From positions 2,852,001 through 2,916,000 of the forward strand of contig NZ_CP119106.1 of assembly GCF_029643425.1 (NCBI RefSeq): a stretch of 64,000 nucleotides of DNA, given 5' to 3'. Position 1 is the stretch's first letter; each line of letters starts with the position of its first letter. This document shows, piece after piece, positions 1 through 64,000 of this stretch. Position numbers and translations under genes: made by a program. The notes below the pieces were generated by a model. It was given only the letters and a program-made list of their open reading frames with translations, ran no database searches and was not told the origin of the DNA. Source of the DNA: Isoptericola sp. AK164 (GTDB taxonomy: Bacteria; Actinomycetota; Actinomycetes; Actinomycetales; Cellulomonadaceae).

Positions 1-492
1 CACGGCGTGCACGGCGGCACCGTCCCGGCGGTCCGGACCGTCGCCCTCCTCCGGGTCCGAGCGGTACGGCACGACGACGGTCGGGCAGTGGGCGTGCGCG
101 GGCAGCGCCGACGAGACGGTGCCGAGCAGACGCTCGGTGAAGCCGCCCCTGCCGCGCGTCCCGACGACCGCCAGGCACGCGTCGGACGACATCTCGACCA
201 GCACCCCGGCGGCGTCACCGGTGGCGACGGTCCCCTGGACCGGGACGCCGATGCCCTCGACACGGGCCGTGGCTTCGGCGAGCACCGCCTTCGCGCCCTC
301 GGCGATCGCCGTGTCGTCCAGCGCCGCGTACCCGCCGTCCAGCGACGCGGCCGTGAACGACGGCAGCGAGTAGGTGCACACCACGTGCAGGCGCCAGCCG
401 ACCCGTTCGGCATATGCCGCTGCCCAGTCCAGGGCGTGCAGGCTCGGCTCGGAGCCGTCGACCCCCACCAGGACGACCTCAGGACGTGTCAT
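1..492 (-). CDS. Universal stress protein (UspA family), 3' end cut by window edge
   Basis: The minus-strand frame begins with ATG at 492, preceded by a strong GAGGGAGG ribosome binding site, and runs off the left edge. The protein opens with a VVLVGVDGSEPS strand-loop typical of Usp domains. Near residue 130 it shows the nucleotide-binding pattern G-x2-G-x9-G-T/S, visible as GTRG followed nine residues later by GTVSS. Family members are cytoplasmic, bind ATP and accumulate under stress. The beginning and most of one Usp domain are present; whether a second domain follows cannot be seen. Confidence 0.9.
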   Translation of the reverse strand, partial: MTRPEVVLVGVDGSEPSLHALDWAAAYAERVGWRLHVVCTYSLPSFTAASLDGGYAALDDTAIAEGAKAVLAEATARVEGIGVPVQGTVATGDAAGVLVEMSSDACLAVVGTRGRGGFTERLLGTVSSALPAHAHCPTVVVPYRSDPEEGDGPDRRDGAAVHAV

Positions 493-643
493 CTCGCGCC
501 TCCCTCGTACGTCCGGACCTCGGCGTCCGGCGAACCGTGGTTCAAGCCTAGCGAAAGCAGGCCGCAAGACGCAGCAAAGCCGGGCCGTCGGGCGGGGACA
601 GCGCCGAAGACAGCATCCGCGCCGCCACGTCCTGCGCAGAGCA

Positions 644-680
644 CGACGCCCCGGCACTCACGCGGAGTGCCGGGGCGTCG
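644..680 (-). terminator. Intrinsic terminator hairpin after NlpC/P60 gene 1
   Basis: A perfect 15-bp GC-rich stem (644-658 with 666-680) and 7-base loop lie about 20 bases past the stop codon of the NlpC/P60 gene ending at 699. There is no clear U-tract, as is common in high-GC actinobacteria. Confidence 0.8.
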
Positions 681-698
681 GGAGCCGTCGCGGGACGA

Positions 699-1529
699 TC
701 AGCCGGTGACCCGCAGGAAGGTCGGGCTGGACTGCCAGAGGCTGGACTGACGGACGGTCCAGCCACCGGGGCGGGTGGCCTCGATCTGCTGGCCGTTGCC
801 GATGTAGATCGAGATGTGCCCCGGGGACCAGATGAGGTCGCCCGGCTGCGCCTCGGAGGAGGAGATCTGCGTCGTGTTCGAGGCGCTGAGGATCGCGCTC
901 GAGGAGTGCGGCAGCGAGACGCCGACCTGGGCGTAGACGTAGGTCACCAGGCCGGAGCAGTCGAAGCCGGACGGCGAGGCGCCGCCGACGACGTACGGGG
1001 TGCCGAGGTAGCGGGCCGCGATGGACACGACCTGCGAACCGCGCGAGCTGCTGGCCGCGGGGGCCGAGGAGGTCGTGGACTCGCTCGTGCTCGACGACGA
1101 GGAAGAGGACGACGAGGAAGAGGACGAGGTGGAGACCGGCTCGCGCTCGGCGGAGCGGGACGGCGTGGTCTCACGCACGGGCTCCGGCTCGGGCTCCGGC
1201 GCGGCCTTGATGTCGGCCTTCTTGGCGATCTTGGGGGTCACGCGCTCGACGGTGACCTTGGCCCCGGCGTCGACGGTGACCACCGGCGCGCTCTCGAGGG
1301 CCTGCTTGGCCTGGTCGGTCAGCGCACCCAGGTCCACGGTGCTCAGCTTCTTGGCCGCGTCCGAGTCCACCGGTGCCGCGTGCGCGGCGGTCGCGCCGCC
1401 GATCGTCGACACGAGCAGACCACCGGCCGTGGCCATCACGGCGGCGCGACGGCTGGCTGCGGCCGACGGTGCGGTGATGGGGCGGCGGGCGGCCCGGTGC
1501 CGACCGCGCGTGGTGTTGCGTGCGTTCAC
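699..1529 (-). CDS. Secreted NlpC/P60 peptidoglycan endopeptidase (copy 1)
   Basis: The 276-residue protein has an N-terminal signal region (basic residues, hydrophobic stretch about 30-50, likely cut after AHA near 51). An A/P/E-rich linker and a serine-only tract (about 133-150) follow, then a C-terminal NlpC/P60 domain. The catalytic Cys is in GFDCSG (about 191) and the catalytic His in SPGHISIY (about 238). The family cleaves stem-peptide bonds in the cell wall. The GTG at 1529 is preferred because AGGAGAGGG lies just upstream and the start aligns with the paralogue at 1956-2768. Its leader carries a c-di-AMP-type riboswitch, so expression is probably coupled to c-di-AMP and wall homeostasis. 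Confidence 0.93.
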   Translation of the reverse strand: MNARNTTRGRHRAARRPITAPSAAASRRAAVMATAGGLLVSTIGGATAAHAAPVDSDAAKKLSTVDLGALTDQAKQALESAPVVTVDAGAKVTVERVTPKIAKKADIKAAPEPEPEPVRETTPSRSAEREPVSTSSSSSSSSSSSSSTSESTTSSAPAASSSRGSQVVSIAARYLGTPYVVGGASPSGFDCSGLVTYVYAQVGVSLPHSSSAILSASNTTQISSSEAQPGDLIWSPGHISIYIGNGQQIEATRPGGWTVRQSSLWQSSPTFLRVTG

Positions 1530-1544
1530 GTCTTCCCTCTCCTG

Positions 1545-1712
1545 TCCGCCTACGAAGTCAGCTGTCGGGTTCGGGTGGGAGAAATCACCCGGCCCCACGG
1601 TCCGAGAACCGTGGGACTTCACCCCGAGGACACCGTCTCCGGTGCCCAGAAGTGGGTCCCCCGCCCCTGCCTGGGTCTCGGTTCACGACCGGCGGCAGGG
1701 CTCGGCGTCCGG
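1545..1712 (-). ncRNA. c-di-AMP (ydaO-yuaA type) riboswitch, copy 1
   Basis: Read on the minus strand, the leader contains the blocks known for the ydaO/yuaA class in the right order: GCCGAG, GGGGGACCCA, CGGGGTGAAGTCC, then CCCGAACCCGACAGC and the terminal CGTAGGCGG. A variable G/C hairpin lies between blocks. The family binds cyclic di-AMP and in actinobacteria is found upstream of rpf and NlpC/P60 wall-hydrolase genes, usually switching expression off when ligand is bound. The aptamer ends only about 16 bases before the GTG start. The outer boundaries are approximate. Confidence 0.88.
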
Positions 1713-1747
1713 TCGAGGTCCGGCAGAATGCTCCACCGAACGCCTGA

Positions 1748-1787
1748 ACCGTATCTGATACGCGGCGCCATGTCACGTTTCGATCAC
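1748..1787 (-). promoter_or_regulatory. Promoter and direct-repeat box of NlpC/P60 copy 1
   Basis: On the minus strand GTGAT-N6-GTGAC (1787-1772) is followed, 17 bases after the apparent -35 GTGACA (1776-1771), by a -10-like TACGGT (1753-1748). The same arrangement with identical spacing recurs upstream of copy 2. The period-11 direct repeat resembles sites of the MtrA response regulator, which controls wall hydrolases in actinobacteria; that assignment is inference. Confidence 0.55.
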
Positions 1788-1894
1788 GATCCCGGGCCGA
1801 GCGCGTTCCGCGGGCCCCGAATCGGCGTCTGGACGGCCCGCTGAGCGCTTCAGGGAGCGCTCGCGCCCCTGTCTCCGCGAGACCCCTGGACGGA

Positions 1895-1940
1895 CGACAG
1901 AGGGCCCTGTCGCGCTTCGGCGCGACAGGGCCCTCTGTCG
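1895..1940 (-). terminator. Strong hairpin terminator after NlpC/P60 gene 2
   Basis: A perfect 21-bp inverted repeat (1895-1915 with 1920-1940) closed by a TTCG tetraloop sits 16 bases downstream of the stop of the gene ending at 1956. It insulates copy 2 from the promoter of copy 1. Confidence 0.9.
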
Positions 1941-1955
1941 TGGAGTCCGGCTGCC

Positions 1956-2768
1956 TCAGCCGACCCGGATGAAGGTCGGGTTGGACTGCCAGATGTTGCG
2001 GAACTGGACGGTCTTGCCCGGACGCGGGGCGTCGATCTGGGTGTTGCCGCCCGCGTAGATCGCGATGTGGCCCGGGGACCAGATGAGGTCGCCCGGCTGC
2101 GCGGCGGCCCGGGAGACGACGGTGCCGGCGTAGCGCTGGTCCGAGGACGAGCGCGGCAGCGAGATGCCGACCTGCGCGAAGACGTACTGGGTGAACCCGG
2201 AGCAGTCGAAGCCGGAGGGGGTCGTGCCGCCGGAGACGTACGGGACGCCGACGTAGCGCGAGGCGACGGAGATGACCGAGGAGCCGACGGCGGAGGCCGG
2301 GACAGAGGAGGCGGAGCTCGAGGACTCGGTCGTGCTCGACGAGGAGGTCGAGGACGACGAGGAGGACGTCGAGACCGACTCCCGCTCGCCGGAACGCGAC
2401 GGGGTGGTCTCGCGCACGGGCTCCGGCTCGGGCTCCGGCGCGGCCTTGATGTCGGCCTTCTCGGCGATCTTCGGAGTCACGCGCTCGACGGTGACCTTGG
2501 CCTCGGCGTCGACCGTGACCACCGGCGCCGCCTCCAGGGCCTGCTTGGCCTGGTCGGTCAGCGCACCCAGGTCCACGGTGCTCAGCTTCTTGGCCGCGTC
2601 CGAGTCCACCGGTGCCGCGTGCGCGGCGGTCGCCCCGCCGATCGTCGACACGAGCAGACCACCAGCGGTCGCCACCACAGCAGCCCGACGGCCGGCGGCC
2701 GCGGAGGGGGCCGCCATCATCGGGCGGCGGGCGGCGCGGTGCTTACCGCGCATGCTGCGAGCAGTCAC
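1956..2768 (-). CDS. Secreted NlpC/P60 peptidoglycan endopeptidase (copy 2)
   Basis: This 270-residue paralogue of the preceding gene is nearly identical through the signal peptide and linker (about residues 15-130) but diverges in the serine-rich spacer and in parts of the catalytic domain. The Cys lies in GFDCSGFTQYV and the His in SPGHIAIYAG. I chose GTG at 2768 over a TTG six bases upstream because the GGAGAGG binding site has correct spacing only for GTG. The duplicated promoter, riboswitch and coding region indicate a tandem duplication of the whole unit followed by divergence of the catalytic half. Confidence 0.92.
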   Translation of the reverse strand: MTARSMRGKHRAARRPMMAAPSAAAGRRAAVVATAGGLLVSTIGGATAAHAAPVDSDAAKKLSTVDLGALTDQAKQALEAAPVVTVDAEAKVTVERVTPKIAEKADIKAAPEPEPEPVRETTPSRSGERESVSTSSSSSSTSSSSTTESSSSASSVPASAVGSSVISVASRYVGVPYVSGGTTPSGFDCSGFTQYVFAQVGISLPRSSSDQRYAGTVVSRAAAQPGDLIWSPGHIAIYAGGNTQIDAPRPGKTVQFRNIWQSNPTFIRVG

Positions 2769-2782
2769 GTTCAACCTCTCCG

Positions 2783-2957
2783 TTCGCCTACGAGGTCAGC
2801 TGTCGGGTTCGGGTGGGAGAAATCACCCGGCCCCACGGTCCGAGGACCGTGGGACTTCACCCCGAGGACACCGTCTCCGGTGCCCGGAAGTGGGTCCCCC
2901 GCCCCTGCCGTGCGGTCATCCGTGGGAGCCGGGGCGGTGACAGGGTTCGGCGTCCGT
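2783..2957 (-). ncRNA. c-di-AMP (ydaO-yuaA type) riboswitch, copy 2
   Basis: The minus-strand leader repeats the conserved blocks of copy 1: GCCGAACCC, GGGGGACCCAC, CGGGGTGAAGTCC, CCCGAACCCGACAGC and CGTAGGCG. Sequence between the blocks varies while the hairpin around the CCGTGG/CCACGG arms is kept. Position and order match the ydaO class. Boundaries are approximate. Confidence 0.88.
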
Positions 2958-2995
2958 CCCGGCACTCGCGCAAGACACTTGCGTGAGCGTGTCCG

Positions 2996-3035
2996 ACCGT
3001 ACCGGAACCCCCTAGGGATGTCACGTTCCGATCAC
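2996..3035 (-). promoter_or_regulatory. Promoter and direct-repeat box of NlpC/P60 copy 2
   Basis: GTGAT-N6-GTGAC (3035-3020), -35 GTGACA (3024-3019), a 17-base spacer and -10 TACGGT (3001-2996) repeat the arrangement seen upstream of copy 1, although much of the surrounding sequence differs. Confidence 0.55.
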
Positions 3036-3044
3036 GGATCGCGG

Positions 3045-3746
3045 TCAGCGCGCCGCGACGAACAGGTGCTTGGCCAGGTCCTCGGGCAGCTCGAGCGCAC
3101 CGTCGCCGTCGGCGGTGCGCACGACGTAGTCGTCCCCCGCCCGCTCGACCTCGATGCTCACCCCGGGCAGCAGGCCCGCGTCGGAGAGCCGCTCGAGGAA
3201 CTCGTCGTCGACCTGCACCGGCTCGGCGATGCGCTGCAGCACGACCGCGGCGCCGTCGTCGGGGACCGTCTGCAGGAAGAGCGGCAGGGACTGCACGCCC
3301 TCGAGGAACGGCATCTCCTCGTACTGCTCCCCGAGCTCGGACAGGCCGGGGATCGGGTTCCCGTACGGGTCGTGGTGCGGGTGGTCGAGCAGCGTCACGA
3401 GACGACGCTCGACCAGGTCGCTCATGACGTGCTCCCAGCGGCAGGCCTCGTTGTGCACCTGCGGCCAGTCGAGCTTGATCACGTCCGTCAGCAGACGCTC
3501 GGCGAGCCGGTGCTTGCGCATGACCCGTACCGCCTTCTCCTGACCGTCCGCGGTGAGCTCGAGGTGGCGGTCGCCCGTGACGACGACGAGACCGTCCCGC
3601 TCCATCCGCGCGACCGTCTGGGAGACGGTCGGTCCCGAGTGGCCCAGGCGCTCCGCGATCCGGGCGCGCAGCGGCGTGATGCCTTCCTCACCCAGCTCGT
3701 AGATCGTCTTGAGATACATCTCGGTGGTGTCGATCAGGTCCGTCAC
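3045..3746 (-). CDS. ideR: Iron-dependent transcriptional regulator, DtxR/IdeR family
   Basis: The 233-residue protein has a winged helix (about 1-73), a dimerisation/metal domain (about 74-140) and a C-terminal SH3-like domain, matching IdeR/DtxR rather than the shorter MntR type. Metal ligands fall at the classic numbers: Met10, Cys102, Glu105 and His106 (in ACRWEHVMS), and His79, Glu83 and His98 for the ancillary site. With Fe2+ such proteins repress siderophore and iron-uptake genes and activate storage. The GTG start at 3746 follows GGGAGTGGAC. It is divergent from serC with only 39 bases between the starts. Confidence 0.94.
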   Translation of the reverse strand: MTDLIDTTEMYLKTIYELGEEGITPLRARIAERLGHSGPTVSQTVARMERDGLVVVTGDRHLELTADGQEKAVRVMRKHRLAERLLTDVIKLDWPQVHNEACRWEHVMSDLVERRLVTLLDHPHHDPYGNPIPGLSELGEQYEEMPFLEGVQSLPLFLQTVPDDGAAVVLQRIAEPVQVDDEFLERLSDAGLLPGVSIEVERAGDDYVVRTADGDGALELPEDLAKHLFVAAR

Positions 3747-3773
3747 GTCCACTCCCGTCTTGAGGCCCGGGCC

Positions 3774-3779
3774 TAGTCT
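3774..3779 (+). promoter_or_regulatory. -10 element for leaderless serC transcript
   Basis: TAGTCT ends 6 bases before the ATG at 3786 and no ribosome binding site lies between them, so transcription probably starts at the start codon. Confidence 0.5.
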
Positions 3780-3785
3780 ATTCGC

Positions 3786-4910
3786 ATGACCCTCCAGATC
3801 CCTGCGTCGATGCTGCCCGCGGACGGCCGCTTCGGAGCCGGCCCGTCCAAGGTCCGCACCGGCCAGGTCGACGCCCTCGTCGCGGCCGGCGACCCCGCAC
3901 GGCCGGTGCTGGGCACCTCGCACCGCCAGGCCCCGGTCAAGGACCTCGTGCGACGGGTGCGCACGGGCCTGACCGAGCTCTTCGCCCTGCCCGACGGTTA
4001 CGAGGTTGCCCTCGGCAACGGCGGGTCGACCGCCTTCTGGGAGGTCGCGACGGCCTCGCTGGTGCGGCACCGGGCCCAGCACGCGGTGTTCGGCGAGTTC
4101 GGCGGCAAGTTCGCCGCGGCCACGGCGCGGGCACCGTTCCTCGCCGACCCCGAGGTCGTCGAGGCCGCGCCGGGCGGCGTCGCGTACCTCACGCCGTCGG
4201 ACGCCGTGGACGTCTACGCCACCCCGCACAACGAGACGTCGACGGGCGCGATGGCGCCGGTGCGGCGCCCGGCGGGCGACGCGCTCGTCCTCACCGACGC
4301 CACCTCGGGCGCCGGCGCCCTGCCGGTCGACCTGCACGAGACCGACGTCTACTACTTCGGGCCGCAGAAGGCGTTCGCGGCCGACGGCGGCCTGTGGCTC
4401 GCGCTGCTCTCCCCGGCGGCGGTCGCACGCGCCGCCGAGGTCGAGACGGCCGGCGACGGCCGGTGGGTGCCGGAGTTCCTGTCGCTGACGACGGCGCTGG
4501 ACAACTCGCGCAAGGACCAGACGCTGAACACGCCGGCGGTCGGCACGCTCGTGATGCTCGCCGACCAGGTCGAGTGGCTGCTGGAGCACGGCGGCCTGGA
4601 CTGGTCGGTGCGTCGCTGCGAGCGCTCGGCCGAGCACCTCTACGACTGGGCCGCCGACCGTGACTGGGCGACACCGTTCGTGGCCGACCCCGCGGAGCGC
4701 TCCACGGTGGTGGGCACGATCGACCTGGACGAGACGATCGACGCCTCGGCCGTCGTCGACCACCTGCGCGCGAACGGGGTCTACGACGTCTTCCCGTACC
4801 GCAAGCTGGGGCGCAACCAGCTGCGCGTCGGCATGTTCCCCGCGGTCGACCCCGACGACGTCGCGGCACTGACGGCGTGCGTCGACCACGTCGTCGCCCG
4901 TCTCACCTGA
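3786..4910 (+). CDS. serC: Phosphoserine aminotransferase
   Basis: The 374-residue protein catalyses transamination of 3-phosphohydroxypyruvate with glutamate in serine biosynthesis. It starts MTLQIPASMLPADGRFG followed by GPSKVR, the signature of the actinobacterial SerC group. The PLP-binding lysine is Lys195 in YYFGPQKAF, and an ATSGAGALP segment lies just before it. The length fits the family. The gene stands alone, divergent from the iron regulator and convergent with the MFS gene. Confidence 0.95.
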   Translation: MTLQIPASMLPADGRFGAGPSKVRTGQVDALVAAGDPARPVLGTSHRQAPVKDLVRRVRTGLTELFALPDGYEVALGNGGSTAFWEVATASLVRHRAQHAVFGEFGGKFAAATARAPFLADPEVVEAAPGGVAYLTPSDAVDVYATPHNETSTGAMAPVRRPAGDALVLTDATSGAGALPVDLHETDVYYFGPQKAFAADGGLWLALLSPAAVARAAEVETAGDGRWVPEFLSLTTALDNSRKDQTLNTPAVGTLVMLADQVEWLLEHGGLDWSVRRCERSAEHLYDWAADRDWATPFVADPAERSTVVGTIDLDETIDASAVVDHLRANGVYDVFPYRKLGRNQLRVGMFPAVDPDDVAALTACVDHVVARLT

Positions 4911-4964
4911 CGAGTCCCTCCGGAGACCCACCCGGACCGCCCGCTCGCCTCGCGGCGACGGCGG

Positions 4965-6302
4965 TCAGGCGGCGCGGGCGCGCTCCGGCGTCGGTGTCGG
5001 CGGGGCGTCCGTCGGCGGGGACTCCGGCGTCGTGCCCGACGGCGCGTCGAGGTAGACGACCTCCAGGTGCGGACGACGGCGCAGCCGGTACCGCACGCTG
5101 ACCCGCCACGACCGGCGGGCCCAGACGGTCGCCGCCAGCGCCACCGCGAACGTCGTGATCGACCCGACGAGGATCGACCAGCGGGGACCGAAGGCCTCGC
5201 CGATCCAGCCGACGATCGGCGAGCCGATCGGCGTCGAGCCGAGGAACACCATCATGTAGAGCGCCATGACGCGTCCGCGCATCACCGGGTCGATGGAGGT
5301 CTGGATGGTGGAGTTCGCGGCGGTCATCATCGTCAGCGCGGACAGGCCGACCGGGATGGTCGTCACGGCGAACAGCCAGTAGGTCGGCATGAGGGCGTTG
5401 ACGGCCGTGGCGATCGCGAAGGCGAAGGCCGCACCGATCACGAGGCGGACCCGCGGTCGCTCGCGGCGGGCCGCCAGCAGCGCTCCGGCCAGGGACCCGA
5501 TCGCCAGCACGGAGCCGAGCAGCCCGAACTCGCCGGCGCCCCGGTCGAACTCGACCCGCGCCATCATCGCGCTCGTCAGCTGGAAGTTGAGGCCGAAGGT
5601 GGACACGACGGCCATGACGACCATGATCACCATGATGTCCGAGCGTCCGCGCACGTAGCGCAGGCCCTCCACGATCTGCCCCTTGCCCCGCGGTGCGCGG
5701 TCCCGGACCCACATCGCGGCGGGGCGCATCAGCGCGACGGCCGCGATCGTGGCGGCGAAGGTGAGTCCGTTGACGACGAACACCCACCCGGGGCCGACGG
5801 CGGCGATGAGCAGCCCGGCGGCTCCGGGCCCGATCAGCCGGGCGGCGTTGAAGGAGGCGCTGTTGAGACCCACCGCGTTGGACAGCCGCTCGGGGGGCAC
5901 GAGCTCGGCGACGAACGTCTGGCGCGCGGGGTTGTCGAAGGCGGTGGCGACACCGAGGCCGAGGGCGAACGCGTAGACGTGCCAGAGCTCGGCGGAGCCG
6001 GACAGCACGAGCACGCCGAGGCCGAGGGCCAGCACCCCCATCGAGCCCTGCGTGGCCATGAGGAGACCGCGGCGGGGCAGCCGGTCCGCGAGGAGCCCGG
6101 TCCAGGGCCCGATGAGCAGGAACGGCAGGAACTGCAGGGCGGTGGTGATGCCGACGGCGACGCCGGACTCGTCCGTCAGCACGGTCAGCACGAGCCAGTC
6201 CTGGGCGATGCGCTGCATCCACGTGCCGACGTTGGCGACGAGCGCAGCGCCGAACCACAGGCGGTAGTTCGGATAGCGGAGGGAGGTGAAGGTGGCACTC
6301 AT
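4965..6302 (-). CDS. MFS transporter (probable drug/metabolite exporter)
   Basis: The 445-residue protein has about 12 hydrophobic segments and the MFS loop motif between helices 2 and 3 (GLLADRLPRRG). Its N-terminus (SLRYPNYRLWFGA) is typical of the MFS_3/EntS-like group of exporters. I use ATG at 6302 because the protein begins there in family style (MSATFTSLRYPNY); the open frame continues upstream to 6416, overlapping the divergent promoter. No clear ribosome binding site is seen. The substrate is unknown. Confidence 0.88.
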   Translation of the reverse strand: MSATFTSLRYPNYRLWFGAALVANVGTWMQRIAQDWLVLTVLTDESGVAVGITTALQFLPFLLIGPWTGLLADRLPRRGLLMATQGSMGVLALGLGVLVLSGSAELWHVYAFALGLGVATAFDNPARQTFVAELVPPERLSNAVGLNSASFNAARLIGPGAAGLLIAAVGPGWVFVVNGLTFAATIAAVALMRPAAMWVRDRAPRGKGQIVEGLRYVRGRSDIMVIMVVMAVVSTFGLNFQLTSAMMARVEFDRGAGEFGLLGSVLAIGSLAGALLAARRERPRVRLVIGAAFAFAIATAVNALMPTYWLFAVTTIPVGLSALTMMTAANSTIQTSIDPVMRGRVMALYMMVFLGSTPIGSPIVGWIGEAFGPRWSILVGSITTFAVALAATVWARRSWRVSVRYRLRRRPHLEVVYLDAPSGTTPESPPTDAPPTPTPERARAA

Positions 6303-6374
6303 CAGCGCCCCGGTCAACCATCCGGGCACGTCAGGTATTCCCGAGGGGGGTTCGGTCCGGTTCGTCCGTTCCAC

Positions 6375-6380
6375 TACCCT
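6375..6380 (+). promoter_or_regulatory. -10 element for leaderless small gene
   Basis: TACCCT ends 7 bases before the GTG at 6388 with no ribosome binding site between, as in other leaderless starts in this window. Confidence 0.4.
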
Positions 6381-6387
6381 GTCGGGC

Positions 6388-6855
6388 GTGCGCACCGAAA
6401 TGACTCTTGCAGACACCCTTCACACCCTCGGCCTGCTCGGCGGCGCGACGCTGCCCCGCTTCGTCACCGACGTCACCGGGCAGGGTGACGTCCTCGAGGT
6501 CGTCGCCGACGCCCGTGCCGTCAACGGCCTCCCCGGCCCCCTGAAGATGGCGACCCGCCTCGTCCCGGCGGTGCGGTCCACGCTCCGCGTCGAGGAGTTC
6601 GACGGAGGCGTCGCACTGCTGAGCGTCGACGCCTCCGCGGGCGGCCTGCCGGCCCACAAGCTGCTGGGTCTGGCCAAGAGCCGGATCGAGTCGGTCCTGG
6701 CCGCCAAGGGTCTCCCGGCCGGCTCGGTCGAGATCCGCCCCGACGCCCGGATCGCGCTGGACGTGCAGCGGCTCGTCGAGAACCGGCACCCGGGCACCAC
6801 GGTCACCAACCTGGCCTTCACGGACGGCCGGGTGGCCTTCGACACGGCGGCCTGA
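6388..6855 (+). CDS. Hypothetical protein, 155 residues
   Basis: I do not recognise this family. The protein is soluble, rich in Ala, Leu, Val and Arg, with no signal peptide or membrane segment. It has alternating hydrophobic strands (TLRVEEFDGGVALLSVDA, then SVEIRPDARIALDVQ) that suggest a small alpha/beta or SRPBCC-like fold. The GTG at 6388 fits a leaderless transcript; ATG at 6400 is the alternative. Codon use is like its neighbours, so it is likely a real gene. It ends 46 bases before a perfect palindrome. Confidence 0.65.
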   Translation: MRTEMTLADTLHTLGLLGGATLPRFVTDVTGQGDVLEVVADARAVNGLPGPLKMATRLVPAVRSTLRVEEFDGGVALLSVDASAGGLPAHKLLGLAKSRIESVLAAKGLPAGSVEIRPDARIALDVQRLVENRHPGTTVTNLAFTDGRVAFDTAA

Positions 6856-6900
6856 CACCCGCCGACTCGGTCACCCGACCCACGCCTCGCTGCGCCTCGT

Positions 6901-6964
6901 CGCTGTGGGCATGAAATATGCAGCCTCGCATCGATGCGAGGCTGCATATTTCATGCCCACAGCG
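6901..6964. repeat. Perfect 64-bp palindrome (type A element, copy 1)
   Basis: Bases 6901-6932 are exactly the reverse complement of 6933-6964, with no central spacer. The outer 20 bases recur at 48823-48879, so this is a dispersed palindromic element. It lies between two convergent genes and could also terminate both transcripts. Confidence 0.85.
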
Positions 6965-7022
6965 TGGCGGGGCGGGCAGCAGGGACGACGGCGGCGGGGA
7001 CGACGGCGGCAGGCCTCCGGCG

Positions 7023-8126
7023 CTAGCTGACGGTCGCGGGCAGCAGCTCGAGCTCCTCGCCGTGCTCCTCGATGAAGGAGATCGCCTCGCCGTCGCCGAT
7101 CGCCGTCATCAGCCTCGTCAGCGGGTCCTCGTCCAGCACCACGATGGACTGGCCGTCGGCGGAGCGGCCCGTCCCCTCGTACGGCGCGGTCATGAACACC
7201 ACGTCGTTGGTGGAGACCTCCGAGGCCTGGTCGAACAGCTCCTGCATGCGGTCGATCGTCAGCTCGTCGTCCGCCGCGACCGACTCGCTCACCGTCTCGA
7301 AGAACCGGGTCATCTTCACCGGGTCGCGCCGGTTGTTGTTGACCTTGCCCAGGATCGCGCGCATCCAGTTCTGCTGACGCTGCACACGGCCGAAGTCCCC
7401 GTTCGACAGGCCGTACCGCTGGCGGGTGTAGGCGAGGGCCTCCTCGCCGCTCATCATGTGCACGCCCGCGGAGAAGAACACGTCGTCGCCGTCGCCGATG
7501 TCCTCGGGCACACGGATCCGGACGCCGTCCAGGGCGTCGGTCATGTTCACGAACGAGTCGAAGTCCGTCACCACGAAGTGGTCGATCCGGACGTCGGTGA
7601 GCTGCTCGACCGTCTGGATCATCAACGACGGACCACCGTACGAGAACGCGGCGTTGACCTTCGCGTGACCGTGCCCGGGGATCTCGACCCACGAGTCGCG
7701 GGGGATGGAGATCACCACGGCGTTCTCCCGGTCCGCCGGGAGGTGCACGAGCATGATGGCGTCGGTGCGCTGGGCGCCGGCCTCCCACTGCGACGGGTCG
7801 CCGGCCGAGATCCGCGAGTCCGACCCGAGCACCAGGAAGTTGACGTCGGTGAGCTCGTCCTCGGCCGTCGGCGAGGGCTGGGCCGGCTCCGGCCGCTCGC
7901 TGATCTCGGCGAACGGGTCGCCGAGCCTCTCGACGTTCTCGTCCAGACGCTGCTGGAACCACCACATCCCGCCGAACGCCGTCCCGGCCAGGACGGCGAC
8001 CAGCACGCCGACGACGACCAGCGCCCGCGACGTGGTGCTCATCCCCCGTCGTCGCCTCGCGTGCCGCTGCGGCGGCGGGTCGTCGGGAACTCCGGGCACC
8101 AGCGGCTCGCGAGGGGTGTGGGTCAC
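7023..8126 (-). CDS. LytR-CpsA-Psr (LCP) family cell-wall glycopolymer ligase
   Basis: The 367-residue protein has a proline/arginine-rich cytoplasmic N-terminus, one transmembrane segment (about 30-52) and an extracellular LCP domain. Conserved LCP features include NFLVLGSDSR, AIMLVHLPADRENAVVISIPRDSWVEI, AFSYGG and the RQRYGLSNGDFGRVQRQQNW segment with its Arg/Asp residues. The family transfers undecaprenyl-linked polymers to peptidoglycan or arabinogalactan-like acceptors. The GTG at 8126 fits a leaderless transcript. It heads the polysaccharide region and is divergent from a glycosyltransferase. Confidence 0.92.
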   Translation of the reverse strand: MTHTPREPLVPGVPDDPPPQRHARRRRGMSTTSRALVVVGVLVAVLAGTAFGGMWWFQQRLDENVERLGDPFAEISERPEPAQPSPTAEDELTDVNFLVLGSDSRISAGDPSQWEAGAQRTDAIMLVHLPADRENAVVISIPRDSWVEIPGHGHAKVNAAFSYGGPSLMIQTVEQLTDVRIDHFVVTDFDSFVNMTDALDGVRIRVPEDIGDGDDVFFSAGVHMMSGEEALAYTRQRYGLSNGDFGRVQRQQNWMRAILGKVNNNRRDPVKMTRFFETVSESVAADDELTIDRMQELFDQASEVSTNDVVFMTAPYEGTGRSADGQSIVVLDEDPLTRLMTAIGDGEAISFIEEHGEELELLPATVS

Positions 8127-8133
8127 AGCGCAG

Positions 8134-8139
8134 ATCTTA
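8134..8139 (-). promoter_or_regulatory. -10 element for leaderless LCP gene
   Basis: On the minus strand TAAGAT is followed by 7 bases and then the GTG start at 8126. Confidence 0.55.
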
Positions 8140-8276
8140 AGGCCCCGGGCAACGGACCTCCGGCCCGGCATGCAAAGACCGGGTGATGAATCTGTGTCCA
8201 GTTGCCCCTATCATCTACGGGGGCGGTCGCCCGTTCGACGCACCGCTCGTCCTCAACCTCGAGACGGAAGAGACAG

Positions 8277-9797
8277 ATGCGCTCCACGACGCGACGGTCG
8301 GCGCGGCGGCATCTGCTGCTCATCACCCATCACTACGCGCCGGAGCACGGAGCCCCGCAGCGCCGCTGGGGCTCCTTGGCCCCGCGCCTCATCGGGGCCG
8401 GCGTCGACGTGTCGGTGCTGACGCCACCCCCGCACTACCCCAGCGGCCGTCTCTTCGCCGACCTGCCCGAGTACGCACCCGGCCGGATCAGCCGGGGCCG
8501 GCACGGCGAGCGCATCGTGCGCACCCGCTTCCGCGAGCACACCAGCCGCCTGCGGTCCCGCTCGGTGGACCAGGCCGTCGCGGCGTGGAGCACGATCGTG
8601 CTCGGCCTGCGCATCTTCCGCCACCCGGACCTGCGCCCCGACGTCGTGGTCGGCACGGTGCCGGGCATCCCGTCGATGTTCGCGGCCTGGATCGTGGCGC
8701 GTGGCCTGCGGGCCAAGTTCGTGGTCGAGATGCGCGACGCCTGGCCGGACCTCATCGAGCCCGCCGGGCTGTTCCGCTCACGCCGGTCGCTCAAGGCCCG
8801 GGTGCTGGGAGCGCTCCGCACGCTCGTGCACCGCACCGTCAGCCGTCTGCAGAGCCACGCCGACGCCGTCGTGACGACCACCGAGACCTTCGCCGACGTC
8901 CTCCGGTCACGCGGGGTCCGACGCGTCGCCGTGGTCCGCAACGGCACCTCGTTCGAGCGCATCGCCGACGACGCCGACGCCGGCACCGACGCCCCGGCCG
9001 ACGGCCACCCGCTGCACCACCGCCCGCTGCGCGCCGCCTACGCGGGGACGATCGGCCGCGCCCAGGACCTCGCGACCGTCGTGCGTGCCGCCGCCCGCCT
9101 GCGGGACCGCGGTCGGGCGGTCGAGGTGCGGATCATCGGCACGGGCGCCGAGGTCGAGAGCCTGCGTCGACTGATCCGCGAGCTCGACGCCCCCGTCTCC
9201 CTCGGCGAGCCCGTCCCGCACGACGAGGTCCGCGACCTGTACGCGTGGGCCGACACGGTGCTGGTCTCCCTGCGCGACTGGGAGCCCCTGGAGTGGACGG
9301 TCCCGTCGAAGCTCTACGAGGTGATGGCCTCGGGACGCCTCGCCACGGCGTGCGTCGCCGGGGAGGCCGCCGACCTCGTCGCCACCACCGGTGCCGGCGC
9401 GGTGGTGATGCCCGGTGACGTCGAGGGACTCGCCGACCTGTGGTCCACCTGGGTCGACGACGGCGCGGCACCGACGGCGTCGGCCGCCGCGGCCCGCTGG
9501 GTCCGGGCGAACGCCGACGACGACGTGCTGGGCGAGCACTACGTCCAGCTCGTCGACCACCTCATGAACTCCCGCGGCCATGCCACCGCGCGCAGGAGCA
9601 CCCCGGCCGCCGACGCGACCGCCGGGGCCGCGGCCGGAGCCGCCCCGGCCGGCACGTGCCCGACCTGCGCCCGGCTCGACACGCTGCCCGACCCGCGCGA
9701 CGTGCTCTCGACCCGGTCGGTCTCCCCGCGGGTCGCCACGGTCTCCTCCCCCGCGCAGGCCCCCGAGGGGGAGCTCCGGCCGAGGACGGCCCGGTGA
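8277..9797 (+). CDS. Glycosyltransferase family 4 (GT-B fold)
   Basis: The 506-residue protein has an N-terminal Rossmann-like half beginning LLLITHHYAPEHGAPQRRW, typical of GT4 enzymes of the WbuB group. The C-terminal donor-binding half contains AYAGTIGRAQDL, LGEPVPHDEV and VPSKLYEVMASG, the last being the conserved E-x7-E-like region. The final ~90 residues are Ala/Pro-rich and probably disordered. ATG at 8277 follows GGAAGAG. Its stop overlaps the GTG of the next glycosyltransferase (GTGA). It likely adds a sugar to a lipid-linked surface polymer at the inner membrane. Confidence 0.88.
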   Translation: MRSTTRRSARRHLLLITHHYAPEHGAPQRRWGSLAPRLIGAGVDVSVLTPPPHYPSGRLFADLPEYAPGRISRGRHGERIVRTRFREHTSRLRSRSVDQAVAAWSTIVLGLRIFRHPDLRPDVVVGTVPGIPSMFAAWIVARGLRAKFVVEMRDAWPDLIEPAGLFRSRRSLKARVLGALRTLVHRTVSRLQSHADAVVTTTETFADVLRSRGVRRVAVVRNGTSFERIADDADAGTDAPADGHPLHHRPLRAAYAGTIGRAQDLATVVRAAARLRDRGRAVEVRIIGTGAEVESLRRLIRELDAPVSLGEPVPHDEVRDLYAWADTVLVSLRDWEPLEWTVPSKLYEVMASGRLATACVAGEAADLVATTGAGAVVMPGDVEGLADLWSTWVDDGAAPTASAAAARWVRANADDDVLGEHYVQLVDHLMNSRGHATARRSTPAADATAGAAAGAAPAGTCPTCARLDTLPDPRDVLSTRSVSPRVATVSSPAQAPEGELRPRTAR

Positions 9798-11449
9798 GCC
9801 GCGCGGCCGAGCTCGCGCGCAACCTGCGGTTCACGGCCTCCTTCGCGTGCGGCGCCCTGGTGACCGACCCGGCATGGCTGGTGCTGCAGGCGAGCCGTCG
9901 GCTGCCCGCCCGCGTCAGCGCCGTCGTCGTCCCCCGGGTGGAGAAGGTCGTGGGCGACGGCACCTCCGGTCCGGCCGGGCGACTGCGCGCGGCGTGGGCG
10001 GCCGGCGACGTCGCCGCGCTCCGGGACGCCGAGCCCCGCGGGAGCACCGAGCGTCGGGTGCGGCGGTCGCTGCTCGGGCAGGTCGCCGCGCTCGACCTCG
10101 AGGAGGACGCCGAGCTACCGGCGCCCGGGCCCGCCGGAGCCAGCGGGGCCACCGCGACCGCCGCGTCCGGGTCGCCGGAGCGGGCCGTCGCCGTGCACCA
10201 CCACCTGACGAACTCGCTGCCGCACACGCAGAGCGGCTACACGCTGCGCACGCACGCGATCCTCACCACCCAGCGTGCGGCCGGCCTCGACGTCACCGCG
10301 ACCACCCGCGCCGGCTACCCGCTGACGATCGGCGCCCTGGGAGCCCGCGCGACCGACGTCGTCGACGGCGTGCCCTACACCCGGCTGATCCCCCGCTCGC
10401 TGCCGTCCGACCCGGCGCGACGTACCGCGGACGCGACCGCCCTGCTCGTCGAGGCCGTGCGGACGTCGGGCCCCGACGTCGTGCACGCCACGACGCCGTG
10501 GACCACCGGGGCGGCGGCACGCGCGGCCGCCCGCCGGCTCGGTCTGCCGTGGGTGTACGAGGTGCGGGGTCTGCCGGAGGAGACGTGGGCCGCGTCCCAC
10601 CCGACGGCGGAGGCGCGCGAGGCCGCGACGGCGTCCGAGCGCTACGCGTTGATCCGGGCCAAGGAGACCGAGCTGGCCCGCACCGCGGACCACGTCGTCA
10701 CGCTCAGCGCCACGATGCGCGACGAGCTGGCCGCCCGCGGCGTCCCGGCCGACCGGATCACCGTGGTGCCGAACGCCGTCGACGCGGCGCTGCTCGACGC
10801 GGACACGCCCGACCCGGCCGCCGCCCGCGAGCGCCTCGGGCTGTCGGGGCCGCGGTACCTGCTGGGCACGGTGACCTCGGTGGTGGGCTACGAGGGCCTC
10901 GACACGATCCTGCGCACGGTGGCCCGGCTGCGGGCCGCCGGTCTCGACGTCGGCGCCCTCGTGGTCGGTGACGGGGTGGCCCGGCCGGGCCTGCTGCGGC
11001 TGGCCACGGAGCTGGGGATCGCCGAGCACACCACGATGCCGGGTCGCGTGCCGCGGGACGTCGCGCACACCTATCTGGCGGCACTGGACGCGGTGCTGGT
11101 GCCGCGACGGCCGGACCGGGTCACCCGCCTGGTCACCCCGCTCAAGCCGGTGGAGGCGATGGCCCTAGGACGTCCGGTGGTGGCCAGTGACCTGCCCGCG
11201 CTGCGGGAGGTCTGCTCCCCGGTGGACGGCGGCGACCCGGCGGCCCTGCTGGTCGCGCCGGACGACGAGGCGGCGTGGGCGGACGCCGTGGAGCACCTGC
11301 TGACCGACGACGCCGCCCGGTCCGCCCAGGTCGCGGCCGGTCGCGCGGTGGCCGCCCAGCGCACCTGGACCCGGCTCGTGGCACGGTACGACCTGGCCTA
11401 CGCGGCGGCGACCGGTGCCGCGACCTCGACACGGAAGGATCCTCGATGA
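9794..11449 (+). CDS. Glycosyltransferase family 4 with N-terminal extension
   Basis: This 551-residue protein is translationally coupled to the previous gene by a GTGA overlap. The first ~125 residues are a helical extension with no family I can name. The GT-B part follows from HHHLTNSLPHTQSGYTLRTH, with WVYEVRGLPEETWAA, VVPNAVDAALLD and the donor-site segment PLKPVEAMALGRPVVASDLPALREV near the C-terminus. The family transfers activated sugars with retention. It belongs to a three-gene operon ending with an LCP lipoprotein. Confidence 0.87.
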   Translation: MSRAAELARNLRFTASFACGALVTDPAWLVLQASRRLPARVSAVVVPRVEKVVGDGTSGPAGRLRAAWAAGDVAALRDAEPRGSTERRVRRSLLGQVAALDLEEDAELPAPGPAGASGATATAASGSPERAVAVHHHLTNSLPHTQSGYTLRTHAILTTQRAAGLDVTATTRAGYPLTIGALGARATDVVDGVPYTRLIPRSLPSDPARRTADATALLVEAVRTSGPDVVHATTPWTTGAAARAAARRLGLPWVYEVRGLPEETWAASHPTAEAREAATASERYALIRAKETELARTADHVVTLSATMRDELAARGVPADRITVVPNAVDAALLDADTPDPAAARERLGLSGPRYLLGTVTSVVGYEGLDTILRTVARLRAAGLDVGALVVGDGVARPGLLRLATELGIAEHTTMPGRVPRDVAHTYLAALDAVLVPRRPDRVTRLVTPLKPVEAMALGRPVVASDLPALREVCSPVDGGDPAALLVAPDDEAAWADAVEHLLTDDAARSAQVAAGRAVAAQRTWTRLVARYDLAYAAATGAATSTRKDPR

Positions 11450-12441
11450 CTCCCCGACCGCGCCTGGCGCGTCTGACCGCCCTGGTGACCGCGGGGGTGC
11501 TCGCGCTGGCGGGCTGCACCGACCCGGCGTCGACGCCCGCGGCGGCACCCACGGCGACGGTCAGCGCGGAGCCGACCCCGGCGACCAAGCAGTCGGTACC
11601 GGCACCGCCGGCGGGCGCGGACGACCCGCTGGGCGGGGGCGCGCAGAACGTGATGCTCATCGGCACGGACTCGCGGGACGAGTCCTCGCTGTCGGGCAAC
11701 GCGGACACGATGATGCTGATGCACGTGCCGGCCGACCGGTCGGCGCTGTACCTGGTGTCGTTCACCCGGGACATGTGGGTGGACATCCCGGGGATCGGCG
11801 AGGGCAAGATGAACGCGGCCTTCGCCCGCGGCGGCACCCAGACGCTGATGGACACGGCGTCCGAGCTGCTCGGCGGGGTCGAGTTCGACTACGCGATGCA
11901 GACCAACTTCAACGGGTTCATCAACCTCACGCGGGCCCTGGAGGGGTTCGAGGTCGACAACAAGCACCACTCGACGGTCGAGGTGATCTCGACGGGGCGG
12001 GTCGTGGACTTCCCCGAGGGCCGGATCACGCTGGAGAACACCGACGGCCTCATCTACGTGCGCGAGCGCAAGCGGCTCCCGCTGGGCGACCTGGACCGCA
12101 CGGAGCGGCAGCGCGCGGCCGTGATCGGGATGATGGACCGCATCGCCAAGCAGGCGGACGACCCGGCGTTCCTGGCCGAGCTGGTGGCCCTGATGTTCAA
12201 CAACGTCAAGGTGACCGGAGACCTGGGCGTCGAGGACTTCGTCGACCTCGTGCCGCTGGCCGGGGAGCTGACCCGGGACGACGTCGTGAGCCTCATGGTG
12301 CCGATCACCGGGTTCGGGACGGTGAACGGCGCGTCGGTGAACCTCGTCGACGAGGCGCAGACGGCGGCCCTCGGCGAGGCGATCCGTACCGACACGATGG
12401 ACGACTACGTCGCGGAGTACGGCACCGACTACGCGCCGTGA
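11446..12441 (+). CDS. LCP family protein with lipoprotein signal
   Basis: The 331-residue protein starts with ATG overlapping the previous stop (ATGA) after GGAAGGA. A lipoprotein signal ends in LALAGC (Cys about 25), so it is anchored by lipid rather than the usual LCP transmembrane helix. The LCP domain shows NVMLIGTDSRDE, DTMMLMHVPADRS, VSFTRDMWVDIPGIGEGKMN, AFARGG and VRERKRLPLGDLDRTERQR, with the conserved Arg and Asp residues. It probably ligates the polymer made by the two upstream glycosyltransferases to the cell wall. Confidence 0.9.
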   Translation: MTPRPRLARLTALVTAGVLALAGCTDPASTPAAAPTATVSAEPTPATKQSVPAPPAGADDPLGGGAQNVMLIGTDSRDESSLSGNADTMMLMHVPADRSALYLVSFTRDMWVDIPGIGEGKMNAAFARGGTQTLMDTASELLGGVEFDYAMQTNFNGFINLTRALEGFEVDNKHHSTVEVISTGRVVDFPEGRITLENTDGLIYVRERKRLPLGDLDRTERQRAAVIGMMDRIAKQADDPAFLAELVALMFNNVKVTGDLGVEDFVDLVPLAGELTRDDVVSLMVPITGFGTVNGASVNLVDEAQTAALGEAIRTDTMDDYVAEYGTDYAP

Positions 12442-12456
12442 TCCCCGCGTGTCGTC

Positions 12457-12541
12457 GAGATACCGTCTCGTCGCCCAGATACCGAGCGATCGACGTCCTG
12501 GAGCGCGATGATCCCGTATCTCGGCGACGGATCGGTATCTC
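12457..12541. repeat. Imperfect palindromic element (type B)
   Basis: Arms 12457-12483 and 12515-12541 match at 22 of 27 positions in inverted orientation around a 31-base loop. Each arm itself carries the motif AGATAC twice. It fills most of the gap between two convergent genes and may serve as a terminator. Confidence 0.6.
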
Positions 12542-12572
12542 GCGGCCAGCGTGGGACCCCGGCTCCGGGGTC

Positions 12573-13316
12573 CTAGGCCGGGACGGTCCCCCAGGCGACC
12601 AGCGCGGGGCCCGTCCGCGGGAACGCTCGCTGGGCGAGGCGGAACGGCCAGGTGGCGGCCGTGATCGCGGCGCCCGTGGCACCCGAGGACGGCTGGTACA
12701 GCCGCCCGGAGCGCGCCGTCCGCTCCGCGGTCGTGGTGCCGTCACCGGTCAGCCGGCGCTGCGCGACCCGGTTGCGCACGGTCTCCAGGGCGTACGCGAG
12801 CGGCATCCCGTAGAGCTGCCCGCCGACGTCGGCCAGTCCGGCGCCGCGCAGGAGCTCGCGCATGTGCGGCGGGTCGTAGCGCCGGTGGTGGCCGACGGCG
12901 GTGTCCATGGGCCCGAACCGGTCCTGCCACGCGGGGGTCGAGACGAGCACGAGCCCACCCGGGCGCAGCAGCCGCACCCAACCGGCCAGCGTCCCGGCGT
13001 CGTCCTCGAGGTGCTCGAGCACCTCGAAGGCGCACAGCACGTCGAACCCGCCGTCGAGGTCGGCGGACTCCACCGCCCCGTGCACGACCCGGCCGGGCAG
13101 CCCGGCCGCGGCGAGTCGGGCGTCGGCGACCTCGGCGCTGGCGCGGTCGAGCTCCACGCCGGTGTAGTAGTAGCCCGCGGCGGCCAGACGGACGGCGACG
13201 GCGCCCTGCCCGCACCCGATCTCGAGGACGCGGGCACCGGGCCCGGGCAGGTGTCGCCGCACGACGTCCCAGCGCAGGGCGCCGAACAGGGTCAGGGGCG
13301 GGATGCTCGTGCTCAC
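12573..13316 (-). CDS. Class I SAM-dependent methyltransferase
   Basis: The 247-residue protein has motif I VLEIGCGQG (about 30-38), a motif II-like VELDRA, and FEVLEHLEDD followed by LLRPGGLVLVSTPA, all typical of Methyltransf_11/UbiE-like enzymes. It begins at a GTG one base after the stop of the upstream gene, so translation is coupled. It is clearly paralogous to the C-terminal half of that upstream fusion protein (shared LRWDVV, LEIGCGQG, CAFEV-EH and STPA). Its substrate is probably a sugar or lipid carrier of the surface polymer, which is inference. Confidence 0.88.
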   Translation of the reverse strand: MSTSIPPLTLFGALRWDVVRRHLPGPGARVLEIGCGQGAVAVRLAAAGYYYTGVELDRASAEVADARLAAAGLPGRVVHGAVESADLDGGFDVLCAFEVLEHLEDDAGTLAGWVRLLRPGGLVLVSTPAWQDRFGPMDTAVGHHRRYDPPHMRELLRGAGLADVGGQLYGMPLAYALETVRNRVAQRRLTGDGTTTAERTARSGRLYQPSSGATGAAITAATWPFRLAQRAFPRTGPALVAWGTVPA

Positions 13317-13317
13317 G

Positions 13318-15162
13318 TCAGTCCTCCGGGGGACGGGTGTCCGGGTGCGCGGCGGGTCGTCCGCCGGGCGGCTCGTCGGGCGGGTCGTCGGTCTGCGGGC
13401 GCGTCCCGACGGCGACGAGCCCGGTCCCGGCGTGCGGCAGGGCCTGCTGCAGCAGCCGGAACGGCCAGGTGCCGACCGCCGTCAGCACACCGGTGAGGCG
13501 GCGGCGCGGCTGGAGGCGGCGGCCGGAGTCGGCGGTGCGGGCGGCCAGGTCCGGGTCCGACGACGGCGCGCCGTCCGGGGCCGCCGCACCCGCCGACGGC
13601 ACGGCACCGGCACGCGCCGCACCGCCGGCGGACACCTCCGCGTGCTCGGGCCTGCGCCGGGCGACCCGGTCGCGGATCGGTTCCAGCACGAAGCCGAGCG
13701 GGGCGTCGTAGTGCCGCACCACGACGTCGGTCAGCCCGGCGTCCGCGAGCAGCCGCGCGAGGTGGGACGGCTCGTAGCGGCGGTAGTGCCCGGCCATGGC
13801 GTCCCACGGCCCGTACCGGTCGGGGTCGGCCGGGGTGGACAGCAGCAGCGTCCCCCCGGGGCGGACGCGGGCGGCCCACTCGACCAGCGCCGCGGCGTCG
13901 TCCTCGATGTGCTCGACGACCTCGAAGGCGCACACGACGTCGAACCGCTCCTGCGCCGGAAGAACCGTCAGGTCGCCGTGCAGCACGCGGGCCGCGGGGT
14001 CGACGGGGCCGACGCGCGCGGCCGCCACCTGCCACGAGCCGGCGTCGAGCTCGACGGCGGTGTAGTCGTGCCGGGCGGCGATGCGCATCCCGAACCCGCC
14101 CTGGCCGCAGCCGATCTCCAGCACCGCCGAGCGCCGGGTCGGCAGCATCCGGTGCACGACGTCCCAGCGCAGCCAGGCCCGCGGGGCCAGCGGGGCGAAC
14201 CGCACCCCGGCGGGCCGGCGGCACAGCGCGCCGATCCCCGCGAACAGCAGGTCGGCGAGGGTGATGAGGACCCTGCTGACCAGCACGACGAGCAGCACCT
14301 CGGCGTGCGGCAGCGCCCCGGTCAGCACGGCGAGCAGCACGAGCTCGCGCGCGCCGGCGCCGGCCGGCACGACGACGACGAGGAACCCGACCATCCAGGC
14401 CAGCGCGTACCCGCCGACGGCGAGCGCCAGCGTGCGCACGTCGCTCGTCATGCCGAGACCGGTGGCGAGCAGCCACACCTGCAGGCCGGCGAGCAGCCAG
14501 CCGGCGACGGCCCACCCGGCGGCCGCACCGAGGCCGCGCCAGGACAGCGGGTGCTCGAGGGCGGGTCGTCGCGCCCACCGCAGCGCGGCGGCGAGCAGCC
14601 GGTTGAGCACGGGCGGCAGCAGCAGGACGACGACGGCGGGCAGCAGCCAGAGCACCCAGCTCCAGCTCTGCAGCGAGTCGAGCGCGACGAACGGCAGCGC
14701 GACGAGCCCGACGACGGCCCCGGAGACGACGCCGACCCCGGTGGCGACGGCGGTGGCGGTCATGGTGCGGCGGCGCGGGACGCCGTGGTCGGCCCCGACC
14801 TCGGCGGCGGCCACCACGTTCCACACGCCGCCGGGCACGTACTTGCCGAGCTGGCTGATGCCGAACACGGCGACGGCGGCCCGCGGCCCGAGCCGGGAGC
14901 CGAGGTCGGTCAGCACGGCCCGCCAGGACAGCCAGGTGCAGCCGACGAACAGCACGGCGAGGACGGCGGCGAGGGCGAGACGGCCGGCGGGCAGCGCCTC
15001 GGCCGCGTCGGCGAGGTCCTCGCGCACGGCGACGACGGCGTAGACCGCCAGCGCGAGGGCCAGGACGAGGAATCCCCAGCGCACCCAGGGCGAGCGCAGC
15101 ACGGCGAGCAGGCGGGCCACGGCACCGGGAGGGGTGGCGGGATCGCTCCGGGTGCCGGTCAC
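13318..15162 (-). CDS. Flippase-like membrane domain fused to SAM methyltransferase
   Basis: This 614-residue protein joins two domains. Residues about 27-315 hold about eight transmembrane helices of the lysylphosphatidylglycerol-synthase-TM/flippase-like family, including its hallmark GKYVPGGVWN (107-116) and a VPAGAGARE segment. Residues about 330-560 form a class I methyltransferase with VLEIGCGQG (347-355), FEVVEHIEDD and VRPGGTLLLSTPA. The C-terminal tail is disordered. The GTG at 15162 overlaps the preceding stop (GTGA). The reading frame is open across the join with no sign of a frameshift. The role is likely transport or modification of a lipid-linked saccharide, inferred from neighbours. 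Confidence 0.85.
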   Translation of the reverse strand: MTGTRSDPATPPGAVARLLAVLRSPWVRWGFLVLALALAVYAVVAVREDLADAAEALPAGRLALAAVLAVLFVGCTWLSWRAVLTDLGSRLGPRAAVAVFGISQLGKYVPGGVWNVVAAAEVGADHGVPRRRTMTATAVATGVGVVSGAVVGLVALPFVALDSLQSWSWVLWLLPAVVVLLLPPVLNRLLAAALRWARRPALEHPLSWRGLGAAAGWAVAGWLLAGLQVWLLATGLGMTSDVRTLALAVGGYALAWMVGFLVVVVPAGAGARELVLLAVLTGALPHAEVLLVVLVSRVLITLADLLFAGIGALCRRPAGVRFAPLAPRAWLRWDVVHRMLPTRRSAVLEIGCGQGGFGMRIAARHDYTAVELDAGSWQVAAARVGPVDPAARVLHGDLTVLPAQERFDVVCAFEVVEHIEDDAAALVEWAARVRPGGTLLLSTPADPDRYGPWDAMAGHYRRYEPSHLARLLADAGLTDVVVRHYDAPLGFVLEPIRDRVARRRPEHAEVSAGGAARAGAVPSAGAAAPDGAPSSDPDLAARTADSGRRLQPRRRLTGVLTAVGTWPFRLLQQALPHAGTGLVAVGTRPQTDDPPDEPPGGRPAAHPDTRPPED

Positions 15163-16352
15163 GGCCGCACCCCGCGGGCGGCGAGGGCGTCCACCAGCGG
15201 GCCGACGACGGCGGCGGGCCGGACGGCGTCGCGTCCGGCGTGCGCACGCCTCCGGGCGGCGGCCAGCTCGGCCGGGTCGGTGAGCGCGACGAGCCGGTCG
15301 GCGAGCGCCGCGGCGTCCCCGGGAGGGACGAGCTCGAGGTGGTCGCCGAGCAGGCGACGCTGCGGCGGGGTGTCGGAGGTGACGACGACGCAGCCGGCTG
15401 CCAGCCCCTGGAACACCTTGTTGGGGACCACGCGGAGGGCCTTGGGGGTGGTGCCGTGGATGCCGAGGCAGACGTCGTGGTCGGCGACGAGCGCGGGCAG
15501 CTCGGCGGGTTCGACCCAGTCGAGCCAGGTGACGCCGGGGGTCCCGGCGAGCGCGGCCCGGGCGGCGTCGTGGTCCTGGCCGTGACCGGCGAGGGTCGCG
15601 ACGATCGGCCGACCGGCCGTGGCCGCTCGGGGCAGCGCGTCGGCGAGCGCCTCGGCGAGGGTGACCGCGCCCTGGAGCGGGGTGAACAGGCCGAAGAACA
15701 CGACCCGCAGCGGGTCGGCGCCTGCCGGGGTGCCGCCGTCGTCCCGGGCCGCTGCGAACCATGCCTCCGGTGCGCCGACGGGCACGACCACGGCCCCCTG
15801 GCCGGTCGAGCGTCTCTGTTCCTCAGGATTCAGGGGCCGACTCCTGAGGAACAGAGACGCTCGACGACGGGGGGAGGCTGGCAGCAGCGCCCGGTGTTCG
15901 TCCGTGTCGAGCACGACGACGTCGGCGCACGCCAGCGCGAGGCGGTCCAGCCCGTGCAGCAGCCGGACGCGCAGTCCGCGGGCGCCCCGGTCGGTGGCGG
16001 TGTCGGCGGCGAAGACGAGGTGGTCGAGCACCACGGGCGTGCGCGGGTGCAGCAGCCGGGCCAGGACGACGTCGAAGTGTCCGAGGTAGCCGACCAGCAC
16101 CGCGTCCGGGGCGCCGTGCGCGCGGCGGTGTCCGACGTCGTCGCGCACCAGGGCGAGCCAGCAGGTCAGCAGGCGCAGCACCAGTAGCGGCAGCCGCCAG
16201 GGCTGACGCAGCATCCGCACCCGGGAAGCGGTGGAGAACCCGAGGGGCCGGTTCAGCTCGTCGACGCGGTAGCCGTGGGCGCGCAGCCCGGCGACCAGGA
16301 CGCCGACGCGCGGGTGCCGGGCGGCGTCGTAGGTACCGAACGCGACGATCAC
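15159..16352 (-). CDS. Glycosyltransferase (GT-B), interrupted in frame by a palindromic element
   Basis: The 397-residue protein begins HVIVAFGTYDAARHPRVGV-like (GTG at 16352, overlapping the preceding stop). It has GT-B features: VLVGYLGHFD, VVLDHLVFAAD, RVVFFGLFTPLQGAVTLAEAL, CLGIHGTTPKALRVVPNKVFQGLAAGCVVVTSD and a C-terminal ELVPPGDAAALAD. Residues about 163-183 are encoded by a hairpin element (15805-15865) lying between VVLDTDEHRALLPA and VVVPVGAPEAWF, and look like an insert in a surface loop. The frame stays open, so the enzyme may still work. Confidence 0.85.
   Translation of the reverse strand: MIVAFGTYDAARHPRVGVLVAGLRAHGYRVDELNRPLGFSTASRVRMLRQPWRLPLLVLRLLTCWLALVRDDVGHRRAHGAPDAVLVGYLGHFDVVLARLLHPRTPVVLDHLVFAADTATDRGARGLRVRLLHGLDRLALACADVVVLDTDEHRALLPASPRRRASLFLRSRPLNPEEQRRSTGQGAVVVPVGAPEAWFAAARDDGGTPAGADPLRVVFFGLFTPLQGAVTLAEALADALPRAATAGRPIVATLAGHGQDHDAARAALAGTPGVTWLDWVEPAELPALVADHDVCLGIHGTTPKALRVVPNKVFQGLAAGCVVVTSDTPPQRRLLGDHLELVPPGDAAALADRLVALTDPAELAAARRRAHAGRDAVRPAAVVGPLVDALAARGVRP
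15805..15865. repeat. 24-bp-stem palindromic element (type C) inside a coding sequence
   Basis: Bases 15805-15828 are exactly complementary to 15842-15865 around a 13-base loop. The element is read through in frame by the glycosyltransferase gene on the minus strand and adds about 20 residues. Nothing similar is coded by the rest of the gene. Confidence 0.85.
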
Positions 16353-17296
16353 GTGTCGCGCCCGTACTGCAGGTGCTTGACCCGTTCCAGGGTGTCCTCG
16401 ATCAACGTCCGGTTGGTGCGCTGCAGGTCGGCGATGACCAGCAGCGCCAGGCACAGCAGCGACCCCACGAGCATCGCGGCGGCGAAGATGAGGGACTGCA
16501 CGTGCCCGCCGCCCTCGCCCTGGACGAAGAACACGAGGAAACGCACGGCTGGCACCGCCGAGGCGAGGAAGAACAGCGCCGCCAGGGACAGGAACACCAG
16601 GTGCGGGCGGAACATGATCCACGAGCGCACGATCGCCCGACCGGAGCGCCCCATGTGCTGCCAGATGTTGCGGAACAGCCGCGACTCGCGGGTCTTGGGG
16701 TTGGTGACCACGGGCACGGAGACGATCCGCAGGTGCTTGTTGCCCGCCTGGATGATCGTCTCCATGGTGTAGCTGAACTGCGTGATGACGTTGAGGCGCA
16801 GCAGCGCGGCGCGGGAGTAGGCGCGGAACCCGCTGGCGGCGTCGGGCAGGGGCGTGTTCGCGGCGGCGCTGACGACGCGGGACCCGAGGCGCTGCATCCG
16901 CTTCTTGAACGGGCTGAAGTGCTCGATGGTGGCGGTCTGGCGGTCGGCGACGACGACGTCGGCCTCGCCGGCGAGCACGGGTGCGCACAGGTCCCCGACC
17001 CGCTCGGAGGGGTACTGGTTGTCGCCGTCGGTGTTGACCACCACGTCCGCTCCGAGCGCGAGGGCGAGGTCGACGCCGTCGCGGAAGGAGCGCGCCAGCC
17101 CCATGGTGGCGGTGTGCCGCAGCACGTGGTCGACGCCGAGGTTGCGGGCGACGTCGGCGGTGCCGTCGGTGGAGCCGTCGTCGATGACGAGCCACTCGAC
17201 CTCGTCGAACCCGTCGACCTGACGCGGCAGGGTGGCCAGGACGAGCGGAAGGGTCTCGGCCTCGTTGAGGCACGGGATCTGCACGACGAGCTTCAT
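16349..17296 (-). CDS. Glycosyltransferase family 2, polyprenol-phosphate-sugar synthase type
   Basis: The 315-residue protein has a GT-A domain with MKLVVQIPCLNEAETLP, VEWLVIDDGSTDGTAD, the DXD-like NTDGDNQYP and ASGFRAYSR, followed by two C-terminal transmembrane helices (about 240-262 and 275-297). This architecture resembles DPM1/ArnC-type enzymes that make polyprenyl-phosphate sugars at the inner membrane face. A GGAGAGGG site precedes the ATG. It leads a four-gene, end-overlapping operon (this gene, the GT-B enzyme, the flippase-methyltransferase and the methyltransferase). Confidence 0.9.
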   Translation of the reverse strand: MKLVVQIPCLNEAETLPLVLATLPRQVDGFDEVEWLVIDDGSTDGTADVARNLGVDHVLRHTATMGLARSFRDGVDLALALGADVVVNTDGDNQYPSERVGDLCAPVLAGEADVVVADRQTATIEHFSPFKKRMQRLGSRVVSAAANTPLPDAASGFRAYSRAALLRLNVITQFSYTMETIIQAGNKHLRIVSVPVVTNPKTRESRLFRNIWQHMGRSGRAIVRSWIMFRPHLVFLSLAALFFLASAVPAVRFLVFFVQGEGGGHVQSLIFAAAMLVGSLLCLALLVIADLQRTNRTLIEDTLERVKHLQYGRDT

Positions 17297-17356
17297 CGAG
17301 CCCTCTCCGGTCCGACGACAGTGCTGCTGAGCGGCGTGTGGCCGCCCGGCGCGAGT

Positions 17357-18955
17357 CTAGCCACGCGCCGCGTTCCGGGACCGGTGGGGCCACCGCCAGG
17401 CGGCGACCAGCCCGGCGACGAACCCGAGCGCCACGACCACCAGCACCGCGGCGACGGCGGTCCCGCTCAGCGGGCTCCACGCGGCCCAGCGCTCCCAGGC
17501 CTGCGCCGCCGACTCCCCCGGCCCGCGGTACATCGCGACGAACGCCCAGCCGAGTCCCGCGACGCCGGCCACCACGGCGAGCGTGGTGAACACCGGGACG
17601 ACGACGGCGGCCCACCGTTCGCGCCGGTGGCACGCGTGCCACAGCGCGATCGCCAGCAGGGCCGCGAGCGCCGTCAGCCCGCCGAAGACGTAGCGGCCCT
17701 GCAGGGCGACGAGGACGCCGGTGTCGGTCCAGCTCCGGGCCGCGTTGACGACCACGGCGGCGGCGAGACCGACGGGCAGCAGGGCGAGGGCGAGCGACCC
17801 GCGTCGGGCGCCGGGCAGCACGACGGCGGTCAGGACGGCGGCGAGGAGGATCGTCGAGCCGACCACGACGAACGTGCCGGGCAGGCGGATCTCCAACCAG
17901 GACAGGTTGCCGAAGAACGCCTGGGCGGTGCGGCCGACCGCCTCGGAGAGCACCTGGTCGGCCGGCACCTGCGTCATGCCGGAGTAGTCGCGCGGCAGAC
18001 CGACGGGCTGCACGGCGCCGTCGACGATCCAGTTGCGGGCCCACCACCAGCCCCCGACGACGAAGGCGAGCGCCAGGGCGACGAACCCGCGCCAGATCCG
18101 GGAGACCGCCGTCGGACCGGCCCGGGGTCTCGAGCGTGGTCCGGGAGCGAGCAGGTAGGCGGCGACGACGGTCGGGATCGCGAACGCGAGCATGACCTTG
18201 GTCAGCAGGCCCACCCCGAGCACGAGGCCGACGGCGGCGACCACCCGCCAACGCAGGTCCCCGGTGACCACCCGGGCGGCCAGGTAGGTGACGCCGGCGC
18301 CGGTCAGCACCACCAGCGCGTCGTTGTTGGCGGCGCCCATGATGTGCCCGACCTGCGGGATCAACAGCGGGAACGGGGCGGCGACGAGGGCGGCGGCGCG
18401 CGAGCCGGTCAGCCGGCGGGTGGTCGCGGCGGCGAGCGGCACCGTGGCGGCGAACAGGGCGACGTCGAGCAGCCGCAGGGTCAGCAGGGCGACGTCCCAC
18501 CGCGCGTCGGCGGTGCCGGTGGCGTGCAGGACGGCGGCGCCGAGCGCGTAGTAGGCGGGCGGGTGCTGGGTCATCTGGTCGACGGTGGCGCTGGTGCCCG
18601 GCGCGGGCAGCGCGTTGACGGGGCCGATGGCGACGCGCTCGGTGGCGGGGACGGGCGTGAGGTCGACGAACTGGGTCTCGTCGGGGCGGTGGCGCCAGCG
18701 GCCGGGCAGGTCGGCCGGGTAGGCGGCCTCGGCGACGGCCTGGTCGGTGACCGGGGCGAAGTGGGCGTCACCGGGGGCCGGCCATCCGCCGCCGTAGGCG
18801 ATCCGGACGACGCTGTTGAGGTGGTTCTGCTCGTCGGGCGACCGGAAGCCGGGGGTGAGCACCGCCCACGCCACGGACCACAGCGCGACGACGAGGGTCA
18901 GCAGGGCGAGGGTGCGGCGGTAGGCACGCTCGGCCGAGGGCGTGTCTCGCGTCAC
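17357..18955 (-). CDS. DUF2142-like polytopic membrane protein, probable GT-C-type transferase
   Basis: The 532-residue protein has an N-terminal helix, an extracytoplasmic segment with SPDEQNHLNSVVRIAYGGGWP (the acidic pair is where GT-C enzymes place catalytic residues) and QHPPAYYALGAAVL, then about ten more hydrophobic helices. These features match the DUF2142 group, related to ArnT/PMT transferases that use polyprenyl-phosphate sugars outside the membrane. That fits with the upstream-facing GT2 gene at 16349-17296. The GTG at 18955 lacks a clear ribosome binding site and may be leaderless. Confidence 0.82.
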   Translation of the reverse strand: MTRDTPSAERAYRRTLALLTLVVALWSVAWAVLTPGFRSPDEQNHLNSVVRIAYGGGWPAPGDAHFAPVTDQAVAEAAYPADLPGRWRHRPDETQFVDLTPVPATERVAIGPVNALPAPGTSATVDQMTQHPPAYYALGAAVLHATGTADARWDVALLTLRLLDVALFAATVPLAAATTRRLTGSRAAALVAAPFPLLIPQVGHIMGAANNDALVVLTGAGVTYLAARVVTGDLRWRVVAAVGLVLGVGLLTKVMLAFAIPTVVAAYLLAPGPRSRPRAGPTAVSRIWRGFVALALAFVVGGWWWARNWIVDGAVQPVGLPRDYSGMTQVPADQVLSEAVGRTAQAFFGNLSWLEIRLPGTFVVVGSTILLAAVLTAVVLPGARRGSLALALLPVGLAAAVVVNAARSWTDTGVLVALQGRYVFGGLTALAALLAIALWHACHRRERWAAVVVPVFTTLAVVAGVAGLGWAFVAMYRGPGESAAQAWERWAAWSPLSGTAVAAVLVVVALGFVAGLVAAWRWPHRSRNAARG

Positions 18956-19025
18956 ATGGTCATTGTGGCAGGTGGACGGCAGTGTTGCCTGCGACGGCTG
19001 CCTACCGAAACTCTGCGTAGAGTGC

Positions 19026-19054
19026 TTACCGAATGAATGCGGCAAGTGTATAGT
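19026..19054 (+). promoter_or_regulatory. Promoter of AAA/DUF4143 gene
   Basis: -35-like TTACCG (19026-19031), 17-base spacer, and an extended -10 TGTATAGT (19047-19054). Predicted transcription starts near 19061, giving a leader of about 24 bases with GGGAGG ahead of the ATG at 19086. Confidence 0.6.
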
Positions 19055-19085
19055 GCGCGGCATGACCACTGGTGGGAGGCGCACC

Positions 19086-20375
19086 ATGTACCGACCGCGC
19101 GTCGTCGACGAGGAGATCTCCGACGGCCTGCAGACCGCCGGAGCCGTGCTCGTCGAGGGGCCGAAGGCCTGCGGCAAGACGTCGTCGGCCCACCAGGTCT
19201 CCGGAACGCGCGTCCACCTCGACGACGTGGCCGATCCGCGGATCGCCGCCGCCCTCGAGGTGGATCCGTCGCTGCTGCTGCGGGGCGAGGCCCCCGTCCT
19301 CCTCGACGAGTGGCAGCTGGCGCCCGACCTGTGGAACCTGGTCCGCCGTGAGGTCGACCAGCGGGAGCACCCGGGGCAGTTCATCCTCACCGGGTCCTCG
19401 ACGCCCGACGACGACGTCCGACGCCACAGCGGCGCCGGACGCTTCACGATCATCGAGATGCGGCCGATGGCGCTCGCCGAGAGTGGCCACTCCACCGGCG
19501 AGGTGTCGCTGGCGAGCCTGTTCGACGGTACGGATGCCGACGGTTTCGACACCACCTGGAACCCGACCGACGCCGTCCACCAGATTGCCGAGCGGGTCGT
19601 GGTCGGCGGATGGCCCACCAACGTCGACAAGCCTGTTCGTGCCGCAGCACGCGCGAATCGCGACTACCTGGACATCATCCGCCACTACGACATCCCGCAG
19701 GTGTCGCACGCCCGCCGTGACCCGGACAAGGCATGGCGTGTCATGCGATCCCTCGCTCGGAACGTGGCCACACTGGCCGGGGACGCCACGATCGCCAGAG
19801 ACGTCCGCGAAGGTGACCCGGACTCTGGTGCCGACGCGACCAACCGAGCGACCGCCACCGAGCACCTCGACGCCATGCGGCGGCTCAGGATCGTCGAGGA
19901 CCAGCCCGCATGGTCCCCGCACCTCCGGTCGCGCACACGCGTCGCCTCGCGGCCAAAGCGGCACTTCGTCGACCCCGCCCTGGCAGCAGCCGCCCTGGGT
20001 ATCCATGCCGGGCCGCTGACGGAAGACCTGCGGACCCTGGGGTTCCTCTTCGAGTCTCTGGTCACTCGGGACCTGCGTGTCTACGCACAGCGGCTCGGTG
20101 GACGCGTGCTGCACTATCGCGACGAGCGCGGCCTCGAGGCCGACGTCGTCATCGAGCTCCCGGACGGTCGGTGGGCGGCCCTCGAGGTCAAGCTCGGTTC
20201 CCGCCCGGAGACGATCGACCGAGCCGCTCACGGCCTCACGACGTTGCGCAGCAAGGTCGACACCTCCCGCAGCGGTGAGCCGGCCTTCGTCGCCGTCATC
20301 ACGAACGGCGGCATCGCCTACCGTCGCCGTGAGGACGGGGTGCACGTGGTCCCCGTCAAGATGCTCGGCCCCTGA
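19086..20375 (+). CDS. AAA ATPase with DUF4143 domain
   Basis: The 429-residue protein has Walker A GPKACGKT (25-32), Walker B APVLLDEWQ and sensor ILTGSST in its N-terminal AAA_14 domain. A DUF4143 winged-helix region follows (about 190-300). The C-terminus has the pattern RGLEADVVIELPDGRWAALEVK, which matches a PD-(D/E)xK nuclease-like fold. ATG at 19086 follows GGGAGG; ATG at 19062 is an alternative for a leaderless start. Such proteins are common but their function is unknown; roles in defence or toxin-like behaviour have been suggested. It is not obviously linked to its polysaccharide neighbours. Confidence 0.88.
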   Translation: MYRPRVVDEEISDGLQTAGAVLVEGPKACGKTSSAHQVSGTRVHLDDVADPRIAAALEVDPSLLLRGEAPVLLDEWQLAPDLWNLVRREVDQREHPGQFILTGSSTPDDDVRRHSGAGRFTIIEMRPMALAESGHSTGEVSLASLFDGTDADGFDTTWNPTDAVHQIAERVVVGGWPTNVDKPVRAAARANRDYLDIIRHYDIPQVSHARRDPDKAWRVMRSLARNVATLAGDATIARDVREGDPDSGADATNRATATEHLDAMRRLRIVEDQPAWSPHLRSRTRVASRPKRHFVDPALAAAALGIHAGPLTEDLRTLGFLFESLVTRDLRVYAQRLGGRVLHYRDERGLEADVVIELPDGRWAALEVKLGSRPETIDRAAHGLTTLRSKVDTSRSGEPAFVAVITNGGIAYRRREDGVHVVPVKMLGP

Positions 20376-20397
20376 CCCGTACCACTGAAGGAGCCTG

Positions 20398-21714
20398 ATG
20401 CGCGGACCGATCGCCCGTCCCCCGATGGGCTGGAACTCCTGGGACTGCTACGGCACCACCGTCACCGAGGCGGAGGTGCTGGCGAACGCGCGGTTCCTGG
20501 CCGAGCACCTGCTGCCGTTCGGGTGGGACACGGTGGTGATCGACATCGACTGGTCCGACCCGACGGCCCGCTCCCACGGGTACAACGCCGACGCGCCGCT
20601 GGCGATGGACGACCACGGCCGCCTGCTGCCCGACCCGGGCCGGTTCCCCAGCGCTGCGGGCGGCCGCGGTTTCGCCCCGCTGGCCGAGCAGGTCCACGCG
20701 CTGGGCCTGCGGTTCGGTATCCACACGATGCGCGGCATCCCGCGCCGAGCCGTGGACCGCGCGACGCCGATCCTGGGCAGCGACGCCACTGCGGCCGACG
20801 TCGCGGATCCGGGCAACGCCTGCGAGTGGAACCCGGACATGGTCGGCCTGGACCACACCCACCCGGGCGCGCAGGCCTACTACGACTCCACGCTCGCGCT
20901 GTACGCGTCGTGGGGCGTCGACTTCCTCAAGACCGACGACATGCTCTGGCCCTACCAGGCGGCGGACATCGAGGCCTACGCCCGGGCGATCGCACGCACC
21001 GGCCGGCCGATCGAGCTCAGCCTCTCCCCCGGCCGCGACCTGTCGACGACGCACGTCGCCCACCTGCGCGAGCACGCCACGATGTGGCGCATCAGCGACG
21101 ACCTGTGGGACCGGTGGGAGGACGTCGAGGCGAACTTCGCACGGCTGGCCCGGTGGGCGCCGTTCTCGGGCGACGGCGGGTGGGCCGACGCCGACATGCT
21201 GCCGCTGGGGCGCATCGGCCTGCGCGCCGAACGCGGCGAGCCGCGCGACGACGGTCTGACGCCGGCCGAGCGGGTCAGCCTGCTGACGCTGTGGGTGATC
21301 GCGCGCTCACCGCTGATGATCGGCGGCGACCTGCCGTCGTCGGACCCGGCCACCGTGGAACTGTTCCGCCACGCCGACGTGCTGGCCGTCCACCGGGACG
21401 GACGCAACCAGCGCGAGGTGTTCCGCGAGGGTCCGCTGGTGATGTGGGCCGCCGACGGCCCGGAAGGCACGGCGTACGCGGCGCTGTTCAACCTGGGCGA
21501 CGAGCCGCTGCCCCTCGCCCAGGACGTGGCGCGGATCGGGTTCGCCGCCCGGGGCGGCCCCGAGGTCCGCGAGCTGTGGACGGGGACGACGGTGCCGCGC
21601 CGGGAGGTCACGGTGCAGAGCGACGCCGCCCGCGGGGTGGCGCCGGGCAGCGCGGCGCTCGACCTTGTGCTGGCGCCGCACGGGGCGGCGCTGCTGGCCG
21701 GGCCGGCGGCGTAG
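20398..21714 (+). CDS. Glycoside hydrolase family 27 (alpha-galactosidase-like)
   Basis: The 438-residue protein opens with PMGWNSWDCYG, the GH27/GH36 clan hallmark. It has VVIDIDW, the nucleophile segment GVDFLKTDD (Asp about 180) and the acid/base region MWRISDD (Asp about 234), then SPLMIGGD. A beta-sandwich C-domain follows from about 350. There is no signal peptide, so it acts inside the cell. AAGGAG precedes the ATG. The sugar specificity is uncertain: the usual KYD triad is KTD here, so galactoside is the family expectation only. Confidence 0.85.
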   Translation: MRGPIARPPMGWNSWDCYGTTVTEAEVLANARFLAEHLLPFGWDTVVIDIDWSDPTARSHGYNADAPLAMDDHGRLLPDPGRFPSAAGGRGFAPLAEQVHALGLRFGIHTMRGIPRRAVDRATPILGSDATAADVADPGNACEWNPDMVGLDHTHPGAQAYYDSTLALYASWGVDFLKTDDMLWPYQAADIEAYARAIARTGRPIELSLSPGRDLSTTHVAHLREHATMWRISDDLWDRWEDVEANFARLARWAPFSGDGGWADADMLPLGRIGLRAERGEPRDDGLTPAERVSLLTLWVIARSPLMIGGDLPSSDPATVELFRHADVLAVHRDGRNQREVFREGPLVMWAADGPEGTAYAALFNLGDEPLPLAQDVARIGFAARGGPEVRELWTGTTVPRREVTVQSDAARGVAPGSAALDLVLAPHGAALLAGPAA

Positions 21715-21743
21715 CTCAGCGCGGGACGAGCGCCGCCCGCGCG

Positions 21744-21760
21744 GCCGCGATCGTCGCGGC
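21744..21760 (+). terminator. Possible terminator after GH27 gene
   Basis: GCCGCGA (21744-21750) pairs with TCGCGGC (21754-21760) around a 3-base loop, 30 bases after the GH27 stop. The stem is short. Confidence 0.35.
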
Positions 21761-21786
21761 GCGTGGCGGTCGGTCACGCAGGTCGG

Positions 21787-21808
21787 CGCATCTGAACCAG
21801 CAGATGCG
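21787..21808 (+). promoter_or_regulatory. Inverted repeat upstream of rmlA
   Basis: CGCATCTG (21787-21794), 6 bases, CAGATGCG (21801-21808) form a perfect repeat ending 19 bases before the rmlA start. It could be an operator or a second hairpin terminator for the GH27 gene. Confidence 0.35.
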
Positions 21809-21827
21809 GTCGTGAGATCATCCGCCC

Positions 21828-22691
21828 ATGCGCGGAATCATCCTGGCCGGCGGATCCGGCACCCGGCTCCACCCGATCACTCAGGGTGTGAGCAAGCAGC
21901 TCGTGCCGGTGTACGACAAGCCGATGATCTACTACCCGCTGTCGACGCTGATGCTGGCGGGCATCCGGGACATCCTCGTCATCACCACCCCGCACGACGC
22001 CGAGCAGTTCCAGCGACTGCTGGGCGACGGCTCGCAATTCGGCATCTCCATCGAGTACACGGTGCAGCAGGAGCCGAACGGGCTGGCGCAGGCTTTCGTC
22101 CTGGGCGAGGACTTCGTCGGCGACGACGCGACGGCACTCGTCCTCGGCGACAACGTCTTCTACGGCCCCGGCCTAGGCGACCAGCTCCAACGCTTCGACT
22201 CGATCGACGGCGGGGCGGTGTTCGCGTACCGGGTCGCCGACCCGACGGCGTACGGCGTGGTGGAGTTCGACGAGTCCGGCAAGGCCATCTCCCTGGAGGA
22301 GAAGCCCGCACGACCGAAGTCGAAGTACGCGATCCCCGGCCTGTACTTCTACGACAACGACGTGGTCGAGATCGCCAAGAGCATCCGGCCCTCGGCGCGC
22401 GGCGAGTACGAGATCACGGACGTCAACGCAGAGTACCTGCGCCAGGGACGCCTCCAGGTCGAGGTGCTGCCCCGCGGTACCGCCTGGCTCGACACGGGCA
22501 CCTTCGACTCCCTGCTCGAGGCGAGCGACTTCGTCCGGACCGTAGAGCACCGGCAGGGCCTGAAGGTCGGCGCTCCGGAAGAGGTCGCCTGGCGACGCGG
22601 TTTCCTCAGCGCCGACGAGCTGCGGGTCCGGGCGGAGAAGTTGACCAAGTCCGGCTACGGCACCTACCTGCTCGGTCTCCTCGATGAGTGA
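21828..22691 (+). CDS. rmlA: Glucose-1-phosphate thymidylyltransferase
   Basis: The 287-residue protein makes dTDP-glucose, the first step of dTDP-L-rhamnose synthesis. It starts [18 protein letters not shown] with the nucleotide-binding GGSGTRL, has [44 protein letters not shown] and [10 protein letters not shown], all standard for RmlA. The length matches. It is convergent with rmlD and shares a terminator hairpin with it. The other rhamnose genes follow within 3 kb but on alternating strands rather than in one operon. Confidence 0.96.
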
Positions 22692-22696
22692 GCTCG

Positions 22697-22724
22697 GGCT
22701 GGGGCACGCGGCCGTGCCCCAGCC
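22697..22724. terminator. Bidirectional terminator between rmlA and rmlD
   Basis: A perfect 12-bp stem (22697-22708 with 22713-22724) with a CGGC loop lies between the convergent stop codons. Confidence 0.8.
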
Positions 22725-22729
22725 TCACG

Positions 22730-23605
22730 TCACGCCAGCACCGACGGCGCCGCGACGGACCAACGGTCCGCCCAGTCGCTGATGGGCTCCACGCCTGCAC
22801 GACGCAGTGCCTCGTGCCCCAGCACGGAGTAGGCCGGTCGGGGCGCCGGGCGAGGGAACCTGTCGCTGGTGGTCGGCTCCACCGGCGTCGGCAGTCCCGC
22901 CTCCGCGAGGATCCGCTGGGTGAAACCGAACCAGGACGTCTGGCCCGACGACGTCCCGTGGTAGGTCCCGGCAGGCGCCTCGGCGTCGACCAGCCGCACG
23001 ATCAGGTCCGCCAGGTCGCGGGTCCAGGTGGGCTGGCCGACCTGATCGTCGACGACGGCAAGCCGGTCCTTCTCGGCACCGAGCCGCGCCATCGTCTTCG
23101 GGAAGCACCCGCCATGCGCGCCGTACAGCCAGGCCGTCCGGACGATCAGGTGATCGGGGGCCTCGGCGCGCACGGCCCACTCCCCCGCGCCCTTGGTGCG
23201 CCCGTACGCCGAGCGCGGCGCGATCGGGGCGTCCTCGGCATACGGCTCGGTCCCCGTGCCGTCGAACACGTAGTCCGTCGAGACATGGACCAGCCTCGCA
23301 CGTGCCGCCGCGGCGGCACGTGCGAGGTTCGCCGCACCCGTGGCGTTGACGTCGAAGGCCTCGGCCTCGTGTGTCTCGGCGTCGTCGACGGCAGTCCAGG
23401 CGGCAGCGTTGACGACCACGTCGAAGCCGACCACGGCCGCGCGGGCCGCCTCCGCAGCAGTGAGGTCGAGCTCGGCCCGGCCCAGACCGACGACGTCGCG
23501 ACCTGCCGTCCTGAGCACGTCGAGGAGATCGCGGCCCAGCATGCCGTGGGCTCCCACGACGAGCCAGCGGGAGGCGGTGGCATCCGGAGGCGTCGAAGTC
23601 GTCAC
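22730..23605 (-). CDS. rmlD: dTDP-4-dehydrorhamnose reductase
   Basis: The 291-residue SDR-family protein reduces dTDP-4-keto-rhamnose to dTDP-L-rhamnose. It shows the NAD(P)-binding GAHGMLGRDL, NAAAWTAVDDAE, the STDYVFDG motif, and the catalytic Tyr/Lys in YGRTKGAGE, followed by RTAWLYG. The GTG at 23605 lies 7 bases after a TAGGAT -10 element, so the transcript is probably leaderless. It is divergent from rmlC with a shared palindromic -10 region. Confidence 0.94.
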   Translation of the reverse strand: MTTSTPPDATASRWLVVGAHGMLGRDLLDVLRTAGRDVVGLGRAELDLTAAEAARAAVVGFDVVVNAAAWTAVDDAETHEAEAFDVNATGAANLARAAAAARARLVHVSTDYVFDGTGTEPYAEDAPIAPRSAYGRTKGAGEWAVRAEAPDHLIVRTAWLYGAHGGCFPKTMARLGAEKDRLAVVDDQVGQPTWTRDLADLIVRLVDAEAPAGTYHGTSSGQTSWFGFTQRILAEAGLPTPVEPTTSDRFPRPAPRPAYSVLGHEALRRAGVEPISDWADRWSVAAPSVLA

Positions 23606-23608
23606 CCG

Positions 23609-23618
23609 TAGGATCCTA
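23609..23618. promoter_or_regulatory. Shared palindromic -10 region of rmlD and rmlC
   Basis: TAGGATCCTA is its own reverse complement, so it presents TAGGAT to both strands. On the minus strand it lies 7 bases before the rmlD GTG; on the plus strand it lies about 38 bases before the preferred rmlC GTG. The two promoters would compete for the same site. Confidence 0.5.
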
Positions 23619-23652
23619 GAGGCCGATGTCGACCGACCCCGAGGGAGACCCC

Positions 23653-24270
23653 GTGCAGTTCCGCGAGCTCGCCGTCCCTGGCGCCTACGAGATCACCCCG
23701 AAGCAGCACGGCGACCCGCGCGGGGTGTTCCTCGAGTGGTTCAAGGCGTCGGCCTTCTCCGAACACCTCGGTCACGTGCTGGATCTGCAGCAGGCCAACC
23801 TTTCGGTCTCGGCGGCCGGCGTGCTGCGCGGCATCCACTTCGCGGACGTCCCGCCCGGGCAGGCGAAGTACGTGACCTGCCCGAAGGGCGCGGTGCTGGA
23901 CGTCGTGGTCGACATCCGCGTCGGGTCGCCGACGTTCGGCCGGTGGGACTCGGTGATGCTGGACGATGTCGACCGCCGGGCGATCTACCTCGGCGAGGGG
24001 CTCGGGCATGCCTTCCTGTCGCTGGAGGACGACTCCGTCGTGATGTACCTGTGCTCCACGGGATACAACCCCACTGCGGAGCACGGCATCCACCCGCTCG
24101 ACCCGGCGATCGGGATCGAGTGGCCGACGACGGCGCGTGACGGGTCCCCGTTGGCCCCGCAGCTCTCCGAAAAGGACGCCGCGGCGTCGACGATGGCCGA
24201 CGCGCAGGAGCAGGGCCTGCTCCCGACCCTCGACACCGTCGAGGCGTACGTGGCTTCGCTGCAGCGCTGA
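23653..24270 (+). CDS. rmlC: dTDP-4-dehydrorhamnose 3,5-epimerase
   Basis: The 205-residue cupin epimerises C3 and C5 of dTDP-4-keto-6-deoxyglucose. It carries FRELAVPGAYEITPK at the N-terminus, DPRGVFLEWFK, the catalytic-His segment LRGIHFADVPPGQAKYV and GLGHAFLSLEDDSVVMYL. I prefer GTG at 23653 because GAGGGAG lies just upstream and family members start with V/MQFRELxxPG; an upstream ATG at 23626 gives nine more residues. It is convergent with rmlB. Confidence 0.94.
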   Translation: MQFRELAVPGAYEITPKQHGDPRGVFLEWFKASAFSEHLGHVLDLQQANLSVSAAGVLRGIHFADVPPGQAKYVTCPKGAVLDVVVDIRVGSPTFGRWDSVMLDDVDRRAIYLGEGLGHAFLSLEDDSVVMYLCSTGYNPTAEHGIHPLDPAIGIEWPTTARDGSPLAPQLSEKDAAASTMADAQEQGLLPTLDTVEAYVASLQR

Positions 24271-24277
24271 TCGACAG

Positions 24278-24312
24278 CGAGGGCCGGGACCGCTGGAGGG
24301 TCCCGGCCCTCG
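24278..24312. terminator. Bidirectional terminator between rmlC and rmlB
   Basis: A perfect 14-bp stem (24278-24291 with 24299-24312) with a 7-base loop lies between the convergent stops. An outer GACAG/CTGTC pair can extend it. Confidence 0.85.
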
Positions 24313-24317
24313 AACTG

Positions 24318-25391
<1,074 letters not shown>

Positions 25392-25431
25392 CTATGCGGC
25401 ATCCGCGAAGATCCCTAGGACCCATACCCTC

Positions 25432-25437
25432 TAGGAT
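25432..25437 (+). promoter_or_regulatory. -10 element for leaderless ABC exporter operon
   Basis: TAGGAT is followed by 7 bases and the ATG at 25445, with no ribosome binding site between. Confidence 0.55.
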
Positions 25438-25444
25438 GCACGCG

Positions 25445-26386
25445 ATGAGTGCCCCGGTCCCCCCACCGCAGCCGTCGTCGTCCGCGACGTCGGCCGACGT
25501 CGCGGATCTCTACAAGGAGATCTTCACGGGACAGCAGGCGGCGCTCGAGGTGGTCTCGACCGGGCGGCTGTCGCAGGTCGGAGCGCGCCCGCCCATCGGC
25601 ACCTACCTCAAGCAACTCTGGGGCCGTCGACACTTCCTCTGGGCAGAGGCGCGGGCCAAGGTCACCAGCGGTACCCGCGAGACCTTGCTGGGGCAGGCGT
25701 GGCTCGTCATCAGCCCCATTCTCAATGGGCTGGCCTACTACCTGATCTTCGGGCTGATCCTGAACACCAGCCGGGGTATCGAGAACTTCCTCGGCTACCT
25801 GGTGATCGGTGTCTTCCTCTTCCAGTTCACGACCCAGTGCGTGACCAACGGAGCCAAGTCGATCCAGAGCGGGCGCAACCTGATCCGGGCGTTCTCCTTT
25901 CCCCGGGCGTCGCTGCCGATCTCTGTGGTACTGCGGAGCATGCTCAACCTCGTGCCGACGTTGGCAGCGATGCTCCTCATCATTGTGCTGCTGCCGCCGG
26001 CCGAGGCATGGACAACAGCGTCGCTGCTCTTCCCCATCGTTCTCGTCTTGCAGGTCATGCTGGCGACGGGTCTCGCGCTCCTCTTCGCCCGGATGACCAC
26101 CGTGATCCCGGACCTCAGTCAGCTCCTCGGCGTCGCCATGCGCATCTGGTTGTACGCCTCGGCCGTGTTCTTCTCCATCGACCGCTTCGCCGAGTACCCG
26201 TCGATCGTCGGGATCATGGAAGCGAACCCCATGTTCATGGTGCTCGACGCGGCCCGCGACTGCCTGCTGTACGCCACGGTTCCTGACGCTGGGACGTGGA
26301 TCGGGTTGAGCGCATGGTCCGTCGGTGCGCTGGTCGTCGGGTTCCTCTTCTTCTGGCAGGGGGAGGAATCCTATGGCCGAGCCTGA
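25445..26386 (+). CDS. ABC-2 type polysaccharide exporter permease (Wzm/TagG-like)
   Basis: The 313-residue protein has a 70-residue cytoplasmic N-terminus and about six transmembrane helices between residues 90 and 310, including SGTRETLLGQAWLVISPILNGLAYYLIFG and NLIRAFSFPRASLPIS, both typical of the Wzm/TagG family. It would export an undecaprenyl-linked polymer with the ATPase encoded next. The ATG at 25445 fits a leaderless transcript. Its 3' end overlaps the next gene by 14 bases. Confidence 0.9.
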   Translation: MSAPVPPPQPSSSATSADVADLYKEIFTGQQAALEVVSTGRLSQVGARPPIGTYLKQLWGRRHFLWAEARAKVTSGTRETLLGQAWLVISPILNGLAYYLIFGLILNTSRGIENFLGYLVIGVFLFQFTTQCVTNGAKSIQSGRNLIRAFSFPRASLPISVVLRSMLNLVPTLAAMLLIIVLLPPAEAWTTASLLFPIVLVLQVMLATGLALLFARMTTVIPDLSQLLGVAMRIWLYASAVFFSIDRFAEYPSIVGIMEANPMFMVLDAARDCLLYATVPDAGTWIGLSAWSVGALVVGFLFFWQGEESYGRA

Positions 26387-27314
26387 GTCGAACCCCTTCG
26401 CACAAGCGACCGTGGCCGTGCAGAACGTACACGTCCGCTATCGGGTCCCCTCCACCGACGCTGCGGAGCGTCGCCGCGGTGCGAACTTCGTCAAGCGGGC
26501 TGCCCGCACGGTGCTCGGCAACGACCCCAAGGTGCTCGTCCGGGCACTGTCCGGCATCTCCTTCGTCGCCAAGTCCGGCGAACAGATCGGTTTGGTGGGG
26601 CAGAACGGGTCGGGCAAGAGCACGCTCCTTCGGATCATCGCCGGGCTGGAGAATCCCGCGCGCGGCCGTGTCCTGGCAGAGAGCACGCCGGTGCTCATCG
26701 GAGTCAATGCCGCACTCGTGCCCGACCTCTCCGGGGAGCAGAACATCCGTCTCGGCTGCCTCGCCATGGGGCTTTCCCCGGAACAGGCCGAGGAGGCCGT
26801 GCCAGACGTCAAACAGCTCGCGGGCCTTGGTAAGTCCATCTATCTGCCGATGAAGACGTACTCCTCCGGCATGGGCGCGCGCCTGCGCTTTGCGATCGCT
26901 ACGGCCGCGAATCCGCACATCCTGCTCATCGATGAAGCTCTGGCCACCGGTGACGCCGCGTTCCGAGAGCGCAGCGAGGCGCGCATGCAACGTCTCCGAC
27001 AGGGCGCCGGCACCGTCTTCCTCGTCAGCCACGCGGCACAGACGATCGAGGAGAGCTGCACTCGGGCGATCTGGTTGAACAAGGGGCGTCTCGTGCTCGA
27101 CGGCCCCGCCCAGGACGTCGCACTGCGCTACCGCAAGTGGGCGTGGGCCGTAGCCAAAGATAAGCCTGACGAGGCAAAGCAGATCATCGAGAAAGCCTTC
27201 TCCGAGCGAGAACAGACCCACGTCCACGTCGAGGACACCAAACAACCGCGGCAGTACACCGCGAGACACGTCCGAGCCCCCAAGAACGCCCGACCAACCG
27301 CACAGCGAAAGTAG
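26373..27314 (+). CDS. ABC transporter ATP-binding protein for polysaccharide export (Wzt/TagH-like)
   Basis: The 313-residue protein carries Walker A GQNGSGKST, a signature region MKTYSSGMGARLRFAIA, Walker B HILLIDEAL followed by A-TGDAAF, and the switch His in VSHAAQTIEE. The long insertion between the first strand and Walker A (RRGANFVKRAARTV) is typical of Wzt/TagH ATPases. The last ~60 residues are a basic, disordered tail rather than a folded Wzt carbohydrate-binding domain, so the exporter is probably of the TagGH kind. GGGGAGG precedes the ATG. Confidence 0.92.
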   Translation: MAEPESNPFAQATVAVQNVHVRYRVPSTDAAERRRGANFVKRAARTVLGNDPKVLVRALSGISFVAKSGEQIGLVGQNGSGKSTLLRIIAGLENPARGRVLAESTPVLIGVNAALVPDLSGEQNIRLGCLAMGLSPEQAEEAVPDVKQLAGLGKSIYLPMKTYSSGMGARLRFAIATAANPHILLIDEALATGDAAFRERSEARMQRLRQGAGTVFLVSHAAQTIEESCTRAIWLNKGRLVLDGPAQDVALRYRKWAWAVAKDKPDEAKQIIEKAFSEREQTHVHVEDTKQPRQYTARHVRAPKNARPTAQRK

Positions 27315-27319
27315 TCGAA

Positions 27320-28483
27320 GTGGAACCGCGCCCCCGCATCATGACCGTCTACGGCACCCGGCCGGAAGCGATCAAGGTCGCCCCTGTCATCAAGGCGCTC
27401 GAGGCGAGCGACGTGCTCGACTCCGTGACCGTGGTGACCGGCCAGCACCGCGAGATGCTCGATCAGGTCAACGAGATCTTCGACATCACGCCCGACTATG
27501 ACCTGGACATCTTCCAGCACGGTTCCACGCTGTCGACGATCGTGGCTCGCGTCCTGGAGCGACTGGACCCGGTTCTCGAAGCCGAGCAGCCGGCTGCCGT
27601 CGTGGTCCAGGGCGACACGTCCACGTCGACCGCCGCCGCGCTCGCGGCGTTCCACCGCCAAATCCCCGTCGTCCACGTCGAAGCCGGCCTCAGGTCCGGG
27701 AACATTCTCTCACCGTTCCCAGAGGAGGCGAACCGCAAGATCACCTCGCAGATCGCAAGACTGCACCTCGCTCCGACATCAAGCAATCGCGCAAATCTCG
27801 AACGTGAAACCGTTCCCCCGCACGACATCGTCGTCACTGGCAACACAGTGATCGACGCTCTCTTGATGACGGTCGCCAAGCAGAAGCCGTTCAGCGACGA
27901 TGCGTTGGAAGAACTGGCCGAGTCAGGGGAGGACGTACTTCTGGTGACGACGCATCGTCGGGAGAACTGGGGTGGTGCGATGGAAGGAGTCGGGCGCGCT
28001 CTATCACGCCTCGCACGTGCACTTCCGCACGTACGAATCGTCCTACCAGCACACCGCAACCCCATCGTTCGCGAAGCCGTCCTCCCACACTTGGCGGGCC
28101 TAAGCAACGTCACCGTGACGGAGCCGTTGCCCTATGGAGAGTTCACCCGCCTTCTCTCCATCTCCACCGTCGTACTCACCGACTCGGGTGGAGTTCAGGA
28201 GGAAGCGCCCGGCCTCGCCAAGCCGGTCCTCGTCATGCGCGACAACACCGAACGTCCTGAAGCAGTCGGCGCGGGCACGGTCAAGCTCATCGGAACCGAC
28301 GAAGAAAGAATCGTCAACGAGACCCTCGAGCTCTTCACCGATCAAACGGCCTACGACACCATGTCACGGGCAATGAACCCTTACGGCGATGGTAGGGCCG
28401 CAGAACGATCCGTCGCCGCCATCGCCCAACTGACCGGCACAGGGACAAGACACGCGGACTGGGCGACCGGAGACGTAGCATGA
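27320..28483 (+). CDS. wecB: UDP-N-acetylglucosamine 2-epimerase (non-hydrolysing)
   Basis: The 387-residue GT-B-fold enzyme interconverts UDP-GlcNAc and UDP-ManNAc. It has IMTVYGTRPEAIKVAPVI, VTGQHREML, VVQGDTSTSTAAALAAF, HVEAGLRSGNILSPFPEE, THRRENWG and DSGGVQEEAPGLAKPVLVMRDNTERPE, all diagnostic. The GTG at 27320 starts 5 bases after the Wzt-like stop; ATG at 27341 is an alternative. With wecC (33704-34954) it would supply UDP-ManNAcA for the surface polymer. Confidence 0.94.
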   Translation: MEPRPRIMTVYGTRPEAIKVAPVIKALEASDVLDSVTVVTGQHREMLDQVNEIFDITPDYDLDIFQHGSTLSTIVARVLERLDPVLEAEQPAAVVVQGDTSTSTAAALAAFHRQIPVVHVEAGLRSGNILSPFPEEANRKITSQIARLHLAPTSSNRANLERETVPPHDIVVTGNTVIDALLMTVAKQKPFSDDALEELAESGEDVLLVTTHRRENWGGAMEGVGRALSRLARALPHVRIVLPAHRNPIVREAVLPHLAGLSNVTVTEPLPYGEFTRLLSISTVVLTDSGGVQEEAPGLAKPVLVMRDNTERPEAVGAGTVKLIGTDEERIVNETLELFTDQTAYDTMSRAMNPYGDGRAAERSVAAIAQLTGTGTRHADWATGDVA

Positions 28484-30003
28484 GGAAAACCCGCGTCTTC
28501 ATCTACGGGTCTTGTGTCGCACGTGATACATTTGAGTTCCTCAACCCCGACGAATTTGAATTGGTGCAGTACGTCGCTAGGCATTCCGCTATCAGCGCGT
28601 ACACGAAGCCAGTCGACCTGATCGAGCCGCCCACCCTCGAATCATCATTCAAACAGCGTGCAATATCCGGAGATTTTGCATCCACTCTCCGGACGACCAT
28701 CCCAACGCTTGACGACATCGACCTTGTGCTCATGGATCTCACGGACGAGCGGCTCGGTGTCTACATTCTGCCCGACGGATCCGTTGTCACACGCTCGATC
28801 GAACTTATCGAGTCGGGTGCTGAGGAGGAGTTACCCGAGGGATCACACCACATCGCCTTTGGCTCCGATTTGCATCTCCAGTACTGGTCCACAGGAATCA
28901 TGGAGATGTCCAAGTTGTTCCAGGAGCACATGCCACGCAGTGCAATCGCCCTCCTAGGAATACCTTGGGCAAGCCGCTCAGAAGACGGTAGCCAAACCCC
29001 GTCCAGCTTCGGAATCTCTGCTCAGCAGATCAATCCCCTCCTTCGCGCTTACGTGGACTTTGCAGCACGAACACTCGGAGCTCGCATCATCGACGTCGAC
29101 ACCAGCATAGTCCGGTCTAATCCGCGACACCCCTGGGGCGAGGCGCCGTTCCATTTCTCGAAGAACGTATATCTCGACGCGGTAAGAAGCCTCACGGGCC
29201 AGCACGGACGCGATCCCTGGCCACAGCAAGACGAACTGGCCCGGGACTTCACTGACGATGCGCCGCAGGGCGATACTGCAGTCGCCGCACGCACGGCCGA
29301 CCCCCCGCCGCCACAACCTACGCTGAGCTCGACGAACACGCTATATGAAGCGCATGTAGCTACCGCTGGCGAGCCGACTCTGGTCTATCTTGAGAACTCA
29401 CGCCAACTAAATAGGGGGTGGCCCCTTAGGAGAGCAATCAACACAGTTGTGGCAAACCATGTCCGAATTGCTGATCCCACATTGACCGACCACGACGATC
29501 TGTCGTTCGGCTGGGGCGTAGGCGGATATCGGGGCGCCGGAGTTCAACGTATCGTCGACACGGTTCGAGAAGTCGTCGGCAACACACCCTTGATCTTCGC
29601 GGGAACCGGCCCCATGGGGTACGCCGCGATAAGGTGCGGCCTCGAGACAGGCAGCCCGATTCTGGTACACAACCCGGACCTGCTCTGGAACACCAGGAAC
29701 GGCAGCGAGCCAGTCAACGTCCTCCTCGCCCTTGCTGAGAAGCACGGACTGGCTGACGAGCACCCGTCGCTCGACCAGCTTCCCGTTCCGAGCAATCCTG
29801 TCAGACTCCTGGCCTCCGCCAACGCATCAGGTTCGACCGCTGGCACTCGCGTCATCCCTGGTCTGCTGACCCTACTCAATGATCAGCGACGAATCGCGTC
29901 GAAGGACTCGGCCGCGAGAATATTCAGTGACCCCGACAAGCCCTACGCGCCGTGGGAGGCAGACTTCCTCGCCGAGCAGATTCGCGCTGTCATGATGGAC
30001 TAG
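28480..30003 (+). CDS. DUF6270-like protein with degenerate hydrolase-like C-terminal domain
   Basis: The 507-residue protein overlaps the wecB stop by 4 bases (ATGA). The N-terminal ~250 residues begin VFIYGSCVARDTFEFL and contain DLVLMDLTDERLGVY and HFSKNVYLDAV, which resemble DUF6270, an SGNH-like family in capsule gene clusters. After a Pro/Thr-rich linker (about 265-285) a second domain has TLVYLENSRQLNRGW and PLIFAGTGPMGYAAIRCG. This aligns with the nucleophile elbow of the next gene's product but lacks the serine. The gene is clearly less GC-rich than the flanks. The catalytic role is unknown. Confidence 0.75.
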   Translation: MRKTRVFIYGSCVARDTFEFLNPDEFELVQYVARHSAISAYTKPVDLIEPPTLESSFKQRAISGDFASTLRTTIPTLDDIDLVLMDLTDERLGVYILPDGSVVTRSIELIESGAEEELPEGSHHIAFGSDLHLQYWSTGIMEMSKLFQEHMPRSAIALLGIPWASRSEDGSQTPSSFGISAQQINPLLRAYVDFAARTLGARIIDVDTSIVRSNPRHPWGEAPFHFSKNVYLDAVRSLTGQHGRDPWPQQDELARDFTDDAPQGDTAVAARTADPPPPQPTLSSTNTLYEAHVATAGEPTLVYLENSRQLNRGWPLRRAINTVVANHVRIADPTLTDHDDLSFGWGVGGYRGAGVQRIVDTVREVVGNTPLIFAGTGPMGYAAIRCGLETGSPILVHNPDLLWNTRNGSEPVNVLLALAEKHGLADEHPSLDQLPVPSNPVRLLASANASGSTAGTRVIPGLLTLLNDQRRIASKDSAARIFSDPDKPYAPWEADFLAEQIRAVMMD

Positions 30004-30285
30004 ATCGCCGCTCGAGACCTGTCTCGATCGATGTAGGGTCCGATTGCGCGGCATGACACCTCCGCACAGGGGAGCGAACGCATCCCAGTCGAGGCGGGCA
30101 AGGCGCGGTTCGTTCATCATGCCTGGCGCCGAGACCTTGACCGGCACCTCGATCGTACAAGGGGCCAAGAATGGATTCATCTCGGCGTCACGAAAAAGCC
30201 CACGCGGCCCTCGCTCCTGAGTTCGATCTCAGTGCAGAGCGCCGTTCGACCTGGCGGTAGACACCAGCTTGGATGCCACCTACGA

Positions 30286-30299
30286 TTGTGACGTCACAA
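30286..30299 (+). promoter_or_regulatory. 14-bp perfect palindrome upstream of hydrolase-like gene
   Basis: TTGTGACGTCACAA is a perfect palindrome centred about 67 bases upstream of the predicted start, a plausible position for a dimeric regulator. No regulator can be named from it. Confidence 0.4.
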
Positions 30300-30346
30300 C
30301 TACATCTCGAATTGGGATGACGCCGTACGCACAGTGGCGGGTCAGG

Positions 30347-30352
30347 TAGTCT
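30347..30352 (+). promoter_or_regulatory. -10 element for leaderless hydrolase-like gene
   Basis: TAGTCT is followed by 7 bases and the ATG at 30360; no ribosome binding site is present. Confidence 0.5.
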
Positions 30353-30359
30353 ATGACAC

Positions 30360-31301
30360 ATGTCTCTAGAGCTTGTGAAGACTGATAGGTTCATCGACCG
30401 CTCGAAGTTCGCTGTCTACGACTTCCCGAGCCTCGACTCCTTCCTATCAGCCGAGAAGATCTCCACAGGCATTCAGTGCATCAACGACGGCGGCCTTCCG
30501 ATCGATATGCACTACACGTCCGCCAGTTCCAGGACGTTGGTCGTCGTCTTCCACGGCGCTGCTGCGGAGAACGTACGTCTCCCCTGGCTCATCGGCCAGG
30601 GTGTCACCAAGGACATCGGCGTCAGTAGACTATTCATCTCGGACCCCAGCCTGTACCTGACGCCCGAGGTCAAGCTTTCTTGGTTCGCCGGCAACCACGC
30701 CCAGCCGGATCTGCAGCACAAACTGGTGCAAATTGTATCCCGTGTCGCGCAGGCTGCTGGCGCCGATTACCTCGTGTTTCTCGGTGGTTCCGGCGGCGGA
30801 TTTGCAGCACTGAAGCTCAGTCACGCATTTCCGGGTTCCCTGGCCGTACCAATGAATCCGCAAACTCTGCTGGAGCGGCATCACCCTACGACGCTCGGCA
30901 AATATGCACAGCACTGCTGGAATGGTGCGGCATTCGTGGATCTACCTCGCAATATCGTGACGAGTCTTCCCGCTCTATATGCGCAGGGCACTCCAAACAC
31001 GGTTGCCTACCTGCAGAACGATGATGACGAGTTTCATATCCGAAACCACCTGAATCCATTCATCGACTCCTTGCCGCCCGACGCCATGGTCGGCCTCTTG
31101 AGGCGGCCATGGGGTGAGCGGCATCAGCCACCTCCCCGTGATCTGGTGCGTCACCTGATGCGCCGCGCTGCTGAGGTCGAAGGCGATTGGCAACTGATGC
31201 TGGATACGGAAGGGTTCATCACGGTGGCTGAGTACAACGGCGCTTACCCGCGACCTGGTGTCGGCCACTTGACCGACGAGGTGATGCTCCCCGGGCGATG
31301 A
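30360..31301 (+). CDS. Putative alpha/beta-hydrolase of the polysaccharide region
   Basis: The 313-residue protein has an alpha/beta-hydrolase core: strand TLVVVFHGAAAENV (oxyanion-hole HG), nucleophile elbow LVFLGGSGGGFAALKLS with the expected G-x-S-x-G serine (about 147), and a C-terminal histidine in PRPGVGHL. I do not recognise the exact family. It shares its fold with the second half of the DUF6270-like protein upstream, which has lost the serine. Lower GC than the flanks suggests both arrived together. A role as acetyl- or acyl-esterase on the polymer is a guess. Confidence 0.72.
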   Translation: MSLELVKTDRFIDRSKFAVYDFPSLDSFLSAEKISTGIQCINDGGLPIDMHYTSASSRTLVVVFHGAAAENVRLPWLIGQGVTKDIGVSRLFISDPSLYLTPEVKLSWFAGNHAQPDLQHKLVQIVSRVAQAAGADYLVFLGGSGGGFAALKLSHAFPGSLAVPMNPQTLLERHHPTTLGKYAQHCWNGAAFVDLPRNIVTSLPALYAQGTPNTVAYLQNDDDEFHIRNHLNPFIDSLPPDAMVGLLRRPWGERHQPPPRDLVRHLMRRAAEVEGDWQLMLDTEGFITVAEYNGAYPRPGVGHLTDEVMLPGR

Positions 31302-31571
31302 ATCGATGGGACACATGACCGACCTCCTTGCGCACCCCGGGAGCAATAGCATCTTCGTCTGAGTGCGCTTGCCATCCGATGTGTCGCGCCGACAGGGGTC
31401 GCCCTAGGGGCTCGCCGTTCTGCAGATTGGTGCGGAACCCCGGCTATGGTCGTTGGTGTCGTCGCACACGCGCCGACGAACAGCAGAACCGCATGGTCCG
31501 CACTTACGGCAGCAAATCAGTGAGAGCAGCGATTTCCTTGCCTGCCGCATTCCGCGCGTGGAGCGTGGCGG

Positions 31572-33707
31572 CTAACAACTCACCTCGTCGACGAGCCAGC
31601 CATGTCCGGCGATGTTCGAACCAGCCAATAGTTCAAGGTCTCCGACATTCCACGTGTGTCCGTCGCCGTTCATGCTTCGGATCTGGGCGAAGTTGAACCG
31701 ATCAGACGAGTAGACCTGGACGCCGTCGGCCTTCAGTGCGCGGAGCAGGCTGGAGTCCTCGCCCCGCGTCACGTCGGCGAACCGATAGCGCCGCAAGAGG
31801 TCGGCGTCCGCCACAAGGGTCGGACCAGCGACGAACTCGGTGAACCGATGCTCACGCTCCGGGGATCGGAGCAGCGTGACGTTCTGCGCCTCTAGATAGA
31901 GGTATACGGCCTCCTTGCCGACCAGTTCGGCACCTGAGTAGAACATCGCCGCGACTTGATCGGCGAGGTAGTGATCACCGTAGAAGTCGTCGTCGTCCAT
32001 CTTGGCGAGAACCTGGCCCTCGGCACCATCGATCAGAGTGTTGAGGCACGACCCGAGCGTCTTGGAGGCAGCTGCCGAGAAGAGCCTGGCGTTGTCGACA
32101 CCGTGCCGGTTGCAGGCCTCCTTGAATTCGCGCTCACCCACCTCGAAACCGTGCGTCATGACGAGCAGTTCAGCATCGACGTTCTTCTGGCGAGCAAACG
32201 TCGACAGGATGTGGTCAAGCTGGGTCTGTCGAATCGTGGGTGCCAGCACGGAGACCGCGCGTTCGCGCGGCAGCGCAGGTCGACCGGGCACGTTATAGAC
32301 GCCGGCGTGATCTGCGATCTCTGAAGCCCTGTGAGAGTAGGTGTGGTGGGCCCAGATGCGCCGCTGACCCCGGTGGACCATCCGGTCCCGCTCCGTCTTG
32401 TTGCGCACCAGGTGGCGCAAGGTCCACGTCGCTTCCTCCTCCGTGTGAACCTGAGCGATCTCGTCGTCGGCAAAGGTCGCTTCGAGAGCGGGGCTGGGTG
32501 TGCTCACTACCGGCGTGCCGCTCGCGGTAATCTCGAAGACCCGACGTGCACACATGGTCGGTGAGTTGACGATGGTGTTCACGTTCAGGAACACCTTGTA
32601 GAGCCGGTAGGCGCCGAGCATCTTCTCGTACGGGAGCCCACCGACGACTCTCGCGTCGAACGGCTTCGGGAACTGATAGCGCTCGTTTCCGCCGTGCTGC
32701 CGGGAGAAGATGTCGAGGCCCCCCGCCGCCACCTTCGCGCTGGCCTTTTCGGCTGCCCGAAGAAGTAGATCGAGCTGCTCTCGGCGCGCTTCGTGCGTGT
32801 GCGCGAAGTACATGCCGCCAAAAGCGATGTCTCGCTTGTGCCGCAACTTGGGATCACGGAACGGGTTGTGAATCGCGGTCTGCGCTGCGAACTGGAGCAG
32901 GTGGACTCGGTCATGCCCGAGCTCCCTCCGGTACGCATCGACCATGTTGCCGTCGGAGGTCAGAACGACGTCGAACAGGCGGGCCGCGTCGAGGAACTCC
33001 TCGAAGTGGACCGGGTCTTCCTTGTTCCAGAACACCGTCGGGATTCCGCGCCGGCGACACTCGGCAACCAGGTCCACGATCTCCCGTCGCGGCGCCGTGG
33101 GACCGACGAGCTGAAAGGACCAGTCGCGTCCGTTGCCGTGCCAGGCGGATTCGACGAACAGCAGATCAGGCCCGAACTCGTCCAAGTCCTGGCTCCAGCT
33201 TTCCCTGCCGATCGCTCGCTGAGTCCATTCCGCCGCGAAGGCCGAGGACGAGAACTCATCGAGGATCGTCGCGACGCGAAGCTCCTTCCACCGAGGACGC
33301 TCACGCGTCACCGGCGCCAGGGCCGTCGCCTCCTCGAGAATGGAAGCGAACTTGGTCGGAGTGCTCGTTTTGGTCGCGGACTTGTCACCTGACGACGTCG
33401 CCAGCTGCGGCCCGCGGGTTGCGATCGACCGAATGATCGGCGCGCTGCGGCCGACGGTACCGGCAATATCGCGCTGATTCCGCACGATGAGGTCGAGCTT
33501 TCGCTCGAAGGCGCGGAGACGGTGGGCGGCCAGCCTGGCGACACGCCGCATGGCGATGAGGCCAAGTACGACCGCGGACAGTCCGAGGACGATAGCGATC
33601 GGCGGGTAGACCGCGCGCACCAGGATGGCTGCTACGCCAAGAGTGACCGCAACGATCACGGTCAGCTGTGTCTTGTGCCGCGCGATGCGCTGGAATCGGG
33701 TCGTCAC
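31572..33707 (-). CDS. Large two-domain glycosyltransferase with N-terminal membrane helices (copy 1)
   Basis: The 711-residue protein has two transmembrane helices (about 13-55), then a CgeB/DUF3880-type GT-B region with GPDLLFVESAWHGNG, FWNKEDPVHFEEFLD and MCARRVFEITASGTPVVSTP. A C-terminal GT-A (GT2-like) domain begins at APTIRQTQLDHILSTFARQ and contains the DXD-type LAKMDDDDFYGD. Both a GT-B and a GT-A module in one chain suggest a bifunctional polymerase for a repeating glycan. The GTG overlaps the wecC stop (GTGA). It is paralogous to the gene at 34969. Confidence 0.85.
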   Translation of the reverse strand: MTTRFQRIARHKTQLTVIVAVTLGVAAILVRAVYPPIAIVLGLSAVVLGLIAMRRVARLAAHRLRAFERKLDLIVRNQRDIAGTVGRSAPIIRSIATRGPQLATSSGDKSATKTSTPTKFASILEEATALAPVTRERPRWKELRVATILDEFSSSAFAAEWTQRAIGRESWSQDLDEFGPDLLFVESAWHGNGRDWSFQLVGPTAPRREIVDLVAECRRRGIPTVFWNKEDPVHFEEFLDAARLFDVVLTSDGNMVDAYRRELGHDRVHLLQFAAQTAIHNPFRDPKLRHKRDIAFGGMYFAHTHEARREQLDLLLRAAEKASAKVAAGGLDIFSRQHGGNERYQFPKPFDARVVGGLPYEKMLGAYRLYKVFLNVNTIVNSPTMCARRVFEITASGTPVVSTPSPALEATFADDEIAQVHTEEEATWTLRHLVRNKTERDRMVHRGQRRIWAHHTYSHRASEIADHAGVYNVPGRPALPRERAVSVLAPTIRQTQLDHILSTFARQKNVDAELLVMTHGFEVGEREFKEACNRHGVDNARLFSAAASKTLGSCLNTLIDGAEGQVLAKMDDDDFYGDHYLADQVAAMFYSGAELVGKEAVYLYLEAQNVTLLRSPEREHRFTEFVAGPTLVADADLLRRYRFADVTRGEDSSLLRALKADGVQVYSSDRFNFAQIRSMNGDGHTWNVGDLELLAGSNIAGHGWLVDEVSC

Positions 33708-34954
33708 CGCCAGACTCCCCGCGTGTCCACGACGCGGGAGGGGTCGAGACCGAGGTCGTCCGGCTCAACATCCTTGAACGCTGCGTGATCGACCAGGACG
33801 ACGGTGGCGTCCGCAGAATCCGTCGCCTCAACCAGTGAGGTCAGCTCGATGTTGCGGCGGTTGGCAAGCTCCGGCGGCAAGGCGTCGACGTGGGGCTCGA
33901 CCACACGAATCCGAGCCGTCGGGTTCTGGTCAGCGAGTTCGGCGACGATCTTGCGTGCCGGCGACTCGCGGAGGTCGTCGATGTCCGCCTTGAACGCGAG
34001 ACCAAGGGCAGCAATCGTCGGTGCATCGTGGGCTTCGACGGCGCTTTCGATCTGCTCAATCACCCACTGCGGCTTGCTGTCGTTCACCTCGCGCGCCGTG
34101 CGGATCAGGTTCGCCTGCTCGGGGTCCGCGTTGACGATGAACCAAGGGTCGACGGCGATGCAGTGACCACCCACGCCAGGACCCGGCTGCAGGATGTTGA
34201 CCCGCGGGTGGTGGTTTGCGAGTTGGATCAGTTCCCACACGTCGATGTCGAGCTTGTCCGCGATCAGGGAGAGCTCGTTGGCGAAAGCGATGTTGACGTC
34301 ACGGAACGAGTTCTCGACCAGCTTGGCCATCTCGGCCGTCACCGCGTCGGTCAGCAGGATCTCGCCCTGGCAGAACACCGCGTAGAGGTCCTTCGCGAAC
34401 TGGGCCGCCGCAGGCGTCAGACCACCCACGATGCGGTCGTTCGTGACGAGTTCGATCATGACGCGACCCGGGAGTACCCGCTCCGGGCAGTGCGCCACAT
34501 GAATCGCAGGGCGGCTGTCCGTGCCGTCCAGCGAGAGGTCTGGCCGCGCGGCGATGATCCAGTCCGCCATCTTCTGCGTCGCTCCGGGAGGCGAGGTGGA
34601 CTCGAGAATGAGCAGCTCACCGCCGTCGAGGACCGGGGCCACGGCCTCAGCCGCCGCCTGGATGTAGGACAGGTCCGGCTCATGGTCGCCTTGGAACGGT
34701 GTCGGCACCGCGATGATGAAGGCGTCCGCCGGCTCGGGCCGGTCCGTGGCGCGCAAGGTGCCGTGCTGAACCGCACCACCTACGAAGGTCGCCAGGTCCG
34801 GCTCGACGAACGGGACGTCTCCGCGATTGATGGCCTCGACGGTGGACGGGTTCACGTCCACGCCGACGACCTTCACGTCCTTGGACGCCAGGATCGCGGC
34901 AGTCGGCAGGCCGATGTAGCCGAGCCCGATCACACCGACAGTGTTGATTTCCAT
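33704..34954 (-). CDS. wecC: UDP-N-acetyl-D-mannosamine dehydrogenase
   Basis: The 416-residue protein oxidises UDP-ManNAc to UDP-ManNAcA with NAD. It has the NAD motif VGVIGLGYIGLPTA, ESTSPPGATQKMADW, AEMAKLVENSFRDVNIAFANE and the catalytic-cysteine segment GPGVGGHCIAVDPWFIV, where DPWFIV is characteristic of WecC rather than UDP-glucose dehydrogenase. AAGGAATCTGGGA precedes the ATG. It lies between two paralogous glycosyltransferases and complements wecB at 27320. Confidence 0.94.
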   Translation of the reverse strand: MEINTVGVIGLGYIGLPTAAILASKDVKVVGVDVNPSTVEAINRGDVPFVEPDLATFVGGAVQHGTLRATDRPEPADAFIIAVPTPFQGDHEPDLSYIQAAAEAVAPVLDGGELLILESTSPPGATQKMADWIIAARPDLSLDGTDSRPAIHVAHCPERVLPGRVMIELVTNDRIVGGLTPAAAQFAKDLYAVFCQGEILLTDAVTAEMAKLVENSFRDVNIAFANELSLIADKLDIDVWELIQLANHHPRVNILQPGPGVGGHCIAVDPWFIVNADPEQANLIRTAREVNDSKPQWVIEQIESAVEAHDAPTIAALGLAFKADIDDLRESPARKIVAELADQNPTARIRVVEPHVDALPPELANRRNIELTSLVEATDSADATVVLVDHAAFKDVEPDDLGLDPSRVVDTRGVWR

Positions 34955-34968
34955 TCCCAGATTCCTTC

Positions 34969-36855
34969 TCAGATCATCGCGTGCTGCTCGGCACGCCCGT
35001 AGAACGCCACGTCACCGCTCGCGAGCAGCTCGGCATCGGTCACCGTCCACGTGTGCTGTCCCGCCCCGGACCGCATCTGGACGAAGTTGAATCGGTCGGC
35101 GGAGTAGATCCGCGCGCCGGCGTCCGCGACGCCACGCAGGAACCCGGTGTCCTCCCCGGTGGAGGTCTCCGCGAACCGCACGGAGTCCGCCAGGTCGCGG
35201 CGCGCCACGATCGTCGGCCCCATGACGAAGTCCGTGTACCGGTGCTCCCGGTCCGCGAACCGCAGCAGCGTCGCGTCCTGGGACTCCAGGTACATGTAGT
35301 GGGCCTGCTTGCCGACCACGTCCGCGGCGGAGTAGTCGAGCGCGTAGAGCTGGTCCGACAGGTACTGCGGGCCGTAGAGGTCGTCGTCGTCCATCTTGGC
35401 GACCACGTCCCCGTCCGCGACGCCGGCCAGCCGGTTCAGGCAGGCGCCCAGCGGCACCTCCTGCTCGGCCTGCAGCAGCACCAGGTCCTGGATGCCCGCC
35501 TCCTTGGCCCGCAGCCGCAGGTCGGCCTCCGGCTCGGTGAATCCGTGCGTGAGCAGCGCGAGCTGGACGTCGACGCCCTCCTGCGAACCGACCGAGCGCA
35601 GCACGTGGTCGAGCTGGTGCGGCCGGTTCGTGGAGACCAGCGCGGTCACCCGCGACCGGGGCACGACGGCGGAGTCCGCCAGACCGACGTCGTGCAGCAC
35701 GCGCTGAGCCCGCGCCCCGTAGGTGTGCTCGCGCCAGATGCGCCGCTGCCCGAGGTGCACGGCGCGGTCCCGCAGCTCCGGCGACCGAACCAGCGCCCGC
35801 ACGGTCGCGGCGGCCTCGTCCCGCGTGGCGACGTCGAAGACCTCGTCGCCGGGGAAGAACTCCCCCGTCGCGGCGCTCGGCGTCGTCACCACCGGCGTGC
35901 CGCAGGCGGTGATCTCGAAGATCCGCCGCGCGCACATGCTCGGCGAGTCCACCACCGAGTTCACGTTGAGGAAGACCTTGTAGTCCCGGTAGGCGGTGAG
36001 CATCTGCTCGTACGGCAGCGATCCCACCACCCGGGCGGCGTACGGCGCGGGGAACTCGTACCGCTCGTCCTGGCCGGTGAACCGGGAGTAGATCTCCAGC
36101 CCGAGGTCCATCGTCGGCGAGACGTCGAGAGCGCCGCCGAGCAGCGTGTGCATCTGCTCGCGGCGCTCGGGGTACTTGTGCGCGAACCAGGTCCCCGCGA
36201 AGGCGACGTCCCGTTCCGGACCGGCACCGTGCGTGCGGACCGGGTTGTGGATCGCCGGCTGCGCGCCGAACGCCAGCACTCCGACGCGGTCGTGCCCGAG
36301 GGCCTCGCGATACGCCGGCAGCCGGTTGACGTCGGTGGTGTAGACGCGGTCGACGAGCCGGGCGGTGTCGAGGAAGTCCTCGAAGTGGACCGGGTCCTCC
36401 TTGTTCCAGAAGACGGTCGGAATGCCCCGGTCCCGCGCGGCGGCGAGCATCGCGGTCACCGCCGGGCGCGGCGCCGTCGGACCCGTGAGGTGGTACTTCC
36501 ACGCACCGCCGTTGCCGGCCCAGGCCGACTCGAGGAAGACGAGGTCCAGGCCCTCGAGCTGCTCGGCCCACGTGGACGGCTTGAGCAGCACCTGCTCCCA
36601 CTCGTCGCCGAACGCCATCCGGGAGAAGTCGTCCAGGACCACCCCGACCCGCAGCCGACGCGCGGGTGCTCGCTCCGCCGTCGTCCACGGCTCGTAGACG
36701 AGACCCTGCTTCGTCAGGCGCGCTCCGCGGGGGGCGTGGTCGCCCAGCAGCCGCCGGCGGCGCAGGAAGACCCGGACCTGCCCGAGACCACCGTGACGCA
36801 GGTGCCACAGGCCTTTGCGGGTGGTCTGGAGCCACCCGGCCCGTCGCGTGCGCAC
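34969..36855 (-). CDS. Large two-domain glycosyltransferase (copy 2)
   Basis: This protein of about 628 residues shares the full architecture and many exact blocks with copy 1: VFLESAWAGNG, FWNKEDPVHFEDFLD, MCARRIFEITACGTPVVTTP, and the GT-A segment VAKMDDDDLYGP. It lacks the N-terminal membrane helices. I use GTG at 36855 because a GGAG site is correctly spaced and a TACGAT -10 lies about 40 bases upstream; an in-frame GTG at 36924 would add 23 residues. It is followed at 14 bases by wecC. The pair may polymerise a ManNAcA-containing chain, which is inference. Confidence 0.85.
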   Translation of the reverse strand: MRTRRAGWLQTTRKGLWHLRHGGLGQVRVFLRRRRLLGDHAPRGARLTKQGLVYEPWTTAERAPARRLRVGVVLDDFSRMAFGDEWEQVLLKPSTWAEQLEGLDLVFLESAWAGNGGAWKYHLTGPTAPRPAVTAMLAAARDRGIPTVFWNKEDPVHFEDFLDTARLVDRVYTTDVNRLPAYREALGHDRVGVLAFGAQPAIHNPVRTHGAGPERDVAFAGTWFAHKYPERREQMHTLLGGALDVSPTMDLGLEIYSRFTGQDERYEFPAPYAARVVGSLPYEQMLTAYRDYKVFLNVNSVVDSPSMCARRIFEITACGTPVVTTPSAATGEFFPGDEVFDVATRDEAAATVRALVRSPELRDRAVHLGQRRIWREHTYGARAQRVLHDVGLADSAVVPRSRVTALVSTNRPHQLDHVLRSVGSQEGVDVQLALLTHGFTEPEADLRLRAKEAGIQDLVLLQAEQEVPLGACLNRLAGVADGDVVAKMDDDDLYGPQYLSDQLYALDYSAADVVGKQAHYMYLESQDATLLRFADREHRYTDFVMGPTIVARRDLADSVRFAETSTGEDTGFLRGVADAGARIYSADRFNFVQMRSGAGQHTWTVTDAELLASGDVAFYGRAEQHAMI

Positions 36856-36951
36856 GATGTTCTCCAGTTCTCCGATGGTTGGCCGGGGCAAATCGTAGCC
36901 GGACACACGAGTCCGGGAAACCACCTCGACCGGATCTTGGTCAGGGGTGGG

Positions 36952-38406
36952 TCAGCCGATGGCGGCCTGCAACGGTTCGAGCAGGAAGTACACGACGAAC
37001 AGCAACGAGGACACCCACATCAGCGGGTGGATCTGGCGGATCTTGCCCAGCGCCAGCTTGATCACCACGAACGCGATGAAGCCCGCGCCGATGCCGTCCG
37101 CGATGGAGTACGTGAACGGCATGATGATCATCGTCAGGAACGCCGGGATGGCGATCTCCATGTTGCGCCAGTTGATGCCTGCCACCTGCGCCATCATGAG
37201 GAACCCGACCAGCACCAGCGCCGGCGCGGCCGCCTCGTAGGGCACCAGCGCCACCAGCGGGGACAGGAACGTCGCGAGCAGGAAGGCCACGCCGGTCACC
37301 ACCGAGGCGAACCCGGTCTTGGCGCCCTCGCCGACACCCGTCGTCGACTCGACGTACGCGGTGTTGGACGACACCGAGCCGGCACCACCGGCGATCGCGC
37401 CGAACGAGTCGACGACCAGGATCGCGCGGGTGCGCGGCGGGTTGCCCTTCTCGTCGAGCAGCTTCGCCTCGGCGCCGACGGCGACCATCGTGCCCATCGT
37501 GTCGAAGAAGTCCGCGAGCAGCAGCGAGAAGATCAGCAGCAGGACCGAGACCACGGCGATGTTCTCGAACGAGCCCAGCAGCGAGAACTGGCCGAGCAGC
37601 CCGAAGTCCGGCACCTCGACGACGCCGGAGAACGTCGGGGCGTTCAGGTTGAAGCCCGTGGGGTTCGAGCCGTCCGGCGCCTTCGCGCCGATGTTCAGCG
37701 TGTTCTCCAGGACGACGGCCAGCGCGGTCGCCGTGAGGATCGCGATGAGCAGCGCACCGCGGATGCGGCGGACCCACAGCACGATGGTCAGGATCAGCCC
37801 GACCACGAACACGAGCATCGGCCAGGTGGCCAGGTTGCCCAACGCCACGATCGTGCCGTCGCCCGGCACGACGAACCCGGCGTTGACCAGGCCGATCAAC
37901 GCGATGAACAGGCCGATGCCGACGCTGATCGCCGTCTTCAGCTCGACGGGGACCGCGTTGAACACGGCCTCCCGGAACCCGGTCAGCACCAGCACGAGGA
38001 TGATCAGGCCCTCGATGACCACCAGACCCATGGCGTCCGCCCAGGTCATGTCGGGCAGGCCCGCGATCGAGTAGGCGACCACCGCGTTGAGCCCCAGCCC
38101 CGCGGCCAGACCGATCGGGAAGTTGGCGAACACGCCCATCGCGATCGTGACGATGCCGGCGATCAGCGCCGTCGCCGCCGCCACCATGCCGAGGTTCGGG
38201 GCGTCACCGCCGCCGAGGAACTCCCCGGTGCCGTCCGGGACCGTGCCGATGATCAGCGGGTTCAGCACGATGATGTAGCTCATCGCGAAGAACGTGACCA
38301 GGCCACCGCGGATCTCGGCGCCGACGGTCGACCCCCGCTGGGTGATCTGGAAGAAGCGGTCGATCGCGCTGAGCCCCTCCGAGGGCGCGCTGGTCTGGTT
38401 CGCCAT
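36952..38406 (-). CDS. Adenine/guanine/hypoxanthine permease (AzgA/PbuG, NCS2 family)
   Basis: The 484-residue protein has about 13 transmembrane helices. It includes FFQITQRGSTVGAEIRGGLVTFFAMSYIIVLNP at the start and the conserved DFFDTMGTMVAVG and SSNTAYVESTTGVGEGAKTG motifs of the purine permease group. It imports purine bases with protons across the inner membrane. ATG at 38406 was chosen over a TTG six bases upstream. The gene stands between the polysaccharide region and a small DUF2530 gene and has no obvious operon partner. Confidence 0.93.
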   Translation of the reverse strand: MANQTSAPSEGLSAIDRFFQITQRGSTVGAEIRGGLVTFFAMSYIIVLNPLIIGTVPDGTGEFLGGGDAPNLGMVAAATALIAGIVTIAMGVFANFPIGLAAGLGLNAVVAYSIAGLPDMTWADAMGLVVIEGLIILVLVLTGFREAVFNAVPVELKTAISVGIGLFIALIGLVNAGFVVPGDGTIVALGNLATWPMLVFVVGLILTIVLWVRRIRGALLIAILTATALAVVLENTLNIGAKAPDGSNPTGFNLNAPTFSGVVEVPDFGLLGQFSLLGSFENIAVVSVLLLIFSLLLADFFDTMGTMVAVGAEAKLLDEKGNPPRTRAILVVDSFGAIAGGAGSVSSNTAYVESTTGVGEGAKTGFASVVTGVAFLLATFLSPLVALVPYEAAAPALVLVGFLMMAQVAGINWRNMEIAIPAFLTMIIMPFTYSIADGIGAGFIAFVVIKLALGKIRQIHPLMWVSSLLFVVYFLLEPLQAAIG

Positions 38407-38528
38407 GGGCAACCATGGTGCCAGAGGTGTGACCGCTCACGGCAGACCTTCGGGACAGATCGGACGTGACACGGACCTCTTCCGGCCCGGTACCGCCGCG
38501 TCCCGGGGCCGGCGCGTGGCCCGCGACG

Positions 38529-38534
38529 TACGAT
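38529..38534 (+). promoter_or_regulatory. -10 element for leaderless DUF2530 gene
   Basis: TACGAT is followed by 6 bases and the GTG at 38541, with no ribosome binding site. Confidence 0.5.
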
Positions 38535-38540
38535 CGGCCC

Positions 38541-38783
38541 GTGCCCTCCGTGATGACGCTGCTGCTCCACCCCGAGCGCCGCCGTCCCACGCCCGCGCCG
38601 CCGTCCACCGACCTGGTACGCGTGGTACTCGTCGGCGTCGCCGTCTGGACCGTCGCGCTGGTCGTCGTGGGCGTCCTCGCGGCCACCGGCGTCGTGCCCG
38701 TCGAGGCCGTGGCCATCTGCGGGGCCGGCATCCTGCTCGGGCTGCTCGGTCTGCCCTGGGCGCGCCGCCACCGCGGCGACTGA
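38541..38783 (+). CDS. DUF2530 domain membrane protein
   Basis: The 80-residue protein has two transmembrane helices (about 26-46 and 52-70) and a basic C-terminus WARRHRGD, matching the small actinobacterial DUF2530 family usually found next to NCS2 permeases. Its function is unknown. The GTG start fits a leaderless transcript. It ends 3 bases before the restored stop of the convergent nucleotidyltransferase gene. Confidence 0.8.
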   Translation: MPSVMTLLLHPERRRPTPAPPSTDLVRVVLVGVAVWTVALVVVGVLAATGVVPVEAVAICGAGILLGLLGLPWARRHRGD

Positions 38784-38786
38784 CCG

Positions 38787-39600
38787 TCAGCGCCCTAGCG
38801 CCTCGATGAGATCGGCAGCGAGGAAGGCGACGGAGGCCGACACCTCCTCCGGGTTGCCGACACCGGCCTCCGCCCGTCCCCGCCATCACGGATACCTCAG
38901 CTTCTGGCCCTGTGGCCAGAAGGTTCCCCACGTGCTGCAGTGCCAGTTCTGTCACGTCGGCGCTGACGGCGTCCCTCAAGAGCCGTGTGAACGGGTCCGT
39001 GAGTTCGTCCGTCTCGAACTGACGGAAGAGTCGGTAGACGTCGTGGGCGTCCTTGTCGTTCGACCGTGGGCCTCCGAGACGCTCCGCGATCTTGTGCATC
39101 TTCGCGACAATCAGCGCCGCGGGACCAGCCACCTTCAAGGTGACCTCACGCGGGTCATCGGCCGCAAGCGCGCTCACGGACATGAGGTGATTGTCGACGA
39201 GCGCTGCCTCGAGGCCGACTGCCCGACGAGCTGCCCGGTTCCCGTGGGGTGGAATCCGTGCGCCGCGCCGACCTCCGCTTCCGGCCAGCGCTTCGGGAAC
39301 CATGAGGTCGACAAGGACCCCGTCCGGCGTGACCCACGAGCCAGGCTGATCGGCCGGCATGAACCCCGCCGCCTCCATGGCGTCGTCGATCAGCGGGTTG
39401 TCGTGAAGGAGCCGAGGATCGAGAACGACATCGCTGTCCTTCGTCGCCTCAGCCAGCGCCACGCGGAGAGACCCTGTGTGCAGGTAGACCGCCTGAGCCC
39501 CGATGACGATGACAGATTTGCGCTGGGTTCCCAACGCCTCCGCGGCGTCGAGCAACGCCGACCTCGAACGGATCAAGAGATCAGGGGACTCGCCATTCAT
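38787..39600 (-). pseudogene. AbiEii-like nucleotidyltransferase (toxin-like), apparent frameshift near 3' end
   Basis: The reading frame begins with ATG at 39600 and encodes a nucleotidyltransferase-like protein: VIVIGAQAVYLHTG, then ATKDSDVVLD (acidic pair) and KMHKIAERLGG with NDKDAHDVYRLF, the lysine/aspartate motif of AbiEii/type IV toxins. Near 38870-38890 (a GGCGGGGACGGG stretch on the minus strand) the frame runs on as low-quality coding into the convergent DUF2530 gene. Skipping one base restores AEAGVGNPEEVSASVAFLAADLIEALGR and a stop at 38787, a credible C-terminus. Either a one-base insertion inactivated the tail or the base is a sequencing error. The in-frame continuation without the shift would end at 38437. 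Confidence 0.72.
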
Positions 39601-40666
39601 CTACGTTCCTCTCCAACCACGTCATGAGTGCCTCTGCTTCTGACGGCGCTCGACCCGGTCCGTTCATGAGGTCGACGGCGACCTGCGTCGGACACGACAA
39701 ACGCACCCCGTCGAGTGTTCGGGAACCCGCAGCCATGACGACCGGATAGGCGGGCCTGGCGACGAGCACGTTGACACCCGTCTCCGACTCCCGAAGACCT
39801 ACGCTTCTGGCCAGTCCGTCGGGATCCTCTGCATAGACCCACAACGAACGCGCCGGCGCATAGCTCTCCCACGCAGACGCAGCAAAGGAACCCGTCACGG
39901 CGTAGTCGCCCGTTGTCCCTTGGCTGAGCTTCTGGAGCACACTTTCCACTCCGCGCGGAGCAATCCACCGCGTGATCGCATTGGTCTCAAGAAACTGGTA
40001 GTCGGAGGCCCAGCGCCGAAGCATGGTCGGCCAGTCTTCGACCGCGATCTCGCCATCCGAAGTGCGCTGGACGAGCTCCTCGGCCTCGAGGAGCTCGACG
40101 ACTCGATAGACGGACCCGGTTGAGGCTCCCGACTCCTTGATGAGCCGACTGATGCGCCACGGCCCAACGCGATCAGCAAGTGTTCGGACGACTCGTGCTG
40201 CCGGCTCTCCCTTGAGGGTGTCGCGCCGACGCCCTGGACCGCGCCACGGGTCGGCGGTCGCCCCCTTGTCAGAGACGAACAAGCCGGGCAGCGTCAGACT
40301 GACACGCATATTGCCCGTCGCGTCGACATATCCGATGCCTTGACGTTCGAGCCCCTCGCCGACTTGCGTCGCGACATAGCGTGCCGCGACCACGACCGCA
40401 TCGACGTCGTAGCGGTCCCTGATCCTGGTGGCGCGGTTTGCGACGTCGACCAGGTCGCGCACACCGAGAGCAGGTTTCAGGACGACACCGATCCCGGCCC
40501 GGCGACCATCAGGGGATTCAATATCCCATGAGGTGTCGGCCGAGAGGCCCTCGAGGGGAGCCTCGGTGAGCGCCCACCTCGACGGCAGTCGAGCGCGAAG
40601 GAGTTCTCGTGCACGGCGGGCTACCTCGTCGCCGCCAGGTCGCCGTGCCTCTTGTCCACGCTGCAC
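39581..40666 (-). CDS. AbiEi-like winged-helix protein (antitoxin-like)
   Basis: The protein is about 361 residues. An N-terminal nuclease-like region (ADTSWDIESPDGRRAGIGVVLKP, DAVVVAARYV) is followed by a winged helix (RVVRTLADRVGPWRISRLIKESGASTGSVYRVVELLEAEELV) and a C-terminal domain with AVTGSFAA and CPTQVAVDLMNGPGRAPSEAEALMTW, as in AbiEi/COG5340-type antitoxins of type IV systems. Its stop overlaps the nucleotidyltransferase start by 20 bases, the usual antitoxin-first order. GTG at 40666 fits a leaderless transcript; GTG at 40693 is an alternative. An inverted repeat overlaps the promoter, consistent with autoregulation. Confidence 0.8.
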   Translation of the reverse strand: MQRGQEARRPGGDEVARRARELLRARLPSRWALTEAPLEGLSADTSWDIESPDGRRAGIGVVLKPALGVRDLVDVANRATRIRDRYDVDAVVVAARYVATQVGEGLERQGIGYVDATGNMRVSLTLPGLFVSDKGATADPWRGPGRRRDTLKGEPAARVVRTLADRVGPWRISRLIKESGASTGSVYRVVELLEAEELVQRTSDGEIAVEDWPTMLRRWASDYQFLETNAITRWIAPRGVESVLQKLSQGTTGDYAVTGSFAASAWESYAPARSLWVYAEDPDGLARSVGLRESETGVNVLVARPAYPVVMAAGSRTLDGVRLSCPTQVAVDLMNGPGRAPSEAEALMTWLERNVDEWRVP

Positions 40667-40672
40667 GTTCAG

Positions 40673-40702
40673 ACAATACCTCGGTTCCGTCACCAACGGA
40701 AC
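40673..40702 (-). promoter_or_regulatory. Promoter and operator of the AbiE-like pair
   Basis: On the minus strand -35-like TTCCGT (40701-40696), 17 bases, and -10 TATTGT (40678-40673) lie 6 bases before the GTG at 40666. A perfect inverted repeat GTTCCGT-N5-ACGGAAC (40684-40702) covers the -35 and spacer, the position expected for repression by the adjacent winged-helix protein. Confidence 0.6.
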
Positions 40703-40738
40703 ACATGAATTAACCGAACATCCTCGCCATGCGGCGGA

Positions 40739-43700
40739 TCAGCCCCAGGCGGTCGTCGCCCAGAGCGCCACCGCACGCTCCGGCTCCCGCAGCACCGCGG
40801 TGAGCAGCGCGACGCGGTCCGGCCGGCCCAGCACGTCCGCCAGCCCCGCGGCCAGCCCGGCCTCGGAGGTCGCGTGCACGCGGGACCGGGCGTCCACCCA
40901 CCAGGGCACCGGCCCTCCGGCCACGGACAGCCGCTCGTGGTGGAACCACACCGCCGGCATCCGGTGGTCCAGCGCGGTCACCCGCGGGTCCAGCTCGCGC
41001 TCGGTGCCCAGCGAGTCGGGCGACGGCAGCCCGTCCTGCCCGGCCAGCGGCAGGTCGAGCAGCTCGGCCAGCCCCTCGGCCTCCGCCGCCGGGGCGGGGA
41101 CCACGGCACCGAGCGCCGCCCAGCGGGCCGTCCCGGCCACCACGACGTCCTCGGCGCGGTGCACGACGACGTCGCTCGCGTCCAGCACGGGCAGCCGGTC
41201 CGGCAGGGGGTCCAGGGCCGTCGACCGGTCGTCGGCGTCCAGGCGCGCGGCCAGGCTCGCCAGCCCCCGCCACACCACCAGCGCGTCGCGCAGCGGCAGC
41301 GCCGAGCCGACGGTGGGGAGCCGCTCGAGCGCGGCCGGCCAGTCCGTCGCGTCCAGGTCGCCGAGCGCGTCGGCACCGCCCAGGGCGCGCCGCACCGCGA
41401 CGTCGAGCCCGGCCACCGCCCGCGGCTCGGCGGGCAGCAGCGGGACGCCGTCGTGCAGGGCGAAGGGCGCGCCGAAGCGCTCGCGCAGCCACCACGCCGA
41501 GTACGACGGCGCCGAGACCCGCCCGCGCCGCACCGGCGTCAGCAGGGCGCGGCGGGTGTCCGGCTCGCCGGCCAGACGGGCCAGCACCCGCGGCCAGGCG
41601 TCGTCCGCCACGGCGTCGAGGTCCGCCACGGCCACCAGGTCGCCGACCGCGACGCCGGGTCCGAACCGCGCGCCGAGCAGGCGCAGGTAGTCCGACCACC
41701 CGCCGAGCCAGCCCGCGGCGTCGTCCGGGCCGCCGTCGTCGTCCTCGTCGTCCGCCTCCGGGGTGACGACGTCCGGCACGATGTAGACGTCCGGGTCGGT
41801 GCGCGCACCGGCCGCCGTCAGCACCGGGGCGCCGTAGCGGGCCACGTACTCGGCGCTGACCGGGGCCAGCCCGTCCAGCACCTCCGCCGCCCACGTGCCG
41901 GGTAGCGTCGCCTCGCGCAGCGCCACCAGGTCGCCGTCCGCCGTCGGCACGGGCAGCTCACCCGTCCAGAACGGGGCGTCCGCTCCCCCGGTGAGTCGCA
42001 CCAGGGCCAGCGCCGAGGCGACGATCTCCCGGGCGCCGTCGTCCTCGTCGCCGTCCAGGACCGTCTCGGCGGCGTCCAGGGCGGCGCGGCGGACCTCCGG
42101 GTCCTGCAGCATCCGGTAGGCGTCCGTGGCCACGGCCCCAGCACGGACGAGCAGCGGGTGGGCGACGTCCGGGTGCACCACCCGCAGCCCGAGCACCCGC
42201 GCCGTGGCCGCCAGGGAGGCCTCGTCGCCGTCGTCCACCGACCCCTCGGGCAGCACGACGGCGCTGCGCACGCCGGCCACCCGGCCGTCGGCCAGCGGGA
42301 CGCGAGCACCGGCCAGCGACTCCAGCACCCCCGGCTCGTTCGCGTACGGGGCCAGGGCGTCCAGCAGGGCGTGCCAGCGCTCGGCCGGCAACCCGCCGGG
42401 CAGGTCGTCGACCAGGTCCGCCAGCGACGCGACCGTCGCCCCCAGGCTGCGCACGGTGGCCTGGTGGCGGGCCGGGACGAGCACCAGACCCGGCAGCACC
42501 GGCGCGAGCGCCGCGACGAGGTCCGCGTCGCCGCCCGGGTCGCCCGCGACGACGAGCGCGTCCTGCGGGGTCTCGAGCGCGGAGCGGCCAGCTTGGCCCG
42601 GGTCGCTGTCGCCCGGGTGGTCGCCGTCCTCGCCGCCGGGCGCCGCGAGCAGCGGCGTGCGGGTCAGCGCCGCGGTGGCGGCCTCGCGGACCGCGGCGTC
42701 CAGGTCCGAGCCGGGCAGACCTGTCGGCACCAGGTCCAGGGGGTCCGGCCCGGCGGTCGGGTCGGCGGACCGCGCGCGGTCCGCGGCCAGGGTGCCGAGC
42801 AGCTCGGCGTAGGCGACGCCCGCCTCGGCGGCCAGGTGGTCGGTGGCCGCCCCGGGCAGCACGCGGCGGCGGCCGGCGTCCACCGGGAACGTCGCCAGCA
42901 GAACGGCGGGCAGGTCGACGACGACGTCGGTGGGCGTCGGGGCGTGCAGCACGCGGCGGCGGGCGGCCGGCTGCTCCGGGGTGCCGCCGTCGTCCGCCGT
43001 GCCGCTGTGCACGGTGCCGCCGTCCGGCACCGTCCAGACCAGCGACCAGTCCGTCCGGCGATGCTCGCGCGGCAGCTCGGCGACGTCCACCTCGGTGAAC
43101 CGCCCGCTGCGGTGCACCTGCGGGGCGGCCTTCTGGGCCGAGCCGTCCCAGGTGACCTGGCGCCGCGCACCGGCGTCCGTGGTCACCACGACGTGCAGGG
43201 TGGCGATCCCGGGGAACGCGAGCAGCAGCACGTCGTCGATCGCGTCGAGCTGGTCGCGCACCGCCTCCGCGGCGGCGGCGTCGCGCAGCCGCACCTCCAC
43301 GACGGTGTCGAACGCCGCGTCGGCGTCCAGGCCCGGCGCCGGGAAGGGCAGGCGGAGCACCGGCAGGTCGTCACCGCGGCCCGCGATGTCGGCCGCCAGC
43401 CGCTGCGCCGCCGCGTCGGCCGTGCCCTCGCTGGTCAGCGACGCGAGCGCCGCGCGGGTCTCGTCCAGGGCGAAGCGCACGCCGCCGTCGCGCGAGGCGA
43501 CCGAGACGTCGTCGGACACCGCCCGCACCGCCGCGAACCCGACGCCGAACCGGCCCACCTGCCCGGCCGCGTCGTCCTTCGCGGAGGCGCGCAGCGACGC
43601 CAGCGAGGCGACCCCGTCGGCGTCCAGGGCGTGACCGGTGTTCGCCACACGCAGCACGCGGCGCTCGGGGTCGAGGACGACCTCGACCCGGCCGGCGGCA

Positions 43701-43882
43701 CCCGCGCGGGCCGCGGCGTCGGCGGCGTTCTGCAGGAGCTCGACCACGACGCGGTCGCGGTAGTGCCCGCGCGCGTGGTCCTCCTCCGAGTTCGCGTCCT
43801 CACGGAAGCGTGTGGCGGACCCGAGCCACGCCTCCGTGACCGCGTGCCGCAGCGCGGCGGTCCCGAAGACGTCGGTCGTCAC
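40739..43882 (-). CDS. Sacsin-like GHKL ATPase-domain protein
   Basis: The 1047-residue protein begins with a GHKL (Hsp90-like) nucleotide-binding domain: N-box VVVELLQNAADAAARAG, then LRVANTGHALD and VGRFGVGFAAVRAVSDDVSV. This is the sacsin N-terminal type found in actinobacterial housekeeping clusters. The remaining ~750 residues are Asp/Ala/Leu-rich with no domain I can name. It may act as a chaperone-like ATPase, which is inference. The GTG at 43882 overlaps the stop of the DUF3027 gene, so the two are coupled. Confidence 0.82.
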   Translation of the reverse strand: MTTDVFGTAALRHAVTEAWLGSATRFREDANSEEDHARGHYRDRVVVELLQNAADAAARAGAAGRVEVVLDPERRVLRVANTGHALDADGVASLASLRASAKDDAAGQVGRFGVGFAAVRAVSDDVSVASRDGGVRFALDETRAALASLTSEGTADAAAQRLAADIAGRGDDLPVLRLPFPAPGLDADAAFDTVVEVRLRDAAAAEAVRDQLDAIDDVLLLAFPGIATLHVVVTTDAGARRQVTWDGSAQKAAPQVHRSGRFTEVDVAELPREHRRTDWSLVWTVPDGGTVHSGTADDGGTPEQPAARRRVLHAPTPTDVVVDLPAVLLATFPVDAGRRRVLPGAATDHLAAEAGVAYAELLGTLAADRARSADPTAGPDPLDLVPTGLPGSDLDAAVREAATAALTRTPLLAAPGGEDGDHPGDSDPGQAGRSALETPQDALVVAGDPGGDADLVAALAPVLPGLVLVPARHQATVRSLGATVASLADLVDDLPGGLPAERWHALLDALAPYANEPGVLESLAGARVPLADGRVAGVRSAVVLPEGSVDDGDEASLAATARVLGLRVVHPDVAHPLLVRAGAVATDAYRMLQDPEVRRAALDAAETVLDGDEDDGAREIVASALALVRLTGGADAPFWTGELPVPTADGDLVALREATLPGTWAAEVLDGLAPVSAEYVARYGAPVLTAAGARTDPDVYIVPDVVTPEADDEDDDGGPDDAAGWLGGWSDYLRLLGARFGPGVAVGDLVAVADLDAVADDAWPRVLARLAGEPDTRRALLTPVRRGRVSAPSYSAWWLRERFGAPFALHDGVPLLPAEPRAVAGLDVAVRRALGGADALGDLDATDWPAALERLPTVGSALPLRDALVVWRGLASLAARLDADDRSTALDPLPDRLPVLDASDVVVHRAEDVVVAGTARWAALGAVVPAPAAEAEGLAELLDLPLAGQDGLPSPDSLGTERELDPRVTALDHRMPAVWFHHERLSVAGGPVPWWVDARSRVHATSEAGLAAGLADVLGRPDRVALLTAVLREPERAVALWATTAWG

Positions 43883-44730
43883 GCGTTCTCGTCACCTTCC
43901 GGCTCGTCGGACGGGGCTGCCGGCTGCTCCGGCTCCCGGGGGCCCAGGTCCACCTGCTCGACCGTGGACTCGTCGATGATCGGGTCCGGGTCCGGCCAGT
44001 CGCTGCGGCGGCGGCTCACGTCCGTCTCGGAGTGCGCCCCGCAGCCGTGGTCGAGGGAGACCACCTTGCCGTCGTCGGGCGACCACGCGTTGGCGCACAC
44101 GCCGAACAGCTGGCCCAGCGGGCCCTGCAGCGGCACGAGGAAGCCGCAGGTCGTGCACTCGGCGTCCGAGGCGACCGCGCCTCGCGACGTCGGCCCCTGC
44201 GACCCGCGGTACCAGCGCTCGGCGGCCTCGTCGCGACCGTGCGGGGAGAGCACCCGCTGGCGGGCCAGCGCCAGCTCCTCGATGGCGACCTCGTCCTGCT
44301 CCTCGTCGCCGGTCGGCGTCCAGCCGGGCTCGAGGCGCGGGTCGTCCGCGCGGAAGGGCAGCTTGTCGCCCGGGCGGACGTCCCCCGGACGCAGCCGCTC
44401 CGACCACGGCACCCAGGCCGGGGCCAGGATCGCCTCGTCGCCCGGCAGCAGCTCGACCTCGCAGACCGTGGCCGTGCGGCCGCGCGGCACGCGCGCCACC
44501 GTCACGGTCCAGTGCCAGCCGTGGTAGCCGCGCATCCCGGCCGCGAACCGGTGCGACATCAGGCGTTCGCCCTCGGCGACGGTCCCGAGGTGCTCGCCGA
44601 CGTCGTCCGGGCCGGACGCGACCTCCAGCGCCGCGGCGCGCGCCAGCTCGGCGGCGCCGAGCAGGACGGCGTCGTTGCGGGCGCGCGAGCTCACGCGGCG
44701 TGCCTTCGCGGGCGCCTCGGCGGATGCCAT
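43879..44730 (-). CDS. DUF3027 family protein
   Basis: The 283-residue protein has the conserved actinobacterial block HRFAAGMRGYHGWHWTVTVARVPRG followed by EVELLPGDEAILAPAWVPWSERLRPGD, characteristic of DUF3027. The C-terminal part contains CTTCGFLVPLQGPLGQLFGVCANAWSPDDGKVVSLDHGCGAHSE, whose four cysteines and histidine look like a zinc-binding site. The tail is acidic. Its function is unknown. It lies 14 bases downstream of the cold-shock gene, and this neighbourhood is common in actinobacteria. Confidence 0.85.
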   Translation of the reverse strand: MASAEAPAKARRVSSRARNDAVLLGAAELARAAALEVASGPDDVGEHLGTVAEGERLMSHRFAAGMRGYHGWHWTVTVARVPRGRTATVCEVELLPGDEAILAPAWVPWSERLRPGDVRPGDKLPFRADDPRLEPGWTPTGDEEQDEVAIEELALARQRVLSPHGRDEAAERWYRGSQGPTSRGAVASDAECTTCGFLVPLQGPLGQLFGVCANAWSPDDGKVVSLDHGCGAHSETDVSRRRSDWPDPDPIIDESTVEQVDLGPREPEQPAAPSDEPEGDENA

Positions 44731-44744
44731 GATTCGTCTCGCTC

Positions 44745-45128
44745 TCAGGAATCGAGGTTGTCGGCGACGGCGCGCAGCATGGTGGCGACGCGCTTGCCCG
44801 CCTCGCCCTCGGGGTACTTGCCACGCTTGAGCTGGTCGCCCGTGCGGTCGAGCACGCGGATGAGGTCCTCGACGATGCCGGCCATCTCCGACGGCGGCTT
44901 GCGCTTCGCCTTCGCCACCGACGGCTGGGGGTCGACGACCCGCACGGCGAGCGCCGACGGGCCACGGCGCCCGTCCGCGACGCCGAACTCCACGCGGGTG
45001 CCCGGCTTCGGGTTCGGCACGTCGGCCGGCAGCGCGGAGGCGTGCAGGAACACTTCGCCGCCGTCGGCGTGGGCGATGAAACCGAAACCGCGATCCGCGT
45101 CGTACCACTTGACCTTGCCGGTGGGCAC
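44745..45128 (-). CDS. Cold-shock domain protein with C-terminal extension
   Basis: The 127-residue protein has a cold-shock OB-fold at 1-65 with RNP1-like DRGFGFI and RNP2-like VFLHASAL. An actinobacterial extension follows (about 70-127, AGIVEDLIRVLDRTGDQLKRGKYPEG) that is not part of the classic 67-residue CspA. It should bind single-stranded nucleic acid in the cytoplasm. GTG at 45128 follows AGAGGTTCAG. It is the first gene of the group with DUF3027 and the sacsin-like gene. Confidence 0.92.
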   Translation of the reverse strand: MPTGKVKWYDADRGFGFIAHADGGEVFLHASALPADVPNPKPGTRVEFGVADGRRGPSALAVRVVDPQPSVAKAKRKPPSEMAGIVEDLIRVLDRTGDQLKRGKYPEGEAGKRVATMLRAVADNLDS

Positions 45129-45242
45129 CTGAACCTCTTCGTGCTCGTCGTTGCTCTGGACCCGGCGGGTGCCGGGCAGTGTCCCAGGGTACCGGGGCGG
45201 GGGCGGACGCGTCGCATCCGGCCACGGCTGTCCGCCGGGACG

Positions 45243-45923
45243 TCAGGCGGGCACGATGCCGGCGTCGGCGCCGAGCCGGGCGGCGACGGCGTCGAACCAG
45301 TCCGCCGGGTCGGACACCGCGTTGTGCAGGTGGCCGAACAGCTCGAAGGAGATCGAGCCGAACAGCCCCGACCAGGCCATCAGGGTGCGGGCCACGACCT
45401 CCGGGGCCGGCGCGGGGAAGCCGCGCTGCACGACGGCGGCACGCGCCGGCGCGACGACGGCGGCGACGTCGGACACCGGCGGCCCCGGGTCCCCGCCCGC
45501 CTCCGCGGCGATGCCGGCCAGCACGAGGACCACCCGGATCGCGGGCTCCACGGTGTCCTGCGGTGCCGCGTACCCGGGCACGGGGGTGCCGTAGAGCAGG
45601 GCGAACTCCCCCGGGTGCTCGACGCACCAGGTGCGCGCCGCACGGCAGGCGGCCAGCCAACGGGCCGCGTGGTCGGTGCGGGGCGCGTCGCTCTCCGCCT
45701 GCTCGACGGCGGCACCGAGCTCGTCGTAGCACTCCACCAGCAGCGCGGTCAGCAGGGCGTCGCGGGACTCGACGTACCGGTACACCGCCGAGGACACCAT
45801 CCCCACGTCGCGGGCGACGGCGCGCAGGGACAGCGCGGCGGGTCCCTCGGCGCCGAGGCGTTCCCGGGCCGCAGCGTGGATCCGCCGGGTGATCTCGGTG
45901 CGGGCGATCTCGCGGGCGGACAT
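45243..45923 (-). CDS. TetR family transcriptional regulator
   Basis: The 226-residue protein has an N-terminal helix-turn-helix (ITRRIHAAARERLGAEGPAALSLRAVARDVGMVSSAVYRYVESRDALL) and a C-terminal ligand domain of the WHG type (RTWCVEHPGEFALLYGTPVPGY). ATG at 45923 was taken; GTG at 45932 is possible. Inverted repeats upstream of the gene (45942-45975) recur upstream of the epimerase gene at 47870, so that gene is the likely target even though a sugar-transferase gene lies between. Confidence 0.88.
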   Translation of the reverse strand: MSAREIARTEITRRIHAAARERLGAEGPAALSLRAVARDVGMVSSAVYRYVESRDALLTALLVECYDELGAAVEQAESDAPRTDHAARWLAACRAARTWCVEHPGEFALLYGTPVPGYAAPQDTVEPAIRVVLVLAGIAAEAGGDPGPPVSDVAAVVAPARAAVVQRGFPAPAPEVVARTLMAWSGLFGSISFELFGHLHNAVSDPADWFDAVAARLGADAGIVPA

Positions 45924-45941
45924 GTCGGACACCCTGCCACG

Positions 45942-45975
45942 GCGGAGCAGCGTTCGCGAAGCAGAGCACCGCTCC
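45942..45975 (-). promoter_or_regulatory. Candidate TetR operators at its own promoter
   Basis: AGAGC-ACC-GCTCC (45963-45975) and an imperfect GGAGC-AGC-GTTC (45944-45955) lie just upstream of the TetR start and match the repeats at 47784 and 47838. Confidence 0.5.
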
Positions 45976-46025
45976 GGAACGCGCGCCAGAGCTTGCGACG
46001 GGGCTCACGACGCAGCGCGCGACGA

Positions 46026-47588
46026 TCAGTACGCGCCCCGGCCCGAGAGCACCGCCCGCACCGTGCGCGCGAGGACCAGCAGGTCGTCCAGCGGGGTCCA
46101 GTTCTCCGCGTAGAAGATGTCCAGCCGCACCGCCTCGTCCCACGGCAGGTCGCACCGCCCGCTGACCTGCCAGAGCCCGGTCATGCCCGGCTTGACCAGG
46201 AGACGGCGGCGGACGTGCGCCTCGTACTTCGCCGCCTCGTGCGGCAGCGGCGGCCGGGGGCCGACCAGGGACATCTGGCCCCGCAGTACGTTGAACAGCT
46301 GAGGCAGCTCGTCGAGCGAGTACCGGCGCAGCATGCGACCCGGCCGGGTGACCCGCGGGTCGTCGCGCTGCTTGAAGAGCAGACCGTCGGCGTCGTTGCG
46401 GCCCTGCAGGTAGTCCTCGGCATCGGCCCCCACCCGCATGGTGCGGAACTTCAGCATCCGGAACATCGTGCCGTCGCGCCCCACCCGCTCCTGCGGGTAC
46501 AGGATCGGGCCCTTGCTCGTGGTCGCGACGACGACCGCGACCACCACGAGCACCGGCAGGACCAGCAGGATCAGCAGGATCGCGCCGACCCTGTCGATGA
46601 GCGACTTCGCGACGTACTTCGGGCCGGCGAACCGCGGAGCGGTCACGTGCAGCAGAGACACCGAACGCTCGGGGACCACCGTGATCCGGGGCCGGGTGAC
46701 ACCCTCCAGCGCGGCGGTCAGCATCAGGCTCACGCCCAGCGGCTCCAGCTCCCACCCCAGACGGTGCACCTCGTCGGCGTCGACCGCCTCGGAGCCGCAC
46801 ACCACGACCGCCCGCGCAGCGGTGCCGGCGGCCACCGCCGGCACGTCGGACAGCCCGCCGAGCACGGGGACGCCGGCCACCTCGGGTGGCGCGGAGGCTC
46901 CCTCTCCCGGCCCGTCGGCCGCGGGACGGGGCCTGTCGACATCGCCGTACGGCCCCGCGGCCGCGCCGTCCGGCACGCAGGCGGCCACGACCCGGTACCC
47001 GGACGGCCGGTCGTGCAGCTCGTCGACGAGCCGCTCGACCTGTCGGCGGGATCCCACGGCCACGACCTCCGTCGTGCACGCGCCGCGAGCGCGGGCACGC
47101 AGAAGGCGCGCTCGCCACGCCGACCGTCCCGCGATCAGCAAGGCCAGCCCGAGGGGGAACGCGGTGAGGGCGAAGGCCTGGACACCGGGAGCGGGGACCA
47201 GGAGTGCCAGCACCGCGGCCGCGACGAACGTCCGCAGGGCGGCATCGGCGATGCGGTGGAGCTCCTGGCCTCCCTCGCCGAGGACGCGAGGGTCGTAGCC
47301 ACCGCTCAACGCGATCGCGACGGGCCACCCGACGACGCCCACGGCCACCAGCGCGAGCAGCACGGCCGTCGCGGCACCGGAGGGCGGCGCGGCGACCACG
47401 GCGTCCCGCACCACCAGCGCCACGACGCAGGCGGCGGACACCAGCAGCACGTCCGTGGCCATCAGTCGGCGTCGGTAGCCGGTCTGCCAGACGTCGACCC
47501 GAGCGCGGGCGCGCCACGACGGGCTCCTGCTGCGCCGCACCCACGCCCAGGTGCGGGGCAGTCTCTTCTGCGACTCCGCGATCGTCAT
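46026..47588 (-). CDS. Polyprenyl glycosylphosphotransferase (WbaP/CpsE-like initiating sugar transferase)
   Basis: The 520-residue protein has four N-terminal transmembrane helices (about 40-160), a CoA-binding-like/Rossmann middle region (TTEVVAVGSRRQVERLVDELHD) and a C-terminal bacterial sugar transferase domain. The latter has a membrane-entering helix (about 335-360), PILYPQERVGRDGTMFRMLKFRTM and YSLDELPQLFNVLRGQMSLVGPRP. It transfers a sugar-1-phosphate to undecaprenyl phosphate, starting polymer synthesis, and could initiate the polysaccharide encoded at 7-37 kb. GGGAGCGAGACG precedes the ATG. A repeat-rich control region lies upstream. Confidence 0.92.
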   Translation of the reverse strand: MTIAESQKRLPRTWAWVRRSRSPSWRARARVDVWQTGYRRRLMATDVLLVSAACVVALVVRDAVVAAPPSGAATAVLLALVAVGVVGWPVAIALSGGYDPRVLGEGGQELHRIADAALRTFVAAAVLALLVPAPGVQAFALTAFPLGLALLIAGRSAWRARLLRARARGACTTEVVAVGSRRQVERLVDELHDRPSGYRVVAACVPDGAAAGPYGDVDRPRPAADGPGEGASAPPEVAGVPVLGGLSDVPAVAAGTAARAVVVCGSEAVDADEVHRLGWELEPLGVSLMLTAALEGVTRPRITVVPERSVSLLHVTAPRFAGPKYVAKSLIDRVGAILLILLVLPVLVVVAVVVATTSKGPILYPQERVGRDGTMFRMLKFRTMRVGADAEDYLQGRNDADGLLFKQRDDPRVTRPGRMLRRYSLDELPQLFNVLRGQMSLVGPRPPLPHEAAKYEAHVRRRLLVKPGMTGLWQVSGRCDLPWDEAVRLDIFYAENWTPLDDLLVLARTVRAVLSGRGAY

Positions 47589-47665
47589 CGTCTCGCTCCC
47601 GACATGCGCTGGTCCTTCCTGATGCTAGGAGGCGCACCCCGCGGATTTCTGCGGTTCGTCGCGCC

Positions 47666-47707
47666 TTTCACCCGCTCTTTCACCCAGGTGAAAACGCTGG
47701 GTTTCAT
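47666..47707 (-). promoter_or_regulatory. Repeat cluster upstream of sugar transferase gene
   Basis: TTTCACCC occurs at 47666 and 47678, and TTTCACC-CA-GGTGAAA (47678-47693) is a perfect inverted repeat; GTTTCA follows at 47701. It lies about 80-120 bases upstream of the sugar transferase start and looks like a multi-site operator. Confidence 0.45.
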
Positions 47708-47783
47708 CCGAGGAAAGGGCTCCCAGCGGTTGCTACCGGGAGCGGTCTGTGATCGGTCGACAGCGCCCCAGGTCATCGGTGCG

Positions 47784-47796
47784 AGAGCAGCGCTCT
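47784..47796 (+). promoter_or_regulatory. Candidate TetR operator 1 at epimerase promoter
   Basis: AGAGC-AGC-GCTCT is a perfect 5+3+5 inverted repeat 74 bases upstream of the epimerase start. Confidence 0.5.
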
Positions 47797-47837
47797 TGCG
47801 CCCGGCCCGCCGCCGTGCCACGCTGACGACACAGAGT

Positions 47838-47852
47838 GAGAGCACCGCTCTC
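47838..47852 (+). promoter_or_regulatory. Candidate TetR operator 2 at epimerase promoter
   Basis: GAGAGC-ACC-GCTCTC is a perfect 6+3+6 inverted repeat ending 17 bases before the epimerase ATG, so binding would block transcription or its start. Confidence 0.6.
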
Positions 47853-47869
47853 GGATTGGAGCACGGGTC

Positions 47870-48787
47870 ATGTCTCGTCATCTCGTCGTGGGCGCCGGCC
47901 CCGTCGGCCGACAGGTCGCCACCCTCCTCGCCGCCACCGGCGAGGAGGTCACCGTCGCCACCCGCTCGGGCCGGGACACCGGCCTGGAGGGCGTGCGCCA
48001 CGTCGCCGTCGACGCGGCCGACCCGGACGCGCTCTGCGCCGTCGACCCGGACGCCGACGTGCTCTACAACTGCGCCAACCCGGCCGACTACACCCGCTGG
48101 GAGGAGCTCTGGCCGCCGCTGGCCGCCTCGCTGCTGACCAGCGCCGAGCGGCTCGGCGCCGTCTACGCGATCACCGGGAACCTCTACCCCTACGGCCCCG
48201 TCGACGGCCCGATGTCCGAGGGGCTCCCCGACGCCGCCACCGACCACAAGGGCCGGCTGCGGGCACGAATGTGGGCCGACGCGCTCGCCGCCCACCGGGC
48301 CGGGCGCCTGCGGGCCGTCGAGGTCCGCGGCTCCGACTACGTCGGGCCGGGCGTCGGCGGGAACGGCCACGTCACGCGCGTGCTGCCCGCCGCCCGGCAG
48401 GGCCGCGCCGTCAGCATGCTCGGCCGCACCGACCAGCCGCACACCTTCACCGACGTCCGCGACGTCGCCCGCACCCTGGTGGCCGCCGCCGCGGACCACG
48501 ACGCGCACGGCCGCGTCTGGCACGTGCCGTCCAACCCGCCGGTCACCCAGCGCCAGGCGGTCACGGACGCGCTCGCCGCCGTCGGCAAGCCGCCCGTGAA
48601 GGTGCGTGAGCTGCGCGGCGCCACCGTCGCCGTCGTCTCGTGGTTCTCCCCGCTGGTACGAGAGCTGCGCCAGCTGATGTACCAGTGGGAGCGGCCGTAC
48701 GTGCTGGACTCCACCGCCGCCCGGGAGCGGTTCGGGATCGCCCCGACCCCGTGGCCCGAGGTGTGCCGGGCGACCGCGGCGGACTGA
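47870..48787 (+). CDS. NAD-dependent epimerase/dehydratase family protein
   Basis: The 305-residue extended SDR-like protein has an N-terminal nucleotide-binding motif variant VVGAGPVGRQVA (GxGxxG), ADVLYNCANPADYTRW, a TGNLYPYGP segment in the active-site region and FTDVRDVARTL. There is no standard YxxxK; the sequence reads DHKGRLRARMW at that position, so the catalysis differs from RmlB-type enzymes. GGAG precedes the ATG. The operator pair upstream suggests TetR control and induction by a small molecule rather than a constitutive wall-sugar role. Confidence 0.85.
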   Translation: MSRHLVVGAGPVGRQVATLLAATGEEVTVATRSGRDTGLEGVRHVAVDAADPDALCAVDPDADVLYNCANPADYTRWEELWPPLAASLLTSAERLGAVYAITGNLYPYGPVDGPMSEGLPDAATDHKGRLRARMWADALAAHRAGRLRAVEVRGSDYVGPGVGGNGHVTRVLPAARQGRAVSMLGRTDQPHTFTDVRDVARTLVAAAADHDAHGRVWHVPSNPPVTQRQAVTDALAAVGKPPVKVRELRGATVAVVSWFSPLVRELRQLMYQWERPYVLDSTAARERFGIAPTPWPEVCRATAAD

Positions 48788-48822
48788 TCCCCGTCGGCCC
48801 CCGTTCCCCGTGGCGTCCCCGC

Positions 48823-48879
48823 TGTGGGCATGAAATCTGCAGGACCCACCGCTGTCGGCCTGCAGATTTCATGCCCACA
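48823..48879. repeat. Palindromic element (type A, copy 2)
   Basis: A 21-bp perfect stem (48823-48843 with 48859-48879) around a 15-base loop. Its outer 20 bases match the 6901-6964 palindrome at 19 of 20 positions, while the centres differ. It may also terminate the epimerase transcript. Confidence 0.85.
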
Positions 48880-48898
48880 ACTTCGGGGGGAGCGGGCG

Positions 48899-48904
48899 TA
48901 ACAT
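48899..48904 (+). promoter_or_regulatory. -10 element for leaderless helicase-associated gene
   Basis: TAACAT is followed by 7 bases and the ATG at 48912. Confidence 0.5.
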
Positions 48905-48911
48905 CGATCAG

Positions 48912-51221
48912 ATGGCCGGTACGTTCACCGAGTGGGTGCGCTCGCGCACGGACGACGAGCTCGTGACGTTGCTCCGCGTGCGCCCCGACCTCGGCACACC
49001 CTCCCCCTCCACGCTGCGCTCCCTCGCCGCGCGCGCCGCCAGCCGCACCAGCACCGAGCGGGCCGTCGCCCACCTGGACGCCGGCACGCTGCAGGTCCTG
49101 GAGTCGCTGCTCGCGCTGTCCGACGGCGACACCCCCGTCGGGGCGGGAGCGGTCACCGACGCGCTCGGCGCACCGGGGTCCGCCGACGCCGTCGGTCGCG
49201 TCCTGGCCGCCGCCCGCGACGCGGCCCTGGTGTGGGACGACGACGGCGGGGTGCGGCCCGCACCCGGCCTCGACGAGGTGCTCGGCCCCTACCCCGCCGG
49301 CCTCGGCCCCGTCCGGGAGGACGACGCCCCGACCGTCGACGTCGGGGCCCTGTCCCCCGCCGCCCGGCAGGTCCTCGACGCGCTCGCCTGGGGGCCGCCC
49401 GTCGGCGTCGTCCCGCCCGCCGGCTCCGCGCCCCGCGCCGCCGTCGACCAGCTCGTCGGCGACGGGCTGCTGCAACGCTCCGACGCCCGGCACGTGGTGC
49501 TGCCCCGCGACGTCGGTCTGGCCCTGCGGGGCGGTCGCACCCACCGGGCACCCGACCTCGACCCGCCCCGTCCGGACGGACGCACCGTCCCGGATCCGAC
49601 CGTGGACGCCGAGGCCGCCGGCGCCGCGCTGGAGATCGTGCGTCAGGTCGCGCACGTCCTCGTCGCCTGGGACGACACCCCACCCGTCGTGCTGCGCGCC
49701 GGCGGGCTCGGCGTCCGCGACCTGCGCCGCACGGCGCGGCTGCTCGAGACCGACGAGGCCACCGCCGCGACCGTCGTCGAGCTGGCCGCGAGCGCCGGGC
49801 TGGTCGCGGACGACGGCGACGCTCCCGCGTCGTTCCGGCCGACCACGCGCGCCGACGGCTGGGAGGAGGCCGACGACGCCGACCGGTGGGCCACGCTGGC
49901 CGAGGCCTGGCGACGCTCCCGCCGCACAGCGTGGCAGGTCGGTACCCGCGACGAGAAGGGCACGGTGCGCGCGCCGTTGTCCGCGGACCTGCAGCGGCCC
50001 TGGGTGCCGCGGCTGCGCCAGCAGGTGCTCGAGGTGCTCGACGCCCAGCCGGGCGTGGCGCTCGGGGTCGACGACGTGCTCGCCGTGCTGCGGTGGCGGT
50101 CGCCGCGGGCGGTGCCCCCGGAGGCCGCGGTGGCGGGGCTGCTGCGCGAGGCCGCGATGCTGGGCGTCACCGGCGCCGGGGTGCTGTCCACCCCCGGGCG
50201 CGCGGTGCGCGAGCCCGGGGAGGACGCCCCGGCCACGGACCTGGGCACGGTCATGCGCTCGGTGTTCCCCGAGGAGGTGCACGAGTTCCTCCTGCAGGGC
50301 GACCTGACCGGGATCGTGCCCGGGCGTCCCTCGCCCGACCTCGCGCGGCTCATCGACCAGTCCGCCGAGGTCGAGTCCCGGGGCGCCGCCACCACGGTGC
50401 GGTTCACGACCGGGTCCGTGACCCGGGCGCTGGACCACGGCCGCAGCGGGGAGGACCTGCTGGCCGAGATCGCCCAGCGGTCCGCCGTCCCGGTGCCGCA
50501 GCCGCTGGAGTACCTGGTCAAGGACACCGCACGCCGCCACGAGGCGCTGCGGGTCGGTTCGGCGCAGTCCTACGTGCGGGCCGCCGACCCCGCGATGCTC
50601 GCCGGCCTGGCCGACGATCCGCGGCTGTCCGCCCTCGGACTGGTCCGGCTCGCCCCGACGGTGCTCGCGGCGTCGGTCCCGGCCGCCGAGCTGCACGAGG
50701 TGCTGCGCGACCGGGGCCTGCTCTCGGCGCTCGAGGGTCCGGACGGCCGGCCGCTCGGCCGGGTCCGCCGTCCCGACCGGCTGGACCGCGACGTCTGGTC
50801 CCGGCGCCGCGGGACCGGGGCGGTCCGCGGCGTCACCGACGCCGCACGGCGCGAGCTGGTCGACCGGATGCGCGGCACCGGCACGAGCCGTGGCACCGGG
50901 ACACCGCCGGACGGCGTCGGCCAGGAGCTGCCGCCGGCCGTCGACGGCGCCTCGCCCGGCCCGGGTGCCGCCGTCGGACCGGGTGCGGTCGTCGGGGAGC
51001 CCGTGCGCGAGCCCGGGGACGTGCAGGCCGAGCTGAGCGAGGCGCTGCGCGACGGGCGCTCCGTGTGGGTCGAGCTGGTCGGGGCGTCCGGCGGGCTGGA
51101 GCGGCGCGAGCTGCGGCCGATGCGGCTCGAGGGCGGCCGGCTGCGGGCGCTGGACGCCGTGCGGGAGGCCGAGCTGACGATCGCCGTGCACCGCATCGCC
51201 TCGGTGCAGCCGACCGACTGA
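48912..51221 (+). CDS. Helicase-associated (XPB/Ssl2-like N-terminal) domain protein
   Basis: The 769-residue protein starts MAGTFTEWVRSRTDDELVTLLRVRPDLGTP and contains LAARAASRTSTERAVAHLDAGTLQVLESLLAL, characteristic of the actinobacterial Helicase_C_3/XPB-associated family often encoded near an XPB-like helicase. It lacks Walker motifs, so it is not itself a helicase. The C-terminal region (RSVWVELVGASGGLERRELRPMRLEGGRLRALD) resembles a WYL-like sensor fold, which I infer only from pattern. A role in DNA repair is possible. The transcript is probably leaderless. Confidence 0.8.
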   Translation: MAGTFTEWVRSRTDDELVTLLRVRPDLGTPSPSTLRSLAARAASRTSTERAVAHLDAGTLQVLESLLALSDGDTPVGAGAVTDALGAPGSADAVGRVLAAARDAALVWDDDGGVRPAPGLDEVLGPYPAGLGPVREDDAPTVDVGALSPAARQVLDALAWGPPVGVVPPAGSAPRAAVDQLVGDGLLQRSDARHVVLPRDVGLALRGGRTHRAPDLDPPRPDGRTVPDPTVDAEAAGAALEIVRQVAHVLVAWDDTPPVVLRAGGLGVRDLRRTARLLETDEATAATVVELAASAGLVADDGDAPASFRPTTRADGWEEADDADRWATLAEAWRRSRRTAWQVGTRDEKGTVRAPLSADLQRPWVPRLRQQVLEVLDAQPGVALGVDDVLAVLRWRSPRAVPPEAAVAGLLREAAMLGVTGAGVLSTPGRAVREPGEDAPATDLGTVMRSVFPEEVHEFLLQGDLTGIVPGRPSPDLARLIDQSAEVESRGAATTVRFTTGSVTRALDHGRSGEDLLAEIAQRSAVPVPQPLEYLVKDTARRHEALRVGSAQSYVRAADPAMLAGLADDPRLSALGLVRLAPTVLAASVPAAELHEVLRDRGLLSALEGPDGRPLGRVRRPDRLDRDVWSRRRGTGAVRGVTDAARRELVDRMRGTGTSRGTGTPPDGVGQELPPAVDGASPGPGAAVGPGAVVGEPVREPGDVQAELSEALRDGRSVWVELVGASGGLERRELRPMRLEGGRLRALDAVREAELTIAVHRIASVQPTD

Positions 51222-51235
51222 GCGGGCGGACCGCG

Positions 51236-51276
51236 CCGGCGCCGGCCCCGGACCTCAGCACCCGGGGCCGCGCCGG
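51236..51276. terminator. Bidirectional terminator between convergent genes
   Basis: CGGCCCCGG (51243-51251) pairs with CCGGGGCCG (51262-51270), and an outer CCGGCG/CGCCGG pairing extends the stem with one bulge. Confidence 0.6.
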
Positions 51277-51279
51277 ACC

Positions 51280-52395
51280 TCAGACCGGGGTCGGCACGGT
51301 GAGCCCGTCGAGGACGGTCCCGCGCCACGCCCGGTAGTAGCGCGGCTCGACCGGCGCACCCGGCGCGTCGAGCTCCGCGGCGGCGTGCCGGGCCCAGTGC
51401 GGGTCGCGCAGCATGGCGCGCCCGATCATCACCGCGTCGGCGCTGCCGTCGCGCAGGACCTGCTCGGCCTGCCACGCGTCGGTGATGCGTCCGACGGCGG
51501 CCGTCGGCACACCGCCCTCCGTCCGGACGACCGCGGCGCCGGGCACCTGGTAGCCGGGCTCCTCGAAGTAGTCGGCGCCCGCCACGAGCCCGCCCGAGGA
51601 GCAGTCCACGAGGTCGACCCCCACCTCGCGCAGCCGACGGGCGAGGCGGGCGGTGTCGTACGCGTCCAGCCCGCCCGGGGCCACGTCCTCGGCGCTGACC
51701 CGCACGAGCAGGGGCACCTCGTCGCCGATCGCGACGCGCACGGCCGCGGCGGCGGCCACGAGCAGCCGCTCCCGCCCGCCGCCGCCCCAGTCGTCGTCGC
51801 GGCGGTTGGTCACGGGTGACAGGAGCTCGTGCAGCAGGTAACCGTGCGCGCCGTGGAGCTCGACCGCGTCGAACCCGGCCTCCACGGCGCGGCGAGCCGA
51901 GACGGCGAACGCCTGGACGACCTGGTCGAGCTCGTCGCCGGTCGCCGGCCGCGGCGGCGCGTAGTCGCCGAACGGCTCGTCCGAGGCGCCGAGCGTCGAC
52001 CAGCCGCCCTCCTCGACCGGCACGGACCGGTTGCGGTGGGCGTCGCCGGGCAGACCGCGGTACTTGCCGCCCTTGCGGCCGGCGTGGGCGAGCTGGACCG
52101 CGATCTTCCCGCCCACGGCGTGCACGGCCTCGGTGACGGTGGCCCACGCCGCCGTCTGGCTGTCGTTCCACAGCCCGGCGTCCTGCGGGGTCACGCGACC
52201 CTCGGGCAGCACGGCCGTGGCCTCGGTGACGACGAGACCGGCCCCGCCGAGGGCGAACTGGGCGTAGTGCGCGCGGTGCCAGGCCGTGACGCGGCCCGTG
52301 CGGTCCTCGCAGGCGTACATGCACATCGGCGACGTCCAGGCGCGGTTGGCGAACGTGGTGCCGCGCAGCGTGAGGGGGGTGAACAGGGCAGTCAT
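51280..52395 (-). CDS. Old-yellow-enzyme family ene-reductase (YqjM-like)
   Basis: The 371-residue FMN protein begins FTPLTLRGTTFANRAWTSPMCMYAC with the YqjM-class cysteine. It has QLAHAGRKG, the substrate-binding His pair in ELHGAHGYLLHELLSPVTNRRDD and the C-terminal GRAMLRDPHWARHAA. It reduces activated C=C bonds with NAD(P)H. The ATG overlaps the preceding stop (ATGA). As the last gene of the 11-gene operon it probably reduces an unsaturated intermediate of the imported compound; the substrate is unknown. Confidence 0.92.
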   Translation of the reverse strand: MTALFTPLTLRGTTFANRAWTSPMCMYACEDRTGRVTAWHRAHYAQFALGGAGLVVTEATAVLPEGRVTPQDAGLWNDSQTAAWATVTEAVHAVGGKIAVQLAHAGRKGGKYRGLPGDAHRNRSVPVEEGGWSTLGASDEPFGDYAPPRPATGDELDQVVQAFAVSARRAVEAGFDAVELHGAHGYLLHELLSPVTNRRDDDWGGGGRERLLVAAAAAVRVAIGDEVPLLVRVSAEDVAPGGLDAYDTARLARRLREVGVDLVDCSSGGLVAGADYFEEPGYQVPGAAVVRTEGGVPTAAVGRITDAWQAEQVLRDGSADAVMIGRAMLRDPHWARHAAAELDAPGAPVEPRYYRAWRGTVLDGLTVPTPV

Positions 52396-53774
52396 CGTGC
52401 GGTGGACCTCCGGGAGACGAGGAGCGCGGCGAGGGAGAGCAGGAGGAGCAGGAGCCCGATCCCGCCGACCCAGGCGCCGAGGGCGTGGATGCCGTCGGCG
52501 CCGGCGGGGGTGACGCCGGCGGCGACGACGACGGCGGCCAGCGCGGCGCCGACGTACTGGGACGTGCGGTACAGCCCGCTGGCCACGCCGGCCTGCTGCT
52601 GCTCCACCGCGGAGTGCAGCTGGAGCTGGTTGCCGATGTTGTTGAAACCGTTGGGCAGCCCGAGCAGCCCGCCCAGCAGGACGAACAGCCACACCGGCGA
52701 GTCGACGGTCACGGCCCAGACGGCGAGCGCCCCGGCCGCCACCATCGCCGCCCCGCCGACCACCAGCAGCAGGTGGGCCGGGACGCGGGAGCCGAGCCGG
52801 GTGGCGACCACGGTCGACACGACGCCGACGCCGAACACCGGGACCATGAGCAGCCCGGCACCGACGGGCCCGAGCCCGCGCGAGGCCTCGAGCCACTGCG
52901 GCAGGCCGTAGAAGATCGTGTAGAAGGAGACGAAGGTGACCATGGCGCGCACGCAGGTGCGCCACAGCGCCGGGTTCCGGGTGAGCAGCCGCACGTCCAG
53001 GAACGGCTGGGGCGACCGTGCGGACCACAGGACCAGGACGACCACGCCGACGGCGGCCGCGACGAACCACCACCACCGGGCACCGGTCTCCAGGGACAGC
53101 AGGCCGAGCATGAGCGTGGCCAGCGTCGCCACGAACGCGACCAGCCCGACCGGGTCGATGGCGCGCAGCGTCCCGACGAAACCGACGGAGGCGCGGGGCG
53201 GGTCGGCGGGCACCGTGCGCAGCACCCAGAAGGCCGCGTTGGCCACCATCGGGACGTTGACCCAGAAGATGCCCTCCCAGCCCCAGACCGCCACGATCGG
53301 CCCGCCGACGGCGGGGCCCAGGGCCGCGGTGGTCTGGCCGCACAGGGCTATGACGCCCAGCGCCGACGCCGGGGAGGTGCGTCGACGCTGCGCCTCGCGG
53401 CGGATGATCGCCATCGCCGTCGGGAACTGCAGCGCCGTGCCCACCCCGAGCAGGAACCGGTCGGCGACCAGCCACTCCAGGCTGGGCACGAACGGCCCCG
53501 CCACCGAGGCCACCAGCGTGATCGCCAGGCCGACGAGGTAGACGCGGCGCGGGCCGAACAGGTCGGCGAGCCGGCCGCCGGTCGGCGAGCAGACCGCCGC
53601 GGACAGGTACAGCGCCGACACGATCCACGCCGTCGCCGGCCCGGTGCCCAGGTCGGCACCGATGGAGACCAGCGCGACGGCCAGGACCGCCGAGTTCAGG
53701 CCCTGCAGGATCGTGCCCGAGCCCAGGGCCCAGCTCATCGGCCGCGGGAGCTGCGCCGCCGTCGTCGTGGTCAC
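52392..53774 (-). CDS. MFS transporter, DHA2-like (14-helix) group
   Basis: The 460-residue protein has about 13-14 hydrophobic helices and the MFS loop GRLADLFGPRRVYLVG between helices 2 and 3, plus GPAVGGPIVAVWGWEGIFWVNVP (motif C region) typical of DHA2 exporters. GTG at 53774 overlaps the preceding stop. Within the operon it may import a second form of the substrate or export a product or toxic intermediate. Confidence 0.88.
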   Translation of the reverse strand: MTTTTAAQLPRPMSWALGSGTILQGLNSAVLAVALVSIGADLGTGPATAWIVSALYLSAAVCSPTGGRLADLFGPRRVYLVGLAITLVASVAGPFVPSLEWLVADRFLLGVGTALQFPTAMAIIRREAQRRRTSPASALGVIALCGQTTAALGPAVGGPIVAVWGWEGIFWVNVPMVANAAFWVLRTVPADPPRASVGFVGTLRAIDPVGLVAFVATLATLMLGLLSLETGARWWWFVAAAVGVVVLVLWSARSPQPFLDVRLLTRNPALWRTCVRAMVTFVSFYTIFYGLPQWLEASRGLGPVGAGLLMVPVFGVGVVSTVVATRLGSRVPAHLLLVVGGAAMVAAGALAVWAVTVDSPVWLFVLLGGLLGLPNGFNNIGNQLQLHSAVEQQQAGVASGLYRTSQYVGAALAAVVVAAGVTPAGADGIHALGAWVGGIGLLLLLLSLAALLVSRRSTAR

Positions 53775-54685
53775 GGGGCGACGTCCCCCGGCGGGACGAC
53801 GACGACCCCGGGCTCGGCCGCGAGACGACGCAGCACCCGCTCGGCCACGTCGGCGAAGCAGGCCTGGCCGAGCACCCAGCCGAACCAGCTCAGCCCGAGG
53901 AACCGCGGTCCGAGCACGTCGGCGTCGGCCAGGAGCTGGTCGATCGTGGCGTGCAGGATCCGCTCGTACGCGTCGGCGGTCACGCCGCGCGTGTACAGGG
54001 CGAACACGTCCTCGGTCTCCAGCGAGAACGGCAGGGCGGTCAGCCCCGTCGCGTCCCCGTCGAGGGCCACCGGTCGCTCGTCGACGGGCCAGTCGCCGAA
54101 CCAGCGCAGCCCGGCGTCGCGCAGGGCGCGGGTGGTCCGCGGCGTCTCGGCGCGCTCCGGGGAGAACCAGCCGGTGACCTCCCGCCCGGTGGCAGCGGCG
54201 ACCGCGTCCACGCTCGCGCGCACGGCGGCCGTCTCGGCGGCCAGGTCGGCGTCGGGCGGGGTGAGCACGTTCGCGGCCCGGCCGCGCGCGACGACCTCGG
54301 CCGCCCGCTCCCCCACGAGCCGCCCGAGGCCCGGCATGCGCCGCACCCCCCGCTCGTCGAGCGCGACGGCCACCGGGACGCCGGCGTCGGCCGCGGCGTC
54401 GAGCAGCCGCCAGACACCGACGGTGAGCCCGAAGTCCCACTGCGAGAGCCGGGCCACCTGCCCGTGCCGCGGTTCGGACGTGTCGCGGCCGACGCCGCCG
54501 GGCATCGACTGCGGAGTGGTGGTGCCGGCCGGCACGACGTCCTGGTAGGCCGGGGCGTGCAGCAGCACGCTCACGACCAGCCGGGCGTCCTGCCGGGGCG
54601 CCCACGGGTCGCGCCGCGGGTCGTTGCTCCGGGGCAGGGTCGGGGCGTGGACGACGGCGTCGTCCGGGTTCGTCACGAGGCTCAC
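53771..54685 (-). CDS. Polysaccharide-deacetylase-like protein, degenerate metal site
   Basis: The 304-residue protein aligns with the next upstream gene product over the NodB-like core: AEVVARGRAANVLT corresponds to WEVMSHGISNLRP and ends in WPVDERP/WIHDEQP. The metal-site histidine of the H-G segment is replaced by Arg (ARG instead of SHG), and no TFDDG or equivalent acidic motif is evident. It is therefore likely to be a non-catalytic partner or to have a changed mechanism. The GTG overlaps the preceding stop, fixing a 1:1 genetic linkage with the intact paralogue. Confidence 0.78.
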   Translation of the reverse strand: MSLVTNPDDAVVHAPTLPRSNDPRRDPWAPRQDARLVVSVLLHAPAYQDVVPAGTTTPQSMPGGVGRDTSEPRHGQVARLSQWDFGLTVGVWRLLDAAADAGVPVAVALDERGVRRMPGLGRLVGERAAEVVARGRAANVLTPPDADLAAETAAVRASVDAVAAATGREVTGWFSPERAETPRTTRALRDAGLRWFGDWPVDERPVALDGDATGLTALPFSLETEDVFALYTRGVTADAYERILHATIDQLLADADVLGPRFLGLSWFGWVLGQACFADVAERVLRRLAAEPGVVVVPPGDVAP

Positions 54686-55623
54686 GCGGCCACCTCCTCG
54701 GCCAGGGCCCGCGCGTGGGCGAGCTGGGTGTCGTAGTGGTGGGTCAGGTAGTGGTCGGCGATGTCGCCGGCGCGCGTCAGCCACAGCCGGTCGTCGCCGC
54801 GCAGCCGGTCGAAGATCTCCTCCAGGTACCGCAGCATGTGGGGCTGGCCCAGCAGGAAGGGGTGCGTGGCCAGGCAGGCCACCCTCGCCTGGCCGTCCCG
54901 CTCGGCGTCCCGGGCGAGCCGGTCGACCTGGGCCAGCACGAGGGCCACGAAGTCCTCGGGCGACAGGTTCTTGGCGTGCAGCATCGGGACGTCGTTCAGC
55001 ATGTAGCTGTACGGCATCGACACCAGCCGACCGCCGTCGCGGGTGGCCAGCGGCCGCGGCTGCTCGTCGTGGATCCAGTCGGCGTGGTACGTCATGCCGT
55101 GCGCGACCATGAGGTCGGGCGTGGCGTCGGTGCCGGAGATCTTCGGGCCGAGCATGCCCCGCAACCGCGTGCCGTAGTACGTCTCGGCCAGCCGCTGCGA
55201 CTGCGCGAGGAAGGCGTCCTCCTCGGACCACGACAGGTCGTAGATCGGCCGCAGGTTGGAGATGCCGTGGCTCATGACCTCCCAGTCGCGCTCGCGCATC
55301 GCGTCGCGCACGTCCGGGTCGTCCTCCAGCAGCGTCAGGCTCAGCGACACCGTGGACGGGATCTCGTAGCGGTCCACGGCGCGCAGCATCCGCCACAGCG
55401 CCACCCGGTTGCCGGCCGCGCGGTGCATGTAGTGCTGCACGTCCGGCGCGGCGACCCGGCCCTGGGGGCTGCCGCCGCCCGGCGGGACGTAGTCGTAGTG
55501 CTCGACGTTCGGGGCGTGCCACACGGCCACGCCCTTGCCGCCGGGCCAGGTGACCCGCGGGCGCAGGGGCAGCGGGGCGTAGACGAGCCGGTCGTCGGTG
55601 GTCAGCCGGGCCGCGGGCGTCAC
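54682..55623 (-). CDS. Polysaccharide-deacetylase-family amidohydrolase (PuuE/cyclic-imidase-like)
   Basis: The 313-residue NodB-fold protein has GVAVWHAPNVEHYDYVPPGGG in place of the usual TFDDG, then RDWEVMSHGISNLRPIYDLSWSEE with the H-G-x-x-N/H metal segment, and ATHPFLLGQPHMLRYLEE near the C-terminus. These are traits of the allantoinase/cyclic amide hydrolase branch rather than chitin or peptidoglycan deacetylases. There is no signal peptide, which supports a cytosolic small-molecule substrate. The GTG overlaps the preceding stop. Confidence 0.82.
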   Translation of the reverse strand: MTPAARLTTDDRLVYAPLPLRPRVTWPGGKGVAVWHAPNVEHYDYVPPGGGSPQGRVAAPDVQHYMHRAAGNRVALWRMLRAVDRYEIPSTVSLSLTLLEDDPDVRDAMRERDWEVMSHGISNLRPIYDLSWSEEDAFLAQSQRLAETYYGTRLRGMLGPKISGTDATPDLMVAHGMTYHADWIHDEQPRPLATRDGGRLVSMPYSYMLNDVPMLHAKNLSPEDFVALVLAQVDRLARDAERDGQARVACLATHPFLLGQPHMLRYLEEIFDRLRGDDRLWLTRAGDIADHYLTHHYDTQLAHARALAEEVAA

Positions 55624-56297
55624 GCGTGCACCGCCGCGTCGTCGGCCGTCCGGCCCGGTCCCGCCGCCCGGGCGGCGAACCGCTCGAGCGTCTCGTCCAG
55701 GGAGACGACGTCGCCGAACCGGTCCTGCATGTCCCACAGGCTGGTCTCGCCGGACAGCACGCGGAAGTCGTCGCAGCACTCCTCGACGACGCTCACGCGC
55801 AGGCTGCGGTAGGCCGCGTCGACGACGGTGGCGCGCACGCAGCCGCTGGTCGACGTGCCGGTCATCACCAGCTCGTCGACCCCGAGCTCGGCGAGCAGGT
55901 CGTCCAGGCGGGTGCGCCAGAAGCCGGACGCGACGGTCTTCTCCACGACGTGGTCCTGCGGGGCCGGCGGCACGACGGGGCTGATCTCCGTCCACGGGTC
56001 GCCGCGCAGGCAGCGCTCGGTCAGCGACGAGCGCACCCGCTGGGCGAGCATCCGGTCGTCCAGGTCGTCGAGGATCATCACCAGGTAGATCACCGGGACG
56101 TCCGCGGCGCGGGCCGCCGTGAGCAGCCGCTGGGTGTGCTCGAGTGCGACGGCGGTGCCCGGACCGATGTTCTCGTGCTCGGTGAAGGCGCGCTGGAAGT
56201 CGACGACGACGACCGCGGGACGCTCGCCCGGTCCGACCTTCGTGCGCTCGGCGCGCCGGCGGCGGATGGTCTCGACCTCCGCGTTCCAGTCCGTCAT
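55620..56297 (-). CDS. Isochorismatase-family cysteine hydrolase (amidase-like)
   Basis: The 225-residue protein has the catalytic triad of the cysteine hydrolases: Asp in AVVVVDFQRAF, Lys in HVVEKTVASGFW and Cys in MTGTSTSGCVRATVVDA. The length and the FQRAFTEH segment fit the N-carbamoylsarcosine amidase/maleamate amidase branch. GAGGAGG precedes the ATG, which overlaps the stop of the PrpD-like gene. It likely cleaves a C-N bond of an open-chain amide, following ring opening by the deacetylase-family enzyme; this is inference from gene order. Confidence 0.9.
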   Translation of the reverse strand: MTDWNAEVETIRRRRAERTKVGPGERPAVVVVDFQRAFTEHENIGPGTAVALEHTQRLLTAARAADVPVIYLVMILDDLDDRMLAQRVRSSLTERCLRGDPWTEISPVVPPAPQDHVVEKTVASGFWRTRLDDLLAELGVDELVMTGTSTSGCVRATVVDAAYRSLRVSVVEECCDDFRVLSGETSLWDMQDRFGDVVSLDETLERFAARAAGPGRTADDAAVHA

Positions 56298-57634
56298 GGG
56301 TGGTTCCTCCTCGTGGTCGGGCGGGGCCGCAGCCTCGCGAGCGGCTCGTCGCACCGCGGTGCGTCGGCGAGCGAGCGCACGACGTCGGTGACGTCGTCCG
56401 CGGTGACGCGCGACGCCCCGGCGGCGAGCGCCTGGGTGAGCAGACGTCGCCGGTCGGCGGCGTCGAAGGGGGTCAGGTCGCGGTCCCCGGCCGGGTGGTC
56501 GACGGCGGCCTCGAGGACCGTGCCGTCGTCCAGCGTGAGCCGGACGCGCGCCGGACGGGCGCCGGGGTCGCCGGGTTCCAGCGTCTCCAGCTCGACCCGG
56601 TCGGCGACCCCGGACACGGCGGGCGCCCGGAGGGGGTCGGACCGGTGCGGGGCCACGTCGCCGTGCACGAGGGCGCTGGCGACGGCGAACGGGGTGGAGA
56701 AGTGCGCACCGTGCGGGGTGCTCCACCGCCGGGCGGCGAGCCGCACCCCGGCCGGGGCCGTGGCGACGGTGATCGACGCGACGTCGTCGAGGTCGCGTCC
56801 GGCGGCGGCCAGCCGCTCGCGCACCGCGAGCGCGGCGTCCGCGGGGGCGTGCGTGTACGCGCAGGCCGCGTGCTGCTTCAGGTAGCCGTGGGCGAGGAGC
56901 AGGTCGGTGCCGACGGGCACCAGCTGTTCCGGGTCCAGCTCGCCGACGGCCGGCGGCATCCCGGTGCCGGGTGCCGCCCAGCCGGCGCGCGCGACGCGGG
57001 CGGCGGCCAGGCCGGCGACCGCTCCGGTGCCCGCCCAGGTGTCACGGACGTCCGAGCCGGCGAGCACCGGGGTCCAGGAGGTCGCGACGAGCCCGCCGAG
57101 CGCGGTGCGCACGGCCCGTTCGACGACGTCGGCACCGGCGTCGGCCAGCACCGCGCACCCGGCCGCCGTCCCCGGTGCACCGAGCGTGCCGTGGGTGTGC
57201 ACGTCGGCCGCGAGGGTGGTGGCCCGACCGATCCGCGCGGAGACCTCGTACGCCACGACGAGCGCCTCGAGCAGCTTGCTGCCGCTCGCCCCCGTCGCCT
57301 CGGCCTGCGCCAGCACGCCGAAGAGGCTCAGCGCGGCCGGGTGACCGGCCGCGAAGCGGTTGCCGTCGTCGAGCTCGGTCCGCACGGCCGCGGCCGAGTT
57401 CAGCCACGCGGCGGCCTCGACGGAGACCCCTGCCGCGGGGACACCGACGAGCGTGCACGGTCCGGGAGCGGGGTCCCAGACGTCCACGAGCCGGCGCATC
57501 GCCGGTGTCCCGTGCCCGCCCGCGGTGACGGCCAGCAGGTTCGCCAGCACGTCCTCCAGGGCGGCCCGCGCGTCCGGGGCGACGTCGTCGAGCCGCAGCG
57601 CGGCGGCCCAGGACGCCAGTCCGCTGAGCGTCAT
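56294..57634 (-). CDS. MmgE/PrpD family protein
   Basis: The 446-residue protein has the helical N-terminal domain with LDDGNRFAAGHPAA (conserved D-D-x-x-x-x-x-x-H-P) and AYEVSARIGRA, then GTLGAPGTAAGCAVL and LKQHAACAYTHAPADAAL. These match the PrpD family (2-methylcitrate dehydratase, cis-aconitate decarboxylase, iminodisuccinate epimerase). It starts with ATG one base after the livF stop. The exact reaction on this substrate, perhaps dehydration or epimerisation of a dicarboxylate, is not determined. Confidence 0.9.
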   Translation of the reverse strand: MTLSGLASWAAALRLDDVAPDARAALEDVLANLLAVTAGGHGTPAMRRLVDVWDPAPGPCTLVGVPAAGVSVEAAAWLNSAAAVRTELDDGNRFAAGHPAALSLFGVLAQAEATGASGSKLLEALVVAYEVSARIGRATTLAADVHTHGTLGAPGTAAGCAVLADAGADVVERAVRTALGGLVATSWTPVLAGSDVRDTWAGTGAVAGLAAARVARAGWAAPGTGMPPAVGELDPEQLVPVGTDLLLAHGYLKQHAACAYTHAPADAALAVRERLAAAGRDLDDVASITVATAPAGVRLAARRWSTPHGAHFSTPFAVASALVHGDVAPHRSDPLRAPAVSGVADRVELETLEPGDPGARPARVRLTLDDGTVLEAAVDHPAGDRDLTPFDAADRRRLLTQALAAGASRVTADDVTDVVRSLADAPRCDEPLARLRPRPTTRRNHP

Positions 57635-57635
57635 G

Positions 57636-58334
57636 TCAGCCCCCGAGGTAGGCGGCCTGGACGCGCGCGTCGTCCGCCAGGTCGGCACCGGACCCCTCGA
57701 GCACGACCGACCCCGACTCGAGCACGTAGGCCCGGTCGGCGAACGACAGCACCTGGGAGGCGTTCTGCTCGACGATCAGCACGCTGACCCCGCGGTCGCG
57801 GATCGCCTTGACGGCGTCGAACACCGTCCAGGTCAGCTTCGGCGACAGCCCGGTGGACGGCTCGTCGAGCAGCAGGAGGTCCGGCGACCCCATGAGCGCC
57901 CGGGCGATGGCGAGCATCTGCTGCTGACCGCCCGACATGGTCTCGGCGAGCTGCGTGCGCCGCTCGCGCAGGATGGGGAAGAGGTCGAGGATCCAGTCCT
58001 TCTCGAACCCCCAGCGCCCCTTGCGCGCGCGGGCGCCCATGGTGAGGTTCTCGTCGACCGTCAGTGACCCGAACAGCGCCCGGTGCTCGGGCACGAGCAT
58101 GAGCCCGCGGCGGGCGAGCTCGTGGCTGCGCCCACCCACGACGGGCTGGTCCTTGAAGGTGACCGACCCGCCCTGGAGCTTCACCTCGCCGACGATCGTG
58201 CGCAGCGTGGTGGACTTACCGGCGCCGTTCGCGCCGACGATCGCGACGATCTCGCCCGGCTGCACCGTCAGGTTCACCTCGTGGAGGATCTCCAGGCCGT
58301 GGTAGCCGCTGCGGACACCCGTGAGCTCAAGCAT
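57636..58334 (-). CDS. LIV-type ABC transporter ATP-binding protein (LivF-like)
   Basis: The 232-residue protein has Walker A GANGAGKST, signature ETMSGGQQQMLAIARAL, Walker B LLLLDEPSTGLSPK and switch VLIVEQNASQ, exactly the LivF layout. It pairs with the LivG-like ATPase immediately upstream, whose gene it overlaps by 8 bases. The transporter belongs to the hydrophobic/branched-chain amino acid family, whose members also take up amides, urea and aromatic acids. Confidence 0.95.
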   Translation of the reverse strand: MLELTGVRSGYHGLEILHEVNLTVQPGEIVAIVGANGAGKSTTLRTIVGEVKLQGGSVTFKDQPVVGGRSHELARRGLMLVPEHRALFGSLTVDENLTMGARARKGRWGFEKDWILDLFPILRERRTQLAETMSGGQQQMLAIARALMGSPDLLLLDEPSTGLSPKLTWTVFDAVKAIRDRGVSVLIVEQNASQVLSFADRAYVLESGSVVLEGSGADLADDARVQAAYLGG

Positions 58335-59058
58335 CGGAGGCCTCCTTGCCCAGGTAGGCCTCGACGACCTGCGGGTCGGTGAGGACCTCGTCGGCCGAGC
58401 CGGTGGCCAGCACGGCACCGGAGTCCATCATCACGACGTGGTCGGACAGCCGCCGGACCGCGGCCATGATGTGCTCGATGAAGACCATCGTCATCCCTTC
58501 GGTGTCACGGAGGTTCTCCAGCAGGTCCAGCACGGGAGCGCGCTCGGCCGGGACGAGCCCGGCGAGCACCTCGTCGAGCAGGAGGACCCGAGGACGCATG
58601 GCGAGCGCGCGGGCCAGCTCGAGACGCTTCTGCATCGCGGCGGGCAGCGAGCCGGACAGCTGGTCGGCCCACTCCCCCAGCCCGGTCCGCTCGACGGTCT
58701 CGCCGGCTTCCCGGCGGGCCGTGCCGCCGCGCGCGCCGCGGCTCATCGCCGCGATCTCCACGTTCTCCAGCACGGTCATGGTGTGGAACGGCCGCATGAG
58801 CTGGAACGTACGGACCATGCCGCGGTGCGCGAGCTTGTGCGCGGGCTGCCCGGTGACGTCCGCGCCGTCGAGCCGGACCGTGCCGGACGTCGGCGGGAAG
58901 TTGCCGGTGATGCAGTTGAACAGGGTCGTCTTGCCGGCGCCGTTGGCGCCGATGACGCCCAGGATCTGCCCCTCCTCGACGGAGATGTCGACCCCGCGCA
59001 GGGCCTGCAGGCCGCGGAAGGACTTGCTGATGCCGGTGGCCTCGAGAACAGCGGTCAC
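58327..59058 (-). CDS. LIV-type ABC transporter ATP-binding protein (LivG-like)
   Basis: The 243-residue protein has Walker A GANGAGKTT, VRTFQLMRPF (the LivG RTFQ motif), Walker B VLLLDEVLAGL and VFIEHIM. The signature region reads LSGSLPAAMQKRLELARAL, where the usual LPYGQQ/LSGGQ glycines are missing. This may weaken that half-site, as in some asymmetric transporters. GTG at 59058 overlaps the LivM stop. Confidence 0.93.
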   Translation of the reverse strand: MTAVLEATGISKSFRGLQALRGVDISVEEGQILGVIGANGAGKTTLFNCITGNFPPTSGTVRLDGADVTGQPAHKLAHRGMVRTFQLMRPFHTMTVLENVEIAAMSRGARGGTARREAGETVERTGLGEWADQLSGSLPAAMQKRLELARALAMRPRVLLLDEVLAGLVPAERAPVLDLLENLRDTEGMTMVFIEHIMAAVRRLSDHVVMMDSGAVLATGSADEVLTDPQVVEAYLGKEASDA

Positions 59059-60125
59059 GACTTCCTCCGACGGGACACGAGCGTGCCGTACACGCCCTTG
59101 GGGAGCAGGATCACGACCGCGACGAGGATCACGGCGTAGAGGATGATGTCGAGGCCGCCGTGGCCGGCGAGCCACTCGAACCCGGGCGGCGGTGTGCGCA
59201 GGAACCCGGTGACGACGTCCGACAGCGGCGCCATGATGATCGCGCCGACGATCGGGCCCCAGATGGTGCCCGTGCCGCCCACGACCGCGGTGATGATGGC
59301 GTCGTTCGAGGCGGCGGCGCCGAAGGCGATCTCCGGGTCGACGAACATGTAGTACTGCACGTAGTACGTGCCGGCGACGGCGGTGATCGCGGCCGAGACG
59401 GCCACGGCGAACAGCTTGTGCCGCAGCACGTCGATGCCGAGCGCGGCGGCGGCCACGTCGTCGTCCCGGGCGGCGATGGTGAAGCGGCCGGGCCGGGACC
59501 GGACGAAGAGGATGGAGGCCAGCAGGCACATGCCGAGCAGGCCCAGCCCGATCCAGTAGTACCAGGGCGAGCCCGCCGGGAACTGGAAGTCCACGAGGGA
59601 CGAGCCCTGCTGCACGGGGATCGTGAAGCCGACCGTGCGGTTCAGCGCGTCGTTGCCGATGACGAAGAGGCGCAGCGCCTCGGCGAACGCGAACGTCGAC
59701 ATCGTGTAGTAGGCGCCGGTGAGCTTGTACCGCAGCGCCAGGTAGGAGATGCCGACACCGGCCGCGACGGAGATCGCGATGCCGAGGAGCATCCCGAGCC
59801 AGGGGCTGAGGCCCAGGACGACGACGCCGTAGGCGGTCGCGTAGGCCCCGATGCCGAAGTAGGCGGCGTGGCCGAAGGAGAACATGCCCCCGAACCCGGC
59901 CATGATGTTCCAGCCCACACCCATGATCGCGAAGATCAGGACGCGGTTGGCGATGGCCATGTCCGAGGCGGACAGGACGAACGGCACGGCCGCGGCGACG
60001 GCGACGAACACGGCGAGGACGACGTAGTCGCCGCGCGAGCGCTGCGACCCGGTGTCCGTGGTGAGGCGGCCGGTCAGCCCGCCGCCGGCGGAGGTCGAGG
60101 TGCGTGGGGTTGCGGTGGTGGTCAC
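59055..60125 (-). CDS. LIV-type ABC transporter permease (LivM-like)
   Basis: The 356-residue protein has a polar N-terminus (1-35) and about nine transmembrane helices. It includes the family motif GWNIMAGFGGMFSFGHAAYFGIGAYATAY and the C-terminal GPIVGAIIMAPLSDVVTGFLR. GTG at 60125 overlaps the LivH stop. It forms the inner-membrane channel with LivH. Confidence 0.94.
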   Translation of the reverse strand: MTTTATPRTSTSAGGGLTGRLTTDTGSQRSRGDYVVLAVFVAVAAAVPFVLSASDMAIANRVLIFAIMGVGWNIMAGFGGMFSFGHAAYFGIGAYATAYGVVVLGLSPWLGMLLGIAISVAAGVGISYLALRYKLTGAYYTMSTFAFAEALRLFVIGNDALNRTVGFTIPVQQGSSLVDFQFPAGSPWYYWIGLGLLGMCLLASILFVRSRPGRFTIAARDDDVAAAALGIDVLRHKLFAVAVSAAITAVAGTYYVQYYMFVDPEIAFGAAASNDAIITAVVGGTGTIWGPIVGAIIMAPLSDVVTGFLRTPPPGFEWLAGHGGLDIILYAVILVAVVILLPKGVYGTLVSRRRKS

Positions 60126-61126
60126 GAGGCCCTCCCGAAGACACCCTTGGGGCGGATGAACAGGACGATGAGGAAGACGACGAACACGGCCAGCAGCGGG
60201 CTCTCGTCCGGCAGGATCAGACCCGCCAGCTGCTCGGTGAGCCCGACGACGAGCCCGCCGACCAGGGCGCCGGGGATGTTGCCCATCCCGCCGAGGACGA
60301 CGACGACGAACGCCGTGAGGTTGAAGATCGCCCCGCTGGTGGGCTCGATCGTCGTGAAGGGGGCGACGAGCACGCCGGCGGCTCCGGCGGCCATGGCGCC
60401 GAGCGCGAAGGTCACCGAGTAGATCGACTTGGTGTTGATGCCGACCAGCCGGGCGCCCTCGGGGTTGGCGGCGACGGCGCGGATCGAGGTGCCGATCGCC
60501 GTCCTCTGCAGCACGAGCGACAGGATCGCCACGAGCACCAGCGCGCCGACGAACGCGTAGATCCGCGACAGCTCGACGGTGGCGCCGAGGATGCTGACCC
60601 CGACGTTGCCGGGCAGCTGGACGGAGCGCGGGGTGGGCCCGAAGACCAGGAGCAGGACGTTCTCGATCGCCAGCGCGAGGCCGATGGTGACCAGGAGCTG
60701 GATCTGGATCGGCGCCCGCATGACCGGGTTGAGCAGCGACGTCTGCAGCAGGGCGCCGAGCACCCCCATCGCGGGGACGACGACCAGCAGGGCGGTGTAG
60801 GGGTGGACGCCCATCGTGTCGACGGTGACGAACGTCAGGTACATCGCCAGCGCCACGAGGGCGCCGTTGGCGAAGTTGATGATGTGCAGGACCCCGTAGA
60901 TGAGCGTGAGGCCCATGGCCACGAGGCTGTAGATGCCACCGGTGAGCACGCCGGTGACGAGTGCCTGGACCAGCACGGTGCTGCTCCCGGCGCGGAGCGC
61001 GGCGACCGCGGTCACGACCGCCAGGACCGAGACCGTGACGATCGCGACCTTCTGGCGTTCGGACAGGGTGGGCCGCCGCGCGGCCGAGCCGGTGGTCTCC
61101 GGCGCGTTCTGCAGGCTCGTGGCCAT
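60122..61126 (-). CDS. LIV-type ABC transporter permease (LivH-like)
   Basis: The 334-residue protein has about eight transmembrane helices with TGGIYSLVAMGLTLIYGVLHIINFANGALVALAMYL near the start and AAGAAGVLVAP and VVVLGGMGNIPGALVGGLVVG later, all hallmark LivH segments. GAGGAGG precedes the ATG. It is separated from the substrate-binding protein by 41 bases and otherwise fused into the overlapping operon. Confidence 0.95.
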   Translation of the reverse strand: MATSLQNAPETTGSAARRPTLSERQKVAIVTVSVLAVVTAVAALRAGSSTVLVQALVTGVLTGGIYSLVAMGLTLIYGVLHIINFANGALVALAMYLTFVTVDTMGVHPYTALLVVVPAMGVLGALLQTSLLNPVMRAPIQIQLLVTIGLALAIENVLLLVFGPTPRSVQLPGNVGVSILGATVELSRIYAFVGALVLVAILSLVLQRTAIGTSIRAVAANPEGARLVGINTKSIYSVTFALGAMAAGAAGVLVAPFTTIEPTSGAIFNLTAFVVVVLGGMGNIPGALVGGLVVGLTEQLAGLILPDESPLLAVFVVFLIVLFIRPKGVFGRAS

Positions 61127-61167
61127 GGGACCTCCTCAGGAGTCGTGGACGGGCGCGGGGAGCGCGG

Positions 61168-62427
61168 TCACTCGGTCGGCGGAGCGGGGAAGACGTAGTC
61201 CGTCTCGGCGAACTCCTGCGGGAAGACCTGGACGATGTCGCCGTCCTGGATCTGCATCACCACGACGGCGGCGTTGGTGTTCTGGCCGGTCTCGTCGAAG
61301 GTGACGGGTCCGTCGGCGACCATCAGCGGCGCGTACCCGGTCTCGGTGACGGCGTCGCGCACGGCGGTGGTGTCGGTGGACCCGGCGCGCTCGAGCGCCT
61401 CGGCGATGACCATCACGGCGTCGTAGGACAGGACGGCGGAGCTGCGGATCGGCTCGCCGTGCTCGGCCTCGAACGCCTCGGCCAGCGCCTGGGAGTCGGC
61501 GTTGGTGACGTCCCAGTGGTAGTTGGCGTCGAAGTAGCCGTCGCCGCCGTTCGGGGCGTCGTTGACGAAGTCGGGCTGGTCGTAGGCGCCGTTGGCGACG
61601 CCGTACACGGCCTGCAGGTCCGGCTCGACGATGTCGACCGCCTGCGCCACGAGCAGGGAGTCGCGGTAGTAGCCGGTCACCACGAGCGCGTCGGCGTCCG
61701 AGGCGGCGACCTGCGTGATCTGGGTGGTCATGTCGTTGACCGCGGCGGGGTCGTACTGGATCACCGGGTCGACGGTCAGCCCGGCCTCCTCGGCCTCGGC
61801 GAGGAAGGTCTCGTAGGCCGCGGCACCGTAGTTGCCCTGCTCGTACAGGTAGGCGACCTGGTCCACCTCGGCGCCGGAGTCCTCCACGAGCGACAGCAGC
61901 GACTCGGCTCCCTGGGTGCCCATCTGGCTGGCGCTGGGCTGGAGGCGGAACGAGTAGGTGTAGCCCTGCTCGAGGATCTCGTCGAGGGCGGAGACGTCCA
62001 TGACGAACGGCACCTGGTTGCGTTCCGCCACCGACGCGACGTTCGCGCTGGTGCCGCTCTGGAAGGTGCCGAGCAGCGCGACGGCCCCCTCCTCGATGAG
62101 GCGGGTGGCCTCGCTCTGTCCCGTCTCGGCCTCGCCCTGGGTGTCCGCCGAGTCGAGGACGAGCTCGGCCCCGCCGAGCGACTCGATGCCCCCGGCCTCG
62201 TTGACGGCGTCGACGGCCATCTGGGCCGCAGCGGCCATCTGCTGGCCGTCCGCGGCGTTGGACCCGGTGAGCGGGTGCAGGGCGCCGATGTGGATCTCGG
62301 CCACGTCCTCGGTGGTGGCCTCCGCGTCGCCGCCGGCCGCGCTGACGGCCGAGCCGGCGCACCCGCTCAGTGCGAGCGTCGCTCCGGCCAGTCCGACCAC
62401 GGACCAGTTCCGCAGGCTGCGCTTCAT
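61168..62427 (-). CDS. LIV-type ABC substrate-binding lipoprotein
   Basis: The 419-residue protein has a lipoprotein signal ending LALSGC (Cys about 23) and a Peripla_BP_6 fold: IHIGALHPLTGSNAADGQQMAAAAQMAVDAVNEAGGI, then ALLGTFQSGTSANVASVAE and YRDSLLVAQAVDI. It captures the substrate outside the membrane for LivHMGF. CAGGAGGAG precedes the ATG. As the first gene of the operon it lies next to a GTTCCG-type operator, so expression probably responds to the IclR regulator. Confidence 0.95.
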   Translation of the reverse strand: MKRSLRNWSVVGLAGATLALSGCAGSAVSAAGGDAEATTEDVAEIHIGALHPLTGSNAADGQQMAAAAQMAVDAVNEAGGIESLGGAELVLDSADTQGEAETGQSEATRLIEEGAVALLGTFQSGTSANVASVAERNQVPFVMDVSALDEILEQGYTYSFRLQPSASQMGTQGAESLLSLVEDSGAEVDQVAYLYEQGNYGAAAYETFLAEAEEAGLTVDPVIQYDPAAVNDMTTQITQVAASDADALVVTGYYRDSLLVAQAVDIVEPDLQAVYGVANGAYDQPDFVNDAPNGGDGYFDANYHWDVTNADSQALAEAFEAEHGEPIRSSAVLSYDAVMVIAEALERAGSTDTTAVRDAVTETGYAPLMVADGPVTFDETGQNTNAAVVVMQIQDGDIVQVFPQEFAETDYVFPAPPTE

Positions 62428-62447
62428 GTCTCCTCCTGGGGTGGGCT

Positions 62448-62466
62448 TGTTCCGAGAAACGGAACA
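62448..62466 (-). promoter_or_regulatory. Candidate IclR operator at the importer operon
   Basis: TGTTCCG-N5-CGGAACA (62448-62466) is a perfect 7+5+7 inverted repeat 20 bases upstream of the substrate-binding-protein start. Confidence 0.65.
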
Positions 62467-62547
62467 TTTGTCGATCCGCCACACGATCCGAGGCGTCTCG
62501 GCTCGCATCAAAGTTCTGGCGTGATTGCTCGCCCAATCTAGGCTCCA

Positions 62548-62563
62548 CCAACCACTTGGTTGG
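62548..62563. promoter_or_regulatory. Central inverted repeat in the divergent promoter region
   Basis: CCAACCA-CT-TGGTTGG is a perfect 7+2+7 inverted repeat midway between the divergent genes. It differs from the flanking IclR-type sites and may bind a second regulator. Confidence 0.45.
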
Positions 62564-62602
62564 TTTCTAGGCTGTTAAGTCTTGGTTTCCATGCGCCTAC
62601 AC

Positions 62603-62619
62603 GTTCCGATCAATGGAAC
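62603..62619 (+). promoter_or_regulatory. Candidate IclR operator at its own gene
   Basis: GTTCCG-N5-TGGAAC matches the other operator with one mismatch and the same spacing, 43 bases upstream of the IclR start. Confidence 0.6.
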
Positions 62620-62662
62620 ACCAGCTGCTAGGGTCGGCAACACCACGACCAAGGAGGATCAC

Positions 62663-63433
62663 GTGCCCGAGGACCACCGTTCGTCGACGACGCACCGCGT
62701 CGCACAGGTGCTGCTGGCGTTCACGGGGCAGCAGCGCTGGCTGGGTGTCACGGAGCTGGCCCGGCGGCTGGGGCTGGGCAAGGCCGTCGTGCACCGCATC
62801 CTGCAGGCGCTGGTGGAGACGGGCCTCGTCCGCTACGACGAGAACCGCCGGCTGTACGCGCTCGGCCCCACGGCGGTGGCGCTGGGCCGCGGTGCGGACG
62901 CCGGCAACGAGCTGCTCACCGCGGCACGCCCGGTGATCGCCCACCTCAGCCACGCCACCGGCGAGACGACCACCGTCACCCAGCGCACCGGGCACACCCG
63001 GACCTACGTCGGCCAGGTGGAGAGCGCCCAGCACATCCGGATCGCCATCACGCTCGGCGAGCACCAGCCGCTGACGAACGGCGCGAGCGGGCTGAGCATC
63101 CTGGCCTTCCTGCCCGAGGAGGATGTCGACCTGGTCCTCCAGGTGCCGCTGCCGCAGTTCACCCCCCGCACCGTCACCGACCCGGACGCCATCCGCGAGC
63201 GCCTGGCCGAGATCCGCGAGCGCGGCTGGGCCTACACGGCGTCCGAGCGCGTGCCGCACTCGAGCAGCGTGGCCGCGCCGATCCACGACGTCACCGGTGC
63301 CGCCGTCGGCTCCCTGTCCGTGGCCTACCTCGACTCGCGCTTCGACGAGCGCGAGGTGCCGCGCCTGGCCGACCTCGTCGTCGAGGCGGCGGAGTCGGCG
63401 ACGCAGCGGCTCGTCGCCGCCCAGCGCGGCTGA
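62663..63433 (+). CDS. IclR family transcriptional regulator
   Basis: The 256-residue protein has an N-terminal winged helix (HRVAQVLLAFTGQQRWLGVTELARRLGLGKAVVHRILQALVETGLVRYDENRRLYALG) and a C-terminal IclR effector domain with RTYVGQVESAQHIRIAITLGEHQPLTNGASGLSILAFLP and WAYTASERVPHSSSVAAPIHD. GTG at 62663 follows AAGGAGG. It is divergent from the 11-gene catabolic operon and very probably controls it, with the imported compound or a metabolite as effector. Confidence 0.93.
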   Translation: MPEDHRSSTTHRVAQVLLAFTGQQRWLGVTELARRLGLGKAVVHRILQALVETGLVRYDENRRLYALGPTAVALGRGADAGNELLTAARPVIAHLSHATGETTTVTQRTGHTRTYVGQVESAQHIRIAITLGEHQPLTNGASGLSILAFLPEEDVDLVLQVPLPQFTPRTVTDPDAIRERLAEIRERGWAYTASERVPHSSSVAAPIHDVTGAAVGSLSVAYLDSRFDEREVPRLADLVVEAAESATQRLVAAQRG

Positions 63434-63442
63434 GCAGGACGG

Positions 63443-63474
63443 CGCCCCGGGATCCCGTGCGGGATCCCGGGGCG
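63443..63474. terminator. Bidirectional terminator between IclR gene and esterase gene
   Basis: CGCCCCGGGATCCCG (63443-63457) pairs perfectly with 63460-63474; the two bases between make a minimal gap, so a few central pairs open into the loop. It lies between two convergent stops. Confidence 0.85.
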
Positions 63475-63522
63475 TCGTCCGGCGGGACCGCCCGAGGGCG
63501 GGCCCGCCGGTCGTCACGCGCC

Positions 63523-64000
63523 TCAGCCGTCGTGACGTCCCGCGGCGGCCACGGTGAGCCCGGGGGCCGTGCCGGCCCGGCCGGGCGCGGTCCCGCCGTG
63601 GCCGGGGTTCTGCCCGGTGCGGCCCGGGGCGTCGCCGGACGCGCCCGGGGCCGGGGCCTGCGGCGCACCGATCCAGTCGACCGTCTCGACGCCGCCGGAC
63701 TCGTACCGCTCGACCACGCGGGTCGCGCCGTTGCCGGTCGCGGTGACGGACTCGGGGGCGACGTCGTCCTCGACCCAGGCGGAGATCGCGGACATCCAGT
63801 CGACCTCGTCCTGCCCGGGGCCGCCGCTGCAGTGGTAGACGCCCGGCAGCATGAAGGTGCGCAGGTAGGAGTCGGTCACGCGCGCCCCGCCGTCGGCGTC
63901 GACCACGCGCTCGTAGTAGTCGAGGGTGCCGTACGGCGTGATGAGCGGGTCGGCCCAGCCGTGCCAGAGGATGAGCTTGCCGCCGCGCTCGCGGAACGCC
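63523..64000 (-). CDS. Tannase/feruloyl-esterase family hydrolase, N-terminal part beyond window
   Basis: The frame enters from the right edge and encodes GGKLILWHGWADPLITPYGTLDYYERV, then FMLPGVYHCSGGPGQDEVDW, the Asp and His segments of the tannase/feruloyl esterase family (the Ser part lies outside). The last ~50 residues are a Gly/Pro/Ala-rich tail ending at the stop at 63523. Such enzymes are usually secreted and release phenolic acids from plant polymers. Completeness and signal peptide cannot be judged here. Confidence 0.8.
   Translation of the reverse strand, partial: AFRERGGKLILWHGWADPLITPYGTLDYYERVVDADGGARVTDSYLRTFMLPGVYHCSGGPGQDEVDWMSAISAWVEDDVAPESVTATGNGATRVVERYESGGVETVDWIGAPQAPAPGASGDAPGRTGQNPGHGGTAPGRAGTAPGLTVAAAGRHDG

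Follow-up and report, generated by a model that had tools for sequence, protein, structure and literature searches.

A PuuE-fold protein pair and an isochorismatase-family amidase as a candidate cyclic-imide catabolic module in Isoptericola sp. AK164 and other bacteria

The window analysed here, a 64,000-nucleotide stretch of the Isoptericola sp. AK164 genome, carries eleven genes on the minus strand between positions 51280 and 62427, all of them present and open. The run starts with a complete LIV-type ABC importer, in which Pfam recognises a substrate-binding protein (SBP, 61168..62427; Peripla_BP_6, E 1.4e-49; GGAGGAG upstream of the start), two permeases (LivH, 60122..61126, and LivM, 59055..60125; both BPD_transp_2), and two ATPases (LivG, 58327..59058, with ABC_tran and BCA_ABC_TP_C; LivF, 57636..58334, with ABC_tran). 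It continues with an MmgE/PrpD-family protein (56294..57634), an isochorismatase-family amidase (ISO, 55620..56297; PF00857), two proteins of the PuuE fold (PuuE1, 54682..55623, and PuuE2, 53771..54685), an MFS transporter of the DHA2 efflux type (52392..53774; MFS_1), and a YqjM/NamA-like ene-reductase (OYE, 51280..52395; Oxidored_FMN). Nine of the eleven families passed their Pfam cut-offs; the exceptions, PuuE1 and PuuE2, were placed by PDB sequence comparison and fold. Eight of the ten junctions overlap, each by 4-8 bases: LivH/LivM, LivM/LivG, PrpD/ISO, ISO/PuuE1, PuuE1/PuuE2, PuuE2/MFS, and MFS/OYE by 4 bases and LivG/LivF by 8, with gaps of 41 bases at SBP/LivH and 1 base at LivF/PrpD. 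The genes of the overlapping operon described in the initial annotation are real, but its statement that they are fused by 1-8 base overlaps was slightly too strong.

A divergent IclR-type regulator (62663..63433, plus strand; IclR_C and HTH_IclR) has a GTG start behind AAGGAGG. Two operator-like inverted repeats, GTTCC-N7-GGAAC, adjoin the SBP gene (62449..62465) and the IclR gene (62603..62619); they are the only perfect occurrences of this motif within the window, and both were also placed in alignment with relatives. The IclR-side repeat aligned in all six relatives compared, with one change in four of them. The IclR gene also adjoins the operon in loci L032, L045, L046, and L048-L050, and the regulator would, through the two sites, control the operon as a substrate-inducible unit.

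A search for the same order in other genomes, proposed in the initial annotation, showed that it is kept in other actinobacteria, with PrpD in L046, L048, L049, and L050 and without it in L045, and the operon is therefore not a chance assembly. In L032 the genes from SBP to MFS are kept, PrpD is lacking, and OYE was not found. The core of ISO, PuuE1, and PuuE2 recurs across phyla, and Comamonadaceae loci that combine LIV, PrpD, ISO, PuuE1, and PuuE2 with a lyase and a hydratase form a bridge to the gene set of the window. Some loci have hydantoinase/oxoprolinase-type genes near the module, FAD_binding_3 proteins adjoin ISO-PuuE1-PuuE2 in L035, Kineosporia, and A. citreus, and a plasmid of Arthrobacter crystallopoietes holds a molybdenum hydroxylase, PuuE1, PuuE2, an asparaginase, and an acyl-CoA synthetase in one run.

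PuuE1 and PuuE2 stand in tandem in 76 of 80 contig loci, and ISO adjoins them in 46. Public records annotate these proteins as polysaccharide deacetylase. In the window, PuuE1 scores below the Polysacc_deac_1 threshold (21.6 of 23.1 bits) and PuuE2 has no Pfam match to it, while both Burkholderia homologues of the pair pass. Foldseek places both in the distorted TIM barrel of the NodB/PuuE kind, the best matches of the pair being 3cl6, 3rxz, 1z7a, and 3s6o (TM 0.69-0.80). The AF2 model of PuuE1 (pLDDT 86.5) is closest to the PuuE allantoinase 3cl6 (TM 0.74), to which identity is about 21%, and that of PuuE2 (pLDDT 84.2) matches 1z7a, 3s6o, and 3cl6; neither protein reaches the 424.6-bit cut-off of the PuuE model TIGR03212 (84.2 bits for PuuE1 and 40.4 for PuuE2). 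The two form fully split clades of 96 sequences each (support 1.0). PuuE1 carries active-site residues at the PuuE/NodB positions, as expected of a cyclic imidase, and N39, E41, H119, N123, N210, and H254 are kept in 95 of 96 pairs. Their spacing, N39-x-E41 and H119-xxx-N123 with H254, equals that of D12-x-D14 and H86-xxx-H90 with H247 in HpPgdA (PMC3084791); matched in this way, by spacing and not by superposition, 95 of 96 PuuE1 sequences have N123 in place of the second metal histidine. The complete set of six is kept in none of the 96 PuuE2 sequences, and the window protein reads H, P, R, A, E, and F. Because PuuE2 is a separate clade in which no member keeps the six, it is probably a non-catalytic partner subunit of PuuE1. 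However, E, H, and H are kept in 12 of 96 PuuE2 sequences, including that of the Rhodospirillales locus, therefore loss of activity cannot be extended to all PuuE2. The earlier view of two deacetylase-fold enzymes for two steps is not supported, as PuuE2 is without the active-site residues and travels with PuuE1 in nearly all loci.

The Asp-Lys-Cys triad of ISO (D33/K120/C153) is kept in all 67 aligned sequences. Its nearest PDB structures are 4l07/4l08, followed by N-carbamoylsarcosine amidohydrolase as the second-best group and 3ot4; 4l07/4l08 and 3ot4 we take to be maleamate amidohydrolases. ISO shares the triad with both kinds of enzyme but differs from them in having the PuuE-fold pair as neighbours. 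It falls short of the equivalog cut-offs for RutB (54.3 of 378 bits) and biuret hydrolase (46.2 of 370 bits), and we regard it as a predicted half-amidase.

The MmgE/PrpD-family protein contains both Pfam domains of its superfamily (MmgE_PrpD_N/C, 99.4 and 77.1 bits), has IRG1 and IDS epimerase as nearest solved structures, and may be a hydratase, isomerase, or decarboxylase; the role of dicarboxylate dehydratase proposed by an earlier reader is possible. It shares 30-33% identity with the PrpD that precedes ISO in Burkholderiales and 23% with the PrpD that the genome itself encodes in a prpDBC cluster. Against the NCBIfam PrpD model NF042438 (cut-off 950 bits) it scores 37.9 bits, and the prpDBC protein 850. 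OYE matches PF00724 (229 bits), NADPH dehydrogenase 3gr7 (301 bits), and YqjM 1z41 (281 bits), and over the whole protein scores 327.4 bits against the NamA equivalog, below the cut-off of 431. The best NCBIfam match of the MFS transporter is the EmrB subfamily, below cut-off (114.9 of 230.2 bits).

Further genes accompany the module in relatives. A methylisocitrate-lyase-like protein occurs in 19 of 46 loci with ISO versus 1 of 30 without it (Fisher p 1.2e-4), and is absent from the other 27. The motif KRCGH/KKCGH is found in 17 of the 19 ISO-locus members and in the four plasmid ones. In Kineosporia and A. citreus, where a lyase-like domain is fused to a flavoprotein, that domain lacks the CGH motif. 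The B. plantarii lyase has the catalytic-loop KRCGH and PrpB (TIGR02317) as its best family, below cut-off (277.3 of 354.4 bits). Some ISO loci also hold an aconitase-type hydratase of the LeuCD/DmdB kind. In Burkholderiales the neighbours include this hydratase, the lyase-like enzyme, a CoA-transferase, and a glutaryl-CoA dehydrogenase, a set largely found also in one Rhodospirillales MAG (L172), where a 64% relative of the dehydrogenase lies with hydratase, lyase, and core. As PrpD and the hydratase coexist in Burkholderiales, the former does not simply replace the latter.

The dehydrogenase of B. plantarii, the one compared with solved structures, matches glutaryl-CoA dehydrogenase at 735 bits, ahead of an unspecified acyl-CoA dehydrogenase (4w9u, 584 bits) and acyl-CoA oxidase 4 (237 bits). 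Glutarate had been predicted as the product of hematinic acid before this match was seen. For the CoA-transferase the prediction was not a blind one, because succinate-glutarate CoA-transferase had earlier been found as the best model for another CaiB, that of L128 (235 bits). The whole CoA-transferases of B. plantarii and Caballeronia have succinate-glutarate CoA-transferase as best family (542 and 544 bits, the next family reaching 318 and 322), below the NF052585 cut-off of 750 bits. The Caballeronia locus also holds ETF, ETF-QO, and a 3-hydroxyacyl-CoA dehydrogenase, and the glutaryl-CoA dehydrogenase found there is a second copy. The combination of glutaryl-CoA dehydrogenase with CaiB could, however, have moved in as a gene pair of general occurrence. 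Neither the window operon nor its nearest relatives (L045, L046, and L048-L050) have a lyase, hydratase, glutaryl-CoA dehydrogenase, or CoA-transferase nearby. The Isoptericola genome has one PrpB, within prpDBC, and two other aconitase-family genes, which we take from their size to be LeuC and aconitase. It encodes no acyl-CoA dehydrogenase that exceeds 35% identity to that of Burkholderia; dedicated genes for the proposed hematinic-acid set (hydratase, lyase, and glutarate genes) were not found in it.

On balance, the operon appears to be a substrate-inducible unit for the uptake and degradation of a cyclic imide, and conversion of the imide to a half-amide and then to a diacid is the step sequence that we consider likely. 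As its family suggests, the LIV importer would take up the imide; PuuE1, with its conserved fold and active site and with PuuE2 as non-catalytic subunit, would open the ring to the half-amide, and ISO would use its triad to release ammonia and the dicarboxylate. OYE probably reduces the C=C bond of a maleimide-type ring or of an unsaturated acid, and hydration or isomerisation of such an acid is the probable task of the PrpD-like protein; these are the weakest steps of the scheme. If OYE saturates the ring, PrpD is left without a double bond to hydrate, which counts against the combination. The MFS transporter may export a product or a toxic imide. A 3,4-dialkyl maleimide or succinimide is the likeliest substrate class, and for the window we put alkyl-maleimides/succinimides at slightly short of an even chance. 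Hematinic acid, 3-methyl-4-carboxyethylmaleimide, is an imide derived from heme and chlorophyll. The genes that accompany the module in Burkholderiales together fit this compound, which would be converted through a triacid and a one-carbon homologue of 2-methylisocitrate to pyruvate and glutarate. That hematinic acid is the substrate is an evenly balanced proposition for the Burkholderiales loci and a somewhat unlikely one for the window operon.

Other readings of the operon have to be weighed against this. In a cyclic ureide route, the PuuE-fold pair would open a ring of the hydantoin or allantoin kind, and ISO would cleave the N-carbamoyl product in the manner of N-carbamoylsarcosine amidohydrolase. 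PuuE is itself an allantoinase, its fold is matched and its model gives PuuE1 84.2 bits, N-carbamoylsarcosine amidohydrolases come second for ISO, and hydantoinase-type genes lie near some modules. However, both proteins fall far below the PuuE cut-off, the operon contains no racemase, ureidoglycolate, or sarcosine enzyme, and the hydratase, lyase, and glutarate enzymes of the relatives are left unexplained, which makes this route improbable. We also consider it unlikely that the ring is 2,6-dihydroxypyridine (a glutaconimide tautomer) or a hydroxyglutarimide, as in fungal nicotinate degradation. Glutarimide would yield glutarate as well, the Arthrobacter plasmid run and the FAD_binding_3 neighbours fit such a route, and in Aspergillus HxnT (OYE), HxnM (cyclic imidase), and HxnN (amidase) act one after the other (PMC9304392). 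Yet neither the operon nor the scanned flanking genes include a recognised hydroxylase, and glutarimide needs neither a hydratase nor a methylisocitrate-lyase-like enzyme.

The operon might instead serve nitrogen scavenging or detoxification only, with OYE reducing a reactive maleimide, the imidase and ISO freeing ammonia, the MFS transporter exporting the carbon skeleton, and PrpD as an accessory. The closeness of the MFS protein to efflux proteins, the lack, both around the window operon and in L045 and L048-L050, of any of the downstream carbon genes tested, and the absence of PrpD from L045 and L032 speak for it, but the five-part importer and the carbon genes of the relatives argue for use as a carbon source, and we give this reading a small chance. 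It is highly improbable that the pair deacetylate polysaccharide or peptidoglycan, as the public annotation would have it, and bear no relation to their neighbours: the deacetylase domain is sub-threshold in PuuE1 and absent in PuuE2, though the Burkholderia homologues pass, N123 occupies the second metal histidine position, PuuE is the closest fold, and ISO is a frequent neighbour.

Cyclic-imide degradation as such is familiar: in the known route for succinimide and maleimide, an imidase and a half-amidase convert imide to half-amide to diacid. The logic is the same here, but the window adds a LIV importer, PrpD, OYE, and an isochorismatase-fold amidase. The likeness to the PuuE allantoinase (3cl6) and to the cyclic imide hydrolase HxnM and its P. 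putida homologue is one of fold; PuuE has a metal-independent site and small cyclic amides are the substrates, but the window has a two-gene tandem, below the PuuE model cut-off, in which the partner lacks the site. Relatives of the hydratase, lyase, and PrpD of the 2-methylcitrate cycle (PrpD, AcnD, PrpB) and of the Eubacterium barkeri enzymes, dimethylmaleate hydratase and dimethylmalate lyase, sit with the module; in contrast to that cycle, the lyase and the window PrpD are below equivalog cut-offs and stand beside an imidase and an amidase, in some loci with glutarate genes. The nearest known combination found is the hxn nicotinate pathway of Aspergillus nidulans, in which, according to the part of the paper available, an OYE, a cyclic imidase, and an amidase act on one ring (PMC9304392). 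It differs in its FAAH-like HxnN and its hydroxylases, and that part does not mention a LIV importer, PrpD, or lyase (PMC9304392).

The cyclic-imide or amide catabolism suggested earlier for this operon is borne out as a widespread conserved module of a PuuE-fold pair and a maleamate/N-carbamoylsarcosine-like amidase, and no description of such a cluster was found in the open-licence PMC literature searched, in agreement with the suggestion of an undescribed system. Nor did the open papers searched contain anything on bacterial use of heme or chlorophyll maleimides as food. Our broader proposal is tentative: ISO-PuuE1-PuuE2 might be the entry to an undescribed, widespread pathway for heme and chlorophyll maleimides and succinimides, with a heteromeric imidase of catalytic subunit and pseudoenzyme and a 'homo-methylcitrate' branch (FAD dehydrogenase or ene-reductase, aconitase-type hydratase or PrpD-like enzyme, and methylisocitrate-lyase-like enzyme) leading from hematinic acid to pyruvate and glutarate, of which the window would be the actinobacterial version.

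If true, the label of this module would change from 'polysaccharide deacetylase' to imide catabolism, with a substrate and a two-subunit enzyme that can be tested. Even the weaker form would put right how a large protein family is annotated and name its partner genes. Maleimides are what remains when heme and chlorophyll, which rank with the Earth's most abundant pigments, are oxidised; the module would then be a marker of what becomes of pigment carbon and nitrogen in soils and in the sea.

The initial annotation had described an eleven-gene overlapping operon, and the gene models bear this out: eleven minus-strand genes run from 62427 to 51280 and encode a LIV-type importer (the substrate-binding protein SBP, LivH, LivM, LivG and LivF), a PrpD-like protein, an isochorismatase-family amidase (ISO), two PuuE-fold proteins (PuuE1 and PuuE2), an MFS transporter and an ene-reductase (OYE). 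Adjacent genes share 4 bases at seven junctions and 8 bases at another; LivF and PrpD are 1 base apart, SBP and LivH 41 bases. Pfam searches confirmed the LIV importer, MmgE/PrpD, isochorismatase, MFS and NADH:flavin oxidoreductase families. The operon is a conserved combination of ordinary parts that, as far as we found, is undescribed; no account of this gene cluster appeared in the open-licence PMC papers searched.

The gene-order search called for at the outset showed that an Acidipropionibacterium MAG and three Microbacterium genomes (L046, L048-L050) carry the complete operon with its gene order unchanged, PrpD and OYE among its genes, and a Cellulomonas MAG (L045) carries the operon without PrpD. 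A further genome, G112, also has the operon without PrpD, and a search of its locus for OYE found none. Among 297 genomes of the order, six besides the organism's own contain a PuuE1 relative of at least 49% identity, and the four other genomes of the genus among those listed gave none, which points to an accessory trait. A broader scan of genome_contigs with seven PuuE1 queries returned 549 matching stretches; the best 80 were kept, and the locus frequencies reported here therefore describe the nearest relatives. Eleven plasmid loci, from at least 80 plasmid matches listed, were sampled as well.

PuuE1 and PuuE2 stand in tandem in 76 of those best 80 loci. For the alignment, 96 pairs were taken from genome_contigs, plasmids, other genomes and the window; a single Kineosporia site is represented two times among them (as L036 and L047), L051 and L103 each contribute two pairs, and 95 PuuE1 and 95 PuuE2 sequences are distinct. 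The two proteins are fully apart in the tree, 96 against 96, with support of 1.0. The residues N39, E41, H119, N123, N210 and H254 are retained in 95/96 PuuE1 proteins, and no PuuE2 protein (0/96) retains all six. By position, PuuE2 keeps N123 in 0/96, N210 in 1/96 and N39 in 4/96, and the E/H/H triad is present in 12/96; the window PuuE2 has H, P, R, A, E and F at the six positions. We infer that PuuE1 and PuuE2 form a putative heteromer of one catalytic and one non-catalytic subunit.

Polysaccharide deacetylation was rejected as the activity of this pair: the Polysacc_deac_1 match of the window PuuE1 is below the cut-off, PuuE2 has no Pfam match, and the pair has an ISO neighbour. The metal site is also altered. 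In the H. pylori deacetylase PgdA that site is D12-x-D14, H86-xxx-H90 and H247 (PMC3084791), and PuuE1 has the same residue spacing with the second metal histidine replaced by Asn. PuuE allantoinase is described as metal-independent (PMC10967932). PDB sequence searches grouped both window proteins with PuuE, and PuuE and its relatives were the best structural matches for both AlphaFold2 models (pLDDT 86.5 for PuuE1 and 84.2 for PuuE2). Allantoin degradation was rejected as the main reading, as the PuuE model was missed by a wide margin (84.2 bits for PuuE1 and 40.4 bits for PuuE2, against a cut-off of 424.6). Hydantoin-propionate, pyridine-diols and plain succinimide or maleimide are further candidate substrates. 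The nearest described combination that we found is the Aspergillus nicotinate pathway, which uses the OYE HxnT, the cyclic imidase HxnM and the amidase HxnN (PMC9304392).

The positions D33, K120 and C153 are present in all 67 of the core ISO proteins aligned. The closest solved structures to ISO in a PDB search were 4l07/4l08, N-carbamoylsarcosine amidohydrolase and 3ot4; we take 4l07/4l08 and 3ot4 to be maleamate amidases, the match table having given family names only.

The neighbours of this core in other bacteria were searched with reference proteins from annotated plasmids. A gene of the isocitrate-lyase/PEP-mutase family (hereafter, lyase) was found in 19/46 loci with ISO, PuuE1 and PuuE2, versus 1/30 loci with PuuE1 and PuuE2 without ISO (tblastn, E 1e-8, within the loci as extracted from the best 80 of 549; Fisher p 1.2e-4). 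The background was 0.013 per 20 kb in 20 chosen genomes at E 1e-50, a limit stricter than that of the locus search, so that neither this rate nor the binomial value computed from it is directly comparable, and about 0.01 per 20 kb at E 0.001 (18 matches in seven actinobacterial genomes), again at a limit that differs from that of the locus search. Lyases found later, further upstream in three Comamonadaceae loci, were left out of the count because the ISO-less loci had not been likewise extended. The KRCGH lyase motif occurs in 17/19 lyase loci; the other two (L047 and L053) are flavoprotein fusions without it, and the motif is also absent from the sole lyase of the ISO-less loci (L079). The same ISO loci contain an aconitase-family hydratase in 7/46, a fumarate-reductase/tricarballylate-dehydrogenase-like flavoprotein in 10/46, a LIV-type SBP in 10/46 and PrpD in 11/46, directly ahead of ISO in 10 of the 11 and about 8 kb off on the opposite strand in L120. 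In two Microvirga loci and Rhizobium rhizoryzae, ISO, PuuE1, PuuE2, hydratase, LIV importer, lyase and flavoprotein form a single run.

An actinobacterial fusion of FAD_binding_3 to a PEP-mutase/lyase-like domain (L035) lies beside ISO-PuuE1-PuuE2, with relatives in Kineosporia (L047) and Arthrobacter citreus (L053); its missing CGH motif weakens the idea that it is the same lyase. A maleate-isomerase/arylmalonate-decarboxylase-like protein and a nitrilase also adjoin the core at these three places (in L035 the stretch is 3133-7774), the domains being named from L035 and the other two assigned by similarity.

Imidase, half-amidase, aconitase-type hydratase and methylisocitrate-lyase-like enzyme together fit a dialkylmaleimide. 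One such compound is hematinic acid, 3-methyl-4-carboxyethylmaleimide from heme or chlorophyll, which appears in the heme-degradation and fossil-pigment literature; the reference list of PMC8669743 names ChuS as releasing it. We found no catabolic pathway for it in the open-licence papers searched. The triacid formed from hematinic acid would be 2-methyl-cis-aconitate extended by one carbon, and the lyase would accordingly yield pyruvate and glutarate. In B. plantarii the hydratase is of the LeuCD/DmdB kind and the lyase matches methylisocitrate lyase PrpB best among NCBIfam models (277 bits, under the cut-off of 354); PDB relatives of the lyase include petal death protein, PrpB and 2,3-dimethylmalate lyase.

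Glutarate was predicted before the B. plantarii dehydrogenase was identified, with the labels 'acyl-CoA dehydrogenase' and 'CaiB' known beforehand. This acyl-CoA dehydrogenase, next to the module, matched solved glutaryl-CoA dehydrogenases at 735 bits. For the CaiB-type CoA-transferases the best match was succinate-glutarate CoA-transferase, at 542 bits in B. plantarii (318 for the next family) and 544 bits in Caballeronia (322 for the next), against a cut-off of 750, a part of the prediction that was not blind because an Acidiphilium CaiB (L128) had earlier matched the same model best, at 235 bits. Caballeronia and Chitinasiproducens share the order hydratase, flavoprotein, lyase, porin, ETF-beta, ETF-alpha, glutaryl-CoA dehydrogenase and CaiB, with PrpD, ISO, PuuE1 and PuuE2 divergent from this run. 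In Caballeronia, ETF-QO and 3-hydroxyacyl-CoA dehydrogenase come next, and the glutaryl-CoA dehydrogenase is a second copy in the genome. A Rhodospirillales MAG (L172) combines a 64% relative of the dehydrogenase with hydratase, lyase and core; no CoA-transferase was found at that locus.

An alternative, CoA-dependent lyase branch is suggested by the plasmid loci of Acidiphilium and two sphingomonads (L129 and L135), where CaiB and an HMG-CoA-lyase-like gene lie beside the module; the sphingomonad plasmids carry a second aconitase-type hydratase as well. Novosphingobium (L133) has hydratase and CaiB, and a search there for the HMG-CoA-lyase-like gene found none. On the conjugative plasmid pLDW-10 of Arthrobacter crystallopoietes (L125), one run at 8225-18148 comprises molybdenum hydroxylase, PuuE1, PuuE2, asparaginase, acyl-CoA synthetase and quinone oxidoreductase, with molybdopterin genes close by, possibly a hydroxypyridine or glutaconimide route.

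As for the window operon, the available stretches around its closest relatives contain no lyase, hydratase or glutarate genes. The genome that carries it encodes a single PrpB, within a prpDBC cluster whose PrpB and PrpC score above the model cut-offs and PrpD slightly under; a search there for glutaryl-CoA dehydrogenase gave no close relative, the best match reaching 35%. The operon therefore shares the entry steps with loci of two other families: LIV, PrpD, ISO, PuuE1 and PuuE2 are common to the window and Comamonadaceae, and Burkholderiaceae share all except LIV. The window PrpD is 30-33% identical to like-placed Burkholderiales PrpD, whereas its identity to the canonical PrpD of the same genome is 23%; this supports a common role for the window and Burkholderiales proteins. 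A replacement of the hydratase by PrpD became less likely once both were found in the same Burkholderiales loci. A cis-aconitate-decarboxylase-like action of PrpD on the hematinic triacid was rejected on purely chemical grounds, since the allylic carboxylate that it requires would be one carbon too distant. OYE, a YqjM/NamA relative, accompanies the PuuE pair in several actinobacteria, together with ISO or an amidase-signature enzyme, and would fit reduction of the imide or of its product. In Puerhibacterium and Cellulosimicrobium (L051 and L060) an amidase-family protein and OYE lie beside PuuE1/PuuE2, and a search for ISO at both loci found none; L051 has an additional PuuE1/PuuE2 pair.

An IclR gene diverges from the operon on the plus strand. 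Its longest ORF (62582-63433) starts at TTG 62582 and would place one operator-like repeat inside the gene; the ribosome-binding site AAGGAGG ahead of GTG 62663 points to that codon as the start (62663-63433). The intergenic region that separates IclR from SBP contains two perfect GTTCC-N7-GGAAC inverted repeats, at 62449-62465 and, on the IclR side, at 62603-62619; no other perfect copy occurs in the 64 kb window. Allowing one mismatch gives 4 matches versus 1.71 expected, a count weak by itself, so the case for the repeats rests on position and conservation. In the aligned intergenic regions the IclR-side repeat is present in 6/6 relatives, with one change in 4; the Cellulomonas MAG (L045) and L046 have perfect copies. 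A tannase/feruloyl esterase gene (PF07519; 63523-64000 and beyond, L167:523-2550) adjoins IclR and may belong to the same regulon; a 53% relative also adjoins IclR in Microbacterium excoecariae (L050).

Taken on genomic context and conserved residues, the prediction that this operon serves imide ring opening and deamidation is well supported. A tetrapyrrole-derived maleimide as the substrate would be a more specific hypothesis, for which one prediction has passed, in the loci of relatives rather than in the window.
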